Assembly: GCF_002563635.1 (NCBI RefSeq)
Contig: NZ_PDIZ01000001.1
Span: forward strand, 2,480,001-2,544,000
Source: Bacillus sp. es.036
Lineage (GTDB): Bacteria; Bacillota; Bacilli; Bacillales; Guptibacillaceae
DNA: 64,000 nt
Reading direction: 5' to 3'
Part shown: positions 1-64,000 of the stretch, piece after piece
How positions within the stretch are numbered: position 1 is the stretch's first letter
How the letters are laid out: each line of letters starts with the position of its first letter
Notes under the pieces: generated by a model
Told to the model about the DNA's origin: nothing
What the model saw: the letters and a program-made list of their open reading frames with translations, nothing else
The model's database searches: none
Position numbers and translations under genes: made by a program

Positions 1-154
1 CCTCTTCTCCAAAGGTTTGATAAGCACGAACCCAACCAATGATGGGAGATTTATGAGGCATTCCATACTTTTTGGCTAATAAAGTGTATCCCAGAGATCC
101 TTGGAGATACTCCATTACCACTTCTAATTTAAATTTTTCACTATACTTTGCCAT
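1..154 (-). CDS. IS3-family transposase OrfA, N-terminal part (runs off left edge)
   Basis: The minus strand from the ATG at 154 reads MAKYSEKFKLEVVMEYLQG and continues for 51 codons to the edge of the window. This matches the start of IS3/IS150-type OrfA proteins, which carry a helix-turn-helix (about residues 5-45 here: EVVMEYLQG, LLAKKYGMP, IIGWVRAY) that binds the transposon ends. OrfA is normally fused to the DDE OrfB by programmed frameshifting, but that part lies outside the window. The terminal repeat of the element lies directly upstream (162-205). No stop or frameshift is seen in the visible part, so it may be intact. Confidence 0.8.
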   Translation of the reverse strand, partial: MAKYSEKFKLEVVMEYLQGSLGYTLLAKKYGMPHKSPIIGWVRAYQTFGEE

Positions 155-161
155 ACAAAAA

Positions 162-200
162 CACCCCGAAAGTTAGTTTTTAACTCTAACTTTCGGGGTG
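162..200 (-). terminator. IS-end hairpin acting as terminator
   Basis: Perfect 15-bp inverted repeat (162-176 with 186-200) separated by 9 nt. On the minus strand it is followed by GTTTTTG, 22 nt past the stop codon of the YtxH-like gene. It is the only recognisable terminator for that operon before the transposase gene. Confidence 0.55.
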
Positions 201-221
201 CACCACCCAAACGGCGGTTTT

Positions 222-863
222 TTATTTTGAATCTTTATTATATGTTCTCTTTAGCTCCAATTCAGCAGCTTCGTCAAGGGTTTCAGGATGATCTGGATCT
301 CTTTCAAGCGTACGTTCAACATCACGTTGAATCACATCGTTAAATGTTTCTGCACCTTCTGTTTCGACAATAATCTTTTCGATATCCTTATTCACCACTG
401 TTGAAGTTGGGACTTCTGTCTCGTCAAGCTCAGCTGCTCGTTTGATCGAATATCCACTTACAAGTGCTTCTTCTTCTGGTTGTTCTGGTTGATTTGAATC
501 ACTTTTACGATTCTTTACTTTGCTCACAATATCATTCGACTTTGTTTTGACCGATTGTGCAAAAGCAGTGGACTTGTATTTCACATTACTAGACACTTCA
601 ACACTTTTGTCTTTCGCTTTGGTAACGCCGCCGCTAATATCATTTCTTAAGTCTTTCCCTGCTTTAGGAGCTAGCAATACGCCTGCAGCTGCACCTACGA
701 CACTACCAGCTAAGGCAGCAATCGCTGGACCTTTAAACTGACTTTCTGACTTGATCGGATCGGAAGAATCAATGCGAATCACTTCTCTTGTTGAGGATGA
801 ATACCCTTCTGGCGCTGGTTCGTGTTCAACCTTTACATCATGGCTTGATTTAGACTCTTTCAT
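222..863 (-). CDS. YtxH domain-containing general stress protein
   Basis: 213 residues. After a hydrophilic N-terminus of about 45 residues there is one small-residue-rich hydrophobic stretch (AIAALAGSVVGAAAGVLLAP, about 47-66). It is followed by a Lys/Ser/Val-rich amphipathic region with DLRNDISGG, the signature of YtxH-type proteins. The last 100 residues are acidic and contain PEQPEEEALVSGYSIKRAAEL and TFNDVIQRDVERTL; this extension is longer than in B. subtilis YtxH and I assign it no function. The gene overlaps the upstream DUF948 gene by 14 nt (850-863), so the two are co-translated. In B. subtilis the ytxGHJ operon is a sigma-B general stress operon; the same role is inferred here. Confidence 0.8.
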   Translation of the reverse strand: MKESKSSHDVKVEHEPAPEGYSSSTREVIRIDSSDPIKSESQFKGPAIAALAGSVVGAAAGVLLAPKAGKDLRNDISGGVTKAKDKSVEVSSNVKYKSTAFAQSVKTKSNDIVSKVKNRKSDSNQPEQPEEEALVSGYSIKRAAELDETEVPTSTVVNKDIEKIIVETEGAETFNDVIQRDVERTLERDPDHPETLDEAAELELKRTYNKDSK

Positions 864-1305
864 ATTTACCTTCCTCCTTAACAGCTTGTATGTTTGATTT
901 TTTGATGCGATACTTCTCCCACATACTCAAAGCAGTACTTCCCCAATTCGCCGCTTCAGCTGCTTTTCCCTGCCTAGCATCGACGCCTTTCTCAACTGAT
1001 TTGCTTAATTTGGAAAAAGAACGGGATAGGTTTTGTAGAGATGCACCTGTTTCTTGAACAGATTTGAAAACGGGTGAGAATTGACCAACTTTCAATTGAA
1101 CTTCATCTGCAAGTACATTTGTTTTGTGCAACATCATTGTTGTTTCTTTTGATAACCCATCAATCTGTCCCTGCAGAGAATCAATCATTTCTGCTGTGTT
1201 AGAAAGTGTTTTTTCGGTTGACTTTAACACTTTAATTAAAAAGATACTAAGTACTGCGAATACAATCGCGATAAGAGCCACTGCTAAATAAAGAATAAGT
1301 TCCAT
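850..1305 (-). CDS. DUF948 domain-containing membrane protein (YtxG-like)
   Basis: 151 residues. One N-terminal transmembrane helix (LILYLAVALIAIVFAVLSIFLI, residues 3-24) is followed by a long helical, coiled-coil-like cytoplasmic region (STEKTLSNTAEMIDSLQGQI onwards). This is the layout of DUF948/YtxG proteins. The start is the ATG at 1305, with AGGAGG 7 nt upstream. It is the first gene of a two-gene operon with the YtxH-like gene, which it overlaps by 14 nt. A candidate sigma-B promoter lies 40-60 nt upstream. The biochemical role is unknown; the family is linked to general stress. Confidence 0.8.
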   Translation of the reverse strand: MELILYLAVALIAIVFAVLSIFLIKVLKSTEKTLSNTAEMIDSLQGQIDGLSKETTMMLHKTNVLADEVQLKVGQFSPVFKSVQETGASLQNLSRSFSKLSKSVEKGVDARQGKAAEAANWGSTALSMWEKYRIKKSNIQAVKEEGKYERV

Positions 1306-1342
1306 TACTATACCTCCTACTTCTATTCGAATATAATTACTA

Positions 1343-1367
1343 ATACCCCCAAGTAGGAAATGTAATC
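1343..1367 (-). promoter_or_regulatory. Candidate sigma-B promoter of the DUF948-YtxH operon
   Basis: On the minus strand GATTAC (1367-1362), a 13-nt spacer and GGGTAT (1348-1343) compare with the sigma-B consensus GTTTAA-N12-15-GGGTAT: 4/6 at -35 and 6/6 at -10. It lies 38 nt upstream of the DUF948 start. The homologous ytxGH operon of B. subtilis is sigma-B dependent, which supports the call. Confidence 0.5.
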
Positions 1368-1393
1368 ATGAAATTCATATGACAAACGTTTCA

Positions 1394-1948
1394 CTAATCC
1401 CCAAAAACCATTTCAATCATTTCATTTAACTTTAAAAACAAAGGAAATTCCGCTTCTTTTGCTGTAAGACCAGCTAACAAACTTAGATAGATCGATTCAT
1501 AATACCAGCGCTGCATTTCTTTTCCACGATTAAATCGCTCCCAAATTCGTTCACCTTCTGTCTCGTAATCATAATTGATCGTCGTTAAGTTATGGAGTTT
1601 ATCTGCACAAGCAATTTGTTTCACTTTAAACGAAGCTGTTCTTAACGTATCTATCGTATGACTTTTTCTTTTTTCCCAACTAAGACTTTTATCAGGCTCT
1701 GAGCACCCTTCAACTAGATCTGCAATGATTTTACCGAACTCTTCTTTAACGATGTCATAAGTCATGGCGGTATCTTCCACTACATCATGGAGTATTCCCG
1801 CTGCAATGACTTGTTCTGACGCTCCTGCCTCTATTAAATAGAACCCTACTGTTACAGGGTGAGAAAAGTATGGCAACGTTGAGCCTTTTCTATATTGCCC
1901 ATCATGAGCGACTGCAGAAAATTCAACAGCTTTTTCAATTATTTTCAT
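1394..1948 (-). CDS. HD domain phosphohydrolase (RelA/SpoT- or MESH1-like)
   Basis: 184 residues, a single HD domain. Visible metal-binding residues are His in YFSHPV (about residue 27), HD and ED in GILHDVVEDT (about 53-59) and Asp/Asn in ACADKLHNL (about 114-122). This set and the order H...HDxxED...DKxxN match the hydrolase half of RelA/SpoT proteins and the stand-alone small alarmone hydrolases. Hydrolysis of (p)ppGpp is therefore a possible but unproven activity; other nucleotide substrates are possible. There is no synthetase domain. The start at 1948 has AAGGAGG 7 nt upstream, inside the end of the DUF418 gene, which it overlaps by 14 nt, so it is translated from the same message. Confidence 0.75.
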   Translation of the reverse strand: MKIIEKAVEFSAVAHDGQYRKGSTLPYFSHPVTVGFYLIEAGASEQVIAAGILHDVVEDTAMTYDIVKEEFGKIIADLVEGCSEPDKSLSWEKRKSHTIDTLRTASFKVKQIACADKLHNLTTINYDYETEGERIWERFNRGKEMQRWYYESIYLSLLAGLTAKEAEFPLFLKLNEMIEMVFGD

Positions 1949-3182
1949 ATAAAACCTCCTTTTCTTGATTTCTTTTTAATAAAAAACGACGTCTATATGT
2001 CACCATTCGCCACACCCATTCAATCGGACCGTAACGATATTTCAAAAGCCACCATCGACTAAATGCGATCTGAAATAAGAAAATACCGAGTAATAATAGA
2101 ATGCCTGTCTTAACCTCAACTTCTCCGTATAAACTCAGACCATAGTTATAAAAAATGAGCGTGCTTACAATTGATTGGAACAAGTAATTTGTTAGCGCCA
2201 TTTTCCCAACCCACTCAAGTGGCTTTAGCGTTTTTCCCGAATAGTAAATAAGAGCAATAGCCGACATATAAAAAAGAGAAACAAGCGGTCCACCAAGACT
2301 ATCTTGAAGATGAGAAAATGCATAAGAATCAAACACATAAGGCGAAATCTTTACAAAAAAGCCGATTGCTCCAATAAAAAACAATTTTCTCACTAATAAC
2401 AAATTATTCTGCTTCCCATTAAACCACCCTTCTTTCGCAAAAGCGGCACCTATTAGAAAGTAAGGGAAAATTGAAAATAAGAGAAGCACACCATTTATCC
2501 CACCATTCACATAAGTCCAATCACTCACACGTTGATTTAAAATTTCCATATAGCTACCTGATCCATAAATGAGAAGTGACTGTTGAATCGCCTCAGGATT
2601 ATGCGATGTAAACTCATCTCCATTAAATGGCAATAGTAATAAAAAGAAAATAAGGGCATAAAACAGCCACATACCGATTCCAATTTGTAACAAATGCTTC
2701 CCCTTTAATTTGATAAAAAGAAGCAATAAGAAGCCACAAAGACTATAGGTAAATAATATATCGCCATGCCAGATCAATACGAAATGCATAACGCCAAGGA
2801 TAAACAGGAAAACCAATCGCCTAACTATAACCGAATGAAATCGGGTACTACGAGCAATCAAACGATTTTGTAGAATAATAAATCCATAACCAAACAAAAA
2901 CGAAAATAAGGGATAGAAACTTGCTTGTGCGAGTACATCAATCACATTCATGGAGAATTGATTCCATTGATCCCCCCAGTAGCTCAACTGATCGATGTAC
3001 ATCCATGGTGAATGGAAATCGATCATGTTCACAAAAAAGATACCGAGTAAAGCGAGGCCTCGCATCGCATCAATGGATTGAATCCTTTCATTCGTAGGTG
3101 TGGGAACTGCGGTTAATTTAGTCAACTTACGCCTCTTTTCATTCTGATGATATTCACTAATAACTCGTTCCACATTAATCAA
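1935..3182 (-). CDS. DUF418 domain-containing membrane protein (YeiB-like)
   Basis: 415 residues with about nine hydrophobic helices. The N-terminus carries the family motif DAMRGLALLGIFFVNM (about residues 38-53) and the C-terminus the DUF418 region (GKMALTNYLFQSIVSTLIFY, then FSRWWLLKYRYGPIEWVWR). FxxxxxRYGPxEWxWR is characteristic of YeiB/YxaH-type proteins of unknown transport function. The assigned start is TTG at 3182, preceded by AAGGA. It is the first gene of an operon with the HD hydrolase. Confidence 0.8.
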   Translation of the reverse strand: MINVERVISEYHQNEKRRKLTKLTAVPTPTNERIQSIDAMRGLALLGIFFVNMIDFHSPWMYIDQLSYWGDQWNQFSMNVIDVLAQASFYPLFSFLFGYGFIILQNRLIARSTRFHSVIVRRLVFLFILGVMHFVLIWHGDILFTYSLCGFLLLLFIKLKGKHLLQIGIGMWLFYALIFFLLLLPFNGDEFTSHNPEAIQQSLLIYGSGSYMEILNQRVSDWTYVNGGINGVLLLFSIFPYFLIGAAFAKEGWFNGKQNNLLLVRKLFFIGAIGFFVKISPYVFDSYAFSHLQDSLGGPLVSLFYMSAIALIYYSGKTLKPLEWVGKMALTNYLFQSIVSTLIFYNYGLSLYGEVEVKTGILLLLGIFLFQIAFSRWWLLKYRYGPIEWVWRMVTYRRRFLLKRNQEKEVLYENN

Positions 3183-3396
3183 ACTTTATCCTTCTTTAGC
3201 CATTCTATAAATAAAGTCGACTTAGTCATGTGTTTACCACCGTACGTTATTTTTATATAATTCAAGGAAAATCTACCAAGTTTGGTTAAATCTATTCTAT
3301 AATAGAAACAAACACAAATTATGGAAATTTAATATGAAACCCTTCGCGCACGTTACTCGTCTTTTATTTGAAGGGCCGAAGGAGGAAGACGCAACC

Positions 3397-3927
3397 TTGG
3401 GGAACAAAGAACCAACCAATTACCTTGATCTTACCAATAGGGAAGCGGTCCTTGAGACAATTATGGATGAATATGGCAATAGTGTTGTCTGGCTTGCTTT
3501 TAGCTACTTAAAAGATAAAGATAAGGCAGAAGATATTGCTCAAGAAGTGTTTATTATTTGCTATACGAAACTAGACACTTTTAATATGGAATCTTCTCTT
3601 AAATCTTGGGTCCTAACCATTACCGCAAATAAATGCAAGGATGTTCTTAAGAGCTGGGCTTATCGTAACATCACCTTCGCTCAATCACTTTTAAGTACAT
3701 TTAAACACTCCGCTTCTGAACCTGACATGGTGCTCATTGGCTCAGAAGAGAATAATGAACTTGCATTAAACATCCTTAAGCTACCTACTAAATATCGCGA
3801 GGTTATCTTTCTTCATTATTTTGAAGATTTGAAAGTACAAGAAATCAGTGAACTGCTTTCCATTAATGAAAACTCCGTTAAAACTAGATTACGACGGGCA
3901 AGAATGCTTCTTAAAGAAATGTACTAG
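3397..3927 (+). CDS. ECF-type RNA polymerase sigma factor
   Basis: Region 2 is seen as YGNSVVWLAFSYLKDKDKAEDIAQEVFI (DxAEDIxQEVF motif), followed by region 2.4 (SSLKSWVLTITANKCKDVLK). Region 4 is LPTKYREVIFLHYFEDLKVQEI with the helix-turn-helix SINENSVKTRLRRARMLLKE. With the start at TTG 3397, preceded by AAGGAGG 11 nt upstream, the protein is 176 aa, a normal ECF length. An in-frame ATG at 3334 would add 21 residues but has a poor ribosome site. The next gene, 11 nt downstream, encodes a one-helix membrane protein, the usual position of the cognate anti-sigma factor. It is similar in style to SigX/SigV of Bacillus; the signal sensed is unknown. Confidence 0.85.
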   Translation: MGNKEPTNYLDLTNREAVLETIMDEYGNSVVWLAFSYLKDKDKAEDIAQEVFIICYTKLDTFNMESSLKSWVLTITANKCKDVLKSWAYRNITFAQSLLSTFKHSASEPDMVLIGSEENNELALNILKLPTKYREVIFLHYFEDLKVQEISELLSINENSVKTRLRRARMLLKEMY

Positions 3928-3938
3928 GGAGGGTCACG

Positions 3939-4544
3939 ATGGAGAAATATTTTAAAAACCTTCGCACTAGGTTGCTTGATACAAAGGCTGTTACTTTTAC
4001 TCATTCCCATAAGGACAATGTTTGGAAAACAGTTAAGAGAGATACTCGTCCAAAAAAGAAAAGTAGTTTTGGAACAGTCTTACATCAAAAAGTTCCTGCT
4101 CTTCTTACTTATCTTACTCTTTTATTGATGCTAGTAGGAACCGGATTATTTGTTGCATCTGAGATTGCCATTTTGCCAGAAAAGAATTCAGCTAGCGTCC
4201 ACTCGCTTACGGAAGAAGACTTATATAATGTTGTCTTACACTCAGCATCTCTCATAAATAATGCAGATGATGAAGAAAAAATCCGCTCGATTGCCCTTTC
4301 TTACTTAGCTAACTATGATAATTGGAAAATCAGCAACCCAGAAGCTATCTATAAGGAAAAGCCTGCGATTCTTGCTCAAGGTAGAATTACAGAAGGGTAT
4401 TTTGAGAAAATGACGTTTAGTATATGGATTGAACCAGCTACAGGTCTTCCTCTCAATTTTGTTATTCGGAACCAACAAAGCAGCGTTCTTGAAGAGTTCA
4501 CATTACCAGGCGAAGCGCTCGCACAGGTTGAGCTACAAAAATAA
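3939..4544 (+). CDS. Probable membrane anti-sigma factor
   Basis: 201 residues. A basic cytoplasmic N-terminus of about 48 residues (MEKYFKNLRTRLLD, DNVWKTVKRDTRPKKK) is followed by one transmembrane helix (VPALLTYLTLLLMLVGTGLFVA, about 51-72) and a 125-residue extracellular domain. Its place immediately after the ECF sigma gene (GGGAGG ribosome site, 11-nt gap) argues for an anti-sigma role. The protein is shorter than RsiX/RsiV-type partners and I see no zinc-binding HxxxCxxC motif, so the binding mode is not predictable from sequence. The extracellular domain was not recognised. Confidence 0.6.
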   Translation: MEKYFKNLRTRLLDTKAVTFTHSHKDNVWKTVKRDTRPKKKSSFGTVLHQKVPALLTYLTLLLMLVGTGLFVASEIAILPEKNSASVHSLTEEDLYNVVLHSASLINNADDEEKIRSIALSYLANYDNWKISNPEAIYKEKPAILAQGRITEGYFEKMTFSIWIEPATGLPLNFVIRNQQSSVLEEFTLPGEALAQVELQK

Positions 4545-4546
4545 AG

Positions 4547-4577
4547 GCATCCGATAATTTGTCGGATGCCTTTCTAT
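4547..4577. terminator. Bidirectional terminator
   Basis: AGGCATCCGA and TCGGATGCCT form a perfect stem with a short loop (ATAATTTG), flanked by A and T runs on opposite sides. It serves both the sigma/anti-sigma operon (+) and the convergent DUF2254 gene (-). Confidence 0.85.
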
Positions 4578-4578
4578 G

Positions 4579-5871
4579 TTATTTACATACATCATTTAAC
4601 ACTTCTGAAGTATGGAGAAGAAACTCACGGTCAAGATCTGGTAGTTCGTTTAGATCAATGCTAGTTAATAAATATTGATGAAACCGCTGAACATCTGCTT
4701 TGATTTCCTTACGTTGCCCATCTGCGGTTAAAATGAGTGCATCAAGTATCCCATTTAACATGGATACATCATCTTTTCCATAATGACGTATTTGATAGAA
4801 CGATTTATAAAGATATTGAAAAAATGGTTTTGGCGTTGATAGAACGCGAAGGTTTTTTTCTTTATCAAAAAAAGCTTCTTTTGGATCATAAGTATGGCCG
4901 ATTTTTGAAAGGATCGTACCAATTCGGTTCGTACAGTTAACTGCTGTATGCGGATCATTCACTGATGGCGAGATCGCTCTAAGGGCGATGTCTACGAGTT
5001 TTTGTATTGAAAACTCTAGGTCCTGATCATTGATTCTTTCTGTTCCGATCGCAATTGAATTTAAGAAATTGTCAGCAGAAAAAGTGGAAGAACCTTTCAT
5101 CCATACCGTTGCGATTCTAGAACCTTCCTTCACGTAATTCCCTACATCAGAATTAAGTCGAATTATGCTTTCATTTTGGGTGGCGAGATCGACTAATTTC
5201 GAGTAAGGGATTTGCTGAATATAGCCCATCTTATGACTATATATCGGCATACCATCTTCTTCTCTAAGTTCACTTTCTTCCCAGCGATCCCACTTCTCGA
5301 ACGTCTCACCTTCGTAAAGTTCACTTTTCTTTTCAACAATATAAAGGGATCTTCTTGTGATTTTTTCAATTAAGTTATTTACCTGAACAAACGTGGCCGA
5401 ATGATGAATAAATAAGATGAAGAACAGTAAACAAGTAATCGCAAGAATAACCGTTAAAAGTGGTGATAGGATAATCCGGCTGTCTTTACCTGTTAAAAGA
5501 AGCATGTTAACAAGTGCAAAAACAAATCCCGCCACAAAAACGCCTAGTACATGTTGTGTAAAACGATCCGAGATAAAATCCTGTAATGTTCTCGGAGAAA
5601 ATTGTGATGAATAAGTCGTCAACACAACCATAATGGATGAGAATGAAATCGTCGTCATCGTTAAAATAGCTGTGACAAGCGGAGCATAGAGTGACTGTGC
5701 CAGTTTTTCAGTTGCAAGAAACAGCTTCGGTAACGTCCCTTGAAGCTGTGAAACATACATGATGTCTATCCATGTACTGAGTCCTACTACAGCCAAAGAA
5801 ATAAGGCCGTATACGACTGGCAGAAACCAGAAACTATTACGCAGGTTAATTGAAGTTTTAGAATAATTCAT
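4579..5871 (-). CDS. DUF2254 domain-containing membrane protein
   Basis: 430 residues. Four transmembrane helices lie in the first 160 residues (FWFLPVVYGLISLAVVGLS; ITAILTMTTISFSSIMVVLT-like segment; HVLGVFVAGFVFALVNMLLL; LLTVILAITCLLFFILFI). They are followed by a soluble C-terminal domain with the family signatures DLATQNESIIRL, VDIALRAISPSVNDPHTA and ASNLx-type helices. ALRAISPSVNDPxTA is the hallmark of DUF2254. The start is ATG 5871 with AGAGGA upstream. The function is unknown; the gene stands alone and shares a terminator with the convergent anti-sigma gene. Confidence 0.85.
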   Translation of the reverse strand: MNYSKTSINLRNSFWFLPVVYGLISLAVVGLSTWIDIMYVSQLQGTLPKLFLATEKLAQSLYAPLVTAILTMTTISFSSIMVVLTTYSSQFSPRTLQDFISDRFTQHVLGVFVAGFVFALVNMLLLTGKDSRIILSPLLTVILAITCLLFFILFIHHSATFVQVNNLIEKITRRSLYIVEKKSELYEGETFEKWDRWEESELREEDGMPIYSHKMGYIQQIPYSKLVDLATQNESIIRLNSDVGNYVKEGSRIATVWMKGSSTFSADNFLNSIAIGTERINDQDLEFSIQKLVDIALRAISPSVNDPHTAVNCTNRIGTILSKIGHTYDPKEAFFDKEKNLRVLSTPKPFFQYLYKSFYQIRHYGKDDVSMLNGILDALILTADGQRKEIKADVQRFHQYLLTSIDLNELPDLDREFLLHTSEVLNDVCK

Positions 5872-5987
5872 TCATTAAAGTCCTCTTTCACTATTATGTC
5901 ATCTAATTCTTGTTCCCTCTTTCGATCATCCTAATCACTTTATATGAAGATGGAGAACTTTTCCACGGAGAAATCGAACTCTTCATA

Positions 5988-6548
5988 TTAGTAAATGAAA
6001 GGGAGCAGTCGGTATCTTTCCTTTCCCCATTCGTGATAAGTTTCCCCAACAGAATCGAAGAGCATTCTTTCTTCGATACGAATTCGATAAAGAAGAGCAG
6101 GAACAAGCAATAGAAATGATAATATCCCGCCTCCCCAGGTACCTATGTAGATTGGCAACCCAACTAAAGTAAGAAGCAACCCTGTGTATAAGGGATGACG
6201 CAATAAACGATAAGGACCTGAACTGACGAGGTCGACTTTATGCTCCACGATCACGTTTCTCGAAAAAAAGCGCCCCAGTTCTTGAATTCCCCAATACCTT
6301 AAGCCAATTCCACTGCCATATAGAAGTAGCCCTAGCAATTCAGTAAACGGTGATTCATTAAAAACGAAAAGATTACGTTCACTAAAGATAATGGAACCTA
6401 CAATGGCTAAACTAATCATACTTAGAATCCAAACAAAAGATCGCTTTTCAGAAGATGATGATTCCGTACTCTTTTTCCCTCGTTTCATCACAAACTCGCT
6501 AATCCATAAAACAGTTAATAAAACGAATAGTACATCGATTATGATCAT
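5988..6548 (-). CDS. Isoprenylcysteine carboxyl methyltransferase (ICMT) family membrane protein
   Basis: 186 residues with about five hydrophobic helices. The C-terminal half has the family signature: VSSGPYRLLRHPLYTG (about 108-123), then RIRIEERML and YHEWGKERYRLLPF. RHPxYxG and the EExxL...Y...RxxPF pattern bind S-adenosylmethionine in ICMT/PEMT-type methyltransferases. The natural substrate of the bacterial members is unknown. It is a single gene whose stop lies about 116 nt downstream (in the minus sense) of the DUF2254 start. Confidence 0.8.
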   Translation of the reverse strand: MIIIDVLFVLLTVLWISEFVMKRGKKSTESSSSEKRSFVWILSMISLAIVGSIIFSERNLFVFNESPFTELLGLLLYGSGIGLRYWGIQELGRFFSRNVIVEHKVDLVSSGPYRLLRHPLYTGLLLTLVGLPIYIGTWGGGILSFLLLVPALLYRIRIEERMLFDSVGETYHEWGKERYRLLPFIY

Positions 6549-6964
6549 CCCATCACCCTTTCAACATCCTTTTATCAGCAGTATACCAGAGTTCTTTCCT
6601 TACTGACTGATACGTGTCTGTTTCTTTTTGCATAAAGCTTAACTTTTATGCACACCACCCTTATGTAAGCCCTTACACAACGGCCGATCCAATTAATCAT
6701 TTCATACAACGAAACGCATAAAATGGATTAAATTGTAAATTTATTTTGTTTTACAGTCCTTATATACCGTGATAAGCAAGCCTCTCATCTTCTAAGCTTA
6801 TGTGAAACGAGTTTAGAGCGAGCATCGTCCATATTCATAGTTATTCTCCTTGTATTCGGACTATTTGGGCATGTCGTGTTGTCACGATATATCCGTTTGT
6901 TATACTCGTAGAGTCAATTGATTAAAGCAATCACACATTTAACGGCAAGTTATATAGGAGTGAA
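6549..6964. other. Intergenic region upstream of proBA
   Basis: About 416 bp between the divergent ICMT-like gene and proB. It holds a short inverted repeat TGCATAAA/TTTATGCA (6629-6636 and 6645-6652) and the proBA promoter at 6879-6906. I looked for a T-box leader (specifier stem, AGGGTGGNACCGCG element), which controls proBA in B. subtilis, and did not find one. Confidence 0.6.
6879..6906 (+). promoter_or_regulatory. Sigma-A promoter of proBA
   Basis: TTGTCA (6879-6884), a 16-nt spacer and TATACT (6901-6906), about 60 nt upstream of proB. Both hexamers match the consensus at 5/6. Confidence 0.65.
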
Positions 6965-6967
6965 ATG

Positions 6968-8110
6968 ATGAATCTAAACGACGAAAAGAAACGAATCGTA
7001 ATTAAAATCGGAAGCAGCTCACTAACGAGTAGACTAGGTGACATTAGCCGAAGAAAACTAGAACGACTAGTAGATGATATTGTCATGTTAAAAGATGAAG
7101 GTCATGAAGTTCTTCTTGTTTCATCAGGAGCAGTAGCCGCTGGTTACCGCCGTCTTGGATGCCTTGAACGGCCGACATCACTTTCAGAAAAGCAGGCCGC
7201 TGCATCAATTGGTCAGGGACTGTTAATGGAAGCTTATTCAGAACGCTTCATATCTCACGGCTATACTGCTTCACAAATTCTGATTACGCGCAGTGACTTT
7301 TCTGATCGCAAAAGATACAATAACGCGCGCAACACCATTAATGTTCTATTAGAAAGAGGAATTGTTCCAATTGTCAATGAAAATGATACGGTAACAGTTG
7401 AACGTTTAAAATTCGGAGACAATGATACCCTTTCAGCTAAAGTTGCTGCACTTGTAAGTGCCGATCAACTTATTATTCTATCTGATATAGACGGTCTTTA
7501 TAGTGATGATCCGAGAAAGAATCCAGATGCGAAACTATTAGAGCATGTTACTGAAATTACACCTGAAATCGAAGACTCTGCCGGTGAGCCTGGCAGCTCT
7601 GTGGGAACGGGCGGTATGAGATCCAAAATTGATGCTGTCAAAATTGCTATGGCATCAGGTACGCCGTCCTTCTTAGGTAACGCTACAACAAAAGGAATTA
7701 TTTATAACGCCGTTCACCAAACCGCAACTGGAACGTACTTTACACCTGAAGGTCAAGCAGAGCTTGATAATAAGAAACAATGGATTGCCTTTAATTCCGG
7801 TCCTGAAGGTGAAGTGATCGTGACAGATAAAGCAAGTTCTGAGATCTCTGAACACGAACGTAGCTTACAACCTGTAGGCGTGCATTACGTTCACGGACAC
7901 TTTAAGCCAGGAGCTGTTGTGAAACTAACAGACATGGATGGAGAAGAAATCGGTCTTGGCGTTACGAACTACTCTTCTAAGCATTTGAAAATGATTAAAG
8001 GACTTTCCACTGAAGAAATTTCCGAGCTTATCGATATTTCAGTGAAAGAAGCCGTTCATATTAATGACTTTGTTTATCACGATCAGCTAGCTATTCCACT
8101 CGGCTCGTAA
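6968..8110 (+). CDS. proB: Glutamate 5-kinase
   Basis: First step of proline synthesis: ATP-dependent phosphorylation of glutamate in the cytoplasm. The amino acid kinase domain (about 1-260) shows RIVIKIGSSSLT, VLLVSSGAVAAGYRRLG, PIVNENDTV, FGDNDTLSAKVAALV, LILSDIDGLYSDDPR and the glycine-rich SVGTGGMRSKIDAVKIA. The last ~100 residues form a PUA domain (VHYVHGHFKPGAVVKLTD), as in full-length ProB, which is the feedback-inhibited form. The length of 380 residues is normal. ATG codons occur at 6965 and 6968; AGGAG at 6956-6960 gives better spacing to 6968. proA follows 33 nt downstream in the same operon. No T-box leader is present. Confidence 0.95.
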   Translation: MNLNDEKKRIVIKIGSSSLTSRLGDISRRKLERLVDDIVMLKDEGHEVLLVSSGAVAAGYRRLGCLERPTSLSEKQAAASIGQGLLMEAYSERFISHGYTASQILITRSDFSDRKRYNNARNTINVLLERGIVPIVNENDTVTVERLKFGDNDTLSAKVAALVSADQLIILSDIDGLYSDDPRKNPDAKLLEHVTEITPEIEDSAGEPGSSVGTGGMRSKIDAVKIAMASGTPSFLGNATTKGIIYNAVHQTATGTYFTPEGQAELDNKKQWIAFNSGPEGEVIVTDKASSEISEHERSLQPVGVHYVHGHFKPGAVVKLTDMDGEEIGLGVTNYSSKHLKMIKGLSTEEISELIDISVKEAVHINDFVYHDQLAIPLGS

Positions 8111-8143
8111 TAAAATAAGAATAAAAATTATAGGAGGCGTTTG

Positions 8144-9409
8144 ATGACTACTCTAGATCCAATTAAAGTCAATGTAAAAGAACAAGCAAAGCAGGCACAG
8201 GGGGCTTCCAAAACCCTCTCCCTGCTAACAACCGAGGAAAAAAATCAAGCATTACTCATTATTGCAGACGAACTTGAGAAAGAAACGGACTATATTTTAA
8301 ACGAAAATAAAAAAGATCTCGAGCGCGGAAAAGAAAAAGGATTTACAGAAGCTTTTATGGATCGCTTAAGTTTATCGAAAGAGCGTGTAAAAGACTTTGC
8401 GAACGGACTTCGTGAAGTAGCAGACCTTGAGGATCCAGTTGGAGAGGTTATTTCTGATTGGTCCCTTGAAAACGGTATGCAAGTAGAACAAGTTCGCGTT
8501 CCACTGGGCGTTATCGGTATGATCTATGAAGCGCGACCAAACGTAACCGTTGATGCCACTGGTCTTGCACTCAAATCAGGAAATTCGATTGTACTAAAAG
8601 GTGGATCCAACGCTCTTAATTCAAATAAAGGAATTGTTCGCGTCATTCATGCAGCACTTCCAAAAACGAAAATTCCTGTTGAAGCCGTTCAATTAATTGC
8701 AACAACTGATCGCGAAGCAACGAGCCAGCTCTTTACGATGAAAGAACACATTGATGTTCTCATTCCTCGTGGAGGCGGAGCCCTCATTAACACAGTTGTA
8801 AACAATGCAACTGTACCAGTACTTGAGACGGGTGTTGGAAACTGCCACATCTATTTTGATCAATCAGCAGAAGTTGACAAAGCCATCAACATTTTAATTA
8901 ACGCGAAAACTGACCGACCTGCGGTTTGTAATGCGGTTGAAACGCTTATCGTTCATAAAAAATGGCTTGAAGAAAACCAGGAGACTCTTGAAAATGCATT
9001 AGCTGAAAATAACATTAGCGTTCACGGTGATGAATATATCGTAAACACGTTTAAAGATGCTGTCCTTGCTGACGAAGATGACTGGAGCAACGAATATCTT
9101 GGTCTTGAAATTGCAATCAAAACAGTTGAAAATACGCAAGAAGCTATTGATCATATTGAACAATATGGCACGAAGCATTCTGAAGCGATTATTACAGAAG
9201 ATGCAAAATCAGCTTCTCTATTCCGAAATCTTGTAGACGCAGCTGCTGTTTATCATAATGCATCTACTCGCTTTACAGATGGTTCTGCTTTAGGCTTTGG
9301 CGCAGAAATCGGTATTTCGACACAAAAGCTACATGCTAGAGGTCCTATGGGACTACCATCTTTAACTACGATCAAATATTGCATGACAGGTACTGGTCAA
9401 ACTAGATAA
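8144..9409 (+). CDS. proA: Glutamate-5-semialdehyde dehydrogenase (gamma-glutamyl phosphate reductase)
   Basis: Second step of proline synthesis: NADPH-dependent reduction of gamma-glutamyl phosphate. Family motifs are VPLGVIGMIYEARPNVTVDA, LKSGNSIVLKGGSNA, DVLIPRGGGALI, VPVLETGVGNCHIYFD and the catalytic cysteine in TDRPAVCNAVETLIVH. The C-terminus has GAEIGISTQKLHARGPMGL. The length of 421 residues is normal. A TTG at 8141 is possible, but AGGAGG at 8132-8137 is best spaced for ATG 8144. It is co-transcribed with proB and ends at a strong terminator. Confidence 0.95.
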   Translation: MTTLDPIKVNVKEQAKQAQGASKTLSLLTTEEKNQALLIIADELEKETDYILNENKKDLERGKEKGFTEAFMDRLSLSKERVKDFANGLREVADLEDPVGEVISDWSLENGMQVEQVRVPLGVIGMIYEARPNVTVDATGLALKSGNSIVLKGGSNALNSNKGIVRVIHAALPKTKIPVEAVQLIATTDREATSQLFTMKEHIDVLIPRGGGALINTVVNNATVPVLETGVGNCHIYFDQSAEVDKAINILINAKTDRPAVCNAVETLIVHKKWLEENQETLENALAENNISVHGDEYIVNTFKDAVLADEDDWSNEYLGLEIAIKTVENTQEAIDHIEQYGTKHSEAIITEDAKSASLFRNLVDAAAVYHNASTRFTDGSALGFGAEIGISTQKLHARGPMGLPSLTTIKYCMTGTGQTR

Positions 9410-9420
9410 TGTAACATCCA

Positions 9421-9449
9421 CCACCCTTTCAATGAAAGGGTGGTTTTTT
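9421..9449 (+). terminator. proBA terminator
   Basis: CCACCCTTTC-AATG-AAAGGGTGG followed by TTTTTT, 11 nt after the proA stop. Confidence 0.9.
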
Positions 9450-9591
9450 GATGGATGGAAATAAATCCCCTCTTCCTACTTAAATAAATAGTTCACTGTG
9501 CATGCTACCAAATTGAGCATAACTTTCGTTTATTCTATTGGTTCCCTTTATAATGATAACCATAAATGAGATCGTAGAGAGGATGACTGGA

Positions 9592-10701
9592 ATGAACCAC
9601 AACAAATTATTTACTTCAGAAAAACTTGGAAAGCTTTCACTAAAAAATCGGTTTATCGTCGCACCTATGACTCGCATTACCGCAACAGATGACGGAAGTG
9701 CCACCACGACCATGCGCGATTACTATGAACGTTTTGCGAAAGGAGGTTTCAGTGCCGTTATCACTGAAGGCATCTATACAGATGAGCTTTATAGCCAGGG
9801 CTATTTAAATCAGCCTGGTTTAACCAACCATAATCACATTGAAACGTGGAAAAACGTAACTTCATCTGTGCATGAATACGGAACTTCGATCATTGCTCAA
9901 CTGATGCACGCCGGGGGCCAAAGTCAGGGAAATGCCTACACAGATGTCACAGTAGCTCCTTCAACTATCCCACCAAAAGGAGAGCAGCTTGGGTTTTATG
10001 GAGGATCAGGATCTTTCAAAACACCGAAGTCTCTTTCTTTAGATGAAATAAAGGAAATAAGGCACTCATTTAAAAAAGCAGCTCGTCATGCGAAAGAAGC
10101 AGGATTTGATGGTGTTGAAATTCATGGTGCAAACGGCTATTTGCTTGACCAATTTTTAACAGACTATTTAAATGAGCGTGAAGATGAATATGGTGGATCG
10201 CTTGAAAACCGACTTAAGCTTTTAGCGGAAGTGATCGAAGATGTTCGAAATGAAGTTGGAAAGAACTTTACTGTTGGAATCCGTTTATCTCAAATCAAAG
10301 TTGCTGACCCAGCCTATAAATGGCCTGAAGGAGAAAAATCAGCAAAGCTCATCTTTTCAACGTTAGAAAAAGATCTTGATTATATTCACGTAACTGAGCC
10401 TGATGGCACTCAACCTGCTTTTGGAGGCGGTACTAAATCATTAGCTGCTGCTGCGAAAGCCTATAGCTCTATTCCTGTCATTGCAAATGGACAGCTGGGT
10501 GATCCTGATAAAGCAAGTAATCTTATCGAAAAGCAAGAAGCTGATTTTATTAGTCTTGGTACAAGCGCTCTCGCTAACCCCGATTACCCAAATCGCCTTT
10601 TAAACGGAAAAGAATTAAACGTGTTTGATTTTGAGAGTACTCTCCTTCCTCTTGCTTATATTAAAGAACATGAAATGAAAGAGGATATTATAAGAGACTA
10701 A
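9592..10701 (+). CDS. NADH:flavin oxidoreductase, old yellow enzyme family
   Basis: FMN-dependent TIM-barrel oxidoreductase. Visible motifs are LKNRFIVAPMTR (FMN binding), GFSAVITEGIYT, IIAQLMHAGGQS, FDGVEIHGANGYLLDQFL (with the substrate-binding His/Asn pair HGAN), NEREDEYGGSLENRLKLL and SLGTSALANPDYPNRL. These mark the YqjM/OYE class that reduces activated C=C bonds; the physiological substrate is unknown. Starts at 9538 and 9583 are possible in frame, but GAGAGG at 9577-9582 sits 9 nt before ATG 9592, and the protein then starts MNHNKLFTSEKLGKL, typical for the family (369 aa). A TATAAT box at 9549-9554 supports transcription starting just upstream. Confidence 0.9.
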   Translation: MNHNKLFTSEKLGKLSLKNRFIVAPMTRITATDDGSATTTMRDYYERFAKGGFSAVITEGIYTDELYSQGYLNQPGLTNHNHIETWKNVTSSVHEYGTSIIAQLMHAGGQSQGNAYTDVTVAPSTIPPKGEQLGFYGGSGSFKTPKSLSLDEIKEIRHSFKKAARHAKEAGFDGVEIHGANGYLLDQFLTDYLNEREDEYGGSLENRLKLLAEVIEDVRNEVGKNFTVGIRLSQIKVADPAYKWPEGEKSAKLIFSTLEKDLDYIHVTEPDGTQPAFGGGTKSLAAAAKAYSSIPVIANGQLGDPDKASNLIEKQEADFISLGTSALANPDYPNRLLNGKELNVFDFESTLLPLAYIKEHEMKEDIIRD

Positions 10702-10706
10702 CGACT

Positions 10707-10755
10707 AAGAGATCCTACTCCTTGCAATTAGAGTGGGATCTCTTAAATTATTCTT
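10707..10755 (+). terminator. Terminator after old yellow enzyme gene
   Basis: A 14-bp stem with one G-T wobble (10707-10720 with 10731-10744) is followed by a T-rich stretch ending in TTTTTT. Confidence 0.8.
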
Positions 10756-10896
10756 TTTTATTCCACTTACAACAATACGACTAATGATTGTCACTCTACT
10801 TCCATACAAACCGAAAAACTGTTATAACCTCTTTTACTTTGTTCGGACCTTTAACTAAAGTACACTAGAATTATGACGAACAAAGGAGGAAGTAAC

Positions 10897-12237
10897 ATGA
10901 CATCCGTCTCAACAGAACATATCAAAAACACAAGAAACTATCTGCGTAAACAAACGCTACAAATGATTATTGACCAATTTGATTCTGCGTTAATGCAACT
11001 TACGAAATCTGAACGTAAAACGAAATATAGTAAGATGAGCGAAAGTCCTTTTAGCTTCTTTCGTGGGAGCGCGTATTTGTATTATTATGATGTTACACAA
11101 ATACCTTTTCATTACCATACACCAGATGATAAACCAACCTGGTTAATGGGAGATCTTCACTTTGACAACTTTAGTGCTTTTCGCAATGAAGATGGTGAGA
11201 ATGTCTTTGATGTAGATGATTTTGATGAAGGCTATCTCGGTTCTTATCTGTACGATTTACTTAGAATGACCGTTAGTGTTCGACTTTATGCGGAAGACTT
11301 AGGTTACTCAGATAGCGACCAATCAAAACTAGTCAGTACGTTTATTAAGAATTATGTGAAACAACTTCAAGCGTTCGAAAATGGAGAGGAAAAGCCTGTT
11401 GCGTTTCAATTCACAGACAAAAACACAAAGGGACCAATCAAGAAACGCCTAAAAAAACTTGAAGATCGTTCCCCTACGCACTCACTGAATAAACAAACTC
11501 ATCTTAACAGTGATGGCGAACGAAAATTCATCCGTACCGGTACTAAATTAAATGCGATTGGTGAAGCAGAAAAGACCCAAGTAAGAAAAGCATGGAAAAC
11601 ATACACCAAAACATTGAAAGATGAGATTGACGAAAGCTTGAGACATTATGAAATAAAAGATATCGTTGAGAAAAAAGGAGCGGGTATTGGCTCTACTGGG
11701 CTAAAACGCTACCTTATCCTCGTTCACGGCGAAAGTGCTGAGGATCATTTAACTGATCTTATCCTTGAAATTAAGGAAGCTCGCACACCCATTCCAGCTT
11801 ATTTCTTCCCATATGACCAGGCATTTTGGGAGACAAATAAACATGAAGGTTTGAGGGTAATTAAAACGCAACAAGCCATGCACCATAAGCAAGACCCTCA
11901 CCTTGGTTACGTGACAATTGGCGATAAAGAATTCTATGTAAGAGAAAAATCGCCTTATACAAAGGAAATCGAGCCAAAACATATAAAAGAGTACAAAGAT
12001 CTTAAGCAAACCGTTAAGACGATGGCTCAAATTTCTGCCAAAATTCATGCTCGAGCGGATTCTGACATTGATCACCATTATTTAACCTACCATAGTGAAA
12101 CGGAAATTCTTAGCGTGATTGATGACTGGAAAAATCTACGTAATGAAGTGAATGAATGGGCCACATTTTATCAAAAACGTGTAAAAAAAGACTATGATAT
12201 TTTCATAGAATGGTGCAAAGAGAAAAACTTTATTTAA
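10897..12237 (+). CDS. DUF2252 domain-containing protein
   Basis: 446 residues. Signature stretches are FFRGSAYLYYYD, WLMGDLHFDNFSAFRNEDG, FDVDDFDEGYLGSYLYDLLR and the C-terminal AQISAKIHARADSD. The GDLHxxNF...FDxDDFDE pattern resembles the catalytic loop and metal-binding loop of aminoglycoside/choline-kinase-like folds (HGDLHxxN, DFD), so a kinase-like activity is possible, but no substrate is established. An upstream in-frame ATG at 10873 is rejected because AAAGGAGG lies right before ATG 10897. It is a monocistronic gene with its own terminator. Confidence 0.85.
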   Translation: MTSVSTEHIKNTRNYLRKQTLQMIIDQFDSALMQLTKSERKTKYSKMSESPFSFFRGSAYLYYYDVTQIPFHYHTPDDKPTWLMGDLHFDNFSAFRNEDGENVFDVDDFDEGYLGSYLYDLLRMTVSVRLYAEDLGYSDSDQSKLVSTFIKNYVKQLQAFENGEEKPVAFQFTDKNTKGPIKKRLKKLEDRSPTHSLNKQTHLNSDGERKFIRTGTKLNAIGEAEKTQVRKAWKTYTKTLKDEIDESLRHYEIKDIVEKKGAGIGSTGLKRYLILVHGESAEDHLTDLILEIKEARTPIPAYFFPYDQAFWETNKHEGLRVIKTQQAMHHKQDPHLGYVTIGDKEFYVREKSPYTKEIEPKHIKEYKDLKQTVKTMAQISAKIHARADSDIDHHYLTYHSETEILSVIDDWKNLRNEVNEWATFYQKRVKKDYDIFIEWCKEKNFI

Positions 12238-12239
12238 TT

Positions 12240-12268
12240 AAAAGCCTGCCGAATTCGGCAGGCTTTTC
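12240..12268. terminator. Bidirectional terminator
   Basis: AAAAGCCTGCCGAATTCGGCAGGCTTTT is a perfect palindrome with A/T runs on both sides, between the DUF2252 gene (+) and the convergent YczE-like gene (-). Confidence 0.9.
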
Positions 12269-12269
12269 G

Positions 12270-12908
12270 TTAAGCAGATTCATTTGAGGACATTGGCTTT
12301 TGATAAGTTAAAACAGTTTCTAGCAATGCTTTACATTGAGGCATCGAAAATTGAATTATTTTACCGAGCATAAAAGCAATGATAATACTTCCAATCCCAA
12401 CAGGCCCTCCAAGTAACCAACCCAAAATCAACACAGCGATTTCAATCCCATTTCTTACCCAATCGATGCGCCAGCCCGTTTTTTCTACAATCAAGAGCAT
12501 AATTCCATCTCGTGGTCCTGCCCCAAGACCAGAGGTTACATATAAACCAATACCATATCCGAGCACAACAATACCGACTATAAATACAATTCCCTGAGAA
12601 AGCAGCGTCACTGGATCCGGGAGAATATATAGGAAGAAATCAATGAATAAACCGAGCAAAAGCATATTTAAAAAAGCGCCTAACTGCGGCATTGTTTTTG
12701 TGTACAGTGATGTGAATGCAAGTATAATAAATCCAGTAATGATAGACCAGCTACCAATCGTTAAACCAAATTGCTTAAATAATCCATAATGAAAGACGTC
12801 CCATGGACCAATTCCAAATGTTTTACCTTTAATTGTCATGGCGATGCCTAGACCAAGTACGGCGAGACCTACGAAGAAAAATCCCCACCGAATGATTTTA
12901 TTTCGCAC
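12270..12908 (-). CDS. YczE/YyaS/YitT-family membrane protein
   Basis: 212 residues with five hydrophobic helices. YczE-type signatures are LGIAMTIKGKTFGIGPWDVFHYGL (about 20-43), LGYGIGLYVTSGLGAGPRDGIM (repeat of the GxGPxD motif, about 117-138), GWRIDWVRNGIEI and LLGGPVGIGSIIIAFMLGKIIQ. Two GxGPxD motifs in an internal repeat suggest a duplicated transporter-like fold. The function is unknown (B. subtilis YczE is reported to affect surfactin/bacillaene production). The start is GTG 12908 with GAGAGGGG upstream. It appears monocistronic. Confidence 0.8.
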   Translation of the reverse strand: MRNKIIRWGFFFVGLAVLGLGIAMTIKGKTFGIGPWDVFHYGLFKQFGLTIGSWSIITGFIILAFTSLYTKTMPQLGAFLNMLLLGLFIDFFLYILPDPVTLLSQGIVFIVGIVVLGYGIGLYVTSGLGAGPRDGIMLLIVEKTGWRIDWVRNGIEIAVLILGWLLGGPVGIGSIIIAFMLGKIIQFSMPQCKALLETVLTYQKPMSSNESA

Positions 12909-13080
12909 AAAAAAGCCCCTCTCAAACAGAACAATTTCAAACCTTTGAAACTATATCACAGGAACGAAAACATAAAAACCAATCGGTAAACTAGGGAATC
13001 TTTCACTTAAATCTTTTTCCATCACTCGAAGTGAAATGCACGTTTCAACGAAAAGAATTAAATAGATTACAAGACAAAAA

Positions 13081-13108
13081 AACTGCCTGATGAAATCATC
13101 AGGCAGTT
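13081..13108 (-). terminator. Terminator of the 3D-domain protein gene
   Basis: AACTGCCTGATGA / TCATCAGGCAGTT stem with a 2-nt centre, followed on the minus strand by TTTTTTTGTC. Confidence 0.85.
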
Positions 13109-13124
13109 GTGATCTTCAATTAAA

Positions 13125-14063
13125 TTAGTCAAGTACTGTTACAGTAACTGTCTTACGACCAAAGTCTAGTGCATCTTGGCGATCAGCCATGAATAAATCA
13201 ACTCGGTTACCCTGGATTGCGCCGCCAGTATCTCCAGCAACTGCTTCTCCGTAACCTTCTACATGTACTTTAGAACCTAGTGGAATAACATCAGGGTCAA
13301 CAGCAATTACTTTTTGATTTGGATTAGCTCTCAAATCAATACCAGTAGCTGTTACACCAGAGCATCCTGTACAGAATGCAGTGTAAGCTGTTGCTTCCAT
13401 TTGAATTTCTTGACCACTTGCCTGTGATGACTTACTTTCAGTGTTTGATTCTTTAGCAGGCGTGGAATTAGAAGTAGTAGATGTTTGAACTGCTTCCTTA
13501 TTTGCAGCCTCTTTCTTAGCAGGTGCTTTTGGAGCAGGAGCACTACCACCGTTTAATACAGACCAAGTGTTCTTACCTGCAATACCGTCTACTGATAGAC
13601 CGTTATCAGCCTGGAACGCACGAACAGCTTGTTCAGTGATTGGACCATAAATTCCGTCTACTGTATAGTTATAGTAACCACCAAGCTCTTCTTGTAGCGC
13701 TTGTACCTGATGACCGCGATCACCTTGAACGAGCGTACGCATAGCTTGTCCATTATTTACGCTTTGCATTGCTGAAAATGTATTTGGACCTGCGATGCCG
13801 TCAACTGCAAGACCGTGTTCTTTTTGGAATTGCTTTACAGCACCTTCAGTAATTGATCCGTAGTATCCTGTAGATTCATCATAGTTGAAATACCCTTTGG
13901 CAGACAGTACATCCTGTAACTCGACAACGTCGCCGTGTTTTTCACCATAAGAAAGTGTTTGATCTCCTAGTGCCGCCTCTGAAACTACCGGACTAGCAAA
14001 CATCATTCCAGCTAGTGCTGTGGATGTAACCACGTTTCTTACAATGTTTTTACGAGCTACCAT
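13125..14063 (-). CDS. Secreted peptidoglycan-binding 3D-domain protein (YocH-like)
   Basis: 312 residues from the ATG at 14063, which has AGGAGG 9 nt upstream; an in-frame upstream ATG at 14117 lacks this. Domains: signal peptide 1-31 (NVVTSTALAGMMFASPVVSEA); two PG_binding_1 repeats (about 40-97 and 104-164, each with a ...GYYG/GIYG..TE.AV..FQ...GL.VDGIAG..T pattern); a Ser/Thr/Ala/Lys-rich linker (170-215); and a C-terminal 3D domain (about 220-312). The three aspartates expected in 3D domains are seen in AVDPDVIPLGS, AGDTGGAIQGN and RVDLFM. The 3D fold is related to lytic transglycosylases, so wall remodelling is likely. It has two PG_binding_1 domains, whereas YocH has LysM domains. A WalR-like site lies upstream. 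Confidence 0.85.
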   Translation of the reverse strand: MVARKNIVRNVVTSTALAGMMFASPVVSEAALGDQTLSYGEKHGDVVELQDVLSAKGYFNYDESTGYYGSITEGAVKQFQKEHGLAVDGIAGPNTFSAMQSVNNGQAMRTLVQGDRGHQVQALQEELGGYYNYTVDGIYGPITEQAVRAFQADNGLSVDGIAGKNTWSVLNGGSAPAPKAPAKKEAANKEAVQTSTTSNSTPAKESNTESKSSQASGQEIQMEATAYTAFCTGCSGVTATGIDLRANPNQKVIAVDPDVIPLGSKVHVEGYGEAVAGDTGGAIQGNRVDLFMADRQDALDFGRKTVTVTVLD

Positions 14064-14181
14064 GTATACATTCCTCCTGAGAGTTTTAATATTGGTGTTG
14101 TTTTTTGTTTCTCTCAATCACCCATGTCCCACATGATAACAGGCAAATATAACACAACGATTTTAGTCCAATAACAAGTCG

Positions 14182-14198
14182 GTTACATAAATATGACA
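14182..14198 (-). promoter_or_regulatory. Candidate WalR (YycF) box
   Basis: On the minus strand TGTCAT-N5-TGTAAC matches the WalR consensus TGTWAH-N5-TGTWAH with one mismatch and exact spacing. It is 119 nt upstream of a wall-remodelling 3D-domain gene, the class of gene WalR controls (yocH). The rest of the 312-bp upstream region (14064-14375) is AT-rich, and I see no clear -35/-10 pair. Confidence 0.4.
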
Positions 14199-14375
14199 GA
14201 TTAATACGGTTTTTATAAACTTTGCACAATATAGTACCATATACCTATTTACGTCATGTCTTTATTACAAATATGTCAAAAAACCAGTAAAAACCCTCGT
14301 TTTAGGTTCTTTACAAAGAACGAAACTCTATCTAATCTTTTAAAACAAACTATTGCATTCTAATGATTAGGTCTT

Positions 14376-16130
14376 TTAACCTATCATCTTTTCTGTTACA
14401 TGAGAGTTCTTTAATTGAAAAGGAGCATCTAATTCATAAAGTCTTCTGTAGCGGTCGCTCGACATTAGCAGTTCATCATGCTTTCCTTCCATTACAATTT
14501 CACCATCTTCCATAAATGCAATATGGTCCATTCTTTTCATCCCTACAAGATGATGCGTTACCCAAACGACCGTTTTCTTCTCAAGCACTTGAAAGATCGT
14601 AGAGAGCAAAGCTTGCTCTGTTCGTGGGTCGAGCCCAACTGTTGGTTCATCTAGTAAAACAACAGCTGTCTCTTGTATAAGAATACGAGCAAGGGCAATT
14701 CGCTGACGCTCTCCTCCTGAGAATCGCATACCCGCTTCTTTCATAGACGTTTGATAGCCTTCAGGTAATGCAACAATAAAGTCATGAAGTTGGACGCTTT
14801 TCGCCACTTCATAGACCTCTTCATCCGAAGCAGATGGCTTCCCAAGTCGAATATTATTCAATACCGAAGTATCAAAAAGATACGGCTGTTGATTTAGCAC
14901 ACTTAAAAGCTGTTTATCCCCCTTAGACATAGAAGTCTCTACACCGTTTATCGATACACTCCCTTCAGAAGGAGAATAGATTCCTTTCATAAGCTTAAGC
15001 AGGGTCGTTTTACCGGAACCACTTGGACCAAGAATTGCAAGTTTTGTTCCCTGAGGGATTTCTAGATTGATGTCTTTGAGTATCCATTGCCCCTCTTTCG
15101 TTTGATAGCTAACCTTATCAAAGCGAAGATGAGTATTCTTCCATACGTTTTTCTCATCATCTTTTTCCCCATAAGGTTGCTCAAATGACAATCCTTTCAA
15201 TCGATTAATCGAATCTTCATATCCTGGGATTTCACTCACAGCATCAGAGAGTGGAAGAAAGGCTTCTGTTAATGGAAAGAGAATAAGAACAAATGCAGCA
15301 ATTAGCGTATGGGAAATCTGTCCATTCATACTTTGATTCCCTGTCCAAACAAGCATCGATAAAACAATAATGGCAACAATACACTGAGCAGCAAAATTTC
15401 GATAAGAAACAAAAGTAGAGAGACGCCTCTCTTCCTTATAAATCTCAGCATCCTCTTTTTCAACGTTTTCAATAAACGTTTTCTGATGACCGCTAAAGAC
15501 CCAGTCTCCAATTCCAACGACACCATCTGTTAGCGTGCTGTATTGAGAGCTACGACAACTTTTTAGCTTTGCTACATTTTTACGCGTAACTAATAAGGAC
15601 ACTAAAGGAAAGAGAAAGACGAGAATAGCGCCATAAATAGCCATTAATCCTGCAAATACCCAGGAGAAAGCGCCAAGCAATGCTATCGCGACGGCATATA
15701 AAAAGATACCGGTGACAGAAGGAAAAATCGTCTTGACGTAAACATCCTGCAAATATTCAATGTCTTCAGCCATCACACCAAGAAGATCTCCTGTGTTTAT
15801 ACTGGATCCTTCTTTTAAAATTCTTGGTTCAATGGTTTCGTATAATCGAGAGCGCATATGTGAAAGAACCTTTAGAATAATGTGGTGACCTAGCAACTTC
15901 TCACTATACCTTGAAACGGCACGTAATATGCCAAATGTCCTTACCGCAACAATTGGCACATAGATTAGTAGAAGGTTTTCCGGTCTAGTGGCAGCTTTAG
16001 AAATGAGAAATCCGGATGTAAACATAAGAAAGGCTGCTGAGAAGGCAGTCAGTAAACCGAGTAGGATGACTAGCGAGAAGAGCTTTGCATTTTCTTTTAA
16101 ATATGGAAGAATCCATTCCTTCTTCTCCAT
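14376..16130 (-). CDS. cydC: Heterodimeric ABC exporter subunit CydC (cytochrome bd assembly)
   Basis: 584 residues. One half of the CydDC thiol/heme-linked ABC exporter needed to assemble cytochrome bd. The N-terminal six-helix membrane domain (about 1-315) includes TAFSAAFLMFTSGFLISKAA. The C-terminal ATPase has Walker A GPSGSGKTTLLKLM, a Q-loop (SVLNQQPYLFDT), the signature SGGERQRIALARIL, Walker B AVVLLDEPTVGLD and a switch His (WVTHHLVG). The start ATG 16130 overlaps the cydD stop as TAATG, with GGAGGGAG upstream. Last gene of cydABDC. In B. subtilis naming this fourth gene is called CydD. Confidence 0.9.
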   Translation of the reverse strand: MEKKEWILPYLKENAKLFSLVILLGLLTAFSAAFLMFTSGFLISKAATRPENLLLIYVPIVAVRTFGILRAVSRYSEKLLGHHIILKVLSHMRSRLYETIEPRILKEGSSINTGDLLGVMAEDIEYLQDVYVKTIFPSVTGIFLYAVAIALLGAFSWVFAGLMAIYGAILVFLFPLVSLLVTRKNVAKLKSCRSSQYSTLTDGVVGIGDWVFSGHQKTFIENVEKEDAEIYKEERRLSTFVSYRNFAAQCIVAIIVLSMLVWTGNQSMNGQISHTLIAAFVLILFPLTEAFLPLSDAVSEIPGYEDSINRLKGLSFEQPYGEKDDEKNVWKNTHLRFDKVSYQTKEGQWILKDINLEIPQGTKLAILGPSGSGKTTLLKLMKGIYSPSEGSVSINGVETSMSKGDKQLLSVLNQQPYLFDTSVLNNIRLGKPSASDEEVYEVAKSVQLHDFIVALPEGYQTSMKEAGMRFSGGERQRIALARILIQETAVVLLDEPTVGLDPRTEQALLSTIFQVLEKKTVVWVTHHLVGMKRMDHIAFMEDGEIVMEGKHDELLMSSDRYRRLYELDAPFQLKNSHVTEKMIG

Positions 16131-17845
16131 TATGAGACTCCCTCCATTTGCAAACACACCATTTGATAGTAGCTACCTTTTCGAGACATAAGCTCTTCAT
16201 GAGTACCAACCTCAACCAATTTTCCTTTTTCAAGCATTAGAATCAAATCCATTTCCATCATCCAATGCAAACGGTGAGTGGCCATGAAAACAAGTTTATC
16301 TTCTAATAATGGAAGGATTTTTTTCTTTATCTCGTATTCTGTTTCAACATCAAGCTGGGCAGTTGGCTCATCAAGAAGCAGAATGGAGCGATCTTCAAGA
16401 AATGCGCGAGCTAACGCAATCCTCTGTGCCTGACCACCACTTAATTCTCTTCCACCTTCTCCAATCTTTTCATTTAAGCCATTAGGAAGTTGATCAATAA
16501 CTTTCCTCAAACCAGCTGCTTCTGCTGCGCGTCCGACTTCTTCTAATGAAGCGTCGTGGTTATAGAAACGAATATTGTTTGCTAAAGTATCATGAAAAAG
16601 ATGAGGGTGCTGCGGGATATAAAATAACTGCTTCTGCCATTCCTCATGCTTTAGATGGTTCAATTCCTGACCATTTATCTCAATGGTCCCTTCACTTCCT
16701 TCAAGAAACCCTCCCAATATGTCAATCAAGGTCGATTTACCAGAACCACTTTCTCCAATGATCCCTATTTTCTGCTTTCCTTTTACTGAAAAAGAGATAT
16801 CTTGAAGAGCATTCCTTTCATTTCCATGATCTACGGAAAGATGCTGAATCGTTAATAGATCTATATCGGACCACTGAGGAAACGTTCCATTCTCTTCTTT
16901 GAAGTCTGGTGTTTGAATCATATCCAATAACCTTCTTCCTGCTTCTTGTCCATCCAACGTGGCATGATAATCATTCCCTAGCTCACGAACTGGAAGGAAA
17001 AATTCAGGAGAAAGAATTAAAATCGTAAGAGCTGGCATTAAAGATATCTCTCCTTCTACAAGTCGCAATCCAAGAAATACAGCGACTGTAGCGATTCCTA
17101 ACATTGTAAAAAAGTCGAGAGCAAACGAAGAGAGAAAAGCTACTCGAAGCGTACTCATCGTCGATTTCCGATACTTCTCACTCACTTCTTGAATGCTTCT
17201 GGCGTGTTTTCTACTTAATCCAAGATACTTCAGCGTTTCAAGTCCACGAAGGGAATCAACAAAATGATTGGATAAAATGCGATGTGTGCTCCACTGCTTA
17301 TCCGCCTTCTTCTTTGCAGCTAATCCAAGTAAGATCAGAAAGCCAATCAATATTGGTAGAGTGAGACTTAAAATAATGGCTGATGTCACATCAAAAGTCC
17401 AAACATAGATAAGGACAAGCGGAGCAACAATAAGCATGGTCGTTAATTTAGGAATAAATAACTCTAAATAAAGACGGAATTGTTTTGCCCCGTCAATTAG
17501 TAACGTAACAAGATTGCCCGTTCCCCATTTCGTTGCATAGCGTGGACCTAACGCAAACAATTTTGCAATGGCATCTTTCTTTAAAGAAGCAGCCGTTTGA
17601 GCAGCATAACGCTCGATCACTTTGGTCATAAGCAGCTTAACAAGATGCCTAATAATAAAAGCTATGAGGAAAAGCGAAACAACGGAATAAATTCGTTGCA
17701 GTGCTTCTCCATCAAAGAGTCTTGTTACTGCTTCCGCGAGCCATTTCGCCTGCAGGATAATCGCGATCCCTTGAAGAACGGTTAATAACGTTAGGATAAA
17801 CAGCACCTTTTTGACGTTTTTTAATTGAAATAGAATTTTCCCCAT
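16130..17845 (-). CDS. cydD: Heterodimeric ABC exporter subunit CydD (cytochrome bd assembly)
   Basis: 571 residues. Membrane domain about 1-310 with six helices; ATPase domain with Walker A GESGSGKSTLIDIL, Q-loop YIPQHPHLFHDT, signature ELSGGQAQRIALARAF, Walker B SILLLDEPTAQLD and switch His (MATHRLHW). It pairs with the following gene as CydDC. The start overlaps the cydB stop by one base (TAATG at 17845), and the stop overlaps the cydC start in the same way, so translation is coupled. It is called CydC in B. subtilis nomenclature. Confidence 0.9.
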   Translation of the reverse strand: MGKILFQLKNVKKVLFILTLLTVLQGIAIILQAKWLAEAVTRLFDGEALQRIYSVVSLFLIAFIIRHLVKLLMTKVIERYAAQTAASLKKDAIAKLFALGPRYATKWGTGNLVTLLIDGAKQFRLYLELFIPKLTTMLIVAPLVLIYVWTFDVTSAIILSLTLPILIGFLILLGLAAKKKADKQWSTHRILSNHFVDSLRGLETLKYLGLSRKHARSIQEVSEKYRKSTMSTLRVAFLSSFALDFFTMLGIATVAVFLGLRLVEGEISLMPALTILILSPEFFLPVRELGNDYHATLDGQEAGRRLLDMIQTPDFKEENGTFPQWSDIDLLTIQHLSVDHGNERNALQDISFSVKGKQKIGIIGESGSGKSTLIDILGGFLEGSEGTIEINGQELNHLKHEEWQKQLFYIPQHPHLFHDTLANNIRFYNHDASLEEVGRAAEAAGLRKVIDQLPNGLNEKIGEGGRELSGGQAQRIALARAFLEDRSILLLDEPTAQLDVETEYEIKKKILPLLEDKLVFMATHRLHWMMEMDLILMLEKGKLVEVGTHEELMSRKGSYYQMVCLQMEGVS

Positions 17846-18858
17846 TAGTAAATCATATCCTTACCATCTACACGCTTTCTGAAAACATAATAACTCCAGA
17901 TTTGATAACCAAGGACAAAAGGAAGAAGTGTGAGCGCCACGATGGTCATCACCTTTAATGAATAGTTTCCAGAAGAAGCATTATAAACGGTTAAATTATA
18001 AGCGGCATCGATTGAGCTAATCATTACGCGTGGGAATAACGCTGCAAATATGGTGGAAATCGTTAATGCGATCCCTGCGCCAGTCATTCCAAATGCCCAC
18101 CCATCACGCTGCTTTTTCAAAAATACGATCGCCAAAAAATAACTGAGTACAATCAGCGCAATAAGCGTTACACTTACAACACCGCGGTTGCTGAATAAAT
18201 CCGTTTCAAAATAAGAAAGTCCAACAAAAGCAACTAATGAAGCCAGAACACCATAAATCACTTTGCTCGCTAATTGTCGCGCACGCTTCTGAAGATCTCC
18301 AACAGTTTTCAGAGTGAGAAATACAAGTCCATGTAAGAAACAAAGCATGGTCACTGTTACCCCACCCAATACCGTGTATACATTGACATAATCACTAAAA
18401 CCCGCATGGATATTCATTTGTTCATCAATTGGCATTCCTCTTAAAATACTTGTAAAAAGAACCCCAAACAGAAATGGCGGCATGATACTTCCAACGAATA
18501 CAACCCAGTCCCATGACTTGATCCACTTAGGGGTATCCACCTTTCCACGAAATTCAAAGGCAACTCCACGACCGATAAGCGCGAGAAGGACAAATACAAA
18601 CGGTATATAATAACCGCTGAACATCGTTGCATACCAGTGTGGAAACGCCGCAAAGATGGCGCCTCCTCCTGTTAATAACCACACTTCATTCGCATCCCAA
18701 AATGGTCCAATCGTGTTCACCATTATTCGACGCTCTAGCTCATTTCTTCCGAGGAAACGACTGGCCATACCCACACCGAAATCAAACCCTTCGAGAAAGA
18801 AAAACCCAACAAACAAAACAGCAACGAGTATAAACCATAGTTCATTAAGTGCGATCAT
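17845..18858 (-). CDS. cydB: Cytochrome bd ubiquinol/menaquinol oxidase subunit II
   Basis: 337 residues with eight or nine transmembrane helices. Motifs: LEGFDFGVGM (about 23-32), NTIGPFWDANEVWLLTGGGAIFAAFPHWYA (about 49-78), and LALIGRGVAFEFRGK. These are the family-defining stretches of CydB. It forms the terminal oxidase with CydA in the cell membrane, used at low oxygen. It overlaps cydA by 4 nt (18855-18858). Confidence 0.95.
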   Translation of the reverse strand: MIALNELWFILVAVLFVGFFFLEGFDFGVGMASRFLGRNELERRIMVNTIGPFWDANEVWLLTGGGAIFAAFPHWYATMFSGYYIPFVFVLLALIGRGVAFEFRGKVDTPKWIKSWDWVVFVGSIMPPFLFGVLFTSILRGMPIDEQMNIHAGFSDYVNVYTVLGGVTVTMLCFLHGLVFLTLKTVGDLQKRARQLASKVIYGVLASLVAFVGLSYFETDLFSNRGVVSVTLIALIVLSYFLAIVFLKKQRDGWAFGMTGAGIALTISTIFAALFPRVMISSIDAAYNLTVYNASSGNYSLKVMTIVALTLLPFVLGYQIWSYYVFRKRVDGKDMIY

Positions 18859-20249
18859 AAATAAGCCCCCTGATCAAACGGATCAACTGCCACCTCTTTG
18901 TCCTCATGAGCAGTATGTTCTGATCCCTTTTTAATTTCACGAACGAATAAGTAAACGAGTAAGATAGCGAGAATCGTATAAATCGCAGTAAACGATAGGA
19001 ATGAGAAAAGCAAGGACGCCTTTGATACGTTTGGAGAGACAGACGCAGAAGTTGTCATTAATCCAAATACCGTCCATGGCTGACGTCCGATTTCCGTCAT
19101 AATCCATCCAGCTGAGTTCGCAATAAATGGAAACGAAATGAGCCACACCATTCCTTTTAAGTAAAATTGACTACCCTCAAGCTTTTTGTAGAAATTTAGT
19201 AAAAGCCCGAGGAAGGATGTAAAAATCATCAGCATTCCTGCACCAACCATAATGCGAAAGCTCCAGAAAGTCGTTTTAACTGGAGGAATATAATTCCCCT
19301 CTCCGTATTTTTCTTCATACTCTTTTTGCAAGGTCTTCATACCCGGTACTTCACCACTGAATTCTTCATATGCAAGGTAACTAAGTGCATATGGTATGTT
19401 AATTTCAAATGAGTTTTCTTGATTTTTGGAGTCAATCAGCGCGAAAGCCGTCCAGGCTGCCGGATCGCCACTGTCTTCCCATAACGCTTCACTAGCCGCC
19501 ATCTTCATTGGCTGAGATTCCATCAAATGCTTCGCTTGTGCATGACCACTGAACGCCACGCCCATCCCAGAAACAAAAGCAACGATCATCGCAATGTTAA
19601 ACGACTTTTTAAAAAAGGCCACTTCCTGTTTACGGAGAATTTTATATGCACTAACACCTCCGATAAAGAAAGCTCCTGTAGCGAGTGCACCGAAGATTAC
19701 GTGAGGGAACTCAACAAATAGCTGCGGGTTCGTAAGAAGTGCAAAAAAATCATTCATCTCTGCTCTTCCGTTTCGAATCACAAAACCTACTGGCTCCTGC
19801 ATAAATGAATTTGCTGCAAGAATCCACAACGCTGACATCAACGTTCCTAGTGAGACGAGCCAAATACACATTAAATGAAGTTTCTTTGATAAGCGATCCC
19901 ATCCAAAAATCCATAGACCAATAAACGTTGATTCCATAAAGAAGGCAAGCAACGCTTCAATCGCGAGCGGAGCTCCAAACACATCACCAACAAATCGAGA
20001 ATACTCAGACCAGTTCATTCCAAACTGAAATTCCTGGATAATTCCCGTGACAACCCCAACAGCAAAGTTAATAAGAAACAAGTGTCCCCAAAACTTCGCC
20101 ATCCGTTTATACATTTCGTCTCCTTTCACAACATAAAGCGTCTCCATAACTGCAACAAGAAACACAAGCCCGATGGACAACGGAACAAACAAAAAGTGAA
20201 AAATAGTCGTCGATCCGAATTGTAGTCTTGCTAAAAATAGTTCACTCAT
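18855..20249 (-). CDS. cydA: Cytochrome bd ubiquinol/menaquinol oxidase subunit I
   Basis: 464 residues from ATG 20249, which has AGGGGG upstream; a longer frame to 20321 is not supported. Subunit I carries the hemes b558, b595 and d. Visible motifs: LARLQFGSTTIFHFLFVPLSIGL with a heme His, NFAVGVVTGIIQEFQFGMNWSEYSRFVGDVFGAPLAIE-type region (about 57-94, split here for brevity), HVIFGALATGAFFIGG, and AGWIMTEIGRQPWTVFGLM with the invariant GRQPW. The quinol (Q) loop is short, as in other Bacillus oxidases. First gene of cydABDC. Confidence 0.95.
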   Translation of the reverse strand: MSELFLARLQFGSTTIFHFLFVPLSIGLVFLVAVMETLYVVKGDEMYKRMAKFWGHLFLINFAVGVVTGIIQEFQFGMNWSEYSRFVGDVFGAPLAIEALLAFFMESTFIGLWIFGWDRLSKKLHLMCIWLVSLGTLMSALWILAANSFMQEPVGFVIRNGRAEMNDFFALLTNPQLFVEFPHVIFGALATGAFFIGGVSAYKILRKQEVAFFKKSFNIAMIVAFVSGMGVAFSGHAQAKHLMESQPMKMAASEALWEDSGDPAAWTAFALIDSKNQENSFEINIPYALSYLAYEEFSGEVPGMKTLQKEYEEKYGEGNYIPPVKTTFWSFRIMVGAGMLMIFTSFLGLLLNFYKKLEGSQFYLKGMVWLISFPFIANSAGWIMTEIGRQPWTVFGLMTTSASVSPNVSKASLLFSFLSFTAIYTILAILLVYLFVREIKKGSEHTAHEDKEVAVDPFDQGAYL

Positions 20250-20673
20250 ACAAGGTCCCCCTTCAATTCTTCCAAGTGATTGTTCATACATGCACAAGAC
20301 AAGGTATATGCGCTCAATCACTATTTAGATAATTTCTCCTATGACAAAAGTCGCTTTCCGCTTCTCCCTTAGATTACATCAGGCGTAAAAATAAATGACG
20401 GAATGAATTTGAACGGTTTTTGTCAGTCCTGTGTGGGAATTTCGACAGTTGAAACAGAAAGAAGGAGAAATGTGAGGGATGTCACAGACGGAAGGAAAAA
20501 GAGTACTAATTCGACAAAAAAGCACATTATACGGGCGGTGACAGGCACTTTTCCTCAATTAACCATTGCTTTATTCATCGTATCTAAGCTATATTTGAAT
20601 TTGTGTTTTTCAAATCAAAAGCGCTTTCAGCGAGATACAATAATGCAAGAGTTTAATTGGAGGCAAACGTTCA
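20250..20673. other. Intergenic region between cydA and the EamA gene
   Basis: About 424 bp between divergent genes. A cre-like site lies at 20615-20629. A copy of the phrase TGACAGGCAC, also seen in the terminator near 39625, lies at about 20539. I looked for a Rex site (TTGTGAANNNNTTCACAA) near cydA and found none. No small gene is supported. Confidence 0.5.
20615..20629. promoter_or_regulatory. Candidate cre (CcpA) site
   Basis: The minus strand reads TGAAAGCGCTTTTGA, close to the ideal TGAAAGCGCTTTCA. It is 45 bp upstream of the EamA transporter start, where it could block that promoter, and 366 bp from cydA. In B. subtilis cydABCD is also under CcpA control, so either gene may be the target. 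Confidence 0.6.
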
Positions 20674-21582
20674 ATGAAAATGTATTTATATCCGTTGCTA
20701 GTCATTATCGGGGCTAGCAGTTACGGTGTTGTTTCAACCATCATTAAATTAGCAATGGGTAGTGGCTTTACAGCATCTGAAGCTGTTACGAGTCAATTCT
20801 TTATCGGCTTTTTGATTGCCGTGCTGATCTTTCTCATCACTAACCGACAAAAGCTAAGTTTCTCTGGAATTAAAATCCTTATTTTCGCAGGGGTTTTTAC
20901 AGGCTTAACGAATATTCTCTATGGACAATCATTAAATTATTTACCAGCATCCCTAGCTGTCGTCTTGCTCTTTCAATTCACATGGATTGGCATGCTGATC
21001 TCCAGTATTTCAAAACGCCAGCTTCCAACACGAATGGAAATGCTTTCACTTATTATCTTAATTGGTGGAACGATTCCTGCTGCAGGACTTATTGATGCTG
21101 ATTTATCAAACATCCCTTTGCAAGGCTGGTTATGGGGGCTTGGAGCAGCACTTTGTTATTCACTCTTCCTCTATTTCAATGGGAAAGCAAACGCCAAAAT
21201 GAATACATCAAACCAATTAGTCATCGTGTCGTTTTTTGCATTTTTGATGTCAGCGGTTTTTCAATCTCCAGAAATTATTTGGAATGGTACATTGCTCGCA
21301 GAAGGACTTTGGGTCTACGGAATTGCACTTGGCTTATTTGGAATGATCATTCCTGTTTTCCTATTTTCCATCGCGATTCCAAAGGTGGGCCTTGGAAAAT
21401 CCTCCATTCTTAGTGCGATTGAACTTCCGATCGCTGTCATGGTTTCCGTCATCTTATTAAGTGAAACAGTATCCGTTCTGCAAGTCGCAGGTATTGTGAT
21501 CATTATCATCGGAATGACGCTGCCAACTCTTTTCAGCGAAAACATAAGTCTCACACGGAGAAAAATAGTCGAACAGCAATAG
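20674..21582 (+). CDS. EamA-family (DMT superfamily) transporter
   Basis: 302 residues with ten predicted transmembrane helices in two EamA repeats (about 5-135 and 148-290). Typical motifs: GVVSTIIKLAMGSGFTASEA, LTNILYGQSLNYLPASLAVVL and the second-repeat equivalent GLGKSSILSAIELPIAVMVSVILLSE. Substrate unknown; family members export amino acids or other small metabolites. The start is ATG 20674 with GGAGG 10 nt upstream. Monocistronic, with terminator at 21584. Confidence 0.85.
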   Translation: MKMYLYPLLVIIGASSYGVVSTIIKLAMGSGFTASEAVTSQFFIGFLIAVLIFLITNRQKLSFSGIKILIFAGVFTGLTNILYGQSLNYLPASLAVVLLFQFTWIGMLISSISKRQLPTRMEMLSLIILIGGTIPAAGLIDADLSNIPLQGWLWGLGAALCYSLFLYFNGKANAKMNTSNQLVIVSFFAFLMSAVFQSPEIIWNGTLLAEGLWVYGIALGLFGMIIPVFLFSIAIPKVGLGKSSILSAIELPIAVMVSVILLSETVSVLQVAGIVIIIIGMTLPTLFSENISLTRRKIVEQQ

Positions 21583-21583
21583 A

Positions 21584-21616
21584 AAAACACCTCATCCTAC
21601 TAGGATGAGGTGTTTT
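21584..21616. terminator. Bidirectional terminator
   Basis: AAAACACCTCATCCTA / TAGGATGAGGTGTTTT perfect stem between the convergent EamA gene and the small minus-strand gene at 21628. Confidence 0.9.
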
Positions 21617-21627
21617 CGCTTATTCTT

Positions 21628-21951
21628 CTATTTAAACTCCATTTGTCCAACATTCATTTCTAACGATCCATCTTCATACAAAAGTGGCGATCGTTCCGTT
21701 CCACTTTTCGAATATTTCTCAACGTGACTAACGCTCATATCTTGTGGATTGGTAAAATCAATTTTTGCAATCGCAACCCAATAAGCAAAGTTATTCTTTT
21801 CAAAAAGAGGAGACGTCACTGTTTGCCTCATTTGGTTATCAACAACAGCCTTTGCCTTCATAGATTTAAAGCTTCCAATTCCATTTGAAACTGCACTATA
21901 CACTGAAAAAAGCACGTATTTTAATTCAGAAGGTTTATGAACAATAACCAT
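21628..21951 (-). CDS. Hypothetical protein
   Basis: 107 residues, not recognised. It has no signal peptide or membrane helix. The N-terminus (MVIVHKPSELKYVLFSVYSAVSNGIGSF) and a central IAKIDFTNPQDMSVSHVEKY region look like a small alpha/beta cytoplasmic protein. An AAGGAG ribosome site lies 11 nt before ATG 21951, and a shared bidirectional terminator follows. It is probably a real gene because it is flanked by these signals, but I assign no function. Confidence 0.55.
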   Translation of the reverse strand: MVIVHKPSELKYVLFSVYSAVSNGIGSFKSMKAKAVVDNQMRQTVTSPLFEKNNFAYWVAIAKIDFTNPQDMSVSHVEKYSKSGTERSPLLYEDGSLEMNVGQMEFK

Positions 21952-22060
21952 ATCTTTCTCTGCTCCTTGAGCAAAAAGAAAAAGTATTCACCAAGTAACA
22001 CATGGGAATACTTTCATTGAACACGACTATTCGTTCCATCTAATTTATTAATCTATAACC

Positions 22061-22291
22061 TTAAGACTCTTTCCCATCATTTATCATTTCCACAATTGGG
22101 CGAATGGCAATAAACAGTCCTGCGATAATGAGCCACCCTAGCGATACATACGTCCATCCTTTAAAGAAACTTAAACTGTATTCATAGCCAGTGATGAACA
22201 TAATTCCTGGGAAGATGATGATGAAAACAGCGGTTAACCCTATGGCCCACCTTACGCAAAGTTTCGCATCCTTATCGAGCTGCTCGTTCAA
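22061..22291 (-). CDS. Small two-helix membrane protein, probable symporter partner
   Basis: 76 residues from a TTG start at 22291 that has AGGAGGAG 6-8 nt upstream; the longer frame to 22330 lies inside the symporter gene and lacks a ribosome site. Two transmembrane helices (AIGLTAVFIIIFPGIMFITGY and GWTYVSLGWLIIAGLFIAI) are flanked by charged ends (MNEQLDKDAKLC, EMINDGKES). It overlaps the 3' end of the sodium:solute symporter gene by 20 nt, so it is translated with it. Small two-helix proteins accompany several symporters (for example DUF485 and DUF4212 types); this one was not assigned to a named family. Confidence 0.7.
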   Translation of the reverse strand: MNEQLDKDAKLCVRWAIGLTAVFIIIFPGIMFITGYEYSLSFFKGWTYVSLGWLIIAGLFIAIRPIVEMINDGKES

Positions 22292-23822
22292 GTCGAATCT
22301 CCTCCTCTTCCTCAAATTCTTCGTCATCAAAGCTTTTGAATTTATCTTTTAATGTATCAAAATCAAATTCTTGATTAGCCAATAGTCCGTGACCGACAGA
22401 AATAACACCACTTACGATAAAGACGGTAATATTCCCGAAAAACATCGATTCAAGCTGTCCGAGCGAACCAACACTCACTTCTCCGAACATCACATATGCA
22501 GACGTAATCCAGGCTGTTACTCCAAGAATAAATCCAGACAATGCCCCATAAAACGTTCCCTCATTTGTCGCTTTTTTCCATAATAATCCTAACGTTACTG
22601 GAATAACGGCTCCGCTTACGAAGATGCCCATTGCCATATACACAAACCCTAAACTTATCCCAACATAGAAAAGGAGAATAGACAGAAGCCCCATCATTAG
22701 TCCAAAGCTTAACGTTACTTTTCTAGATACGTTAAGTAATTTTTGACTGCTTGCTTTGGGATTGATCGAGTGACGGTAAATGTCTGTTACGACAATATTC
22801 GTAATAGCTGTTAATTCTGCTGCTCCAGTTGACATTACGGCCATAAATAGCATTGCGAGAAAAAGGATTGACCCTACACTACCAAGAAGATAGGAAGCCA
22901 TTTCAGGCGCAACGGAATCTGGAGTACTAATCGGCACGCCAAGACCAGCTGCACTTACACCTAGGAAAGTGGCAATCGCAAAAGGAATAGAAAACCAGGC
23001 AATTCCGCCATATATGTATGCTCGTGAAGTTGCACTATCTTTACTAGCAATCGCTCGCTGCCAGTAGGCCTGATCAACGAAAACGGCCCCGAAGTTACCA
23101 ATAATATTAATCATACCGAAAAAGAGTCCCGGAATAGATGCCATCGTAAGCATTGATGTAGAAGATGGAAGATCTTGAAGTCCTTCATAGATGGGGGTTG
23201 TTCCAAATTTCACATAGATCGCTACCGCGAAAATGGTAAGAATTAAAAAAATCATAATCGTATTGAAGTAATCAGCGACAAAGGAAGCTTTTAATCCGCC
23301 AATCATAGTGTAGATCGTGAAGGTAAGGGGAATGAGAAAGGCTGCTACAAACAAATTCATACCTGTCAGGGAGTTCAGGGCAATTGCGCCGCCGAGAATA
23401 ACCATTGCTGTTACTAAAATATTGGTCATAAGCGCAAAGACCATAATCAGTCGGTGATTTTTCTTATCAAAACGCTGACCAATAAATTCAAGAAACGTAT
23501 GTGCATTTGGTGCCCTACGCTTTAATTGAATGGCTACAATCGCAAACAGCAACACTTGAATACAAGCACCGGCAGCATACCAATAAGGTCCGCTTATCCC
23601 GTACTGATACCCAGTCGAAGAGGACATCATCAAGGTAGCCGCCCACGTCCATGCTGCAATAATTGACGCACTCGTTAACCCTACACCTACGCTACGACCA
23701 GCGGTACTATACTGTTCCGCCGTCATCGCCTGTTTTCGTCTTCGCTGCATGAAAAACGTAATACCTGTAAAAAACACTCCAAAGACTAAAAGCAACAGAT
23801 AACCAACACTGGATGATAACAT
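22272..23822 (-). CDS. Sodium:solute symporter, DUR3-like
   Basis: 516 residues, about 13 to 15 transmembrane helices. Motifs: GRSVGVGLTSASIIAAWTWAATLM (about 43-66), YQYGISGPYWYAAGACIQVLLFA, TMIGGLKASFVADYFNT and PGLFFGMINIIGNFGAVFVDQAYWQRAIA. WTWAAT and SGPYWYAAGA-like segments are typical of the DUR3 (urea/polyamine) branch of the SSS family. The C-terminus is strongly acidic (DKFKSFDDEEFEEEEEIRLE). The substrate is not certain: urea is the closest guess. The start is ATG 23822 with GGAGG upstream. Operon with the small protein downstream. Confidence 0.8.
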   Translation of the reverse strand: MLSSSVGYLLLLVFGVFFTGITFFMQRRRKQAMTAEQYSTAGRSVGVGLTSASIIAAWTWAATLMMSSSTGYQYGISGPYWYAAGACIQVLLFAIVAIQLKRRAPNAHTFLEFIGQRFDKKNHRLIMVFALMTNILVTAMVILGGAIALNSLTGMNLFVAAFLIPLTFTIYTMIGGLKASFVADYFNTIMIFLILTIFAVAIYVKFGTTPIYEGLQDLPSSTSMLTMASIPGLFFGMINIIGNFGAVFVDQAYWQRAIASKDSATSRAYIYGGIAWFSIPFAIATFLGVSAAGLGVPISTPDSVAPEMASYLLGSVGSILFLAMLFMAVMSTGAAELTAITNIVVTDIYRHSINPKASSQKLLNVSRKVTLSFGLMMGLLSILLFYVGISLGFVYMAMGIFVSGAVIPVTLGLLWKKATNEGTFYGALSGFILGVTAWITSAYVMFGEVSVGSLGQLESMFFGNITVFIVSGVISVGHGLLANQEFDFDTLKDKFKSFDDEEFEEEEEIRLERAAR

Positions 23823-24332
23823 ATGATTCCTCCAAATCGTTGAATTACGTCATACGTTAAAGCATCAGATTAACCGCTTCAACTGATTTGTTAAATTATG
23901 TAACAAAGTTTCATCAATCAAAATTAACTATGTCACTTTTCCTAACATCGATAACCTTTTAGATATTCCTTCAAGATCAGTTAGGCTATTCAAGCAATTT
24001 TGAAGAAGTGCTAGATTAATATAGTGAGCATTTAGTCTACACAACCACATGCTAGACTTATAACGGTCAAATTATACTGGAAAGCTATTTCATACTTAGG
24101 AATAACACTCAAATATTCCATTTATTATATTATCAATCCATATTTTTCATTTTTATGTTTATTAACTGGAAATTACCGGGTATTATGTCATAGTATATAA
24201 GTTTCATTTTTTGACAATGTGTGCGTTAAACCTATCAAGTTATTACAAATTATGCTAATTATATATAGGATAGACTGATGCAGTTCTGTAGGAATGATGC
24301 ACACATTACTAATTTAAAAGGAGTGATTTTGA
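23823..24332. other. Long AT-rich leader upstream of the type VII secretion operon
   Basis: 510 bp between the divergent symporter and esxA genes. A possible promoter is TTGACA (24211-24216), a 16-nt spacer and TATCAA (24233-24238), about 95 nt before esxA; the -10 is only 4/6. No small gene or riboswitch recognised. Confidence 0.4.
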
Positions 24333-24626
24333 ATGGCAGGTCAAATTCGCGTAACACCAGAAGAACTAGAGAGCATGTCACATCGTTATTCAGCAGAATC
24401 AGACAAAGTTGGAGAACAAGTGAATAGCTTGAATGACATCATGGGCCAACTTAAAGCTATGTGGGAAGGTGAATCAAGCCGTGCTTTCGAAGAGCAATAC
24501 GAAGCGCTTAAACCTTCATTTTATCAAATGCAGCAATTATTAGAAGAAGTGTCTACACAGCTGAAGAGCACAGCTAGATCCCTTGATGAAGCTGATAATC
24601 AAATTGCTAACCAAATTCGCGGATAA
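24333..24626 (+). CDS. esxA: WXG100 family type VII secretion substrate EsxA (YukE)
   Basis: 97 residues, helical hairpin with the WXG turn at MWEGESS (about residues 48-50) and the conserved ends IRVTPEELESMSHRY and ADNQIANQIRG. These closely match B. subtilis YukE (IRVTPEEL...SMWEGASS...DIANQIRG). It is secreted as a dimer by the EssC machine and is part of it. A strong ribosome site (AAGGAG) precedes ATG 24333. First gene of the six-gene locus; a 7-bp hairpin follows the gene. Confidence 0.95.
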   Translation: MAGQIRVTPEELESMSHRYSAESDKVGEQVNSLNDIMGQLKAMWEGESSRAFEEQYEALKPSFYQMQQLLEEVSTQLKSTARSLDEADNQIANQIRG

Positions 24627-24644
24627 GCGATAAAGAATTGATCA

Positions 24645-24662
24645 GGAGCGCTTAGGCGCTCC
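24645..24662 (+). terminator. Intra-operon hairpin after esxA (partial terminator or processing site)
   Basis: GGAGCGC-TTAG-GCGCTCC perfect stem 18 nt after the esxA stop and 20 nt before the esaB start, followed by TTCCTTAT, a weak U tract. It probably attenuates transcription or stabilises esxA mRNA, giving more EsxA than machinery subunits. Confidence 0.6.
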
Positions 24663-24682
24663 TTCCTTATGAGGTGAACAAC

Positions 24683-24925
24683 ATGTACATTGAAGTAACT
24701 GTCGATCTCCATCATTATAAAAAAGGTCGTTTTCTTGACCTCAGGCTATCAAACTACCATTCTGTCAAAAAACTCATTGAAATTGTGTGCCAAACAGAAC
24801 AAATCCCAATTCCTCCTGATCAAACGCAGTGGGTTCGGTTAGCGAATAAGCACAAAGTTGTAGCCGCTAATGAGCGTTTAATTGATGCGGGAATTATGAC
24901 AGGAGATCGCATTGAAATACTCTGA
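24683..24925 (+). CDS. esaB: Ubiquitin-like type VII secretion protein EsaB (YukD)
   Basis: 80 residues, beta-grasp ubiquitin-like: MYIEVTVDLHHYKKGRFLDLRL, then a helix (VKKLIEIVCQTEQI), ending LIDAGIMTGDRIEIL. There is no C-terminal diglycine, as in other YukD proteins, so it is not a conjugated modifier. A GTG at 24674 is in frame but forms part of the ribosome site GAGGTGA; ATG 24683 gives the YukD length. A cytoplasmic accessory protein of the secretion machine. Confidence 0.9.
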   Translation: MYIEVTVDLHHYKKGRFLDLRLSNYHSVKKLIEIVCQTEQIPIPPDQTQWVRLANKHKVVAANERLIDAGIMTGDRIEIL

Positions 24926-24939
24926 AGGAGATCACAACC

Positions 24940-26202
24940 ATGGCAAATCAAGTGAAACCCTATCTTGAAACTCAAATAGATGCAAAGATTATGAACGATA
25001 AGGAAGCCATTACGTTTCTTTTTCAAAAAGAAAAAATCAAATTTGATGAGTTAACGGAAGTTCATTTTCTAAGTGAAATCGATACTGGCATCCCCAACAC
25101 TATTGATATGAATGAAGATGAGATAAGAATACAGCACATGCTTCCACCTTCCGTTTCCGCTCTTCCAACAATCCTTAAGGAGATGACTGAAAGCGAGCGT
25201 CTCGCTAGTGCTTATCAACTAGTGCAAAAAGTAAAGGATCACCGCTTCAAGCGTCTCAACTTAATTATTTGTCCTGATAACCTTGTATTGGATCAAGGAT
25301 TGACGCCATATTTTTTACATTATGGTGTAAAGGAAAGTCTTCCACCGTACGAGGAAAATTCTGATCGTATTCTTGAGGAAACACGAGCCACTGTCGCAGC
25401 TATGATGAATCCAGAGCAATCATTTGAACAATACCTATATTACTCTGACACGCTCACACTGTCATCAGAACTAAAACAGGTGCTTCAAGCGAAAACACTT
25501 CTTGATCTTCAGCCAATTATTCATTCCCAAATGAAACATTTACATAAGAAAGAAGCTGAATTCATTAAAGTAAATAAAAAGAAGTGGAAGATAAGTCGCT
25601 ATGTTCTCCTCGGCGTTTCCATTTGTTTACTCCCAGCATTACTTTACTCCCTTTACTCTTTGTTTCTTCTTCAACCAAAACAAGAGAATATTGTTCAGGC
25701 ACAGGAGAACTTTTTAACAAATGAATATAGTGAAGTTGTGAATTCGCTTCAATCTTATGAAATTGATGATATTCCAAAAGTGACACAATATCAGCTCGCC
25801 CTCTCTTATATCATCAATGAGTCTCTTACAGATGACCAAAAAGAAAGCGTGCGTAACACGATCTCCCTCCAATCTGATCCAAGGTATTATGAATATTGGA
25901 TTCATATTGGACGCGGTGAAGCAGAACAAGCACTCGAAATCGCACGTTATTTAGAAGATCGCGATTTGTTAATGTACGGCATTTTAAAGCGTAAGGAACA
26001 GGTAAAAGCTGATTCTGAGCTAGAGAGCGAGAAGAAACAACAGATGATCAATGAGTTAGAGCAAGAATTTGAAGAATATGAGAGTGAAATAGAAGAACAG
26101 CAGAAAGAAGAGCAAGAGGCGCAAGATGCCCAGCCGGAAACAACTACTGAAGAAAAGCCAGAAGAGAAGCAGCAAGATGAGCAGAAAAAAGAAGAAAAAT
26201 AG
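24940..26202 (+). CDS. essB: Type VII secretion protein EssB (YukC)
   Basis: 420 residues. N-terminal pseudokinase-like cytoplasmic domain (about 1-215), one transmembrane helix (YVLLGVSICLLPALLYSLYSLFLL, about 222-245), an extracellular helical domain (about 250-360) and a Glu/Gln/Lys-rich tail (YESEIEEQQKEEQEAQDAQP onwards). This layout is that of EssB/YukC, which forms the membrane stalk contacting EssC. AAGGAG precedes ATG 24940, 14 nt after esaB. Confidence 0.92.
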   Translation: MANQVKPYLETQIDAKIMNDKEAITFLFQKEKIKFDELTEVHFLSEIDTGIPNTIDMNEDEIRIQHMLPPSVSALPTILKEMTESERLASAYQLVQKVKDHRFKRLNLIICPDNLVLDQGLTPYFLHYGVKESLPPYEENSDRILEETRATVAAMMNPEQSFEQYLYYSDTLTLSSELKQVLQAKTLLDLQPIIHSQMKHLHKKEAEFIKVNKKKWKISRYVLLGVSICLLPALLYSLYSLFLLQPKQENIVQAQENFLTNEYSEVVNSLQSYEIDDIPKVTQYQLALSYIINESLTDDQKESVRNTISLQSDPRYYEYWIHIGRGEAEQALEIARYLEDRDLLMYGILKRKEQVKADSELESEKKQQMINELEQEFEEYESEIEEQQKEEQEAQDAQPETTTEEKPEEKQQDEQKKEEK

Positions 26203-26217
26203 ATCGGAGGTGAAATA

Positions 26218-29200
26218 ATGGAGCAATTATGGGTGTTCTTTCGAGATACGTATCAAACGATTGAGCTTGATAAACAGTCTCTACTCATTACGATCGGAAC
26301 AAGTATCAATCACTCTTTTACGATCCCTTCCTCTCATTCGGATGAACACGTATTTTCAATAAAGCGTAAAGAACAACACTACCAATTGTTTAAAAATGAT
26401 GATGAGATCATGACAGTGCCTCTAAATAAACAATCCACTTTTCAATTAGGTTCTGAAGAAGTTGCCGTCATAATAACTTCTAAAGCAAAGAGGAACGTTT
26501 ATTATGTTGGTAACCTGCAAGAAATAACTCTTTCCAAGGCCACAGCAGATATTCAAATGAAACGTCTAGCTGATGGCGTTGGTTTAACCCTCGTTCGCAA
26601 GAAGAAACATTGGACAGTTACAGCTACCAGTCCAACAACCGTTTACCTAAATGGTTCGCTTTTACATAGAAAATCACCGCTCCAAATCGGAGATATGCTT
26701 TTCCTACCGATGATGACACTGACACTAATTGCAGAAGATATGATTGAGATAACAAGCCCAGAAACATTTGAAACCTCTTTACCAGAAGCTACGATTCCGT
26801 CATCTGAGATGAAAAAAAAATACCCAAACTATCGTCGTACACCAAGGATGATGTATGAGTTACCTGAAGATAAAATCGATCTTTCCTTTCCTACGCAAGA
26901 GTCCGATCGAAACAATCGAAGCCTATGGCTTATTATCCTACCACCCTTAATGATGCTAATCGTAATGGGACTAGTGGCACTTCTTATTCCAAGGGGAATC
27001 TTTATCCTTATTTCTGTTGTGATGTTTGCGACAACGCTTGTTACATCAACAGTCCAATATTTCAAAGATAAAAGTTATCAAAAGAAATCAAAAGCACGTA
27101 AGAAAAGGATTTATAAAAGGTACCTTGAGGATAAGCGACAAGAACTTCATGAATTGGCTCAAAAGCAACGCAAAGTGCTAACGTTCCACTACCCTAGCTT
27201 TGAGCGAATGAAATACTTAACAGAGCAGGTTTCAGATCGTTTATGGGAACGTAGCCTTGAGAGTCCTGACTTCCTTCAATTTCGTTTGGGAACAGGAACG
27301 GTACCAGCAAGCTATAAAATTTCCGTCAATTCAGCTGACATGTCGACAAGAGAAATGGATGAGCTATTAGAAGAATCACAGAACCTGAAGCAAGTTTACA
27401 ATGAACTACACTCTCTCCCGATTACTGCAAACCTATTCCAGGGAGCAATCGGTCTAATTGGTAAAGAAGCGGTTGTGAAGAATGAGCTCCATCAAATCAT
27501 TGGACAGCTCGCTTTCTTCCACAGCTATCACGACGTTCGATTTGTCTTCGTTTTTGATGAAGAAGAATATGCCAATTGGGAATGGACGAAATGGTTACCT
27601 CATTTTCAAATGCCAGGTTCCTTTTCAAAAGGGTTTATTTACAATGAACAAACGCGAGATCAGCTCCTTTCTTCGATCTATGAAATGATTCGAGAACGTG
27701 ACCTAGAAGAAGATAAAGAAAAGCTACGTTTCGCACCACACTATGTGTTTATTGTTTCGAATCACAACTTAATCTCAGACCATGTCATTTTAGAGTATTT
27801 AGAGAAAGAGCACACACATCTAGGGCTTTCAACGATTTTCGTTGCAGAAGCAAAGGAGAGTCTATCCGATAATATCCATACGCTTATTCGCTACATTAAC
27901 AAAAACGAAGGAGATATTCTCATTCAAGAGAAAAAAGCCGCCGAAATCTCATTCGAACTTGATCAACACAAACAAAGCGGTAATGAACAGTTCTCTCGAA
28001 TGCTCCGCACACTTAATCACCAACGTGGCATTACGAATTCGATTCCTGACAAAGTATCCTTCTTGCAGATGCTGAACATGGAAGATATTGATGAACTACC
28101 GATATCTCATAACTGGGTAACGAATCAATCGTCTAAGTCCCTTGCAGCACCTGTAGGACTGAAAGGACGACAGGACGTTGTTGAGTTGAACCTTCATGAG
28201 AAAGCTCACGGCCCCCACGGATTACTAGCTGGTACAACAGGATCCGGGAAGAGTGAATTTTTGCAAACGTATATTCTTTCACTCGCCGTTCACTACCATC
28301 CACATGAAGTGGCGTTTCTATTAATTGACTATAAAGGTGGTGGAATGGCTCAGCCATTTAAACAAATTCCTCACCTACTTGGAACGATTACAAATATCGA
28401 AGGTAGTGAAAATTTCAGTGCGCGTGCACTCGCTTCCATTAAAAGCGAATTAAAGAAACGACAAACCATCTTTGATCAGTATGAAGTGAGTCACATAAAC
28501 GACTATACGATTCTTTATAAAAATGGAGTAGCAGCTGAACCAATGCCCCATCTCTTTTTAATTTCGGATGAATTTGCTGAGTTAAAAACGGAAGAACCAG
28601 AGTTCATTAAAGAACTTGTCAGCGCTGCAAGAATTGGTCGAAGTCTAGGTGTGCACCTCATACTTGCCACGCAAAAACCTGGTGGCGTCATTGATAATCA
28701 AATTTGGAGTAACGCTCGCTTCCGCGTCGCTCTAAAAGTACAAAATGTAGAGGATAGCCGTGAAATTTTAAAGAACGGTGATGCTGCATCACTAACCGTA
28801 ACAGGGCGCGCCTACTTACAGGTTGGGAATAACGAAGTGTACGACTTATTCCAATCAGCCTATAGTCGAGCGACTTATATGGAAGATACTTCGGATATGG
28901 AAGATGAAATCGCTCTTGTGACTGACCTCGGTCTCGTTCCACTATCAGAGCTTTCCTCTTCAGAAGAAAGCAAGAAAAAGAAGCAAAGTGAAATCGAAGT
29001 AATCGTAGATAAAATTGTTGATGTCCAGCAGGAACTTGGCCTAAGAAGATTACCAAGCCCATGGCTACCACCACTCGAGAAACGATTATATCGCCATGAT
29101 TTTGAATCCAAAAAGAAAAAAATGACGTTTGCCTTGCTGGATGAACCTGAAAAACAAGCCCAATCTCCATATCATTATGAGTTAATAAAAGATGGAAATA

Positions 29201-30669
29201 TAGGCATATTTGGCTCATCAGGATTCGGGAAGACGCAAACCATTCTAACGTTACTTATGAGTATCGCATCAACAAACACGCCAGAAGAGGCGCAATTCTA
29301 TCTACTCGATTTCGGTAACGGGGGCTTATTATCGATTAAGAATTTACCCCATACGGGAGATTATTTCTTAATTGATGAAGAACGTAAATTAAATAAATTA
29401 TTGAAATTTATTCAGGAGGAATTTACGAAACGTAAACGACTTTTTCAGCGTGAAGAAGTGAGCTCTATTACGATGTACAATCGGTTAAATGAAAAACCTC
29501 TTCCCCTTCTCTTTATTACAATCGATAACTATGATCTTGTAAAAGAGGAGCTGATGGATTTTGATCCGATCTTCACTCAGTTTGCGCGAGATGGACAGTC
29601 GCTGGGAATTTATTTAATTGTCAGCGCCACCCGTTTAAATTCCATTCGACAAGCTCTTATGAATAACCTTAAAACAAAGATCGTTCATTATTTACTCGAT
29701 AATTCTGAAGCTTACACCGTTCTTGGAAGAATCCCTTTTGCACCAGAACCCATCCCAGGCAGGGCCATTATGAAAAAGGAGAAAACACACTTCGGTCAAA
29801 TCATCCTACCAGCTAAAGGAGAAGATGATTACGAACAGCTAGCTTCATTGAAAGAAGAAGTTCAAATGCTCCAAGAGAAATACCGTGATACGAGCAAACC
29901 TGAAGCGATTCCAATGCTACCGAGTGATCTTACATTTAAAACTTTCAAGACGTACATTCAAGCTTCCAAACCAAAAAATTCTTACCCAATTGGACTGCAT
30001 GAAGAAACAGTGAAGCCCGTATCCCTCTCCTTTACGCAGACATCCCATTGTCTTGTACTAGGACAGGCTCAAAAAGGTAAAACCAATATCATGCGTCTTC
30101 TTACCCAGCAAGCGTTACAGCATGAAGGAGACCATATTGCCATATTTGATTCAATCGATCGCGGGTTATTTCATTTAAAAGATGAGGAAAAGACAACTTA
30201 TTTAGAAACAAAAGAACAAATCGAAGAATGGCTTGAACAAATGACATCGGAATTCAAGTCACGTGAGATAAAGTACCACGAAAGTATGAATAGTGATGAA
30301 ACACTTCCTGAATTCTCTAGAGTTCTCCTCTTTATCGATGGATATGGACGATTTTCTCAAACGCTCGGAAGTTTGCTACAGGATCGAATGACCACACTAA
30401 TGAAAAACTATAGCCACCTTGGCTTAAGTATTGTTGCATCTGGCAGCAGCAATGAGCTAACGAAAGGCTATGACCCACTAACAGTTGAATTGAAACAAGT
30501 TCGTCAAATCATCTTATTAATGAAGAAATCCGATCAAACGCTCATTAACCTGCCTTTTGACAGGAAAGAACCCGATATTAAAGCCGGATTTGCTTATTAT
30601 GTGCAAAGTGAAACCGCGCAAAAAATCCAAATTCCACTTCTTCAAATAGAAAGGAAGGTCCATGCGTGA
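26218..30669 (+). CDS. essC: Type VII secretion ATPase EssC (YukBA)
   Basis: 1483 residues. Two N-terminal FHA-like domains (about 1-185), two transmembrane helices (about 235-283) and three FtsK/SpoIIIE-type ATPase domains. Walker A motifs are GTTGSGKS (about 673), GSSGFGKT (about 998) and GQAQKGKT (about 1281). The first domain has Walker B HLFLISDEFAEL and looks catalytic. The second has ITIDNYDLV and the third LLFIDGYGRF at the Walker B position, so both lack the catalytic Glu and are probably regulatory, as in other EssC proteins. It is the motor that drives EsxA and LXG toxin export. The start ATG 26218 has GGAGGTGA upstream, 15 nt after essB. Confidence 0.95.
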   Translation: MEQLWVFFRDTYQTIELDKQSLLITIGTSINHSFTIPSSHSDEHVFSIKRKEQHYQLFKNDDEIMTVPLNKQSTFQLGSEEVAVIITSKAKRNVYYVGNLQEITLSKATADIQMKRLADGVGLTLVRKKKHWTVTATSPTTVYLNGSLLHRKSPLQIGDMLFLPMMTLTLIAEDMIEITSPETFETSLPEATIPSSEMKKKYPNYRRTPRMMYELPEDKIDLSFPTQESDRNNRSLWLIILPPLMMLIVMGLVALLIPRGIFILISVVMFATTLVTSTVQYFKDKSYQKKSKARKKRIYKRYLEDKRQELHELAQKQRKVLTFHYPSFERMKYLTEQVSDRLWERSLESPDFLQFRLGTGTVPASYKISVNSADMSTREMDELLEESQNLKQVYNELHSLPITANLFQGAIGLIGKEAVVKNELHQIIGQLAFFHSYHDVRFVFVFDEEEYANWEWTKWLPHFQMPGSFSKGFIYNEQTRDQLLSSIYEMIRERDLEEDKEKLRFAPHYVFIVSNHNLISDHVILEYLEKEHTHLGLSTIFVAEAKESLSDNIHTLIRYINKNEGDILIQEKKAAEISFELDQHKQSGNEQFSRMLRTLNHQRGITNSIPDKVSFLQMLNMEDIDELPISHNWVTNQSSKSLAAPVGLKGRQDVVELNLHEKAHGPHGLLAGTTGSGKSEFLQTYILSLAVHYHPHEVAFLLIDYKGGGMAQPFKQIPHLLGTITNIEGSENFSARALASIKSELKKRQTIFDQYEVSHINDYTILYKNGVAAEPMPHLFLISDEFAELKTEEPEFIKELVSAARIGRSLGVHLILATQKPGGVIDNQIWSNARFRVALKVQNVEDSREILKNGDAASLTVTGRAYLQVGNNEVYDLFQSAYSRATYMEDTSDMEDEIALVTDLGLVPLSELSSSEESKKKKQSEIEVIVDKIVDVQQELGLRRLPSPWLPPLEKRLYRHDFESKKKKMTFALLDEPEKQAQSPYHYELIKDGNIGIFGSSGFGKTQTILTLLMSIASTNTPEEAQFYLLDFGNGGLLSIKNLPHTGDYFLIDEERKLNKLLKFIQEEFTKRKRLFQREEVSSITMYNRLNEKPLPLLFITIDNYDLVKEELMDFDPIFTQFARDGQSLGIYLIVSATRLNSIRQALMNNLKTKIVHYLLDNSEAYTVLGRIPFAPEPIPGRAIMKKEKTHFGQIILPAKGEDDYEQLASLKEEVQMLQEKYRDTSKPEAIPMLPSDLTFKTFKTYIQASKPKNSYPIGLHEETVKPVSLSFTQTSHCLVLGQAQKGKTNIMRLLTQQALQHEGDHIAIFDSIDRGLFHLKDEEKTTYLETKEQIEEWLEQMTSEFKSREIKYHESMNSDETLPEFSRVLLFIDGYGRFSQTLGSLLQDRMTTLMKNYSHLGLSIVASGSSNELTKGYDPLTVELKQVRQIILLMKKSDQTLINLPFDRKEPDIKAGFAYYVQSETAQKIQIPLLQIERKVHA

Positions 30670-33600
30670 AAGAAAAGAAAAGCATCCTTAAGCTCATTCT
30701 CGTAACAGCAATCATTTTAGTTCTCCCGCTCATTTACTTTACTTCCATTGGAGAAAATCCGATGAAAAAGAAGGAGAGCGCCACGAAAACGATCGCTGTC
30801 ATCAATGAAGATACAGGAACCGAAGAAGACGAGGAACTCGTAAAGTTCGGAAATGACGTCCCTCCCCTTCTTAAATCTGAATCACAATACAATTGGGAAG
30901 TTGTTGGACGTAGTGCTGCAGAAAATGGATTAAACAATCAGAAGTACGATGCCGTTGTTTATATTCCCTCCACTTTCTCTGAGAAGATTCTAACGTACGA
31001 CGAAAACCAACCGGAGCAAACAAAGTTAGCATTTACTGTACAGAATCAATTAAATGCCCTAAATAAAGAACAAGTTTTGCTTGAACTTGAACAAGCAACA
31101 AATCGCGTGAACACGAAGATGTCTTCTCTTTATTGGAACTATGTTTCAAATGACCTCGTCAACATCCAACAAGAGTTTGACCAAATTGTAGAGAAAGAGA
31201 AAGCATTCCAACAAACGATGCTTTCTTTCTATACACCAAGTTCGAAAGATTTGGCCGAGCAGATGGAGCAGCAAGTTTCGATGCTTGCGAACCTTCAATC
31301 AACTTCAGAAAATGCTGAGGAACGTGCGGCTGACCAAACAGATACGATGGAAGGGTTTCAAGAAAATCTAGCAAACTTTGTTACTTATACAAATGACTAT
31401 CGTGAGTATCAGCAGAAGCAGCAAGAAGTTCTAGAACAAATCCAAGCCGATTCAGTCAATTCGATTTCACAAGCTACAGAAATGCCTCAACCGATGTTTA
31501 TGAACAATAAAGAACTGTTCGAAGGGAAATCTGAGAGCGTACTTGAAAACATGTCTCAGGTAGAAAACCAAATGATTCAGCAGCAAGAAATGTTCGCTGG
31601 TCTAAAAGAAGTTCGGTACAATCAGGTCGAGCGTCAGGTTAACGATTTCTATACGCTTCAAGAACGGATTCTAAACTACTACCAGCAACTAAAAGATTCA
31701 ATGATTTTAAATGAACTAGAAGGTGAAATCGCTACGCTTAGCAAGAAACTTGGTGATGGTGACGAGATCATTATTCCGGATGATCCCGAACTCCCTGAAG
31801 TGCCTGAAAATCCAGAAGAACCAGTTGAACCTAGTGAAGAAGAGGATCCAACGGAAGATCTTACAAAACTTCTAAAAAGCTTACAAGATGAAGAGCCTCC
31901 TGTGATCGATGAAGATGCTGAAACAAATGGTTCAACTCCTGTTGATCTAAGCGAAGAACGTAACGAGCTATTAGCGATCGCTCAGGAAGTCGTTGCGTTA
32001 CAAGAAACATTGATCGCCCTAGAACAACCAAAAGTAGAAGATCTTCAAACCGCATCGACAACGTTGCTAACGCTTAACGATCGAATCAAGCAAACTGAAC
32101 AACAGCTTTTAGCCAAAGAAGGCGGCGAAAACCCACTAGATGGCGAACTAGAAGAATTAAAGAAGCTTATAGAATCGCTCACAACAGAAAATAAAAGTTT
32201 ACTTGAACAAATTGAAGAGTTAACAAAGGAACTGGAGAAGCTAACGAAAGAAAACGAAACGCTCTCTTCTCAAAAAGAAACGTTAATGGAACAGGTTGAT
32301 GTGTTAAAAGAATCAAATACCGAGCTAAAAGACTTACTAGTGATGGTATCTGATAAAATCTATCGAATTTCATCAGGTATCAATGAGAAAGAAAATGCAA
32401 TACTAGCATCTCCAGCTCTTTCACAAGCTAGAAAAGATACGCTATCCGTCTATTTCCAACGACCTATTAAAGGGACTAACTTAACAGATGTTCTTCAATA
32501 CTATGCCTATTTGGATCGTTACGAAGCAACGCTTAATAGCATGCTTTCTAAAAACAACGTGCAGGAAACTGTTCTACAGGACAATGACCTTCGCGAAGAA
32601 GTGAACAGCATGTTAGAACTAACGAACAAAGAAGAAGGTCAATGGGACGCGGTTGGCTCACAAGTACCGAAGACGAGTGATGCCCTAACAACGTTACAAG
32701 ATGATTTCACTGTCTTTTTAGCAGACTACAAAAACGTTCTCGATACCCAGCAAGCAAAATTACTTGAAAGCTTGAACGGAATTGAAGAAGAAGCAGATAA
32801 CGTTCTAAATCAAATGCAACAATCTCAGCAGCAAACACCTGATAAAACAGCACAGGGCACAAATATCATAAGTAATCATGATCAGGTTAAGAGCCAGATG
32901 GGTTCTTTGTATGATTGGATGGATTCTATTGAAGATAGCCAATCTGAAATTCTTTCGTACACAGATGAACTCCAGTCTCGAGTAGCTGAAGTGCAGACAG
33001 ATGCCAACACACTAAATAACAAGTGGGAAACGAACGTCGCTTCCACCCTTATGATTCGTGATGATGTTTTTAACGTTATGGGGAATGCGTTTGTAGATGG
33101 CCAATCTAATGAATACGTCTATGATTTCCTTGCTACTCCAATTGACGTAACAGGAAGCGTCTTTACTGATAAGAAAGATACGAATCTTCCACCAGTGGTC
33201 ATTTTGTTTATTATTCTCTTAAGCAGCTTGTTGATTGGATATGCAAGTTACTACTTCCAACATGGTCCATGGTGGCTACAAAGTATTTTATTCTTAATGC
33301 TGACAAGTATCGTGGGGCTTGTGATTAGCCTCTACAGTTTATCGATTTATCCATTAGGAAACGATCGTTCTATGGAATGGACCATCTTTACGATCTTACT
33401 ACTATTAAGTTGTGCGGCACTCATTCGCGTAGCCTTTATGAGTCACCATTTAATCGGATGGCTCGTTACCGTTGGCCTCGTCGCCTTGTTTGTAACACCT
33501 TTATTAGCTCTTTCAACACCAAACTTTAGCTTTACTGATCCAATGTCTCGCGTGTATATGTCAATCCAGAACAGTACACAAACGCTCTTTTCAGAAGGTG

Positions 33601-33704
33601 CGATGATTTTATCCGCCATTTTGATCGTCCTGATCATTCTTCAATATGCTTTAAACAAACGATCATGGACACAAATAAAAAAGGATAAGGCCCATGAAGC
33701 CTAA
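30666..33704 (+). CDS. esaA: Type VII secretion protein EsaA (YueB)
   Basis: 1012 residues. One N-terminal transmembrane helix (LKLILVTAIILVLPLIYFTS), a very long extracellular coiled-coil region (about 100-820) and a C-terminal membrane part with about five helices from residue 841. In the middle is a Pro/Glu-rich linker (about 370-400; PDDPELPEVPENPEEPVEP). Between about 480 and 545 there is a leucine/glutamate heptad region (LTKELEKLTKENETLSSQ). This is the architecture of YueB, the SPP1 phage receptor of B. subtilis. It starts with GTG 30666, overlapping the essC stop by 4 nt. Confidence 0.92.
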   Translation: MKEKKSILKLILVTAIILVLPLIYFTSIGENPMKKKESATKTIAVINEDTGTEEDEELVKFGNDVPPLLKSESQYNWEVVGRSAAENGLNNQKYDAVVYIPSTFSEKILTYDENQPEQTKLAFTVQNQLNALNKEQVLLELEQATNRVNTKMSSLYWNYVSNDLVNIQQEFDQIVEKEKAFQQTMLSFYTPSSKDLAEQMEQQVSMLANLQSTSENAEERAADQTDTMEGFQENLANFVTYTNDYREYQQKQQEVLEQIQADSVNSISQATEMPQPMFMNNKELFEGKSESVLENMSQVENQMIQQQEMFAGLKEVRYNQVERQVNDFYTLQERILNYYQQLKDSMILNELEGEIATLSKKLGDGDEIIIPDDPELPEVPENPEEPVEPSEEEDPTEDLTKLLKSLQDEEPPVIDEDAETNGSTPVDLSEERNELLAIAQEVVALQETLIALEQPKVEDLQTASTTLLTLNDRIKQTEQQLLAKEGGENPLDGELEELKKLIESLTTENKSLLEQIEELTKELEKLTKENETLSSQKETLMEQVDVLKESNTELKDLLVMVSDKIYRISSGINEKENAILASPALSQARKDTLSVYFQRPIKGTNLTDVLQYYAYLDRYEATLNSMLSKNNVQETVLQDNDLREEVNSMLELTNKEEGQWDAVGSQVPKTSDALTTLQDDFTVFLADYKNVLDTQQAKLLESLNGIEEEADNVLNQMQQSQQQTPDKTAQGTNIISNHDQVKSQMGSLYDWMDSIEDSQSEILSYTDELQSRVAEVQTDANTLNNKWETNVASTLMIRDDVFNVMGNAFVDGQSNEYVYDFLATPIDVTGSVFTDKKDTNLPPVVILFIILLSSLLIGYASYYFQHGPWWLQSILFLMLTSIVGLVISLYSLSIYPLGNDRSMEWTIFTILLLLSCAALIRVAFMSHHLIGWLVTVGLVALFVTPLLALSTPNFSFTDPMSRVYMSIQNSTQTLFSEGAMILSAILIVLIILQYALNKRSWTQIKKDKAHEA

Positions 33705-34173
33705 GATCATTTTCCTGTTCACTTTGATTTTTCTCTGCTGTCACAGCGTTCCAGTGGCAGCAGAGGGAAACACAGACATCAATGAGCTATTACCGAATGA
33801 ATACAAAAAGAACAAATTCAAGAAAAACACTGACTTAATTTACGATTCATCGAATACGAAAGAAATGGAAGAAATATCGGAAGAACAGCAAAAGATTTCT
33901 TTTACTGGAGAAAAGGTTTTTAATCTTGCCAAAACTCAAAATGAGTTATTTCTTTCAATGAGTCATGAAAATAGTACGATTAAAGATAAAGCAGAGAATC
34001 TCAATCTTTTCTCTGCATCAGAGGCGGCAGCTTTTACATCGACTAACTCAGAAGGTAACGAAACGACATCAACCTCTTTTCAGCTCCTAATCGGAATTTT
34101 AATCGGTGTATGTCTCGTTGTTTTAATCATTGTATTAGTGATCTATAATCGTCTTTCTTCATCAAAAAGCTAA
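33694..34173 (+). CDS. essA: Type VII secretion protein EssA (YueC)
   Basis: 159 residues. Signal-like N-terminus (IIFLFTLIFLCCHSVPVAAEG), a polar extracellular stretch and a C-terminal transmembrane helix (LLIGILIGVCLVVLIIVLVIY, about 131-151). It overlaps esaA by 11 nt. It is the last gene of the secretion core and ends at a clear terminator. No LXG-toxin, immunity or YueD-like gene follows. Confidence 0.85.
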   Translation: MKPKIIFLFTLIFLCCHSVPVAAEGNTDINELLPNEYKKNKFKKNTDLIYDSSNTKEMEEISEEQQKISFTGEKVFNLAKTQNELFLSMSHENSTIKDKAENLNLFSASEAAAFTSTNSEGNETTSTSFQLLIGILIGVCLVVLIIVLVIYNRLSSSKS

Positions 34174-34183
34174 TCGCACAAAA

Positions 34184-34226
34184 AAAACTACGGTTCCCCT
34201 TATTCGAGGACCGTAGTTTTTCTTTT
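34184..34226. terminator. Terminator of the type VII secretion operon
   Basis: AAAACTACGGT / ACCGTAGTTTT stem (34184-34194 with 34210-34220) with further inner pairing and a TTCTTTTT tail. It also faces the convergent serine hydrolase gene. Confidence 0.85.
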
Positions 34227-35251
34227 TACGTATCTAATCGATGGAACATTTCTTCGAAGTCTTTCATTACATCAAATGCACCATCACCGTGGTTTGAAGG
34301 AATGGCGATCTTATATCCACTCTCTGGATAGTAAGCAGAATGGAAGCTCACTCCTGGATCATAGCCCATCACATGGTATTTAAAAACTTGGCTGTTCCGA
34401 CTATTTATCCAAACACCGTAACCATAACCCACGCCTTCTTTCACATCCACATGGGTGGTTAATAATTCTTTTGTAAGACTCTCATTCAATAACTGAAAAT
34501 CAATCAGCGCTTCCCAAAGTTTCACCATATCAGGTGCTGTCACATACGCACCCCCATCAGCTCCACCGACAACCGGGATAGCATACGTATTCGTCCGCCA
34601 CGAGCCGTCATCTTCATCAATGTAGCCTAGTGCTGTATTTTGCGGGAGACGATCTAAAGAGAAATACCCTGAATCATTCATATGAGCAGGCTTAAAAACA
34701 TTTTCTTCTATATAATGTTGAAAAGTCATTCCTGTTTGCTGCTCGATAATTAGACCTAGCACGATGTAACCGGCGTTATTATAACGAAATGCCTCTCCTG
34801 GCTGAGCTATCATTTCCGCATTTTGAAAAAGTGGCAGAAAGTCCTGAAGGCTTTTTAGAAGATACATTGGTGTCTGCTTCCAAAGATCCTCGTAATCTTC
34901 CATGACGTCCTCATCAAAATAGTCCGGTATACCTGAAGTGTGTGTTAAAAGCTGATGAATTGTAATGTTCGGATCGAAGTGAGGAAAAGACACATTCAAG
35001 CAATCTCTTAACTTCGTTTTGAACGATAATTGCTTTTTCTCTACTAACTGAGCGATCCCTATTGCCGTAAACAACTTGCAACCTGAGGCAATCCCAAATC
35101 TTGTATTCACCTTATTTAATCGCTCTTCCACTCGATTGGCATATCCGGAAGATAATTTGAATTCTTTTTCATCTTGTTTTACAAAGATAGAACCAGAAAA
35201 ATCAACACCTTGTATAAGTTGATCAATAACACTTTCTTGAGAAAACTTCAT
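34226..35251 (-). CDS. Serine hydrolase, beta-lactamase class C / PBP-like
   Basis: 341 residues. Catalytic motifs of the family: SxxK in GIASGCKLFTAIG (about 57-60), YxN in FRYNNAGYIVLG (about 158-160), and an HxG-type third motif in SNHGDGAFD. There is no signal peptide, so the enzyme is probably cytoplasmic, or its export is not visible. Family members are esterases, D-amino-peptidases or beta-lactamase-like; the substrate cannot be told. ATG codons at 35257 and 35251 are both possible; the GGGGGTG ribosome site fits 35251 better. Monocistronic. Confidence 0.8.
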   Translation of the reverse strand: MKFSQESVIDQLIQGVDFSGSIFVKQDEKEFKLSSGYANRVEERLNKVNTRFGIASGCKLFTAIGIAQLVEKKQLSFKTKLRDCLNVSFPHFDPNITIHQLLTHTSGIPDYFDEDVMEDYEDLWKQTPMYLLKSLQDFLPLFQNAEMIAQPGEAFRYNNAGYIVLGLIIEQQTGMTFQHYIEENVFKPAHMNDSGYFSLDRLPQNTALGYIDEDDGSWRTNTYAIPVVGGADGGAYVTAPDMVKLWEALIDFQLLNESLTKELLTTHVDVKEGVGYGYGVWINSRNSQVFKYHVMGYDPGVSFHSAYYPESGYKIAIPSNHGDGAFDVMKDFEEMFHRLDT

Positions 35252-35482
35252 GCACATACACCCCCTTCACTTTCATACCAATTGTCAATCTTCAACTTAA
35301 GTTTGCCATTTCCTTTTTACTTTAAGAAATGAGTTTAATAAAATTTTCCACACTAATAATCATAGTTCTAAATAACCATGAATTCTTACTATTCTATATT
35401 TTAAGATAATTACAACGACTCATGAGATTCGTTCATCTTCCTTATATAATTGTTAATAGATTACATATTAGGAGGAATTTAT

Positions 35483-37138
35483 TTGAGAAAAAAGTTCATT
35501 GCCCCACTTGTTGTGACAACTGCTTTAATCACCGCCTCACTTCCGTATCATAATGTTCTAGCTGAACAGCCTGCTCAAGTGGAAAGTCATACCGTTAAGC
35601 AATGGAACGAGAAAGCAAACGTTCCCCTATTTGTGAAGGAAAAACAAGCGGTTAAACGTTCCTCTTCTACTACAGAGGATGCCCTAAACTACCTGCAACA
35701 AAATAAAGAAAAAGTAAACATTAAGAACCCAAAAGCAGACCTAAAAAAGAAAAAGTCAGTCAAAGATGAGCTTGGTATGACTCACGTTAGGTTTAATCAA
35801 ACAAAGAACGGCGTACCCGTGGAAGGTGCTGAAATTATTGTTCACTACAATGCGGACAATGAAATTACAGTCGTAAACGGTGCTTATAATGAGGAAGTTG
35901 AATCAAGTAAGCTCAATACATCGCCTACCGTTTCTACAGAAGATGCTTTGCAAGTCGCAAAATCTTCGACCAATGCTCCTGCTACCTTAGATCAAGTTCC
36001 AACTTCTGAGTTAGTTATTTATCCATTCGAAGGTAAAAATCACCTTACCTATAAGGTGAATGTAAACTTCTTAGGAGATGAGCCTGGTAACTGGTTCGTG
36101 TTTGTTGACGCTAAGTCTGGTGAAGTTGTGGATCAAGACAATGCCATTATGGATGCAGGACATTACAAAACCCAAACGGGAACTGGTACCGGCGTACTAG
36201 GTGATCACCGTCTTCTACATGTCACAAAAAACAAGGTTGAAAATGAAGGAAGCACTTTTCAACTAGCAGATTACAGTCATGATGGGCTAGATGGAATCAT
36301 TACCTATGATTACTCAAAAAACTACCTCGAGGTCTTTTCAAATAAAAGCGCGGCGTTCAAGTCTGAATTTGCTGAGCCTGCAGTGGATGCTCACTATAAC
36401 TCTGAACAAGTCTATGATTATTATTTAAGTGAGCATGGACGGAACTCACTCGACGATAATGGTATGCCGATTCAATCCGTTGTTCACTATGGTGATAATT
36501 ACAACAACGCTTTCTGGAACGGGACTTACATGGTATATGGAGATGGCGATGGTGAATTCTTTATTCCTCTTTCTGCTAGCCTGGATGTTGCAGCCCATGA
36601 AATGACTCATGGCGTAACCTCTAATTCAGCTAACCTTATTTACCGTTTCCAATCTGGTGCTTTGAATGAGGCCTTCTCGGATATCTTCGGGGCATTAATC
36701 GATGAATCGGATTGGGAGATTGGAGAAGACATTATGGCACCTGCTGCAGTAGCAGATGGACGCACTTCTCTTAGAAGCTTAAGTGATCCTAGTAAATACC
36801 CTGTTGCTGCTGCTTATGTGCCATATGGAAATGGGGATGGAAAATACCCTTCTCATATGGATGAATTCTACGATCTACCTGGTAAATTAGATAACGGCGG
36901 GGTTCACATCAATTCTTCCATTATTAATCACGCTGCTTACTTAACTGCACAGGATATTGGCCGTGAGAAGCTTGGACAAATCTATTATCGTGCTTTGACT
37001 CAATACCTCACACCTAACTCCGACTTCAGTGATGCCCGACAAGCAATCATACAGTCCGCTATTGACCTTTACGGTGAAGGCAGTCCAGAAGTTGAAGCAG
37101 CTGCAGGTGGATTTAATTCGGTAGGGATTCTAGAATAA
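35483..37138 (+). CDS. Secreted M4 neutral metalloprotease (bacillolysin/thermolysin family)
   Basis: 551 residues from TTG 35483, 8 nt after AGGAGG. Signal peptide about 1-28; propeptide with FTP (SVKDELGMTHVRFNQTKNGV) and PepSY parts to about residue 225; mature protease from about 228. Zinc site: HEMTH (H372, E373, H376) and Glu 396 in GALNEAFSD; the transition-state His lies in NGGVHINSSIINHAAY. These are the complete M4 residues, so it should be active. Typical exported, post-exponential protease. A TATAAT box is present at 35445-35450. Confidence 0.93.
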   Translation: MRKKFIAPLVVTTALITASLPYHNVLAEQPAQVESHTVKQWNEKANVPLFVKEKQAVKRSSSTTEDALNYLQQNKEKVNIKNPKADLKKKKSVKDELGMTHVRFNQTKNGVPVEGAEIIVHYNADNEITVVNGAYNEEVESSKLNTSPTVSTEDALQVAKSSTNAPATLDQVPTSELVIYPFEGKNHLTYKVNVNFLGDEPGNWFVFVDAKSGEVVDQDNAIMDAGHYKTQTGTGTGVLGDHRLLHVTKNKVENEGSTFQLADYSHDGLDGIITYDYSKNYLEVFSNKSAAFKSEFAEPAVDAHYNSEQVYDYYLSEHGRNSLDDNGMPIQSVVHYGDNYNNAFWNGTYMVYGDGDGEFFIPLSASLDVAAHEMTHGVTSNSANLIYRFQSGALNEAFSDIFGALIDESDWEIGEDIMAPAAVADGRTSLRSLSDPSKYPVAAAYVPYGNGDGKYPSHMDEFYDLPGKLDNGGVHINSSIINHAAYLTAQDIGREKLGQIYYRALTQYLTPNSDFSDARQAIIQSAIDLYGEGSPEVEAAAGGFNSVGILE

Positions 37139-37155
37139 CAGACTAATTAAAGATA

Positions 37156-37187
37156 AAAGCATGAAGCAAATTAGCTTTATGCTTTTT
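37156..37187 (+). terminator. Terminator of the M4 protease gene
   Basis: AAAGCATGAAGC / GCTTTATGCTTT stem (one wobble) followed by TTC, 17 nt after the stop. Confidence 0.75.
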
Positions 37188-37339
37188 CTCATTCTTTACT
37201 CATATTTCCGGCTATCGGTTTCAATTCCCCACTTTTACGCAATAGCTTTATTTCACACGAAACACACTAGCCTTTCACCGCATTAAAATGCTATAATAAT
37301 AATATTTTAAATATTAAAACAAAGGAAGGCGTTTTAGTC

Positions 37340-38494
37340 ATGAGGTACGGGTTTGCTAAAAGAGTACAGCATCTTCAATCATCAGCGGTACGAGATATAC
37401 TAAAAATCACGAATAAAGGAGATGTTATTTCGTTTGCAGGGGGATTACCGGATGACGAACTGTTCCCTGTAGAAGCCGTACAAAATGCGTTCACAAAGAC
37501 ATTTGATTCTGGTGGAAAAGCATTTCAATACGACGCCACAGAGGGGTATGCCCCACTTCGTGAAGTGCTTGTGGATCGTATGGGTAAGAAAGGAATTGCT
37601 TCAAGCGTAGAAGACATTATGCTTACTACCGGCTCTCAACAAGCAATCGATTTATTTGCACGGGTCATGTTCAATCCCGGTGACATCGTTCTTACTGAAA
37701 ACCCTACCTACCTAGCAGCTGTTCAGGTGTTTCAGTCCTATGAAGTAAAGATTATTCCGGTTAAAACAGATGAGCACGGGATGGTCCCTGAGGATCTAGA
37801 TTATAAAATGAAAAAGTACAAGCCAAAGTGTGTGTACGTTGTCCCTACCTTCTCTAATCCAATGGGAAAAGTATGGTCGTTAGAAAGACGACAGCATTTA
37901 TTAGAAACGGCCATTCGAAAGAAAGTCATTATTTTTGAAGATGATCCTTATGGTGAGATCAAATTTGATAGCAACCAAACGTATACACCAATCTCAGCGT
38001 TAGACGATGGATCGCACACCGTCTATACGAGTACCTTTTCGAAAACGGTGGTGGCGCAGGCAAAGCAAGCGGCCGATTTGCATTCAAACTCTCTAGCCCA
38101 TCATGCGCTCTATCACCTTTGTACCGACTTTGATTTAAACGGTCATATCCAAAACTTAAGACGCACCTATTATGATCGCATGAAAGTAATGAAGCGTTTG
38201 CTTGATCAAGCGGAGCTACCTGGTCTTTCTTATACGGTTCCTAAAGGTGGGATGTTCTTTTGGGTAGAATTACCGGAAGATATTGATACGACCCTTTTAT
38301 TAAATACAGCTGTAAAAAAAGGCGCTGCCTACGTTCCTGGCGCACCTTTTTATGTAGCAGACGCAAAGCAAAATACAATGCGATTGAATTTCACCCATTC
38401 AACTCAGGATAAAATTGAGAAAGGGATGGAGATTTTGGTTGAGGTGTTTCAAGAGGCAGCCTCTATGGAACACGAATATCAAAAGACCAACTAA
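37340..38494 (+). CDS. PLP-dependent class I/II aminotransferase with an apparent internal deletion
   Basis: 384 residues. It resembles the 2-aminoadipate/aromatic aminotransferase group: VISFAGGLPDDELFP, FQYDATEGYAPLREVL, TTGSQQAIDLFARV, NPTYLAAVQVF, VVPTFSNPMG, EDDPYGEIKF and the PLP lysine in STFSKTVV (K235). In relatives the lysine is followed by about 20 residues containing PGxRxGW and the stretch to the next helix. Here the sequence jumps from SKTVV straight to AQAKQAADLHSNSLAHH. About 18 codons are missing in frame, including the Arg that binds the PLP phosphate. The enzyme may be inactive. The start is ATG 37340 with AAGGAAGG upstream. Confidence 0.85.
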   Translation: MRYGFAKRVQHLQSSAVRDILKITNKGDVISFAGGLPDDELFPVEAVQNAFTKTFDSGGKAFQYDATEGYAPLREVLVDRMGKKGIASSVEDIMLTTGSQQAIDLFARVMFNPGDIVLTENPTYLAAVQVFQSYEVKIIPVKTDEHGMVPEDLDYKMKKYKPKCVYVVPTFSNPMGKVWSLERRQHLLETAIRKKVIIFEDDPYGEIKFDSNQTYTPISALDDGSHTVYTSTFSKTVVAQAKQAADLHSNSLAHHALYHLCTDFDLNGHIQNLRRTYYDRMKVMKRLLDQAELPGLSYTVPKGGMFFWVELPEDIDTTLLLNTAVKKGAAYVPGAPFYVADAKQNTMRLNFTHSTQDKIEKGMEILVEVFQEAASMEHEYQKTN

Positions 38495-38590
38495 AAAAGA
38501 GCCGCTAGGTAGTGTTCCCTCCCGTTTGGAGTGCAAGTGATTGTACAGCCAGTTAAAATAGGGAAATATCGAAACATCTAATCAAAAAAA

Positions 38591-38617
38591 GAACCAAGAG
38601 AATGATTCTCCTGGTTC
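38591..38617 (-). terminator. Terminator of the VOC protein gene
   Basis: GAACCAAGAGAAT / GATTCTCCTGGTTC stem with wobbles, followed on the minus strand by TTTTTTTGAT. Confidence 0.8.
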
Positions 38618-38627
38618 ACAGAATGAT

Positions 38628-39122
38628 TTAGTAAGCTCCATCAGAATAAGTCAGCTCATAGCTATGAGAATAGATCTCGAAAATGTTACCAAACGGATCT
38701 TCTACATAAACCATGCGATATGGTTTTTCGCCAGGATAGTATTCACGGATTGGCATACGCTGTTTCCCACCGTGCTGTACGATTTTTTCAACCATTCCTT
38801 CGACATCAGGATCCTGAATACAGAAATGGAAAATGCCTGTCTTCCAGTATTCGAAGTTGTTTTCTGGCTTTTCATTTTCTGGAAACTCAAACATTTCAAC
38901 ACCAATTTTATCTCCAGTTGAAAGGTGAGCAATTCGGAACGTATCCCAGTCATCTCCAAAGACGTCACGGCACATTTGACCGATTGCTGAATCATCATTT
39001 TGTACATCAGATGGCTCCATCAAAATATACCAGCCGAATACTTCTTTATAAAATTTAATCGCCTCTTCAAGGTTTGGGACAGATAGTCCAATATGAGAAA
39101 AACTTCGTGGATATGGTAACAT
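38628..39122 (-). CDS. VOC family (glyoxalase-like) protein
   Basis: 164 residues. Two beta-alpha-beta-beta-beta halves typical of the vicinal oxygen chelate fold: FSHIGLSVPNLEEAIKFYKEVFGW (metal His near residue 10) and GIFHFCIQDPDVEGMVEKI, ending YRMVYVEDPFGNIFEIYSHSYE (metal Glu in FEIY). The substrate is unknown; family members include glyoxalases, dioxygenases and resistance proteins. It is divergent from an HxlR regulator 136 bp away, so likely controlled by it. Confidence 0.85.
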   Translation of the reverse strand: MLPYPRSFSHIGLSVPNLEEAIKFYKEVFGWYILMEPSDVQNDDSAIGQMCRDVFGDDWDTFRIAHLSTGDKIGVEMFEFPENEKPENNFEYWKTGIFHFCIQDPDVEGMVEKIVQHGGKQRMPIREYYPGEKPYRMVYVEDPFGNIFEIYSHSYELTYSDGAY

Positions 39123-39209
39123 AGTTTTGTACTCCTCCTTAGTGATGGTTATGATTATGTTCTGTTAACACACGTTTATTATACTGAGAACAAAAACATC
39201 ACGTAAGAA

Positions 39210-39225
39210 CGCACTTTTTTGTGCG
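39210..39225. promoter_or_regulatory. Inverted repeat in the VOC/HxlR intergenic region
   Basis: CGCAC-TTTTTT-GTGCG in the 136-bp divergent intergenic region; a possible operator for the HxlR regulator, otherwise a small hairpin. The assignment is inferred from location. Confidence 0.35.
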
Positions 39226-39258
39226 ATACTAACCAAAAGGTAAGAAAGGAGTCGATCC

Positions 39259-39591
39259 ATGATGACTTCTCCAGTCGATCAAAACGGAAAGTTAAAATGC
39301 TCGATTGAATATACGTTAAAGAAAATCGGTGGCAAATGGAAAACGGTCATCTTGTGGCACCTCTGTGTTGACGGCAGTTTTCGCTACAATGAATTACGCC
39401 AGTTGCTACCAGGCGTCACACACAAAGTGATGAGTCAGCAGTTAAAAGAATTAGAAGAAGAGGGCTTCATCGATCGCAAACAAGAAAATACCGTTCCTCC
39501 AAAAGTGGAATATTCCATAACGGAAAAAGGGAAAACGTTAATGCCAATTTTAGAGCAGATGCATTTGTGGGGGACAGAAAATCAAAAATAA
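39259..39591 (+). CDS. HxlR-family winged-helix regulator
   Basis: 110 residues. Hallmarks: CSIEYTLKKIGGKWKTVILW (about 14-33), FRYNELRQLLPGVTHKVMSQQLKELEEEGFI and VPPKVEYSITEKGKTL. A cysteine at the start of the first helix (KLKCSIEY) is in the place of the redox-active Cys of YodB/HypR-type sensors, so it may sense quinones or other electrophiles. AAAGGAG is 8 nt before ATG 39259. It is divergent from the VOC gene, which is the likely target together with itself. Between them an inverted repeat CGCAC-N6-GTGCG lies at 39210-39225. Confidence 0.9.
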   Translation: MMTSPVDQNGKLKCSIEYTLKKIGGKWKTVILWHLCVDGSFRYNELRQLLPGVTHKVMSQQLKELEEEGFIDRKQENTVPPKVEYSITEKGKTLMPILEQMHLWGTENQK

Positions 39592-39638
39592 TAAGTGCCT
39601 CGTCCTCCTAGTTAGCAAGGAGTGACAGGCACCTTTTT
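39592..39638. terminator. Terminator between the HxlR gene and rpiA
   Basis: A long imperfect stem: AGTGCCT ... GTCCTCCT pairs with AGGAGTGAC ... AGGCAC, followed by CTTTTTC. It contains the phrase TGACAGGCAC, which also occurs near 20539. Confidence 0.75.
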
Positions 39639-39650
39639 CATTTAGGATCG

Positions 39651-40322
39651 TTAATCTTTTTTTGAAATCTCGTGAATTCCTCCTTCACTAGCCACTAATG
39701 CTTTTGACACTACCGTCGTAAAGAGCGACACATCAAGTACACCAGGTATTTCTTTCAGTTTTGTTTCAAGTTGCACAGCATTTTGCCCCTTCTCAAACCA
39801 CACATCAATTAAAAAATTTCCATAGTCGGTAACGGTATAGCCATCCTTCGCAGAACTTGAACGCACTTCTGCCTTTCCACCTAACACGGCCACTTTTTTT
39901 CGCACAATTGCTAGAGAATCTTGCAAAATCTCCAACACGACTGGATGCCTATAAGTTAACTCTGGCACAACTTTCGAATCATCAACAAGTAATATATATT
40001 CTTTTGCCATATGAGCAATAAGTTTTTCCTGCGTATGAATGCCTCCTCCGCTCTTCAGTGCATGTAAATTCTCATCAACCTCATCACACCCATCAAATGC
40101 AACCTCTACTTCCTCAACGGTGCTTATTGGGAGCACTTCCAGTCCCTGATTTACGCATAGATGCTTCGTTTTGAGAGATGGCGTTACGACTTTTACATTT
40201 AACTTTTCTTCCTTAATAAAGTCAATTAAATATCCAATTGTGCTTCCACCACCAAGACCGATAATGGTTTCATCTGTTATGTATGCTAGCGCTGCTTTGG
40301 CACATGTTTGTTTAACATTCAT
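39651..40322 (-). CDS. rpiA: Ribose-5-phosphate isomerase A
   Basis: 223 residues. Interconverts ribose 5-phosphate and ribulose 5-phosphate in the pentose phosphate pathway. Family motifs: TIIGLGGGSTIGYLI (phosphate loop), VAFDGCDEVDENLHALKSGGG (catalytic Asp pair and the KGGGG-like loop, here KSGGG), EKLIAHMAKEYILLVDDSK and DYGNFLIDVWF. One difference from the usual DGADEVD is Cys for Ala. The start is ATG 40322. It stands alone. Confidence 0.92.
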   Translation of the reverse strand: MNVKQTCAKAALAYITDETIIGLGGGSTIGYLIDFIKEEKLNVKVVTPSLKTKHLCVNQGLEVLPISTVEEVEVAFDGCDEVDENLHALKSGGGIHTQEKLIAHMAKEYILLVDDSKVVPELTYRHPVVLEILQDSLAIVRKKVAVLGGKAEVRSSSAKDGYTVTDYGNFLIDVWFEKGQNAVQLETKLKEIPGVLDVSLFTTVVSKALVASEGGIHEISKKD

Positions 40323-40430
40323 TTTGACACCTTACCTTTTTTCAGAGTTTAACTTTTTGTAAGAAAGTTAGCTTTGGTTGGTTTTATTGTACCAAATGAG
40401 AAGTGAAAAAATTGAGAAGTACTCGTCATA

Positions 40431-40449
40431 ATCTACCTTTTAGGTAGAT
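40431..40449. promoter_or_regulatory. Palindrome upstream of the COX1-like gene
   Basis: ATCTACC-TTTTA-GGTAGAT, a 7-bp perfect inverted repeat 41 bp before the start of the small membrane protein gene, consistent with an operator in its promoter. The binding protein is unknown. Confidence 0.4.
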
Positions 40450-40489
40450 ATACTTAAACGGGCTATCAAACATGTAGAGGAGGGATTCA

Positions 40490-40906
40490 ATGAAAATGGG
40501 CGTATGGTTTCTTAAATTGGCAGCTCTTTATTTCCTAATTGGAGTGAGTATGGGGTTAGTGATGGAGATGATCGAGGATCACAGTTTGGCAGGCGCTCAC
40601 GCTCATATTAACTTATTAGGTTGGGTTTCAATGGGCTTGTTCGGTTTTATCTATATTCTATTCCCCAAAGCTAGTGAAACACTTTTAGCAAAACTTCATT
40701 TCTGGCTTTATAATGTATCACTCCCCTTATTTATGCTTGGGCTATCTTTCTTCCTTGCAGGCAATACATCCCTAACCGTTTTGCTCATGATCTTTCCTAA
40801 CCTCCTTGTCTTAAGTGTCATCCTGTTCGTTATAAACATGTTTTTAAATTTGGAAGCAGAAGACATGACTCACTTAATTAAAAAAAATGAAAACTCGTCA
40901 CTCTAA
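40490..40906 (+). CDS. Small COX1-like (cytochrome c oxidase subunit I-related) membrane protein
   Basis: 138 residues with four hydrophobic helices. The stretch GAHAHINLLGWVSMGLFGFIY (about 33-53) resembles the heme-ligand helix of heme-copper oxidase subunit I and NnrS-type proteins (HxHxxLLGW). The protein is far too short for an oxidase (about four of twelve helices). It could be a heme-binding membrane protein related to NO or oxygen responses. AGGAGG lies 10 nt upstream of ATG 40490. Confidence 0.7.
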   Translation: MKMGVWFLKLAALYFLIGVSMGLVMEMIEDHSLAGAHAHINLLGWVSMGLFGFIYILFPKASETLLAKLHFWLYNVSLPLFMLGLSFFLAGNTSLTVLLMIFPNLLVLSVILFVINMFLNLEAEDMTHLIKKNENSSL

Positions 40907-40932
40907 TTCTATTAAGGCGTTTTAGAGAAAGC

Positions 40933-40978
40933 ATAGGTAAAGGCCGAGTTTCCAATTAGAAACTCGGCCTTTACCTAT
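40933..40978. terminator. Long perfect hairpin between convergent genes
   Basis: A 20-bp perfect stem (40933-40952 with 40959-40978) with loop CAATTA, between the COX1-like gene and the end of the GH32 gene. There is no strong U run on the plus strand. It probably acts as a bidirectional terminator. Confidence 0.75.
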
Positions 40979-41022
40979 AACGTATATACTTTCAAAGTCT
41001 CTCTCCTATTTCCGAATACAAG

Positions 41023-42522
41023 TTATTGATTAGACCAAACCGACTTCAATCGATTTATCTCCATCGAATGAATAAAACCTTCACCGCTACTGTATAACTC
41101 CAGACCATTACGATCCTCTTTCGGAAACACCAAATTTGTAAGGACCGTTTCCCCACCATCCCCAAAAATTTCAATGGAAGAGCGATCAATTAATACGGTC
41201 AACCGCAAACGTTTATGAAGAGATTCCATTTTCACTGTCTGTTTACACGCGAAAGAGGAATGAAAAGAACAATCTCCAGATCGACTTCGATCAAAGGTTA
41301 GTATTTCTGTTCCTGGATCATATTCGATGATCGTCTCTTCTTTATCAGATTTTAAGACCTTTAAGCCCACTACTTCTGATGAACCAGGATCAAGATCAAT
41401 GGTTATTGCAAGGGTGTTTCCACGAATACCAGCTAGCACATTTTCTCCTGATTGTATTTTTTGTTCTTTGAACAGGGCTAAAGGCTCTTTAATATTATTA
41501 AGTTCTGTAACAGGAAGTTGGGTAAGTTTGACACCAGCAGAGGTGGATTTCAGGAAGAGTTCTCTTGGAATTGTCATCGCGCTTCGCCAACCTTCTGTAG
41601 GCGTTTCATTCGCATAGCGCCAGTTACTCATCCATCCAATTAAAATCCTTCTCCCATCATGATCTGGTAAGTCTGACCACGTTACACCTGCATAATTATC
41701 TCTTCCGTGATCAAGCCAGCACACATGATCTGGATGATGATCGTTTCGAAACGTTTCGCCATCAAATTCACCAATAAAATATTGTGTTTTTGAACCGCTC
41801 TCAACATCTGGATGGTCTCCAAGGCTAACGATTAAAATCCACTTTTGTTTGGATGGGTCGTGATCAACTGGTAGTTTAAATAAATCAGGGCACTCCCATA
41901 CCCCCTGATGCGACCCTTCTTTCTCTCCAAACGTGCTCGCAAACTCCCAGTCGATTAAATTTAATGACGTGTAAATACTAATTGATTGCCCCGAAGCGAT
42001 GACCATGACCCAGCGATTTGTTTCTTTGTGCCAGAAAACTTTAGGATCTCGAAAATCTAGAATTCGAGGTTCTGAAAGGACCGGATTCCCTTTATAAAAT
42101 GTCCAGCTCCTCCCATTATCGCTGCTGTAAGCTAGACTCTGCCGTTGCCTTGGTCTCTCGGATCCAGGGTATGTATCCGCATGAGTGAAGATTGCTACGA
42201 GACCACTTTGCCCATTAAAGAAACCAGTTGTATCATCCCAGTCGACAACCGCACTTCCTGAGAAAATAGCCCCGTTTTGATCGGGCTTTAACGCAATAGG
42301 GAGGTGCTCCCAGTGAATGAAATCTTTACTCACCGCGTGTCCCCAATGCATCGGTCCCCACACGCTACTATAAGGATGGTATTGATAGAATAAATGATAT
42401 TCTCCGTTAAAATAAACCATCCCATTTGGGTCGTTCATCCAATTTGATTCCGGAGTGAAATGAAACTGAGGTCTATGCTTCTCTGAATAGTTGCTTCGAG
42501 GAATCACTTGTTCAACATCCAA
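41023..42522 (-). CDS. Cytoplasmic GH32 beta-fructosidase (sucrose/levan-oligosaccharide hydrolase)
   Basis: 499 residues, no signal peptide. Five-bladed beta-propeller plus C-terminal beta-sandwich. Complete GH32 catalytic triad: nucleophile D31 in WMNDPNG (28-34), D159 in FRDPK and acid/base E210 in WECPD. The second half has TEGWRSAMTIPRELFL and the sandwich ending FGDGGETVLTNLVFP. It likely hydrolyses fructose from imported fructo-oligosaccharides or sucrose. The start is TTG 42522 with GGGTG 7 nt upstream. Third gene of the lacI-yesL-GH32 operon, so induced by the same sugar. Confidence 0.92.
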   Translation of the reverse strand: MDVEQVIPRSNYSEKHRPQFHFTPESNWMNDPNGMVYFNGEYHLFYQYHPYSSVWGPMHWGHAVSKDFIHWEHLPIALKPDQNGAIFSGSAVVDWDDTTGFFNGQSGLVAIFTHADTYPGSERPRQRQSLAYSSDNGRSWTFYKGNPVLSEPRILDFRDPKVFWHKETNRWVMVIASGQSISIYTSLNLIDWEFASTFGEKEGSHQGVWECPDLFKLPVDHDPSKQKWILIVSLGDHPDVESGSKTQYFIGEFDGETFRNDHHPDHVCWLDHGRDNYAGVTWSDLPDHDGRRILIGWMSNWRYANETPTEGWRSAMTIPRELFLKSTSAGVKLTQLPVTELNNIKEPLALFKEQKIQSGENVLAGIRGNTLAITIDLDPGSSEVVGLKVLKSDKEETIIEYDPGTEILTFDRSRSGDCSFHSSFACKQTVKMESLHKRLRLTVLIDRSSIEIFGDGGETVLTNLVFPKEDRNGLELYSSGEGFIHSMEINRLKSVWSNQ

Positions 42523-42564
42523 TATTCAGCACCCTTTCCGTCAACAAAGTTTTTAACGAAACCA

Positions 42565-43161
42565 TTAATTGATTTGTAGTTTACTAATTGCCTTCAGGAA
42601 CCAATAACTAATAAAGTAAGCTAGAATACTTGTAATAAAAAACAGTCCTGCTGGATTATCTAACAAGAAATAGACTGTCCCGATGGTGACAACACCAATG
42701 ATCATCGTTGAATACGGGCTTGCTACAACAAGAAAAAATGAATTTCTCACCAGTTCGTGCCACTTTGCTTTTACATGAACCATCATCGGAAATACGTATA
42801 TGGTTATCAGAATAAAAATGATGCTTAGTAAAACACTCACAATAAAAATCACCATTTCAACCACTGAGCCAGTTAGAGATACGATTTGGAAATTAAGGTA
42901 TAAAGAAAGTCCAACTAAACTCCAAATAAGGGATAAACCAAAGCTTTGTTTGAAATTCTCCTTAAATAACTTAAAGAATGTAATGAATACACCCGCTTCT
43001 CCTTTTTGAAGTTGCCACGTTCTAACAACACCGAACATAGCCGCTGTTGAAGGGAAAATCGTGATGATTGGAACGCACATAATCGCCCATATGAAACTGA
43101 GAAAGAGGAAATCCACTGCTTTTTCTAGAAAAGAAAATACCTTGTATTTATGATCTCCCAA
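42565..43161 (-). CDS. YesL family (DUF624) membrane protein
   Basis: 198 residues with five transmembrane helices: KAVDFLFLSFIWAIMCVPI, SFGLSLIWSLVGLSLYLNF and further hydrophobic segments. The N-terminal part with PSTAAMFGVVRTW is typical of YesL. This family is found next to carbohydrate ABC transporter operons in Bacillus and Paenibacillus. Function unproven. The start is uncertain: TTG 43161 follows GGGAGGAG at 6 nt, while TTG 43185 (206 aa) follows AGGAG at 9 nt. It sits between lacI and the GH32 gene. Confidence 0.8.
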   Translation of the reverse strand: MGDHKYKVFSFLEKAVDFLFLSFIWAIMCVPIITIFPSTAAMFGVVRTWQLQKGEAGVFITFFKLFKENFKQSFGLSLIWSLVGLSLYLNFQIVSLTGSVVEMVIFIVSVLLSIIFILITIYVFPMMVHVKAKWHELVRNSFFLVVASPYSTMIIGVVTIGTVYFLLDNPAGLFFITSILAYFISYWFLKAISKLQIN

Positions 43162-43197
43162 CTCACTCTCCTCCCGTCGTATCAATCTACTGTTCTC

Positions 43198-44223
43198 CTA
43201 ACATGAACTTCGTATTTCTAAGCTGGATGGCAAGCTCACACAGGAAGATTCTTTCTGCGGATTTTCTAAACGAGCGAGCAACAATTCTGCTGCTCTTTCG
43301 CCTATCTCATGAATTGGCTGTTTAATAATGGTTAAAGGTGGATTGGTTGCTTCAGTCCATTCGTAGTTATCATAGCCAATGACAGCCATCTGTTCTGGTA
43401 CTTGAATCTTGCTTTTATTTAACGTTACGACTGCTCCTAATGTTAGAATGTTGTTCCCAATCATAACCGCCGTGCATTTAGACTGCTCAAGTAGTAACGC
43501 CATGGCATTTTTGCCAGCTTCCAATGAGGCTTCATCAATCACAATCATTGATTCATCAACCTGGAGATTGTTTTCTAATAACGCATGCTTATATCCTCTA
43601 AGCCGTTCATCACTTGTCGTTAGGCCAAGTGGACCTGATATATATCCGATTTTTTGATATCCCTTCTCAATAAAGTGATTCATCGCCTCATACGTGCCTT
43701 TGAAGTTATCGACAAGCACACAGTCACAATCAATCCCCTCTGGCTTTCGATCAATGAATACAATGGGTAACTGATCTTCAAATTCTTTTAAATAGCTATG
43801 ATCCCCGTAAGTTGGAGCCATAATTAACCCATCGATCATTTGATTTTTAAACATATTGATTTGTTGAATCTCATTTTCAATTTCTTCATTTGAATTACTT
43901 AGAATTAACTGATAGCCAATTTCCTTAAGCTTTTTCTCAATGCTGTGAGCAATTGACATAAAGAAAAAACCCGAGGTATCCATTTCTTTAGCAGGAATGA
44001 TCAAACCGATCGTTTTTGAACTGCTGCTTCTAAGACTTCTAGCTACGAAGTTCGGACTGTAGTTAAGATCCCGCATAGCCTGATAGACCTTTTTCTTCGT
44101 ATTTTCAGAAACATACCTCGTTCCGTTAATCACGTGAGAAACGGTGGCCGTTGAGACACCTGCTTTTTGAGCGACATCTTTCATTTTTGAACGCATATTG
44201 CTTCCATCTTTAACGGTGCCCAT
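43198..44223 (-). CDS. LacI-family transcriptional regulator of the fructan locus
   Basis: 341 residues. N-terminal LacI helix-turn-helix (MKDVAQKAGVSTATVSHVINGTRYVSENTK) and hinge (NFVARSLRSSSSKTIGLIIP), then a periplasmic-binding-protein-like effector domain ending IKQPIHEIGERAAELLLARL. The start is ATG 44223 with AGGTGA 8 nt upstream. It is the first gene of an operon with yesL and the GH32 gene. The promoter at 44361-44389 has two LacI-type operators downstream, and identical motifs occur at the ABC transporter promoter, so it probably controls both units and itself. The inducer is probably a fructan breakdown product. Confidence 0.88.
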   Translation of the reverse strand: MGTVKDGSNMRSKMKDVAQKAGVSTATVSHVINGTRYVSENTKKKVYQAMRDLNYSPNFVARSLRSSSSKTIGLIIPAKEMDTSGFFFMSIAHSIEKKLKEIGYQLILSNSNEEIENEIQQINMFKNQMIDGLIMAPTYGDHSYLKEFEDQLPIVFIDRKPEGIDCDCVLVDNFKGTYEAMNHFIEKGYQKIGYISGPLGLTTSDERLRGYKHALLENNLQVDESMIVIDEASLEAGKNAMALLLEQSKCTAVMIGNNILTLGAVVTLNKSKIQVPEQMAVIGYDNYEWTEATNPPLTIIKQPIHEIGERAAELLLARLENPQKESSCVSLPSSLEIRSSC

Positions 44224-44281
44224 ATCTTTTTCACCTACTTATCAAATTACTCGCTCCTTTAAAGCTGCTAATCACATAACG

Positions 44282-44295
44282 CGTAATCGATTACG
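44282..44295. promoter_or_regulatory. LacI-type operator O2 at the lacI promoter
   Basis: CGTAATCGATTACG, a perfect 14-bp palindrome between the promoter and the lacI start, about 60 bp downstream of the predicted transcription start. Confidence 0.7.
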
Positions 44296-44311
44296 TTACT
44301 TTTTATAAAAG

Positions 44312-44330
44312 AAGCTCTTAAAAAGAGCTT
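44312..44330 (-). terminator. Hairpin between the two operators, possible terminator of the giant GH32 gene
   Basis: AAGCTCTT-AAA-AAGAGCTT stem followed on the minus strand by CTTTTATAAAAAG. It lies 108 nt past the stop of the giant gene and inside the lacI leader. It may be a terminator for the upstream operon or a leader hairpin. Confidence 0.45.
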
Positions 44331-44332
44331 AA

Positions 44333-44345
44333 GTAAACGATTACG
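44333..44345. promoter_or_regulatory. LacI-type operator O1 at the lacI promoter
   Basis: GTAAACGATTACG at about +10 of the predicted transcript of lacI. It matches TAATCGTTTACG found upstream of the ABC transporter operon, read on the other strand. Confidence 0.7.
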
Positions 44346-44360
44346 TATACTATAGCATTA

Positions 44361-44389
44361 ATTATAGTTATTAAAGTAAGCGCTGTCAA
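44361..44389 (-). promoter_or_regulatory. Sigma-A promoter of the lacI operon with overlapping cre-like site
   Basis: TTGACA (44389-44384), exactly 17 nt, TATAAT (44366-44361): both hexamers perfect. The stretch 44374-44388 matches the cre consensus WTGNAANCGNWNNCW at all but one position on either strand and covers the -35 box. Confidence 0.75.
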
Positions 44390-44437
44390 TTAACTTTTTA
44401 TATTATATAAAAAGAGTATATTTCTACAAGAAACAGC

Positions 44438-47400
44438 TTAATTCTCGTTAATAATACTGGCTTTATTTAGCTGATAGATCGCTAAAGATTTCACGGTTAC
44501 TTCACCATCGATTGCGTACAGCTCTAGCTGATCACTCGTTAGATTTGGAAAGATTTGATCTGAGAACACAACCTGACCATCATTCGCGAAAACTTCAATA
44601 GAAGATCGATCAACAAGTAAGTGGAGTTTTACTGAATCATTCGAAGGCATCATAACTGCTTCATGCTTCGCACCAAAAGACTGGCTAAAACTCGTATCAC
44701 CAGACTTAGAACGATCTAACGATAACGTAGCATTTGTCATGTTGTAACTGACTTCTGTGAATTCGTCATGACCTACCCGAACTTTAAAACCAAATTCTTT
44801 CGCTGTTGATTGATCTGTTTGAAATTCAGCAACAATTTCTAACGTATCACCTTTTATATCCGATAATAGATTCTCGCCAGCTACCACAACTTCATTCGTC
44901 CAATTACGTTCTTCCCCTCTCAAACTTCGAAGCTCACTGACAGGAGTTTGAACGAGGCGAACACCTAAATTCGAAATACTTTTCAAATTTAATTCCTTTG
45001 GGATTGTCATTTTGCTTCGCCAAATAGAAGTTGGAATCGCTTGACCATACTCCCAATTATTCATCCATCCCATCGCAATTCGACGTCCATCAGGTACATG
45101 ATTAAAAGTTAGCGGAGCATAATAGTCAGCCCCATGATCGGCATATAGTACGGTACTCGCTAGATTGTCATTACGAAAGGTCGTTCCATCAAAATCACCA
45201 ATAAAATATTGCACACCTGATCCACCAGCAGGAGAACCTTTACTAAGACTTACCTGCATCACCCATTTGGTGTTGTTTGGATCACCATCCACTGGCAATG
45301 GGAAAAGATCTGGCACTTCCCAAACCCCTTCATGGTATCCTTGATTTTCACCAAAGTCGCTCGCAAATGTCCAATCTTTCATGTCCTCCGAATGGTAGAT
45401 TCGAACAAATTGCTTTTGAAATTTATCTTCCACTGCAAGCAGCATCACCCATTGATTGGATTCTTCATGCCAGAATATTTTCGGATCTCTAAATACTGAA
45501 AATTGGTCGATGTTTGTTAAAACAGGGTTTCCGGCATACTTCTGCCATGTTCGACCGTTATCATTGCTGTAAGCGAGACTTTGACTTTGATTTCCGCCTT
45601 TTTCATGCGTAAACATCGCCACCATGGCTTCTTCCCCAAACCCGGCCGTATTGTCTTCATCCACAACAACGCTACCTGACCATATAAATCCGTTCTCATC
45701 TTCTTCTAGCGCAGTCGGTAGACGTTTCCAGTTTACCAAATCCTTACTAACCGCATGCCCCCAATTCATTGGTCCCCATGTGACGCCAGTTGGATTATAC
45801 TGATAAAACACATGGTATTCTCCGTTATGATAAACAAGCCCATTAGGGTCATTCATCCAATTTTTCTCGGGAGTATAATGAAACTGTGAACGGTACTTTT
45901 CGTACCGCTCACTTGTTAAAAGATCCTCTTCTGTATTGAATACATGAAAGTCATCAACATTGATATGGCCCCATCCGCCGGTAGCCTTGTCCACCACCTT
46001 GATGAATACCTCTTCACCTATATAAGAAGAAGCGTCCCAGTAAACCCGCTTATACTGTTCACTCTCTGTACCGGTCGATTTAAAGAGCTCCTTCCCATCA
46101 GCTGCATTTACGAGAGAAACATATAAGTGATCACTACTTTTCCCTCCTCCAATCAAGAAGTCAATCCACCCACTTCCATAGAGTGTAAAGGGCTCTGATT
46201 GCATTTCACCTATTTGAGCGTCTCCACCATCTTTGAAGTTCCACAGGTGATAGGCGTCTTGATGATTGAAGCAACATTCCCACTCCCACTCTTCATCCTG
46301 TGTGACATCTTGGTCACTAAAGGCCTCCCCGGTAACCGTCCACCCGCTCAAGTCTCCCTTCTCAAAATTGGAGTTCGCTATCGTTACGTTATTCGGAGGC
46401 TTCACAGGAGCATTCACATCATCAATACTAATGTGCCCCCAAGAACCTTTGGAACGATCAACAACCTTTAGATAAACTTGCTCTCCGATGTAATGAGAAG
46501 CATCCCACTTAACTCGGGTATAGCCTTCCTGGTTCCCCCCACTTACTTTCATTAGCTCTTTCCCATCTGAACTTCTTACTAGTGCAACGTAAAGGTTATA
46601 AATATCGTTCCCTCCAGAAACGAGGAAATCGATTTGTCCATTTCCTCCAAGCGTGAATTTTTGAGAACGTATCGAACCAGTCTCTGCATCATCACCGTTA
46701 TGAACACCATAAAGATGGTAGCGACCATTTTGATTAAATGGACCTCCCCAACCCCAATCATCAGCAGACGTTACATCAAGATCGCTAAAGGAATCGCCTT
46801 CCATAACGGTCCAACCCGTTAAGTTACCTTCTTCAAAATCATGATTCACTAACTCATCATGAGCGGGCTCGTCAACGACGGCAATCGCACTCGTTGCCGT
46901 ATGACCTCCGTCTCTTGTTTCAGCTTTAATCGTAGTAGCACCTTCTGAATGAGCCGTAACTTTTCCATTCACAACAGTCGCAACGCTTGGATTACTTGAA
47001 GTCCATATCACCTCTTTATTCGTTGCTTGAGCTGGCGCCACTTCAGGTGTTAGCCGTTCTGTATCTCCAGCAATTAATTCTAGCGTATCTGGATTGAGTG
47101 ATACCCCAGTAGCGTTCACCTTTTCATACGCAGAGTTCATCTCCCAAACCTGTAATGATTTTACAGTGACGGATTCACTTTGCTCATTCGCCCAGAGCTG
47201 CACACCTTTCGCATCGTCTCTTGTCGGGTAGGCTCTTGTGGTTAACCCTTTTTGTTCATTTAAATAGGCATTGATTTCAGAACGATCCACGTACACATGG
47301 AGATTGATCGTCTCTGAATCAGTATCTACCTCTCCACCTTGGTACCATTTTTCCACATCTGGATCGAGACTTGATTTCGTTCGGTTCACCCAAAATTCCT

Positions 47401-50400
47401 TGCTACTTTCTTTGTAATACACAATTGTTTCTTCTTCCCCATTCGGTGAACGTCTTAAGCTAATTCCCGCTTCATTAGCGGATCCAATGTCTAGTTCTAA
47501 CTGGATTTCAAGCATGTCTCCTTCTATGTTAGATAGAAGTTGATTCGCTTCTTCCATGGACGTGTCCGATGTCAGATTAATAAGCTCTTCGCCTCGTAAT
47601 TCGTCCAACTCTCGGATCGGCTTCATCCCTAACTTACCATCACCTCGATAAAAAACCTCTGTTGGTAAACCATAATTGTGAGCATATCCAGCATCATAAT
47701 CGTCGTTTGCCGGACGCCTCCCCTGCGTAATACTATGAATAACGGTTCTTCCATCAGGCGTTACCATTCCAGCTGGTCCAGTAAAATGGTCTCCTACATC
47801 GAGTAATTGAGGCGCGTCATTATCTGGGGTAAACTTAGCTGTCTCAGGATTCCATGTCCCAATCCAATAGTACGTATACCTCGACTGATACTCTTCTCTT
47901 TCCATTTTGGCAGGGTTTATCAAGAAGATATGTTTTCCGCTATCTCCTAATGGCAGCAAAATCGGTAGCTCCCAAACGCGTCCAGTTTCTGGATAGGTTC
48001 CATAATCTCCAACAAATAAGTCTCCTTCGAAGGTCCAATCTTCAAAACTAGCATCCTTTGAAGAATACACCAGAGCGGTACCTCCAACGGCTGTTCCATC
48101 AGATCCTTCTTTACCAGAAGTAACTAGCATGTACCAGGTATCACCATCTTTAAAGACGTAAGGATCTCGAAATTCACCCATGATCCCCTGTCCTTCTTCT
48201 TGATCTAGAATCACTTCTGAATTCTTTTCCCAACGGTTAAGATCGTTATCCCCATCCTGCAAAAAAGTACTTCTTGCTAAATTAATGCGCTGATTAGGCT
48301 GATCACGATCATCACCCGCTGTGTAAAAGATGACAGGCACACCGTTATCATCGACAACAGTACCACCCGCCCACGCCCCCTCGGGATCAACATCATATCG
48401 CCCAGGGATAACGGCATCGTCAACATCTCTCCAATGAACCATGTCATCACTTACAATATGCCCCCATCGGATATGATTCCAGTATGGTCCTCTAGGATTA
48501 CTCTGATAGAACACATGATATTGACCATTAAAATATATGGGACCACCTGGTTCATTTCCCCAATGATTTGGAGGAGACATGTGAAACTGGGGGCGATGTT
48601 GATCGTTAGCTAAAAGACTTCGATCGGTTTTTACATCAGCGGTTGGTAAATTACCATTTAAAGCGCTTACAAAATACTCGTAGGAATCTTTTACATTCCC
48701 AGCACTCAAGGCCTGATTGTAAATTTTCACTTCATCCATAAGCCCACTAAACATATTTAAATCAAAGCCATATAACCACATACCATCATTGTTTTTCCCA
48801 ATCAACAAATCTCTTACACTCGGTTTAATCGCAGATCCAGCATCAAATTTTCGTGATGTTACCTTTTCACCATTCTGGTATAGAATAGCTTCTCCAGTTG
48901 TGCTATCGTACGTTGCGACGACGTAAGACCACTCATTTAAAGGGAGTAGTGTATCTGACATCACTTCATGCCAATCGTCTCCAGTACCAAACTGTAACCC
49001 CCACGTGCCATGTCGAAAATTCCCTAGTATGAATCCTTCTTTCTTTTCCCGGTTATGCTGATTCACGATTGCAGATAACCGACCTTCGTCTCCATGTTCA
49101 AAATTTCTTGGAGCTACCCAGGCTTCAACCGTTAGCGCTTCTTTAGGCGCTGGTAGTTTCGTAGGGCTATGCGTAATCCAGGTAGAGTACCCATCAAATA
49201 ATAAAGCACCGTTTGAAATGCCGTCTTTCCACAGTGGATCCTTGGCCTCCTGAAAGGCTCCCTTACTAAGATGGTAATCAATTAAGTTGGTTTCACCTGT
49301 GACTTGCTCTACAGTATCCTGACCAGTACCTTCATCTAAACTCCAGTGAGCCATTAACCCATCAGTGAAAGGTGAACTGGTTGTTCGAAAGTCATCAACA
49401 TTGATATGTCCAAACGCCCCTTTAGCATTATCGACGATTTTAATAACCACTTCTTCACCAATGTATTCTGAAACATCCCAATAAACGCGCTGGTACTTTT
49501 CCGTATCTCGTCCGGTTTCTTTTCGCAACTCTTTTCCATCAGACGTTCTTACGAGAGCAGCATATAGATTCTCCTCGTCATTCCCTCCTCCAATAAGAAA
49601 ATCGATTCCGCCATTTTGATCGATCGTAAATGGCTCTGAGTGCAGCTCACCTACTTGATCGTCTCCACCATCGTTAAAATTCCATAAATGGTAGCGCCCC
49701 TCATGCAAAAATTCATCGCCTTCACTCCACTCTTCTTCATGAACAAGGCTCTCCGGACCAAACGCATCTCCGCTTACAATCTCCCATCCCCTTATTTCGT
49801 AAGGAGTTAGTGCCGTATATTCGAAATCATGATTATAAATAGAAGGCTCCACATGGTCATGTAAAGAAGGGGTCGCAGGAACATTCACATCATCAAGATT
49901 GATATGCCCCGTTGTCGTTGAATCAACAACTTTAATCCTAACGACTGTACCTATATGAGCAGAGGCATCCCAACTCTTCTTGGAATATGTATCTGTCCCA
50001 GTCCCTGTTTCCTTCATTAATTCTACTCCGTCTGATTCTCTAACGAGAGAGATCGATAAGTGATCCGCATCTGAATCTCCCCCTGTAAGAAAATGAATCT
50101 GACCATCTCCCCCAAGAGTAAAGGTTTCAGACTGCATGACCCCAACTTTTGAATCGTCCCCTTGCCCTCCCCATATATGCCAGAAGTTCTTTTGATTAAA
50201 GGTTTGTTTATCCCAATAGTGAGATTCATCTGTTACATCTTTCTCATTGAACGTGTTACCACTTACAATTTTCCAACCAGACAAATCCCCTGTTTCGAAA
50301 CTTGGGTTTGCAATGGTCGTTTGGGCATGAACAGGGTTCGAAATACTCATTTGCAACATGCTACTTATGACTAATAAGAAAGTCAGAGAAACCAATTTCA

Positions 50401-50419
50401 ACCTACAGCGATTGAGCAT
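44438..50419 (-). CDS. Giant secreted two-headed GH32 fructanase with LamG, BIG2 and four sugar-binding-like modules
   Basis: 1993 residues. Order: signal peptide 1-33; modules A (35-181) and B (192-346); LamG 353-575; GH32-1 about 608-940 with its beta-sandwich to 1095; BIG2 1102-1184; modules C (1190-1338) and D (1346-1493); GH32-2 about 1512-1805 with sandwich to the end. Modules A-D are about 150-residue repeats of one family (N.DFE.G.L.GW ... Y..V.WDAS.YIGE ... GHIN.DD); they resemble CBM38 inulin-binding modules, an inference. GH32-2 has the canonical triad: D1524 in WMNDPNG, D1645 in FRDPK, E1701 in WEVPD. GH32-1 has HWGNEPGG, so Glu623 replaces the nucleophile; D752 (FRDP) and E817 (WELP) remain. 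There is no sortase or SLH anchor, so it is probably released. Last gene of the transporter operon; the ribosome site (AAGGGAG) is rather far, 12 nt, from ATG. Confidence 0.9.
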   Translation of the reverse strand: MLNRCRLKLVSLTFLLVISSMLQMSISNPVHAQTTIANPSFETGDLSGWKIVSGNTFNEKDVTDESHYWDKQTFNQKNFWHIWGGQGDDSKVGVMQSETFTLGGDGQIHFLTGGDSDADHLSISLVRESDGVELMKETGTGTDTYSKKSWDASAHIGTVVRIKVVDSTTTGHINLDDVNVPATPSLHDHVEPSIYNHDFEYTALTPYEIRGWEIVSGDAFGPESLVHEEEWSEGDEFLHEGRYHLWNFNDGGDDQVGELHSEPFTIDQNGGIDFLIGGGNDEENLYAALVRTSDGKELRKETGRDTEKYQRVYWDVSEYIGEEVVIKIVDNAKGAFGHINVDDFRTTSSPFTDGLMAHWSLDEGTGQDTVEQVTGETNLIDYHLSKGAFQEAKDPLWKDGISNGALLFDGYSTWITHSPTKLPAPKEALTVEAWVAPRNFEHGDEGRLSAIVNQHNREKKEGFILGNFRHGTWGLQFGTGDDWHEVMSDTLLPLNEWSYVVATYDSTTGEAILYQNGEKVTSRKFDAGSAIKPSVRDLLIGKNNDGMWLYGFDLNMFSGLMDEVKIYNQALSAGNVKDSYEYFVSALNGNLPTADVKTDRSLLANDQHRPQFHMSPPNHWGNEPGGPIYFNGQYHVFYQSNPRGPYWNHIRWGHIVSDDMVHWRDVDDAVIPGRYDVDPEGAWAGGTVVDDNGVPVIFYTAGDDRDQPNQRINLARSTFLQDGDNDLNRWEKNSEVILDQEEGQGIMGEFRDPYVFKDGDTWYMLVTSGKEGSDGTAVGGTALVYSSKDASFEDWTFEGDLFVGDYGTYPETGRVWELPILLPLGDSGKHIFLINPAKMEREEYQSRYTYYWIGTWNPETAKFTPDNDAPQLLDVGDHFTGPAGMVTPDGRTVIHSITQGRRPANDDYDAGYAHNYGLPTEVFYRGDGKLGMKPIRELDELRGEELINLTSDTSMEEANQLLSNIEGDMLEIQLELDIGSANEAGISLRRSPNGEEETIVYYKESSKEFWVNRTKSSLDPDVEKWYQGGEVDTDSETINLHVYVDRSEINAYLNEQKGLTTRAYPTRDDAKGVQLWANEQSESVTVKSLQVWEMNSAYEKVNATGVSLNPDTLELIAGDTERLTPEVAPAQATNKEVIWTSSNPSVATVVNGKVTAHSEGATTIKAETRDGGHTATSAIAVVDEPAHDELVNHDFEEGNLTGWTVMEGDSFSDLDVTSADDWGWGGPFNQNGRYHLYGVHNGDDAETGSIRSQKFTLGGNGQIDFLVSGGNDIYNLYVALVRSSDGKELMKVSGGNQEGYTRVKWDASHYIGEQVYLKVVDRSKGSWGHISIDDVNAPVKPPNNVTIANSNFEKGDLSGWTVTGEAFSDQDVTQDEEWEWECCFNHQDAYHLWNFKDGGDAQIGEMQSEPFTLYGSGWIDFLIGGGKSSDHLYVSLVNAADGKELFKSTGTESEQYKRVYWDASSYIGEEVFIKVVDKATGGWGHINVDDFHVFNTEEDLLTSERYEKYRSQFHYTPEKNWMNDPNGLVYHNGEYHVFYQYNPTGVTWGPMNWGHAVSKDLVNWKRLPTALEEDENGFIWSGSVVVDEDNTAGFGEEAMVAMFTHEKGGNQSQSLAYSNDNGRTWQKYAGNPVLTNIDQFSVFRDPKIFWHEESNQWVMLLAVEDKFQKQFVRIYHSEDMKDWTFASDFGENQGYHEGVWEVPDLFPLPVDGDPNNTKWVMQVSLSKGSPAGGSGVQYFIGDFDGTTFRNDNLASTVLYADHGADYYAPLTFNHVPDGRRIAMGWMNNWEYGQAIPTSIWRSKMTIPKELNLKSISNLGVRLVQTPVSELRSLRGEERNWTNEVVVAGENLLSDIKGDTLEIVAEFQTDQSTAKEFGFKVRVGHDEFTEVSYNMTNATLSLDRSKSGDTSFSQSFGAKHEAVMMPSNDSVKLHLLVDRSSIEVFANDGQVVFSDQIFPNLTSDQLELYAIDGEVTVKSLAIYQLNKASIINEN

Positions 50420-50473
50420 GAGTTTATAAAGCTCCCTTCAAAATAAGTGACTTATCCATTCGGGCAACTTGGG

Positions 50474-50501
50474 TTATTAGTTATTAGTTATTAGTTATTA
50501 G
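50474..50501. repeat. Four tandem copies of a 7-bp repeat (TTATTAG)
   Basis: TTATTAG x 4 in the 97-bp gap between the LamG-GH32 gene stop and the giant GH32 gene start, 55-80 nt upstream of the latter. It could vary in copy number by slippage and change spacing or translation of the giant gene. Confidence 0.85.
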
Positions 50502-50516
50502 CACGAGCACAGAACA

Positions 50517-52736
50517 TTAAAACCCAGGCTTCATCTCCCAAACTTCCATCGACTTCACTGTTACCGAATCATTCGCCCATATTTCTAATCCTAATGCTTC
50601 GATATCAGGGTATACTCTCGTCGTTATACTTTTTAATTCATTGGCATAGCACTCGACGATCGAACAATCAACATAAATATGAAGTTTTAACTGCTCTCCA
50701 TTTAGAAGAAGCTTTCCACTTTGAGAGCGGGACTCGTTTGAGTCCTCTGTTTTCTTTTTAACATTTAACGTCTCTTCTGAACTGTTATAATAAAGGACCG
50801 TTTCGACATTCCCACCATCAGACTTTAAAACCTTTACACCATATTCACTCGCAACGTCACCTTGAAATTCAACATAGATTTCAAGCATATTTCCTTTCAC
50901 ATGAGCTAAGATGTCATTAGTTTCTTTAACGGATTGATCTTTTAACGAAACGAGTTTTTTCTTGCGTAACTTTATTAATTCTTCGATCGGCTTAACACCT
51001 AATCTTCCATCGTCTCGTAACCACAGTTGTACAGGAAGTCCCCCATTATGTGCCCATCCTGCTTCATATTCATCTTTAAGCGAACGCCTTCCTTGAGCGA
51101 TCGTAAACAAAAGCAAGCGCCCCGTTTTAGGATCAACCATGGCACTTGGTCCTGTAAAATGAAAATCTCCTACATCAATAAGCTGCGGTTCTTTCTGATC
51201 TGGTATAAAGCGATAACGCTGTTTATCCCATGTCCCAATCCAATAGAACACTTCTACATCGGCATTTCTTCCAACAGGACTAATGATAAATAGATGCTTT
51301 CCCTTTCCAAGCGGAAGTAAAATCGGCAGTTCCCACACTTCACCTAAGAAAGGATACTCCTGATCTTTATCATCGTAAAGAAGACCTTTGCATTCCCAAT
51401 CCACTAAATTATCAGAAGTGAAAAGAATCGCAGCTCCACTCACGCCTTCTATTCCAGTGCCGACGATTTGGTACCAGATCTCTCCTTCTTTCCATACAAA
51501 AGGGTCTCGAAATCCGTCATGATGCAGACCCATATGATTAGGCTGAATCGTTACGGGTACGGGATGTTTTCTCCATTTCTTTAAACCGATATCATGATTT
51601 TCCTTATACGTACTTCTCGCTAATCCTGTCATCTGATTTGGCTTCTTTGATGAATGGCCTGCTGTAAAAAACAAAACGGGTAATCCATCTTCATCATAAG
51701 CGGCATTTCCTGACCAAATGCCGTCTGGAGCTAAATCATCTGCTTCAGTTTCAATGGCAATAGGTAAGTCGCGCCAATGCACCAGATCATCACTAACCCA
51801 GTGTCCCCACTGAATATTGCCCCAATAAGGACCCTGTGGGTTATGCTGATAAAACAAATGGTATTTCCCTTTGAAATAAAGAGGCGCATGCGGCTCATTC
51901 ATCCAATGACCAGGTGGTGTTAAATGAAATTTTGGGCGGTGCGGGTCACGATCATAAACGCTTCTGTCGATCGCAATGTCTCGATAAGGTAAGGGCGGAA
52001 TCTCTCCTTTATAAGGTAAAAGGTGATCTTTAAAACTCTTTGTTATTTCTCCTTCACTTAGGGATCGGTTATAGATTTTAATATCATCTAGTAAACCACT
52101 AAACATGTTTAACGAAAACACGTTTTCAATCGTCAGCCCATCATTACTTTTACCGATCAAAAGCGCCTCATGACTAGCAGCCATCGACACATTTTTACCG
52201 ATTGTTTTCTCGGAAACCTTTTCACCATTTAAATACAATGTGATTTGTCCTTCTTGACCGTTAAAACTTGCCGCTAAATGCGACCACTTTAACTTCGGTA
52301 TCGGAGAATTCTCAGCCCACACTTCGACCCAGCCACCATCTATACCAATCTGAAATCCCCATTTCCCATGCCTATGAACACCTAAAATAAATCCTTCATT
52401 TAATCCTCGATTATGTTGATTCACAATACCCGTCAGTCGCTCATCCTCAATTCCACCAAATGAACGTGGAGCTAACCAAGTCTCAATGGTAAACGCTTGA
52501 TCGATTGAACGAATGCCTTCTTTTCGTTCAATCCAAGTTGAATAACCATCAAATACAAGAGCATGTCCATTTAATCCGCTACGCCACTGTGGTTCATCTG
52601 CAGGTAAAGTGGACCGCCGCTCATTAAATACATAGTGAATGACATCTTGATTAGAACCGTCATGGACAATACTTCCACTCCCTTCTGAAAATGCCCAATG
52701 CGCTACCAATGATTTTTTTAACTTACTATTCGCCAT
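50517..52736 (-). CDS. Cytoplasmic LamG-GH32 protein with NEPH in place of NDPN
   Basis: 739 residues, no signal peptide. N-terminal LamG/concanavalin-like domain (about 8-235; LVFDGYSTWIERKEGI, IVNQHNRGLNEGFILG, LYLNGEKV), then a GH32 propeller (about 265-600) and beta-sandwich. The nucleophile motif is WMNEPHAP (Glu at about 281) instead of WMNDPNG; FRDP (about 410) and WELP (about 469) are present. Its LamG-GH32 part is a paralogue of residues 353-1095 of the giant protein. Cytoplasmic location implies action on imported oligosaccharides. A TTG at 52739 precedes the preferred ATG 52736, with GGGAGTG 8 nt upstream. Fourth gene of the transporter operon. Confidence 0.85.
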   Translation of the reverse strand: MANSKLKKSLVAHWAFSEGSGSIVHDGSNQDVIHYVFNERRSTLPADEPQWRSGLNGHALVFDGYSTWIERKEGIRSIDQAFTIETWLAPRSFGGIEDERLTGIVNQHNRGLNEGFILGVHRHGKWGFQIGIDGGWVEVWAENSPIPKLKWSHLAASFNGQEGQITLYLNGEKVSEKTIGKNVSMAASHEALLIGKSNDGLTIENVFSLNMFSGLLDDIKIYNRSLSEGEITKSFKDHLLPYKGEIPPLPYRDIAIDRSVYDRDPHRPKFHLTPPGHWMNEPHAPLYFKGKYHLFYQHNPQGPYWGNIQWGHWVSDDLVHWRDLPIAIETEADDLAPDGIWSGNAAYDEDGLPVLFFTAGHSSKKPNQMTGLARSTYKENHDIGLKKWRKHPVPVTIQPNHMGLHHDGFRDPFVWKEGEIWYQIVGTGIEGVSGAAILFTSDNLVDWECKGLLYDDKDQEYPFLGEVWELPILLPLGKGKHLFIISPVGRNADVEVFYWIGTWDKQRYRFIPDQKEPQLIDVGDFHFTGPSAMVDPKTGRLLLFTIAQGRRSLKDEYEAGWAHNGGLPVQLWLRDDGRLGVKPIEELIKLRKKKLVSLKDQSVKETNDILAHVKGNMLEIYVEFQGDVASEYGVKVLKSDGGNVETVLYYNSSEETLNVKKKTEDSNESRSQSGKLLLNGEQLKLHIYVDCSIVECYANELKSITTRVYPDIEALGLEIWANDSVTVKSMEVWEMKPGF

Positions 52737-52756
52737 CAATCACACTCCCAATTTGT

Positions 52757-52792
52757 AAAGAAAGTTAGAACACGAGTGTTCTAACTTTCTTT
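52757..52792 (-). terminator. Intra-operon hairpin between the binding-protein gene and the LamG-GH32 gene
   Basis: A 16-bp perfect stem (52757-52772 with 52777-52792, loop CGAG) just after the stop of the solute-binding protein gene. No long U run follows on the minus strand, so partial termination or 3' end protection is more likely than a full stop. This would give excess binding protein over the downstream enzymes. Confidence 0.65.
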
Positions 52793-52806
52793 CCTGTTCC
52801 TATTTA

Positions 52807-54405
52807 CTATTGATTTTCTTTAAAGCGATCCAAACCTTCCTGGTAGATTTCCATTAAGCGACTTAGACCCATATCTTCAAGTTGCTTCTGGTAGCTATCC
52901 CACTCTTCGTTTACGCCGCCTTCCATTAACCACTGAGCTTTCTTCTGATTCGTAAATTCTTTAATGTCTACTTCTAGACGGTTAATTTCATCTAGTTCAT
53001 CAGGACTAAAGAAAATTTGCGGGTAATTCTCATCTTCAAGATAAGGCGCATAGATCGAATTCAAATCTTCCAAACGCTGTTTTGCACGAGGTTCCATTTC
53101 AACTGTTTCTTCAAAGTCTTCTTTCAAAATCGCAACCGGTCCATTTGGTGCAACTTTTTGTCTTAGTTCACCCATTACGACGTCGTCAGGCTGTTCTTTT
53201 AACACGAGTTTCCCATCTTTTTCTTCAAAAATAGTGCCAATTGGTCCCCAGTTAATTTGAGCTGACATCTTCGTTTCATATAACTGATCAACCCAACGCA
53301 TCGTAATTTCTGGATTTGCATTTGCCGAAGTAATCGCAAACTCTCCACGAGAGTAATCAGAATAATTCGATCGACCGACAACCTGATCTCCATTCGGACC
53401 TTCAAGCGGTGGTAAAAGAACATAATCATCTTTCAATTCTGGGCCAACTACTTCTTCAGATTCCCACCAAATATAAGATCCGTATTTTTCGTTTTTTCCT
53501 TTAGCGAAGTACTGAGAGACATCTTGAGTAAATGATTCCTTATCAATCAAGCCTTCTTCCATCCACTGATGATAATAGTCGATGGCTTCTTTATACTCCG
53601 GCTGAATAGCTGTATAGATCACTTTTCCATCTCTTACAATGCGATGATCGACGTTATCTGGCATATTAAATGCTGCAAACATATCGCCGAAATTTCCAGT
53701 CCAGAAGTTGAACATGAAACTTAACGGAACTTCATCTTGTTTACCATTTCCATTTGGGTCTTTTTCTTTAAAGGCAACAAGAACATCATGATACTCATCA
53801 AGCGTCGAAGGCATTTCCAAGCCTAGCTCATCTAACCAGGTTTTATTAATGGACATAAAGTTTGGTACAGCTCCAAGTCCAGCTTCTTCAGCACGAGGTA
53901 ACGTATAAATATGTCCATCAGGAGCGGTTACCATGCTCTTTAGTTCAGGGCGTTTCTCAAACAATTTTTGAATATTAGGAGCATGCTCTTCAATTAAATC
54001 TTCAAGAGGAATCAGCGTACCGTTTTGTCCATACTTCACAATGTCAAGATCTGTGAATTTAGCCGAATAAAACGCATCGGGCAAGTCACCGCTTGCAAGC
54101 ATCAAGTTTTTCTTTTCTTCATAACCGTCATCTGGAATGTTACTCCATTCAATTTTCACATTCGTCTCATCTTCTAACGTATTGAAAATTTCCATCTCAT
54201 CGTATTTTGGGGCAAGTGGTGCTTTTGGCGATACAAATTCCAGGGTAACTTGTTCGTCAACAATTGGAAGTCCTTCTTTATTAAACTCAGCTGATTCAGC
54301 CTTCCCATCAGAACTACTATCTTTCGAAGAACAAGCACTTAATACAAGAATAAAACAGAGCATTAAACATATGAACGGAAAAGCCCAACTTTTTCGTTTA
54401 CCCAT
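52807..54405 (-). CDS. Extracellular solute-binding lipoprotein of a sugar ABC transporter (LplA-like)
   Basis: 532 residues. Lipoprotein signal with lipobox LSAC at about 22-25 (FICLMLCFILVLSACSS). The mature part is a large bilobed sugar-binding protein: FYSAKFTDLDIVKYGQNG, IYTLPRAEEAGLGAVPNFMSINK, DPNGNGKQDEVPLSF (a calcium-loop-like segment) and WDSYQKQLEDMGL at the C-terminus, as in LplA/YtcQ/YesO-type proteins. The gene lies next to LplB- and LplC-like permeases in a fructan locus, so fructo-oligosaccharide binding is inferred. GGGGGG ribosome site before ATG 54405. Confidence 0.9.
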   Translation of the reverse strand: MGKRKSWAFPFICLMLCFILVLSACSSKDSSSDGKAESAEFNKEGLPIVDEQVTLEFVSPKAPLAPKYDEMEIFNTLEDETNVKIEWSNIPDDGYEEKKNLMLASGDLPDAFYSAKFTDLDIVKYGQNGTLIPLEDLIEEHAPNIQKLFEKRPELKSMVTAPDGHIYTLPRAEEAGLGAVPNFMSINKTWLDELGLEMPSTLDEYHDVLVAFKEKDPNGNGKQDEVPLSFMFNFWTGNFGDMFAAFNMPDNVDHRIVRDGKVIYTAIQPEYKEAIDYYHQWMEEGLIDKESFTQDVSQYFAKGKNEKYGSYIWWESEEVVGPELKDDYVLLPPLEGPNGDQVVGRSNYSDYSRGEFAITSANANPEITMRWVDQLYETKMSAQINWGPIGTIFEEKDGKLVLKEQPDDVVMGELRQKVAPNGPVAILKEDFEETVEMEPRAKQRLEDLNSIYAPYLEDENYPQIFFSPDELDEINRLEVDIKEFTNQKKAQWLMEGGVNEEWDSYQKQLEDMGLSRLMEIYQEGLDRFKENQ

Positions 54406-54504
54406 CTCTAAATTCCCCCCGAATGGTTTTAATTTACGGCAAGCTACTTCGGTAAAGCAATATGACTAGCGATCCACCTCCTATTAATGAAGTAAAACAA
54501 ATGC

Positions 54505-55422
54505 TTATCCTTTAATACTTCCAATTAAAGCTCCTTTCACAAAGTACTTTTGGATGAAAGGATAGAGTACGAGTAGCGGGATCGCCGCAACAATAATGAC
54601 ACCATATTTGATTAAATCAGCAATTCTTTGCTGAGCAGCAAACGATTCTACATCGCCAACCATACTGGCAGAAGCTTCGTTTTGAATCAGGATGGATCTT
54701 AGAATCAGCTGTAACGGATATTTATCTTCGTTATTTAGATAAATTAAAGCATCAAAGAACGAGTTCCAGTGCGTGACGGCATAAAACAATACCATTACAG
54801 CAATAATCGGTTTAGATAGCGGCAAAACGATTTTTAAGAAGAATTTCGTATTTGAACACCCATCCATTTTGGCTGATTCTAACAATTCGTCTGGGATCGT
54901 CGATTGAAAGAATGTTCGTGCCACAATCAGATTCCAAACCGCAACCGCCTTAGGAATAATGAGGGCCCACATCGTATCAACCATCCCAAGGTTTTTAACA
55001 ACTAAATAGGTTGGGATTAATCCCCCAGAGAAAAACATAGTAAAGACAAACAAGATCATGAAGAAATTTCTACCTACTAAATCTTTTCTCGAAAGCGCAT
55101 AAGCTGCCATAAGTGTTAACGTAACATTCACTAATGTTCCAACCACGGTGTACAACACCGTATTTTTGTAACCTGTCCAGATCCGATTATCCTGGAAAAT
55201 TCGTTCATATCCTTCAAACGTAATCCCCTGTGGCCAAAACCATACGTCACCGTTATAGACGCTATCAGGATTACTAATTGAAGCGATGATAATAAAATAA
55301 AGTGGGTACAACACAACGAGTGAAAGTGTCGTAAGAAAGAGAAGATTGATGAGATCAAATATCTTATCCTCTTTCGATTTTCTTGACCATAACTTTGATC
55401 GATTCATTACAAATTGAGTCAT
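54505..55422 (-). CDS. Sugar ABC transporter permease, LplC/YtcP-like
   Basis: 305 residues, six transmembrane helices. The EAA loop is seen as IPDELLESAKMDGCSNTKFFLKIVLPLSKPI (about 190-220), the contact site for the ATPase. The N-terminus has the LplC-type LYPLYFIIIASISNPDSV and the C-terminus FIQKYFVKGALIGSIKG. It pairs with the permease gene 13 bp upstream. No ATPase gene occurs in the operon; a shared MsmX-type ATPase is the likely partner. Confidence 0.9.
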   Translation of the reverse strand: MTQFVMNRSKLWSRKSKEDKIFDLINLLFLTTLSLVVLYPLYFIIIASISNPDSVYNGDVWFWPQGITFEGYERIFQDNRIWTGYKNTVLYTVVGTLVNVTLTLMAAYALSRKDLVGRNFFMILFVFTMFFSGGLIPTYLVVKNLGMVDTMWALIIPKAVAVWNLIVARTFFQSTIPDELLESAKMDGCSNTKFFLKIVLPLSKPIIAVMVLFYAVTHWNSFFDALIYLNNEDKYPLQLILRSILIQNEASASMVGDVESFAAQQRIADLIKYGVIIVAAIPLLVLYPFIQKYFVKGALIGSIKG

Positions 55423-55435
55423 CTCTTACTCCCCC

Positions 55436-56392
55436 TTACCATAGGCCTGAACCGGATAATTTCTTGGCAGCCCTATTTACTGCCCATAACAAGATAAAGT
55501 TAATGACGGCATTAAACAGTCCAACCGCTGCAGCAAAGCTGTACTGAGCTCCCTGCAAACCGACTTTATACACATAAGTTGGAATAATTTCCCCTGCTGA
55601 AACGTTTAACGGCGTTTGCATTAAATACGCTTTTTCAAATCCAATGTTCATGAGATTTCCTACTGAGAGCACTAATAAAATCATCGCCGTAGGTAAGATC
55701 GCTGGAATATCAACATGAAGAATTCGCTGCCACTTATTAGCGCCATCCATAACCGCTGCTTCATGAACTTCAGGACTCACACCAGCTAATGCAGCAAGAT
55801 AAATGATCGCTGCCCAACCTGTTTCTTGCCACAATCCTGAAGAAATATAAAGTGGTTTAAACCAACCTGCCTGTGACATAAAGTGAACTGGTTCGGCGCC
55901 AAAGATCATGAGGAAATTGTTAATTAAACCGTTTGGCGAGAAAAACACGTACACCATACCTACCAAAACAACAACCGAGATAAAGTGAGGGGCATAAATA
56001 ACGGTTTGTACGAATTTTTTGTAACGTTGATTTTTTAACTGGTTTAAGAGAAGAGCAATCATGATGGGTAACGGGAAGCCAAATAATAACTGCAACACAC
56101 TGAGCTCGAGGGTGTTCTCTAACAAAGTCCAGAACTGGAAGGAATTAAAGAAACGTTCAAAGTGTTCAAAACCGACCCATGGACTTCCTGAAACCCCCAA
56201 TGTGGGCATGTAATCTTGAAAAGCAATGAGTACGCCATACATCGGAACGTAGTGAAAGACAATGAAGTAAATTAGAGTAGGAAGTAAAAATAAGTACAAC
56301 TCATAGTTATGTAAAACCTTTTTCCAGGAGCTATTGACCTTTGGGACACTACGGACATTTCTTCTAGGTAACGCTTTAAGTTTCGTCTCCAT
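55436..56392 (-). CDS. Sugar ABC transporter permease, LplB/YteP-like
   Basis: 318 residues, six transmembrane helices; first gene of the transporter operon. Family stretches: YELYLFLLPTLIYFIVFHYVPMYGVLIAFQDY-type start (about 30-61), and the EAA loop AGVSPEVHEAAVMDGANKWQRILHVDIPAILPT. The C-terminus has GSGLW, common in YteP-like permeases. TGAGGAGAG lies just upstream of ATG 56392. The gene is transcribed from the promoter at 56545-56573. Confidence 0.9.
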   Translation of the reverse strand: METKLKALPRRNVRSVPKVNSSWKKVLHNYELYLFLLPTLIYFIVFHYVPMYGVLIAFQDYMPTLGVSGSPWVGFEHFERFFNSFQFWTLLENTLELSVLQLLFGFPLPIMIALLLNQLKNQRYKKFVQTVIYAPHFISVVVLVGMVYVFFSPNGLINNFLMIFGAEPVHFMSQAGWFKPLYISSGLWQETGWAAIIYLAALAGVSPEVHEAAVMDGANKWQRILHVDIPAILPTAMILLVLSVGNLMNIGFEKAYLMQTPLNVSAGEIIPTYVYKVGLQGAQYSFAAAVGLFNAVINFILLWAVNRAAKKLSGSGLW

Positions 56393-56412
56393 AATCTCTC
56401 CTCACCTATAAT

Positions 56413-56435
56413 TAATCGTTTACGTAATCGATTAC
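56413..56435. promoter_or_regulatory. Double LacI-type operator at the ABC transporter promoter
   Basis: TAATCGTTTACG (56413-56424) runs directly into GTAATCGATTAC (56424-56435), the same two motif versions as in the lacI leader. Its first copy is exactly 100 bp from the matching site at 56513. Confidence 0.75.
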
Positions 56436-56512
56436 TTTTTGTGATAAAAAAAATGAATTCCCAGTGGATTATTCATCGTATCAGTCTATGATCATGAATT
56501 GAAGAATTCATT

Positions 56513-56526
56513 TAATCGTTTACGTA
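56513..56526. promoter_or_regulatory. LacI-type operator at the ABC transporter promoter, start-proximal
   Basis: TAATCGTTTACGTA at about +12 to +25 of the predicted transcript on the minus strand, placed to block elongation or promoter escape. Confidence 0.75.
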
Positions 56527-56544
56527 GATGCTTTAATTGATTTT

Positions 56545-56573
56545 ATTGTAAGCGGTTTCTTATTGCGTGTCAA
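56545..56573 (-). promoter_or_regulatory. Sigma-A promoter of the fructan transporter operon with cre site
   Basis: TTGACA (56573-56568), 17 nt, TACAAT (56550-56545). The plus-strand sequence 56546-56560 matches the cre consensus WTGNAANCGNWNNCW at every position and covers the -10 box and spacer, so CcpA repression is expected. Confidence 0.8.
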
Positions 56574-56751
56574 CTGGTTTTTAGAAAATTGAAAACAAAT
56601 GTTTCGCAATTTTGGCCAGAATAAACAACAGGAGTAATTATGTACATCACAGGTCAACAATTCTACTCTAGAATATTTTCTATTTATTAGCTGAACCTAT
56701 TGAAGATGTAAAACAAGAAAACAAGTCAAATGGTTTGAAAGGAATGTGATC

Positions 56752-57885
56752 ATGAAAGCTGTTACTTACCAAGGAAAACAATCTATAAGTGTAAAAGAAG
56801 TAGAAGATCCTAAAATTCAGGATGCACAAGATGTCATTATTAAAGTGACATCAACGGCGATCTGTGGGTCAGACTTGCATCTCTACCAGGGAAACTTCCC
56901 CCTTCCGATCGGTTATGTCATTGGACATGAACCGATGGGAATTGTTGAGGAAACTGGTCCAAATGTAACGGCTGTAAAGAAGGGAGATCGCGTTGTCATT
57001 CCGTTTACAGTCGCTTGTGGACAGTGTCACTATTGCCATCGTCACCTAGAAAGCCAATGCGATAACTCAAATCCTCATTATGATTCTGGTGGATTATTAG
57101 GTTACTCCGAAAAGTTCGGTAACTATCCAGGTGGACAAGCTCAATACTTAAGAGTCCCATTCGGAAACTATACCCCTTTCCTTATTCCGCAAGATTGTGA
57201 ACTAGAAGACGAGCAATTACTCTTTTTATCAGATGTTCTTCCAACTGCCTACTGGAGTGTTGAGCATGCAGGAGTAAAAAAAGGAGACACTGTTATCGTA
57301 TTAGGGTGCGGACCCGTTGGGCTGATGGCACAACAATTTGCCTGGCAAAAAGGAGCTGAACGTGTAATCGCTGTCGATTATCTTACCTACAGGTTAAATC
57401 ATTCTAAAAAAATGAATCGAACCGAGATCTTTGATTTCACACAATATGATGACATGGGAGAAACATTAAAGGAGATAACTAAAGGTGGGGCCGATGTTGT
57501 CATTGATTGCGTTGGAATGGATGGAAAGAAATCTCCTCTTGAATACGTGGAGCAAAAGTTAAAGTTACAAGGAGGAACGCTCGGAGCAATCCAAATCGCA
57601 ACAAAGGCGGTAAGAAAATGCGGAACTGTTCAAATCACCGGTGTATACGGTGGCTTATACAACATGTTTCCATTAGGTTCCTTTTTTTCTAGGAACGTTA
57701 CTTTAAAAATGGGTCAGGCACCCGCTAGAGGATATATGCCTGAAATTTACAAACAGATTGTGAAGGAAGAGATTGATCCTACCGCATTGATTACTCATAA
57801 GCTTCCATTAATAGAAGCTTCACACGGATATAAAATCTTTAATAACCGTGAAGAAGATTGTATAAAAGTTATACTTAAGCCATAA
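56752..57885 (+). CDS. Zinc-dependent alcohol dehydrogenase (formaldehyde dehydrogenase-like MDR)
   Basis: 377 residues. Catalytic zinc: Cys in TAICGSDLHLYQG, GHEPMG with His-Glu. Structural zinc: four cysteines in CGQCHYCHRHLESQC. Rossmann motif VIVLGCGPVGLMAQQ and cofactor Asp in AVDYLTYRL. The sequence resembles the glutathione-independent formaldehyde dehydrogenase/threonine dehydrogenase group, but the substrate is unknown. An upstream GTG (56746) is in frame; AAAGGA spacing favours ATG 56752. It is divergent from the fructan transporter operon but has no visible operator of its own. Confidence 0.85.
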   Translation: MKAVTYQGKQSISVKEVEDPKIQDAQDVIIKVTSTAICGSDLHLYQGNFPLPIGYVIGHEPMGIVEETGPNVTAVKKGDRVVIPFTVACGQCHYCHRHLESQCDNSNPHYDSGGLLGYSEKFGNYPGGQAQYLRVPFGNYTPFLIPQDCELEDEQLLFLSDVLPTAYWSVEHAGVKKGDTVIVLGCGPVGLMAQQFAWQKGAERVIAVDYLTYRLNHSKKMNRTEIFDFTQYDDMGETLKEITKGGADVVIDCVGMDGKKSPLEYVEQKLKLQGGTLGAIQIATKAVRKCGTVQITGVYGGLYNMFPLGSFFSRNVTLKMGQAPARGYMPEIYKQIVKEEIDPTALITHKLPLIEASHGYKIFNNREEDCIKVILKP

Positions 57886-57939
57886 AAAAACGACCCCACA
57901 AAACTTTAGTTGATAAAACAATCTCTATTCATAGCTAAA

Positions 57940-57982
57940 AAAAGCCCCATTACTCGTGACGTTTGCGAGCATTAGGGCTTTT
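57940..57982. terminator. Bidirectional terminator
   Basis: AAAGCCC ... CTCG / CGAG ... GGGCTTT with an internal loop between the alcohol dehydrogenase (+) and CtaG (-) genes; A/T runs flank it on both sides. Confidence 0.7.
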
Positions 57983-57997
57983 AAACTTGGTAGAGGT

Positions 57998-58807
57998 TTA
58001 CTGGGTGGCTAGTTCACGTGGTCGAGTGGCTTTATACCAATGGAAACATAGAATAAAAATAAGCACGATGTCAATCGCATCTCCCCCATAATACATTAGC
58101 ATCGCACCGCTTTTTGCCTGTTCTATTGAGACACCAATAGGTGGATGAGCATAGATATATTTTGATAGAATCCCATGACCAGCTAAAGCAATGGTGAATA
58201 CAATCGAACGATACCAAAACGAAAGCCGATGTGGCCTTGGATCGATATAGATGATGGATACGGTAAACAGATAACCTGCAATAAATACATGAAGATGTAC
58301 GATGAGATGAAGATATATGTTTTCATGCATAAGAGAATAGAGACTGGTCGTATACAATAACCAGAGTCCGCCTATATTGAGAATAGACGAAACGATAGGA
58401 TTTGTAAGAAATCGTGACGGCGAGCTCTTTAGGATCTTAGAAACTTTTCTTGCGGTAGGGATTCGTAACGTTCGAAGGATAAGGGTAACAGGAGCAGCTA
58501 GCGCCATAAGTAACGGCGCTAACATCCCTAATAACAAATGGCCTACCATATGAGCGGTAAAGTTCACATGTGCAAATTTAGCCATTGGGCCCGCAACCGA
58601 AAAGATCGCCAACATCACGCCTAAAGTCCAACACACCGTTCGATACCTCGGCCATGGTTTGTACCACCTGTTGGAACGAACAACAGCCATCAAATACAGA
58701 ACGAAAACAACCACAAAGGGCAAAGCTAACACTAACTGAGGCAAGATTCCCATCACTTCTAAATATGGTCCCACATCGCCGTGGGTCATCGGATGATGAG
58801 GGCTCAT
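57998..58807 (-). CDS. Cytochrome c oxidase assembly factor CtaG family
   Basis: 269 residues with seven transmembrane helices. Motifs of caa3-type CtaG: FTAHMVGHLLLGMLAPLLMALAAPVTL (about 92-118), LHLIVHLHVFIAGYLFTVSI, and a His-rich start (SPHHPMTHGDVGPY). The histidines in helices are candidate metal ligands. Helps assemble copper into the caa3 oxidase in B. subtilis. This copy is not next to oxidase genes but directly follows a DUF2243 gene with no gap, so it is probably a second, accessory CtaG. Confidence 0.88.
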   Translation of the reverse strand: MSPHHPMTHGDVGPYLEVMGILPQLVLALPFVVVFVLYLMAVVRSNRWYKPWPRYRTVCWTLGVMLAIFSVAGPMAKFAHVNFTAHMVGHLLLGMLAPLLMALAAPVTLILRTLRIPTARKVSKILKSSPSRFLTNPIVSSILNIGGLWLLYTTSLYSLMHENIYLHLIVHLHVFIAGYLFTVSIIYIDPRPHRLSFWYRSIVFTIALAGHGILSKYIYAHPPIGVSIEQAKSGAMLMYYGGDAIDIVLIFILCFHWYKATRPRELATQ

Positions 58808-59284
58808 CTACGCTACCTTTTCTTTCGAAGTAACTTTCAATAGAAAGAAGCCAGCTAGGATCATGAAAACAGCTGAAGCGTTCCACACAAGATCATAGAT
58901 CAGAATATTATCCACATAACGAATTTGGTGAAGTTGCATCCATTTGTGTTGAATCGTCCCATCATACAACTGAAAGCCACCTGCTCCTACTAGGACGCCA
59001 CCCCACCATCTCTTCAGAAAGAATGCGCCCCTCCTTTTAAGATCAGCTAATAGAAACAGTCCGCCAATGGTGGCAAACCAACTGAACGCATGAAAAAGAC
59101 CATCTGAGATCAGACCAATATCCGTAGTAGACTTATCATAGAAATGATGCCAACGAAGCAATTGATGAAAAATCACCTCATCTAAAAATGCAGCTAGACC
59201 AATTCCAAACAGGATGCCAGACCAAAGATTACGATTCTTACTAATTGATTTGCGATTTGATAAATTGGATTTAGACGTCATCAT
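58808..59284 (-). CDS. DUF2243 domain-containing membrane protein
   Basis: 158 residues, four transmembrane helices. Signature: GIGLAAFLDEVIFHQLLRWHHFYD (about 27-50), SDGLFHAFSWFATIGGLFLLAD and GAGGFQLYDGTIQHKWMQLHQIRY. Conserved histidines (FHQLLRWHHF, QHKWMQLHQ) suggest metal or heme binding. It is commonly adjacent to CtaG, as here (stop of this gene at 58808, CtaG start at 58807). AAGGAG 9 nt before ATG 59284. Confidence 0.85.
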   Translation of the reverse strand: MMTSKSNLSNRKSISKNRNLWSGILFGIGLAAFLDEVIFHQLLRWHHFYDKSTTDIGLISDGLFHAFSWFATIGGLFLLADLKRRGAFFLKRWWGGVLVGAGGFQLYDGTIQHKWMQLHQIRYVDNILIYDLVWNASAVFMILAGFFLLKVTSKEKVA

Positions 59285-59442
59285 TAGTTTATTCTCCTTA
59301 GTATGTCATCATTTAACTCACTAATTTTTACCACGTACAAGAACTTAGTAAACAAAATGATTACTCATACAAAGAAGGAAAAGACGGAACATCACAAAAT
59401 TCAACTCATGAGCCGCTTTTTTAAATTTATATAATTTCAAAA

Positions 59443-59471
59443 AGGCTGCCCCCATTAATCAGGAGCAGCCT
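59443..59471 (-). terminator. Terminator of the alpha/beta hydrolase gene
   Basis: AGGCTGC ... GCAGCCT stem, followed on the minus strand by TTTTTG. Confidence 0.8.
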
Positions 59472-59477
59472 GCTTCA

Positions 59478-60347
59478 TCAGTTCTTTTTTTCTAAAAAGT
59501 TACGCATATACTGGTTAACCACGTGCGGTTTCTCATGATGCGGGGCATGACTTACCCCTTCCATTCGGTGAATCGTAAGGTCACGAACATAATCCTCTAA
59601 CCCATCCAGATTACTGTTTTCAAAAGCTGGATCAGCATCGCCCCAGATGATTAGCGTTGGTGATTCAAACATTTGATACGGAAGTTCCAGCGGTTTTTGA
59701 ACGTGCTCTTCAAACGGATAGAAAGAAATAGCACGGTAATAATTAAGCATGGACTTCATCGCATCCGGCTGCGTCCACGCCTCTATGTACTTCTCTTCAT
59801 CCTCTTCAGTTAAATACCCTTTTTTCTTCCCAGGAATGGTCATCATTTTTCTTAATCGCTCTGCGTTATTCTCAAGCAGTGCTTCATGAGAATCTGGTCG
59901 CTGGAAGTATCCCATATAACTACTCGCTTCTCGCTGTCCTGGATTCTCTTCTAGCTCCCGTCTAAATGTATACGGATGAGGCGCATCAAACATAATCAAC
60001 TTCTTCACGTATTCAGGTGCGGTGTAAGCTAACGTCCACGCGACCGCTCCGCCCCAGTCATGGGCGACTAAAACGCACTCCTTCTCCTCAAACGCTTCAA
60101 TCAACTGTTTTACATCCTCGACAAGAATAGACATATCATAGGAAGAAATCCCTTCAGGCTTGTCAGAAACGTTGTATCCTCTCATATCCACAGCAACAAC
60201 GCGATAATCCTTTGAAAACTCCTCCATTTGGTGATGCCAATTGTACCAGAAATAAGGGAAACCATGGAGAAACAGCATCAGTTCGCCTTCCCCTTCTGTC
60301 ACATAATGAAGGTTCACATCATTCACTTTTACATAACCTTCGTTCAT
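59478..60347 (-). CDS. Alpha/beta hydrolase, epoxide-hydrolase-like
   Basis: 289 residues. Oxyanion motif LHGFPYFWYNW; nucleophile Asp in VLVAHDWGGAVAW (about residue 97), the HDWGG form found in epoxide hydrolases and haloalkane/fluoroacetate dehalogenases rather than esterases (GxSxG); second acid in WGDADPAF; His in VSHAPHHEKP. Cap-domain tyrosines in NYYRAISFY support epoxide hydrolase. The true substrate is unknown. ATG 60359 and 60347 are both possible; the GGGTG site fits 60347. Confidence 0.85.
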   Translation of the reverse strand: MNEGYVKVNDVNLHYVTEGEGELMLFLHGFPYFWYNWHHQMEEFSKDYRVVAVDMRGYNVSDKPEGISSYDMSILVEDVKQLIEAFEEKECVLVAHDWGGAVAWTLAYTAPEYVKKLIMFDAPHPYTFRRELEENPGQREASSYMGYFQRPDSHEALLENNAERLRKMMTIPGKKKGYLTEEDEEKYIEAWTQPDAMKSMLNYYRAISFYPFEEHVQKPLELPYQMFESPTLIIWGDADPAFENSNLDGLEDYVRDLTIHRMEGVSHAPHHEKPHVVNQYMRNFLEKKN

Positions 60348-60637
60348 TTGTTCATTCACCCTTTCTTATAAAGACTGTTAACATCGAGACACTTTACTCC
60401 TCTTCCATTTCATCTGCAATGAGGAGATCTGGTTTTCTGGATAAATAGGAAATATAACCTAATCGTGGCGGAATAAAAATGTGATGAAATTCCTACTAAT
60501 CAGAAGAAGTGCAAATAGGAAGGATCGTACGTTCATTTACCGTTTCTACATTTCTTCCTATATATACTTTTTTAACCCCTGTCAAGCATTGAGTTGAGGT
60601 ATAATAATCATCAAAGAATATGAAGGAGGAGAGGGTT

Positions 60638-62023
60638 ATGTTTTGTCCAAAGTGCGGGACGAAAAACATAGAAAATGCTCGGTTTTGCAGCCAGTGTGGT
60701 CACTCACATACGAGGTATCAGCGGAGAAATCAATGGTGGTTGACCGGTATCATCCTTACCTTTTTATTAATGAGCGGTGTCTTTATTTACGCTTTCGTTC
60801 TTGATAAAGAACAATCTAACGAAACAACAGTTGCAAAGACGCTTCAAGCGCCAGTGGAAAAAATCTCTGACTCTGCGAAACTAGAGGAAGAAGCAAAAGA
60901 TGAAAAAGAAGCGAATGCCAGTACACCACAAAATGTTCCTAAGGAAAAAAGCACGACAGAACAGAAAGCTCCTTCCCCTCAAACATCCATAGAAAAAGAT
61001 AAGAAAGAAATCATACGTGAAGCACAAACTAAAGTGTATACCATTTTAACGGAGGATAGTCTTGGATCTGGTTTTTTGTTTCAGGATAACGGAACAATCG
61101 TGACCAACGCTCATGTTGTAGCAGGCTATGTTGATGTCATCTTGCGGAACGAAGATGGTCAAGAAATGAATGGCAAGGTGATTGGCATCTCAAATCAGTA
61201 TGATGTTGCTCTAATTGAAGTGCAGACTCTAAAGGGTACTTCTCCTTTGCAGATAGAAATGAAAGAATCAGAAGTTGGCACAGAAGTCATCGCACTTGGG
61301 AGCCCTCAAGGATTAGAAAATACAGCATCGATCGGATATCTAACCGGGCTAGACCGTTCATTTGAATCCGAGTTTCAATACGAAAACGTCTATCAAATCG
61401 ATGCTCAAGTTTCACCAGGAAGCAGCGGCGGACCATTGTTAGATGGAAAGACAGGAAAAGTGATCGGCATTAACTCCGCACTGTTAACGAGCGATGAATC
61501 GATTGCCTTCTCCATCCCAATGTACACAATGACGGAATTATTAACGAACTGGTCGCAATCTCCAATGGATGAAAATGAAGTCGCCAGTACCTTTAACTTC
61601 TATAATGAGACTTCAGCGTATGATGAATATGCAGAAGAGGAAAAAGAAACTTATGATGTTCCATTTGATGAAGCAAGTCTTGCTAACTTTATTATTAATT
61701 TCAGAGGAAACTATGAAACGGCATTGCGAAATGAAGACTTTGGTTATATTGAAGACCAGCTTCTGTATGACAGTCAAGCCTATTATGAAATGGCTAACTA
61801 CCTAGACGAGATAAGCGGTCAGGGCATGGTCTTTCAATTCACGTTAAATGATGTAACCAATATTGACATGCAGACCGATCAAGCGATCGTTAGCACCTAT
61901 GAGGTTTTTGATTTCATGAATGCGGCTGGGGAATGGAGCGTGTATGAGCGAACCAAAGACTATTATGTTGTAACAGATGAATATGGGGATTATAAAATTA
62001 AGCACATTGAGATTTATCAGTAG
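60638..62023 (+). CDS. Zinc-ribbon, membrane-anchored HtrA-type serine protease with NTF2-like C-terminus
   Basis: 461 residues. Residues 1-22 are a zinc ribbon (CPKCGTKN ... CSQCG), then one transmembrane helix (WWLTGIILTFLLMSGVFIYAF, about 33-53), a charged Lys/Glu-rich linker to about 130, a trypsin-like domain (about 130-305) with catalytic H159 (TNAHVV), D189 (YDVALIE) and S263 (GSSGGP), and a C-terminal 120-residue region resembling the TcaA NTF2-like domain. No PDZ domain. ATG 60638 is preceded by AGGAGG; an upstream ATG at 60620 overlaps that site. It probably acts outside the membrane, with the zinc ribbon in the cytoplasm. Confidence 0.85.
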   Translation: MFCPKCGTKNIENARFCSQCGHSHTRYQRRNQWWLTGIILTFLLMSGVFIYAFVLDKEQSNETTVAKTLQAPVEKISDSAKLEEEAKDEKEANASTPQNVPKEKSTTEQKAPSPQTSIEKDKKEIIREAQTKVYTILTEDSLGSGFLFQDNGTIVTNAHVVAGYVDVILRNEDGQEMNGKVIGISNQYDVALIEVQTLKGTSPLQIEMKESEVGTEVIALGSPQGLENTASIGYLTGLDRSFESEFQYENVYQIDAQVSPGSSGGPLLDGKTGKVIGINSALLTSDESIAFSIPMYTMTELLTNWSQSPMDENEVASTFNFYNETSAYDEYAEEEKETYDVPFDEASLANFIINFRGNYETALRNEDFGYIEDQLLYDSQAYYEMANYLDEISGQGMVFQFTLNDVTNIDMQTDQAIVSTYEVFDFMNAAGEWSVYERTKDYYVVTDEYGDYKIKHIEIYQ

Positions 62024-62050
62024 CCATTGAAATTCTTACTGAGGATAGCG

Positions 62051-62085
62051 AAACCGGTCTAATCCAAAGGGTGAGACCGGTTTTC
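62051..62085. terminator. Terminator between protease and TetR genes
   Basis: AAACCGGTCT / AGACCGGTTT stem followed by TTC; serves the protease gene and faces the convergent TetR gene. Confidence 0.8.
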
Positions 62086-62112
62086 TAATTTATACTAAAT
62101 CCGTCCGCCTAC

Positions 62113-62700
62113 TTAACACCCTTGAATCCCTCTCCAGAAAATACGCCAGGCATTTTGGAGACGCTCTTCATGCTCTACTTCAGAATAATAAAAGAGCTGT
62201 TCAAATGTGCCATCTAGTAGACAGATATAAGCATCGATTACCTCATCAGAATCGCCTTGAATATCTCCCCTTCTTTTCCCCTCTTTCACTACACTTAGTA
62301 ATACGTTCGTTAACGCTTCTTCTGATTGAATAAACTGTTCGTTAAATGTTTCTTTCAGTACTAACGGGGGAAAAAGCATGAACCTCTTAAAGAGAAGCCC
62401 AAGATCTTCATTTTCAAGATAGGTTGTATGGTCTTTCAATAAGCTATATAACTGTCTTTCCGTCGACAGTTCACGATACTGTTGAACTTGCATTTCTAGA
62501 AAATCACGATAATCTCGATTTACTTTTTGAAGAATCGCGAAGAAAAGATCTTCTTTACTTGCAAAATGAGCATATAATGAGGGTTTTTTTATGCCAACAC
62601 ATTTCGCAATTTTACTTAATGATGTACCTTCGAAACCTTTTCTCGCAAATAACGGGAGAGCTGCTCGTTCGATCCGCTCACTCATCGGTAGCTTGGACAT
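62113..62700 (-). CDS. TetR/AcrR-family transcriptional regulator
   Basis: 195 residues. N-terminal helix-turn-helix: RIERAALPLFARKGFEGTSLSKIAKCVGIKKPSLYAHFASKEDLF-type (about 9-53), typical of TetR. The helical ligand domain is not assignable. Start ATG 62700 has AGGAG 8 nt upstream; an in-frame ATG 62718 precedes the site. It is divergent from a choline-transporter-like symporter gene and two copies of the same dyad lie between them, so it is the probable repressor of that gene and itself. Confidence 0.87.
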   Translation of the reverse strand: MSKLPMSERIERAALPLFARKGFEGTSLSKIAKCVGIKKPSLYAHFASKEDLFFAILQKVNRDYRDFLEMQVQQYRELSTERQLYSLLKDHTTYLENEDLGLLFKRFMLFPPLVLKETFNEQFIQSEEALTNVLLSVVKEGKRRGDIQGDSDEVIDAYICLLDGTFEQLFYYSEVEHEERLQNAWRIFWRGIQGC

Positions 62701-62808
62701 CCTGGTCACTCCTAACATATTTCAGGCTTATAAGTTCCCCTACTCCATTACAAATTCGGTTCTTCCCCAGCACGAAAATATAATCTTCACTAACTCATAA
62801 TTTATTTT

Positions 62809-62829
62809 GTTAAATATTTTCTTAACGTT
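62809..62829. promoter_or_regulatory. TetR-type operator candidate, copy 1
   Basis: Dyad GTTAA-N8-TTAAC. The 21 bp from 62809 to 62829 are identical, in inverted orientation, to 63085-63105. It lies 109 bp before the TetR start. Confidence 0.65.
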
Positions 62830-63044
62830 TTCAACAACTTTAAATGCTATCATTTACGCTTAGATCTGTCAAAAAGGTTCCCAATCACCTTCTCTCATTT
62901 AAATTTACAGGGAGGGGGATTTCAAATTAAATATTAAAAAACAGCCTGATTTTACGGTAATTATCTCGATCTACCTCTTCTACTTATGAATGTTTCTAAT
63001 AGATGAAAATAAGAACGATCTCTTTTCAATCAATCCAGGCGTAT

Positions 63045-63072
63045 TTGACAAGGAAATCTAATCATGTAATAT
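63045..63072 (+). promoter_or_regulatory. Promoter of the choline-transporter-like gene
   Basis: TTGACA (63045-63050), 16 nt, TAATAT (63067-63072); the -10 is 4/6. Operator copy 2 begins 12 nt further on, so a bound repressor would block it. Confidence 0.5.
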
Positions 63073-63084
63073 TTATTATTAAAT

Positions 63085-63105
63085 ACGTTAAGAAAATATT
63101 TAACA
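63085..63105. promoter_or_regulatory. TetR-type operator candidate, copy 2
   Basis: Inverted copy of 62809-62829 (21/21 bp), just downstream of the promoter of the symporter gene. Confidence 0.65.
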
Positions 63106-63277
63106 CAGTTAATTTTTATGAAAGGGGTACAAGAATTTGAAAGTAACTAATAATGATATCCAGGAGCAACTTCCTTAAGTTTATCGAAAGAAAAGTGAAC
63201 GCTGAAGTAGCGTAGAGTCGAACAATTGACGGCAAAGCAATAATAGCCGATGGCTTATGTACGAAAACAACACATTA

Positions 63278-63306
63278 GACGTATTCCTCAATCAGGATAC
63301 GTTTTC
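63278..63306 (+). terminator. Terminator-like hairpin in the symporter leader
   Basis: ACGTATTCCT and AGGATACGT form a stem with a one-base bulge and loop CAATC, followed by TTTTC, about 40 nt before the start codon. It may attenuate the leader. A small 5-nt-loop hairpin (CGCT ... AGCG) lies earlier at 63201-63213. Confidence 0.4.
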
Positions 63307-63346
63307 AACAAGTTTTAACTTAAAAATTTTCAAGAGGTGAAGGTAT

Positions 63347-64000
63347 TTGAGTGAAGGAAAAAGTAAATTATTAAAAATAGGTACATTTGTAGCAGCTATT
63401 TTAGTTATGTTTGTTTATTTAGGAACGACCAACTCGAATGTTAACTGGGGCTCCTTTATTGCCATGTTAGTATTCTACGGAATTATCTATTATATTGGAG
63501 CGTTTATGGCAAGTGGTAAATCGGAATCTGCATCAGATATGATGGTAGCGAAACGCTCTTTACCATTGTGGATCTCGATGTTTACAATGGCTGCCACATG
63601 GGTTGGTGGCGGTTACATATCAGGTACCGCAGAATCAACTTATTCACTTGGACTAGTATGGGCACAGGCGCCATGGGGGTATGCACTAAGTTTAATTGTT
63701 GGTGGTATCTTCTATGCGAGAAAAATGCGTCGCTATGAATTTATGACCATGATAGATCCACTCGAACAACGATTCGGAAAGAAAGTTGCTGGTGTCTTAT
63801 ACATCCCCGCTCTTTTAGGAGAGGTCTTCTGGAGTGGTGCAATCTTAACAGCTTTAGGAACAACTTTTGGGACAATTCTAGGTTTGGATTTTCAAACGTC
63901 TATTATTCTATCAGCCATTATTGCAGTGGCTTACACTGTCGTCGGTGGCATGTGGTCCGTTGCTTTTACTGATGTATTCCAAATGCTCGCTGTTATGATC
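63347..64000 (+). CDS. Sodium:solute symporter, choline-transporter-like (runs off right edge)
   Basis: The first 218 codons are in the window, starting at TTG 63347 (MSEGKSKLLKIGTF), with GAGGTGA 6 nt upstream. Several transmembrane helices are visible. The stretch MFTMAATWVGGGYISGTAES (about 84-103), followed by LVWAQAPWGYALSLIVGGI, FMTMIDPLEQRFGKK and PALLGEVFWSGAI, is strikingly like the animal high-affinity choline transporter CHT1 branch of the SSS family. Choline or a related osmolyte precursor is the likely substrate. No stop within the window. Confidence 0.8.
   Translation, partial: MSEGKSKLLKIGTFVAAILVMFVYLGTTNSNVNWGSFIAMLVFYGIIYYIGAFMASGKSESASDMMVAKRSLPLWISMFTMAATWVGGGYISGTAESTYSLGLVWAQAPWGYALSLIVGGIFYARKMRRYEFMTMIDPLEQRFGKKVAGVLYIPALLGEVFWSGAILTALGTTFGTILGLDFQTSIILSAIIAVAYTVVGGMWSVAFTDVFQMLAVMI

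Follow-up and report, generated by a model that had tools for sequence, protein, structure and literature searches.

Gene organization of the locus

The window analysed here, a stretch of 64,000 nucleotides from Bacillus sp. es.036, carries on its minus strand a single open reading frame (44438..50419, start ATG at 50419) that encodes a two-headed GH32 protein of 1993 amino acids. The genes and domains mentioned below are all on this strand. The neighbouring genes encode a 740-aa LamG-GH32 protein of the Glu type with the motif WMNEPHAP (50517..52739), an extracellular solute-binding protein of an ABC transporter (52807..54405, Pfam), two ABC permeases (54505-55422 and 55436-56392), a LacI-type regulator (43198..44223, Pfam), a DUF624 protein (42565..43185, Pfam) and a 499-aa GH32 enzyme of the Asp type (41023..42522). 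Inspection by eye gave no signal peptide for either of these two GH32 enzymes, and the 740-aa protein is probably cytosolic. A promoter-like TTGACA-17-TACAAT sequence (56573-56545, minus strand) is accompanied by operator-like TAATCGWTTACGTA sites (56413..56526), and a second promoter-like sequence, TTGACA-17-TATAAT (44389-44361, minus strand), by operator-like sites before lacI (44280..44347). The best reading of this gene set is a LacI-type uptake operon, presumably under control of the LacI-type protein.

The large frame is real, and the proposed combination of two GH32 domains with a LamG and a BIG2 domain was borne out by Pfam, which returned GH32N and GH32C twice each, together with Laminin_G_3 and Big_2. 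Over the whole protein, PF00251 and PF08244, with two stretches each, scored 517 and 222 bits (cut-offs near 22), and GH32-1 on its own also scored above the curated cut-off with both models (197 and 102 bits). From the N- to the C-terminus, the order is a signal-like region, modules M1 and M2, LamG, GH32-1, BIG2, modules M3 and M4, and GH32-2. The first 32 residues (50324..50419) resemble a signal peptide, with cleavage after VHA as read by eye, and suggest that the protein is probably secreted; a crude script gave its hydrophobic stretch a score of 10 of 14, one short of the preset cut of 11.

An assembly artefact is unlikely, because the frame is intact and collinear, at 93-94% identity, in five of 13 further species sampled from the genus, two of which are represented by single-contig genomes. 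Comparison with these five orthologues gave dN/dS ratios of 0.04-0.06 for GH32-1 and 0.12-0.15 for GH32-2; thus, purifying selection acts on both catalytic domains. For the signal-like region the ratio was 0.85 to 1.6, or none was obtained.

The unnamed module, recognized by module comparison, is present in four copies of about 150 amino acids, as had been proposed: M1 (residues 33-182; 49874..50323), M2 (189-350; 49370..49855), M3 (1185-1342; 46394..46867) and M4 (1343-1500; 45920..46393), with pairwise identities of 41-54%. M4, the first member, had no Pfam or NCBIfam match at E 0.1, and the 45 module members together gave weak matches to CBM_4_9 (11 members, best 0.0048), LTD (7 members, best 0.0011) and NTTRR-F1 (21 members, best 0.0012). 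The module mostly travels with GH32 in the frames examined, a GH32 match being found in 61 of the 77 module-bearing frames of the window and the named loci. The other accessory domains, both found by Pfam, are LamG (353-580; 48680..49363), which is part of a conserved LamG-GH32(Glu) unit, and the Ig-like BIG2 domain (1103-1176; 46892..47113).

Two catalytic domains of different type

GH32-1 (residues 602-1095; 47135..48616), delimited by Pfam and comparison within the Glu clade, is predicted to be endo-acting. According to the alignment, its acidic triad is complete and consists of Glu623 at the nucleophile position (WGNEPGGP; 48551..48553), Asp752 of FRDP at that of the transition-state stabiliser (48164..48166) and Glu817 of WELP at that of the acid/base (47969..47971), so that the nucleophile is Glu instead of the usual Asp. 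The predicted structure of residues 353-1100 has a mean pLDDT of 93.2. The domain belongs to a LamG-GH32 clade with a Glu nucleophile, in which N622, E623, Q639, R751, D752 and E817 are invariant in all 125 rows, a set that covers matches of at least 500 bits and 380 aa and is partly invariant by construction, since the profile was made from Glu rows. Weaker matches of this profile, outside the 125-row set, carry Asp motifs (e.g. L034, L073, L075, L077, L083, L088-L090). GWMNNW after the acid/base residue is found in none of the 125 Glu rows, and the same holds for WM[NS][NS]W and for GWM or AWM with N, S or G as the next residue.

Within this clade the window-type domains form a distinct group. 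Their ten rows, which include the single-frame GH32-1 stretch of a broken Litchfieldia copy, all differ from all 115 others at four positions: Met at 621 is replaced by Gly or Gln and His at 625 by Gly, while position 713 is Asn and position 883 is Ala. In this group, three of the replaced conserved residues are located at most three positions from the Glu. In the window protein itself, Gly625 and Gly626 are close to the nucleophile, and Ala684 is found where 105 of the 115 other rows have Ser. Relatives that lack an evident signal peptide would be an odd setting for an endo enzyme and count against an endo reading.

GH32-2 (1504-1985; 44465..45910), assigned by Pfam and PDB matches, is of the Asp type and resembles exo-inulinases. 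Its triad is also complete, with Asp1524 (WMNDPNGL; 45848..45850) at the nucleophile position, Asp1645 of FRDP (45485..45487) and Glu1701 of WEVP (45317..45319) at the acid/base position, all by alignment. The predicted NEP and NDP motifs were indeed found, at 622-624 in GH32-1 and 1523-1525 in GH32-2, and the view that the two sites are unlike is supported by the tree, where the heads fall in different clades. GH32-2 carries the exo-inulinase marks NDPNG, RDP and GWMNNW, and its top PDB match is the exo-inulinase 8i12 (387 bits; 1y4w, 354 bits), with the endo-inulinase 3rwk in third place. The Cys that follows the acid/base Glu in ECP is replaced in GH32-2, which reads WEVP, although this Cys is no absolute mark of exo enzymes; seven of the eight chains of the window's order share WEVP, the Cohnella chain having WECP. 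In the accessible part of one study, Val at this place (V234) is listed among residues special to endo-inulinases (PMC6042768). Among the Asp rows, GWMNNW after domain residue 200 was found in 21 of 84 and in 17 of the 23 from two-headed chains, 6 of which thus lack it; WM[NS][NS]W after that residue occurs in 58 of 84, and GWM or AWM with N, S or G as the next residue in 68 of 84 and in 23 of 23 two-headed ones.

Occurrence of two-headed GH32 chains

The view that GH32 proteins with two catalytic domains are few has to be qualified, since such a chain is present in at least 15 of the 397 sampled genomes of the order, a lower bound with at most two candidates scored per genome. Two-headed GH32 chains are therefore recurrent in the order and not exceptional. 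In total, 23 intact chains were identified; both domain orders occur among them, the reverse of the window's order being seen in other bacteria. The Asp domains of these chains belong to a single clade, and the Glu domains to two, in trees that cover loci other than the cut or duplicate copies (L009, L016, L018, L031, L033) and L105-L176, with one-headed rows randomly thinned in two of them; L045, with one stop codon, was excluded from one set. One putative exo lineage is combined with two different Glu lineages, and either order occurs.

Comparison with characterized endo-inulinases

The main functional anchor for the Glu-type head is EnIA of Arthrobacter sp. S37 (GH32, EC 3.2.1.7), for which a review, in the part accessible, describes a lowered kcat for E323A and E519A and an inactive D460A variant, and prints the motifs WMNDEPNGL, RDF and ECMP (PMC5984348). 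As far as these published data go, EnIA shares with GH32-1 a Glu nucleophile, an RDP-type Asp and an acid/base Glu. A LamG-GH32 protein of the actinobacterium Promicromonospora (L132) has N312, E313, Q329, R449, D450 and E509, each exactly 10 below the EnIA residues N322, E323, Q339, R459, D460 and E519 given in that source. By these published positions, both the spacing of EnIA and its length, within 12 residues, fit a LamG-GH32(Glu) protein like L132, of which the motifs WTNEPHGL, FRDP and WEMP differ in letters from those printed for EnIA. The spacing of 136/59 in EnIA and L132 occurs in none of the 125 Glu rows or the 84 Asp rows (12 and 13 unparsed), and GH32-1 has 128/65. EnIA is a single-headed enzyme as published (2439 bp), and the window's GH32-1 differs from it in this spacing and in altered residues by the Glu.

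L132 matched LamG plus GH32-1 with 244 bits at 28% identity, and GH32-2 with 129 bits. It groups with the Glu rows (SH-aLRT 95, on a long branch) in a 56-row tree for which Glu and Asp rows were both randomly thinned. A search aimed at EnIA gave matches at 1e-90 in 11 of the 396 genomes searched in the order to which Promicromonospora belongs. An annotated Glu-type enzyme was also sought among plasmid records, where the 40 listed of 364 had general names only. We propose that the large LamG-GH32 clade is linked to the Glu-type endo-inulinases.

The fungal endo-inulinase INU2 (PDB 3rwk, 3sc7) resembles GH32-1 in that its WMN(D/E)PN motif carries Glu and GWMNNW is absent (3rwk reads WMNEPNGL), and E43 of this motif is catalytic in the Aspergillus ficuum enzyme, as stated in the accessible text of PMC6042768. 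Its endo loop motifs PTANVWGN and AVMNSYGSNP, searched for by eye, are missing from the GH32-1 sequence. Since INU2 does not rank with the closest PDB chains in the profile search (162 bits, vs 272 for the best), the Glu that it shares with the GH32-1 clade may be convergent. Endo action is also possible without Glu, since the endo-levanase BT1760 works with Asp according to the excerpted source (PMC6560043).

Proposed function and alternative explanations

The most probable reading, which we give a probability of about 0.65, is that the chain unites an endo- and an exo-fructanase and is encoded in an uptake operon of the LacI type. Endo plus exo is the likeliest pair because GH32-1 has a Glu nucleophile and no GWM, and GH32-2 has NDPNG, GWMNNW and an exo-inulinase match. 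LamG and GH32-1 would form an endo-type fructanase, most likely an endo-inulinase with inulin as substrate, that makes internal cuts in the fructan and works by a retaining mechanism with Glu623 as nucleophile, Glu817 as acid/base and Asp752 as stabiliser. GH32-2 would act as an exo-beta-fructosidase and release fructose from the non-reducing ends created in this way, while the four modules, as putative binding modules, and the BIG2 spacer may keep both cooperating heads on a common substrate. Oligosaccharides and fructose could then enter the cell through the operon's ABC transporter, and the 740-aa and 499-aa GH32 enzymes would finish the breakdown in the cytosol, under LacI control. Of the original proposal of an endo- or transferase-like step combined with exo-hydrolysis, the endo plus exo combination is thus favoured by motifs and PDB match, and the transferase-like step is not.

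It is conceivable, but unlikely, that both heads hydrolyse and divide the linkages, one cleaving beta-2,6 bonds of levan and the other beta-2,1 bonds of inulin, which would suit a mixed or branched fructan. The replacement of conserved residues in window-type GH32-1 despite strong purifying selection and the inulinase-like appearance of GH32-2 are in line with such a division, to which it can be objected that the characterized Glu-type enzymes named in the accessible parts of PMC6042768 and PMC5984348 are endo-inulinases. The glycines near the nucleophile and Ala684 could also indicate that GH32-1 has lost catalysis and now serves GH32-2 as a fructan-binding domain; the retention of all three acidic residues with their Asn, Gln and Arg partners, and a dN/dS below that of GH32-2, make this very unlikely.

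It is hardly probable at all that GH32-1 supplies GH32-2 as a cyclising or anhydride-forming fructosyl transferase. Altered residues do flank the GH32-1 nucleophile, and a cyclising fructanotransferase exists within GH32 (PMC10076258, in the part accessible), but levan fructotransferase chains reach just about 60 bits against the Glu profile. Identity with the CFTase of Paenibacillus macerans was considered because its CBM38 layout resembles the N-terminus of the window protein: both are large GH32 proteins, and CBM38 (residues 32-389) comprises two beta-sandwich domains in the published excerpt (PMC10076258). The P. macerans MER 50.2 reading frame taken as CFTase from its layout (L120, 1316 aa stop to stop) has a single GH32 with the motif SDPNGL and no M1-M4 or LamG match in frame, and nothing in this genome matched the module regions of the window protein; the identity was rejected.

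Compared with the endo plus exo reading, it would go further to regard the window chain type as a new functional class, in which pairing with an exo head went together with remodelling of the Glu site and a partner-tailored product (an oligosaccharide of fixed size, a branch cut or a transfer) is passed along the strand; we consider this quite improbable. A natural endo plus exo fructanase on one chain would be useful for inulin and levan conversion, and the chain could show whether two fructan-cutting heads act synergistically when they are tethered. GH32-2 shares NDPNG and GWMNNW with the exo-inulinases 8i12 and 1y4w and, unlike these, forms the C-terminal head in a chain of 1993 amino acids and has WEVP for WECP. 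CelA (GH9-CBM3c-CBM3b-CBM3b-GH48) likewise has two catalytic domains with binding modules between them, as described in the accessible text of PMC6892212, whereas both heads of the window chain are GH32.

A chain with two unlike GH32 heads

The 1993-residue two-headed GH32 protein, encoded on the minus strand at 44438–50419 from an ATG at 50419 with GGGAG a short distance upstream, is real, maintained and recurrent. Pfam recognizes two GH32N, two GH32C, one Laminin_G_3 and one Big_2 domain, and the modules M1–M4 are 41–54% identical to each other, which bears out the predicted union of two GH32 domains, a four-copy module, LamG and BIG2 in one chain. The catalytic positions are E623, D752 and E817 in the first head (GH32-1) and D1524, D1645 and E1701 in the second (GH32-2); with E623 set against D1524, the two active sites are indeed unlike.

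The full chain occurs as one unbroken frame, at 93–94% identity, in five of the 13 further species sampled from the genus (61 genomes searched), which argues against an assembly artefact; among the matches listed for the remaining eight species, none is full-length. In Litchfieldia salsa (genome G033; loci L015, L078 and L208), from another family of the order, a 75% identical copy is broken over several frames and may be a pseudogene or a sequence error. Rough dN/dS values over small stretches, calculated against the five orthologues, were 0.04–0.06 for GH32-1, 0.12–0.15 for GH32-2, 0.06–0.10 for LamG, 0.08–0.17 for the module pairs and 0.16–0.59 for BIG2, and to judge from their sequences both heads look maintained.

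The Glu-type head and its exo-like partner

A nine-row LamG-GH32 alignment used to scan the named genomes yielded at least 593 stretches, 572 of which encode a relative, and 76 loci were taken from the best of them. Among the matches listed, relatives occur in Bacillales including Paenibacillus, Clostridia, Lachnospiraceae, Streptomyces and other actinobacteria, Haloferax, Bacteroidota and an Anaerolineae bin. In a 52-row alignment of these relatives, no variation is seen at the nucleophile-position Glu, its Asn, the RDP Asp or the acid/base Glu, and N622, E623, Q639, R751, D752 and E817 are each invariant in 125 Glu rows above 500 bits, as scored with a profile built from Glu rows whose weaker matches, below that cut, have Asp. 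The nearest rows outside the Glu clade also carry Asp (56-row tree). After the acid/base, GWMNNW is found in 21 of 84 Asp rows and WM[NS][NS]W in 58 of 84, against none of the 125 Glu rows in either case. The AlphaFold2 model of LamG plus GH32-1 is confident (mean pLDDT 93.2, pTM 0.91).

A link to endo-inulinases is offered by EnIA of Arthrobacter sp. S37 (2439 bp), for which the accessible text reports a lowered kcat in E323A and E519A and an inactive D460A (PMC5984348), and N322, Q339 and R459 as further positions (PMC7545266). A LamG-GH32 protein of Promicromonospora (L132, one of nine loci inspected), in which Pfam recognizes LamG and both GH32 domains, has N312, E313, Q329, R449, D450 and E509, counted from an assumed start Met (800 residues). 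The spacing of all six positions equals that reported for EnIA whichever start is chosen, whereas both the 10-residue offset and the length depend on that choice. L132 aligns with the window's LamG plus GH32-1 over 747 columns (28% identity, 244 bits), more strongly than with GH32-2 (129 bits), and groups with the Glu rows on a long branch (SH-aLRT 95, 56-row tree). However, the motifs printed for EnIA (WMNDEPNGL, RDF, ECMP; PMC5984348) differ in their letters from those of L132, and the spacing in the window's head (128/65) differs from that given for EnIA; because of this we only infer a LamG-GH32(Glu) architecture for EnIA. In the accessible part of another report, E43 is catalytic in the Aspergillus ficuum endo-inulinase (PMC6042768).

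The best PDB matches of GH32-2 are the exo-inulinases 8i12 (387 bits) and 1y4w (354), followed by the endo-inulinase 3rwk (330), and its motifs are WMNDPNGL, FRDP, WEVP and GWMNNW. Most other two-headed relatives in which the motif was found have WECP. The Val of WEVP lies at a position listed among endo-inulinase-special residues in the text available (PMC6042768), and speaks against a plain exo reading of GH32-2. The original prediction, an endo- or transferase-like step combined with exo-hydrolysis, is narrowed: given the Glu-type GH32-1 and the exo-inulinase matches of GH32-2, endo plus exo action on fructan is most likely (probability about 0.65), a confidence lowered slightly by the EnIA motif letters and by WEVP.

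Ten rows of the clade of GH32-1, the predicted endo head, including the broken Litchfieldia copy, were compared with 115 other Glu rows, and 21 positions passed the filter. Distinct from all 115 are Gly (eight rows) or Gln (two) instead of Met at position 621, and, in all ten rows, Gly in place of His at 625 and Asn for Gly or Ala at 713; Ala at 883, again in all ten, is found in none of the others (Ser in 109). Gly at 626 is shared with four other rows and Ala at 684 with one, and position 912 is Tyr in nine rows and Phe in one, against Trp in 114 of the 115. Residues 621, 625 and 626 are sequence neighbours of Glu623. Given the low dN/dS, the replacements look like changed specificity rather than decay.

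Recurrence of two-headed chains

At least 36 of 397 genomes of the order gave a LamG-GH32(Glu) match scoring over 500 bits, and at least 15 of these have a two-headed chain. Altogether, both head types occur together in 23 intact chains. The window's domain order is seen in eight: those of six species of the genus (the window's own among them), Metabacillus lacus L086 and Cohnella fermenti L180. In another 14, from Halobacillus, Metabacillus, Alkalihalobacillus, Paenibacillus, Bacillus sp. and other genomes, the Asp head precedes the Glu head, as it does in the last one, L185, whose Glu head is nevertheless of the window's type.

L185 joins the window's type in a single clade of the 88-row Glu tree (SH-aLRT 100), which lies beside one-headed Paenibacillus LamG-GH32-BIG2-module proteins (98), and all 14 reversed chains fall in a separate 42-row clade (99), intermixed with one-headed rows. 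The Asp tree unites the full set of 23 two-headed rows in one clade (ultrafast bootstrap 100, SH-aLRT 99), and one-headed relatives added in a second tree (689, 723 and 998 residues) fall just outside it (SH-aLRT 99); both the Glu and the Asp trees are rooted at midpoints. With the Asp heads in one clade and the Glu heads in two, two Glu lineages share one putative exo lineage as their partner, in both orders, and the pairings may have arisen by repeated fusion or by swaps. Literature searches, mostly outside subscription journals, found no enzyme with two GH32 domains in one chain among the papers listed; in two papers, as far as their accessible text goes, the wording 'GH32-GH32' or 'two GH32' refers to neighbouring or separate genes.

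The repeated module

M4 has no match in Pfam or NCBIfam at E 0.1, and a profile search of the PDB with the module gave a best E of only 0.018. The commonest weak matches among 45 module members are to NTTRR-F1 (21 members, best 0.0012) and CBM_4_9 (11, best 0.0048). The module is present at 1e-12 in 39 of the 397 genomes of the order. A GH32 match accompanies it in 61 of 77 frames from the window and named loci; some of the 16 others are truncated by contig ends. GH32 is also present in all ten further frames fetched (L248–L257, 857–1218 residues), where the module splits a single GH32 domain by lying within it; the module scores of L256 are weak. The modules may serve in fructan binding. Several of the 16 frames without a GH32 match (L096, L097 and L099, 739–1294 residues, and others), from Clostridia bins, hold multiple modules and adjoin Glu-type genes.

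Operon setting and neighbouring genes

The gene order on the minus strand is two ABC permeases, a binding protein, a 740-residue LamG-GH32(Glu) protein, the two-headed gene, lacI, DUF624 and a 499-residue GH32; across the genome, seven GH32 catalytic domains exceed the cut-off. Operator-like sites cluster in two promoter regions, which hold eight of the ten window matches to TAATCGWTTACGTA at up to two mismatches; 0.9 would be expected in the whole window, an enrichment that is partly by construction, the pattern being derived from these sites. These two promoter regions also contain the two highest-scoring promoter-like matches of the region (12/12 and 11/12), and over the region such matches are fewer (26) than in shuffles (39.7). 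A 20-pair hairpin at 40932–40979, downstream of the 499-residue GH32 gene, probably terminates the operon. The LamG-GH32(Glu) enzyme that adjoins the two-headed gene (50517–52739) lacks an evident signal peptide and would be a putative endo-type enzyme kept intracellular, an odd setting for such an activity. Frames of LamG-GH32(Glu) only are common in the named loci, and a crude script found a long hydrophobic run before the first domain in 20 of 66.

Farther off, WXG100 (type VII) secretion genes at 24940–33704 encode YukC and an FtsK/SpoIIIE ATPase; next comes a 1012-residue frame with no Pfam match at 1e-5. Among other GH32 proteins, L027 (G008) contains a CFTase-like frame of 1255 residues with SDPNGL, and G007:C1:973249-974718 marks a 1255-residue frame with a GH32 match. 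Modular proteins of Paenibacillus and Cohnella (L050–L056, L065 and L070) read WMNEAHAP and L081 reads WMNESHAP, the Pro after the Glu being substituted in all. Five Streptomyces loci (L046, L048, L049, L076 and L092) have an adjacent, mirrored pair of Glu-type genes, LamG-GH32-module and then module(s)-LamG-GH32.
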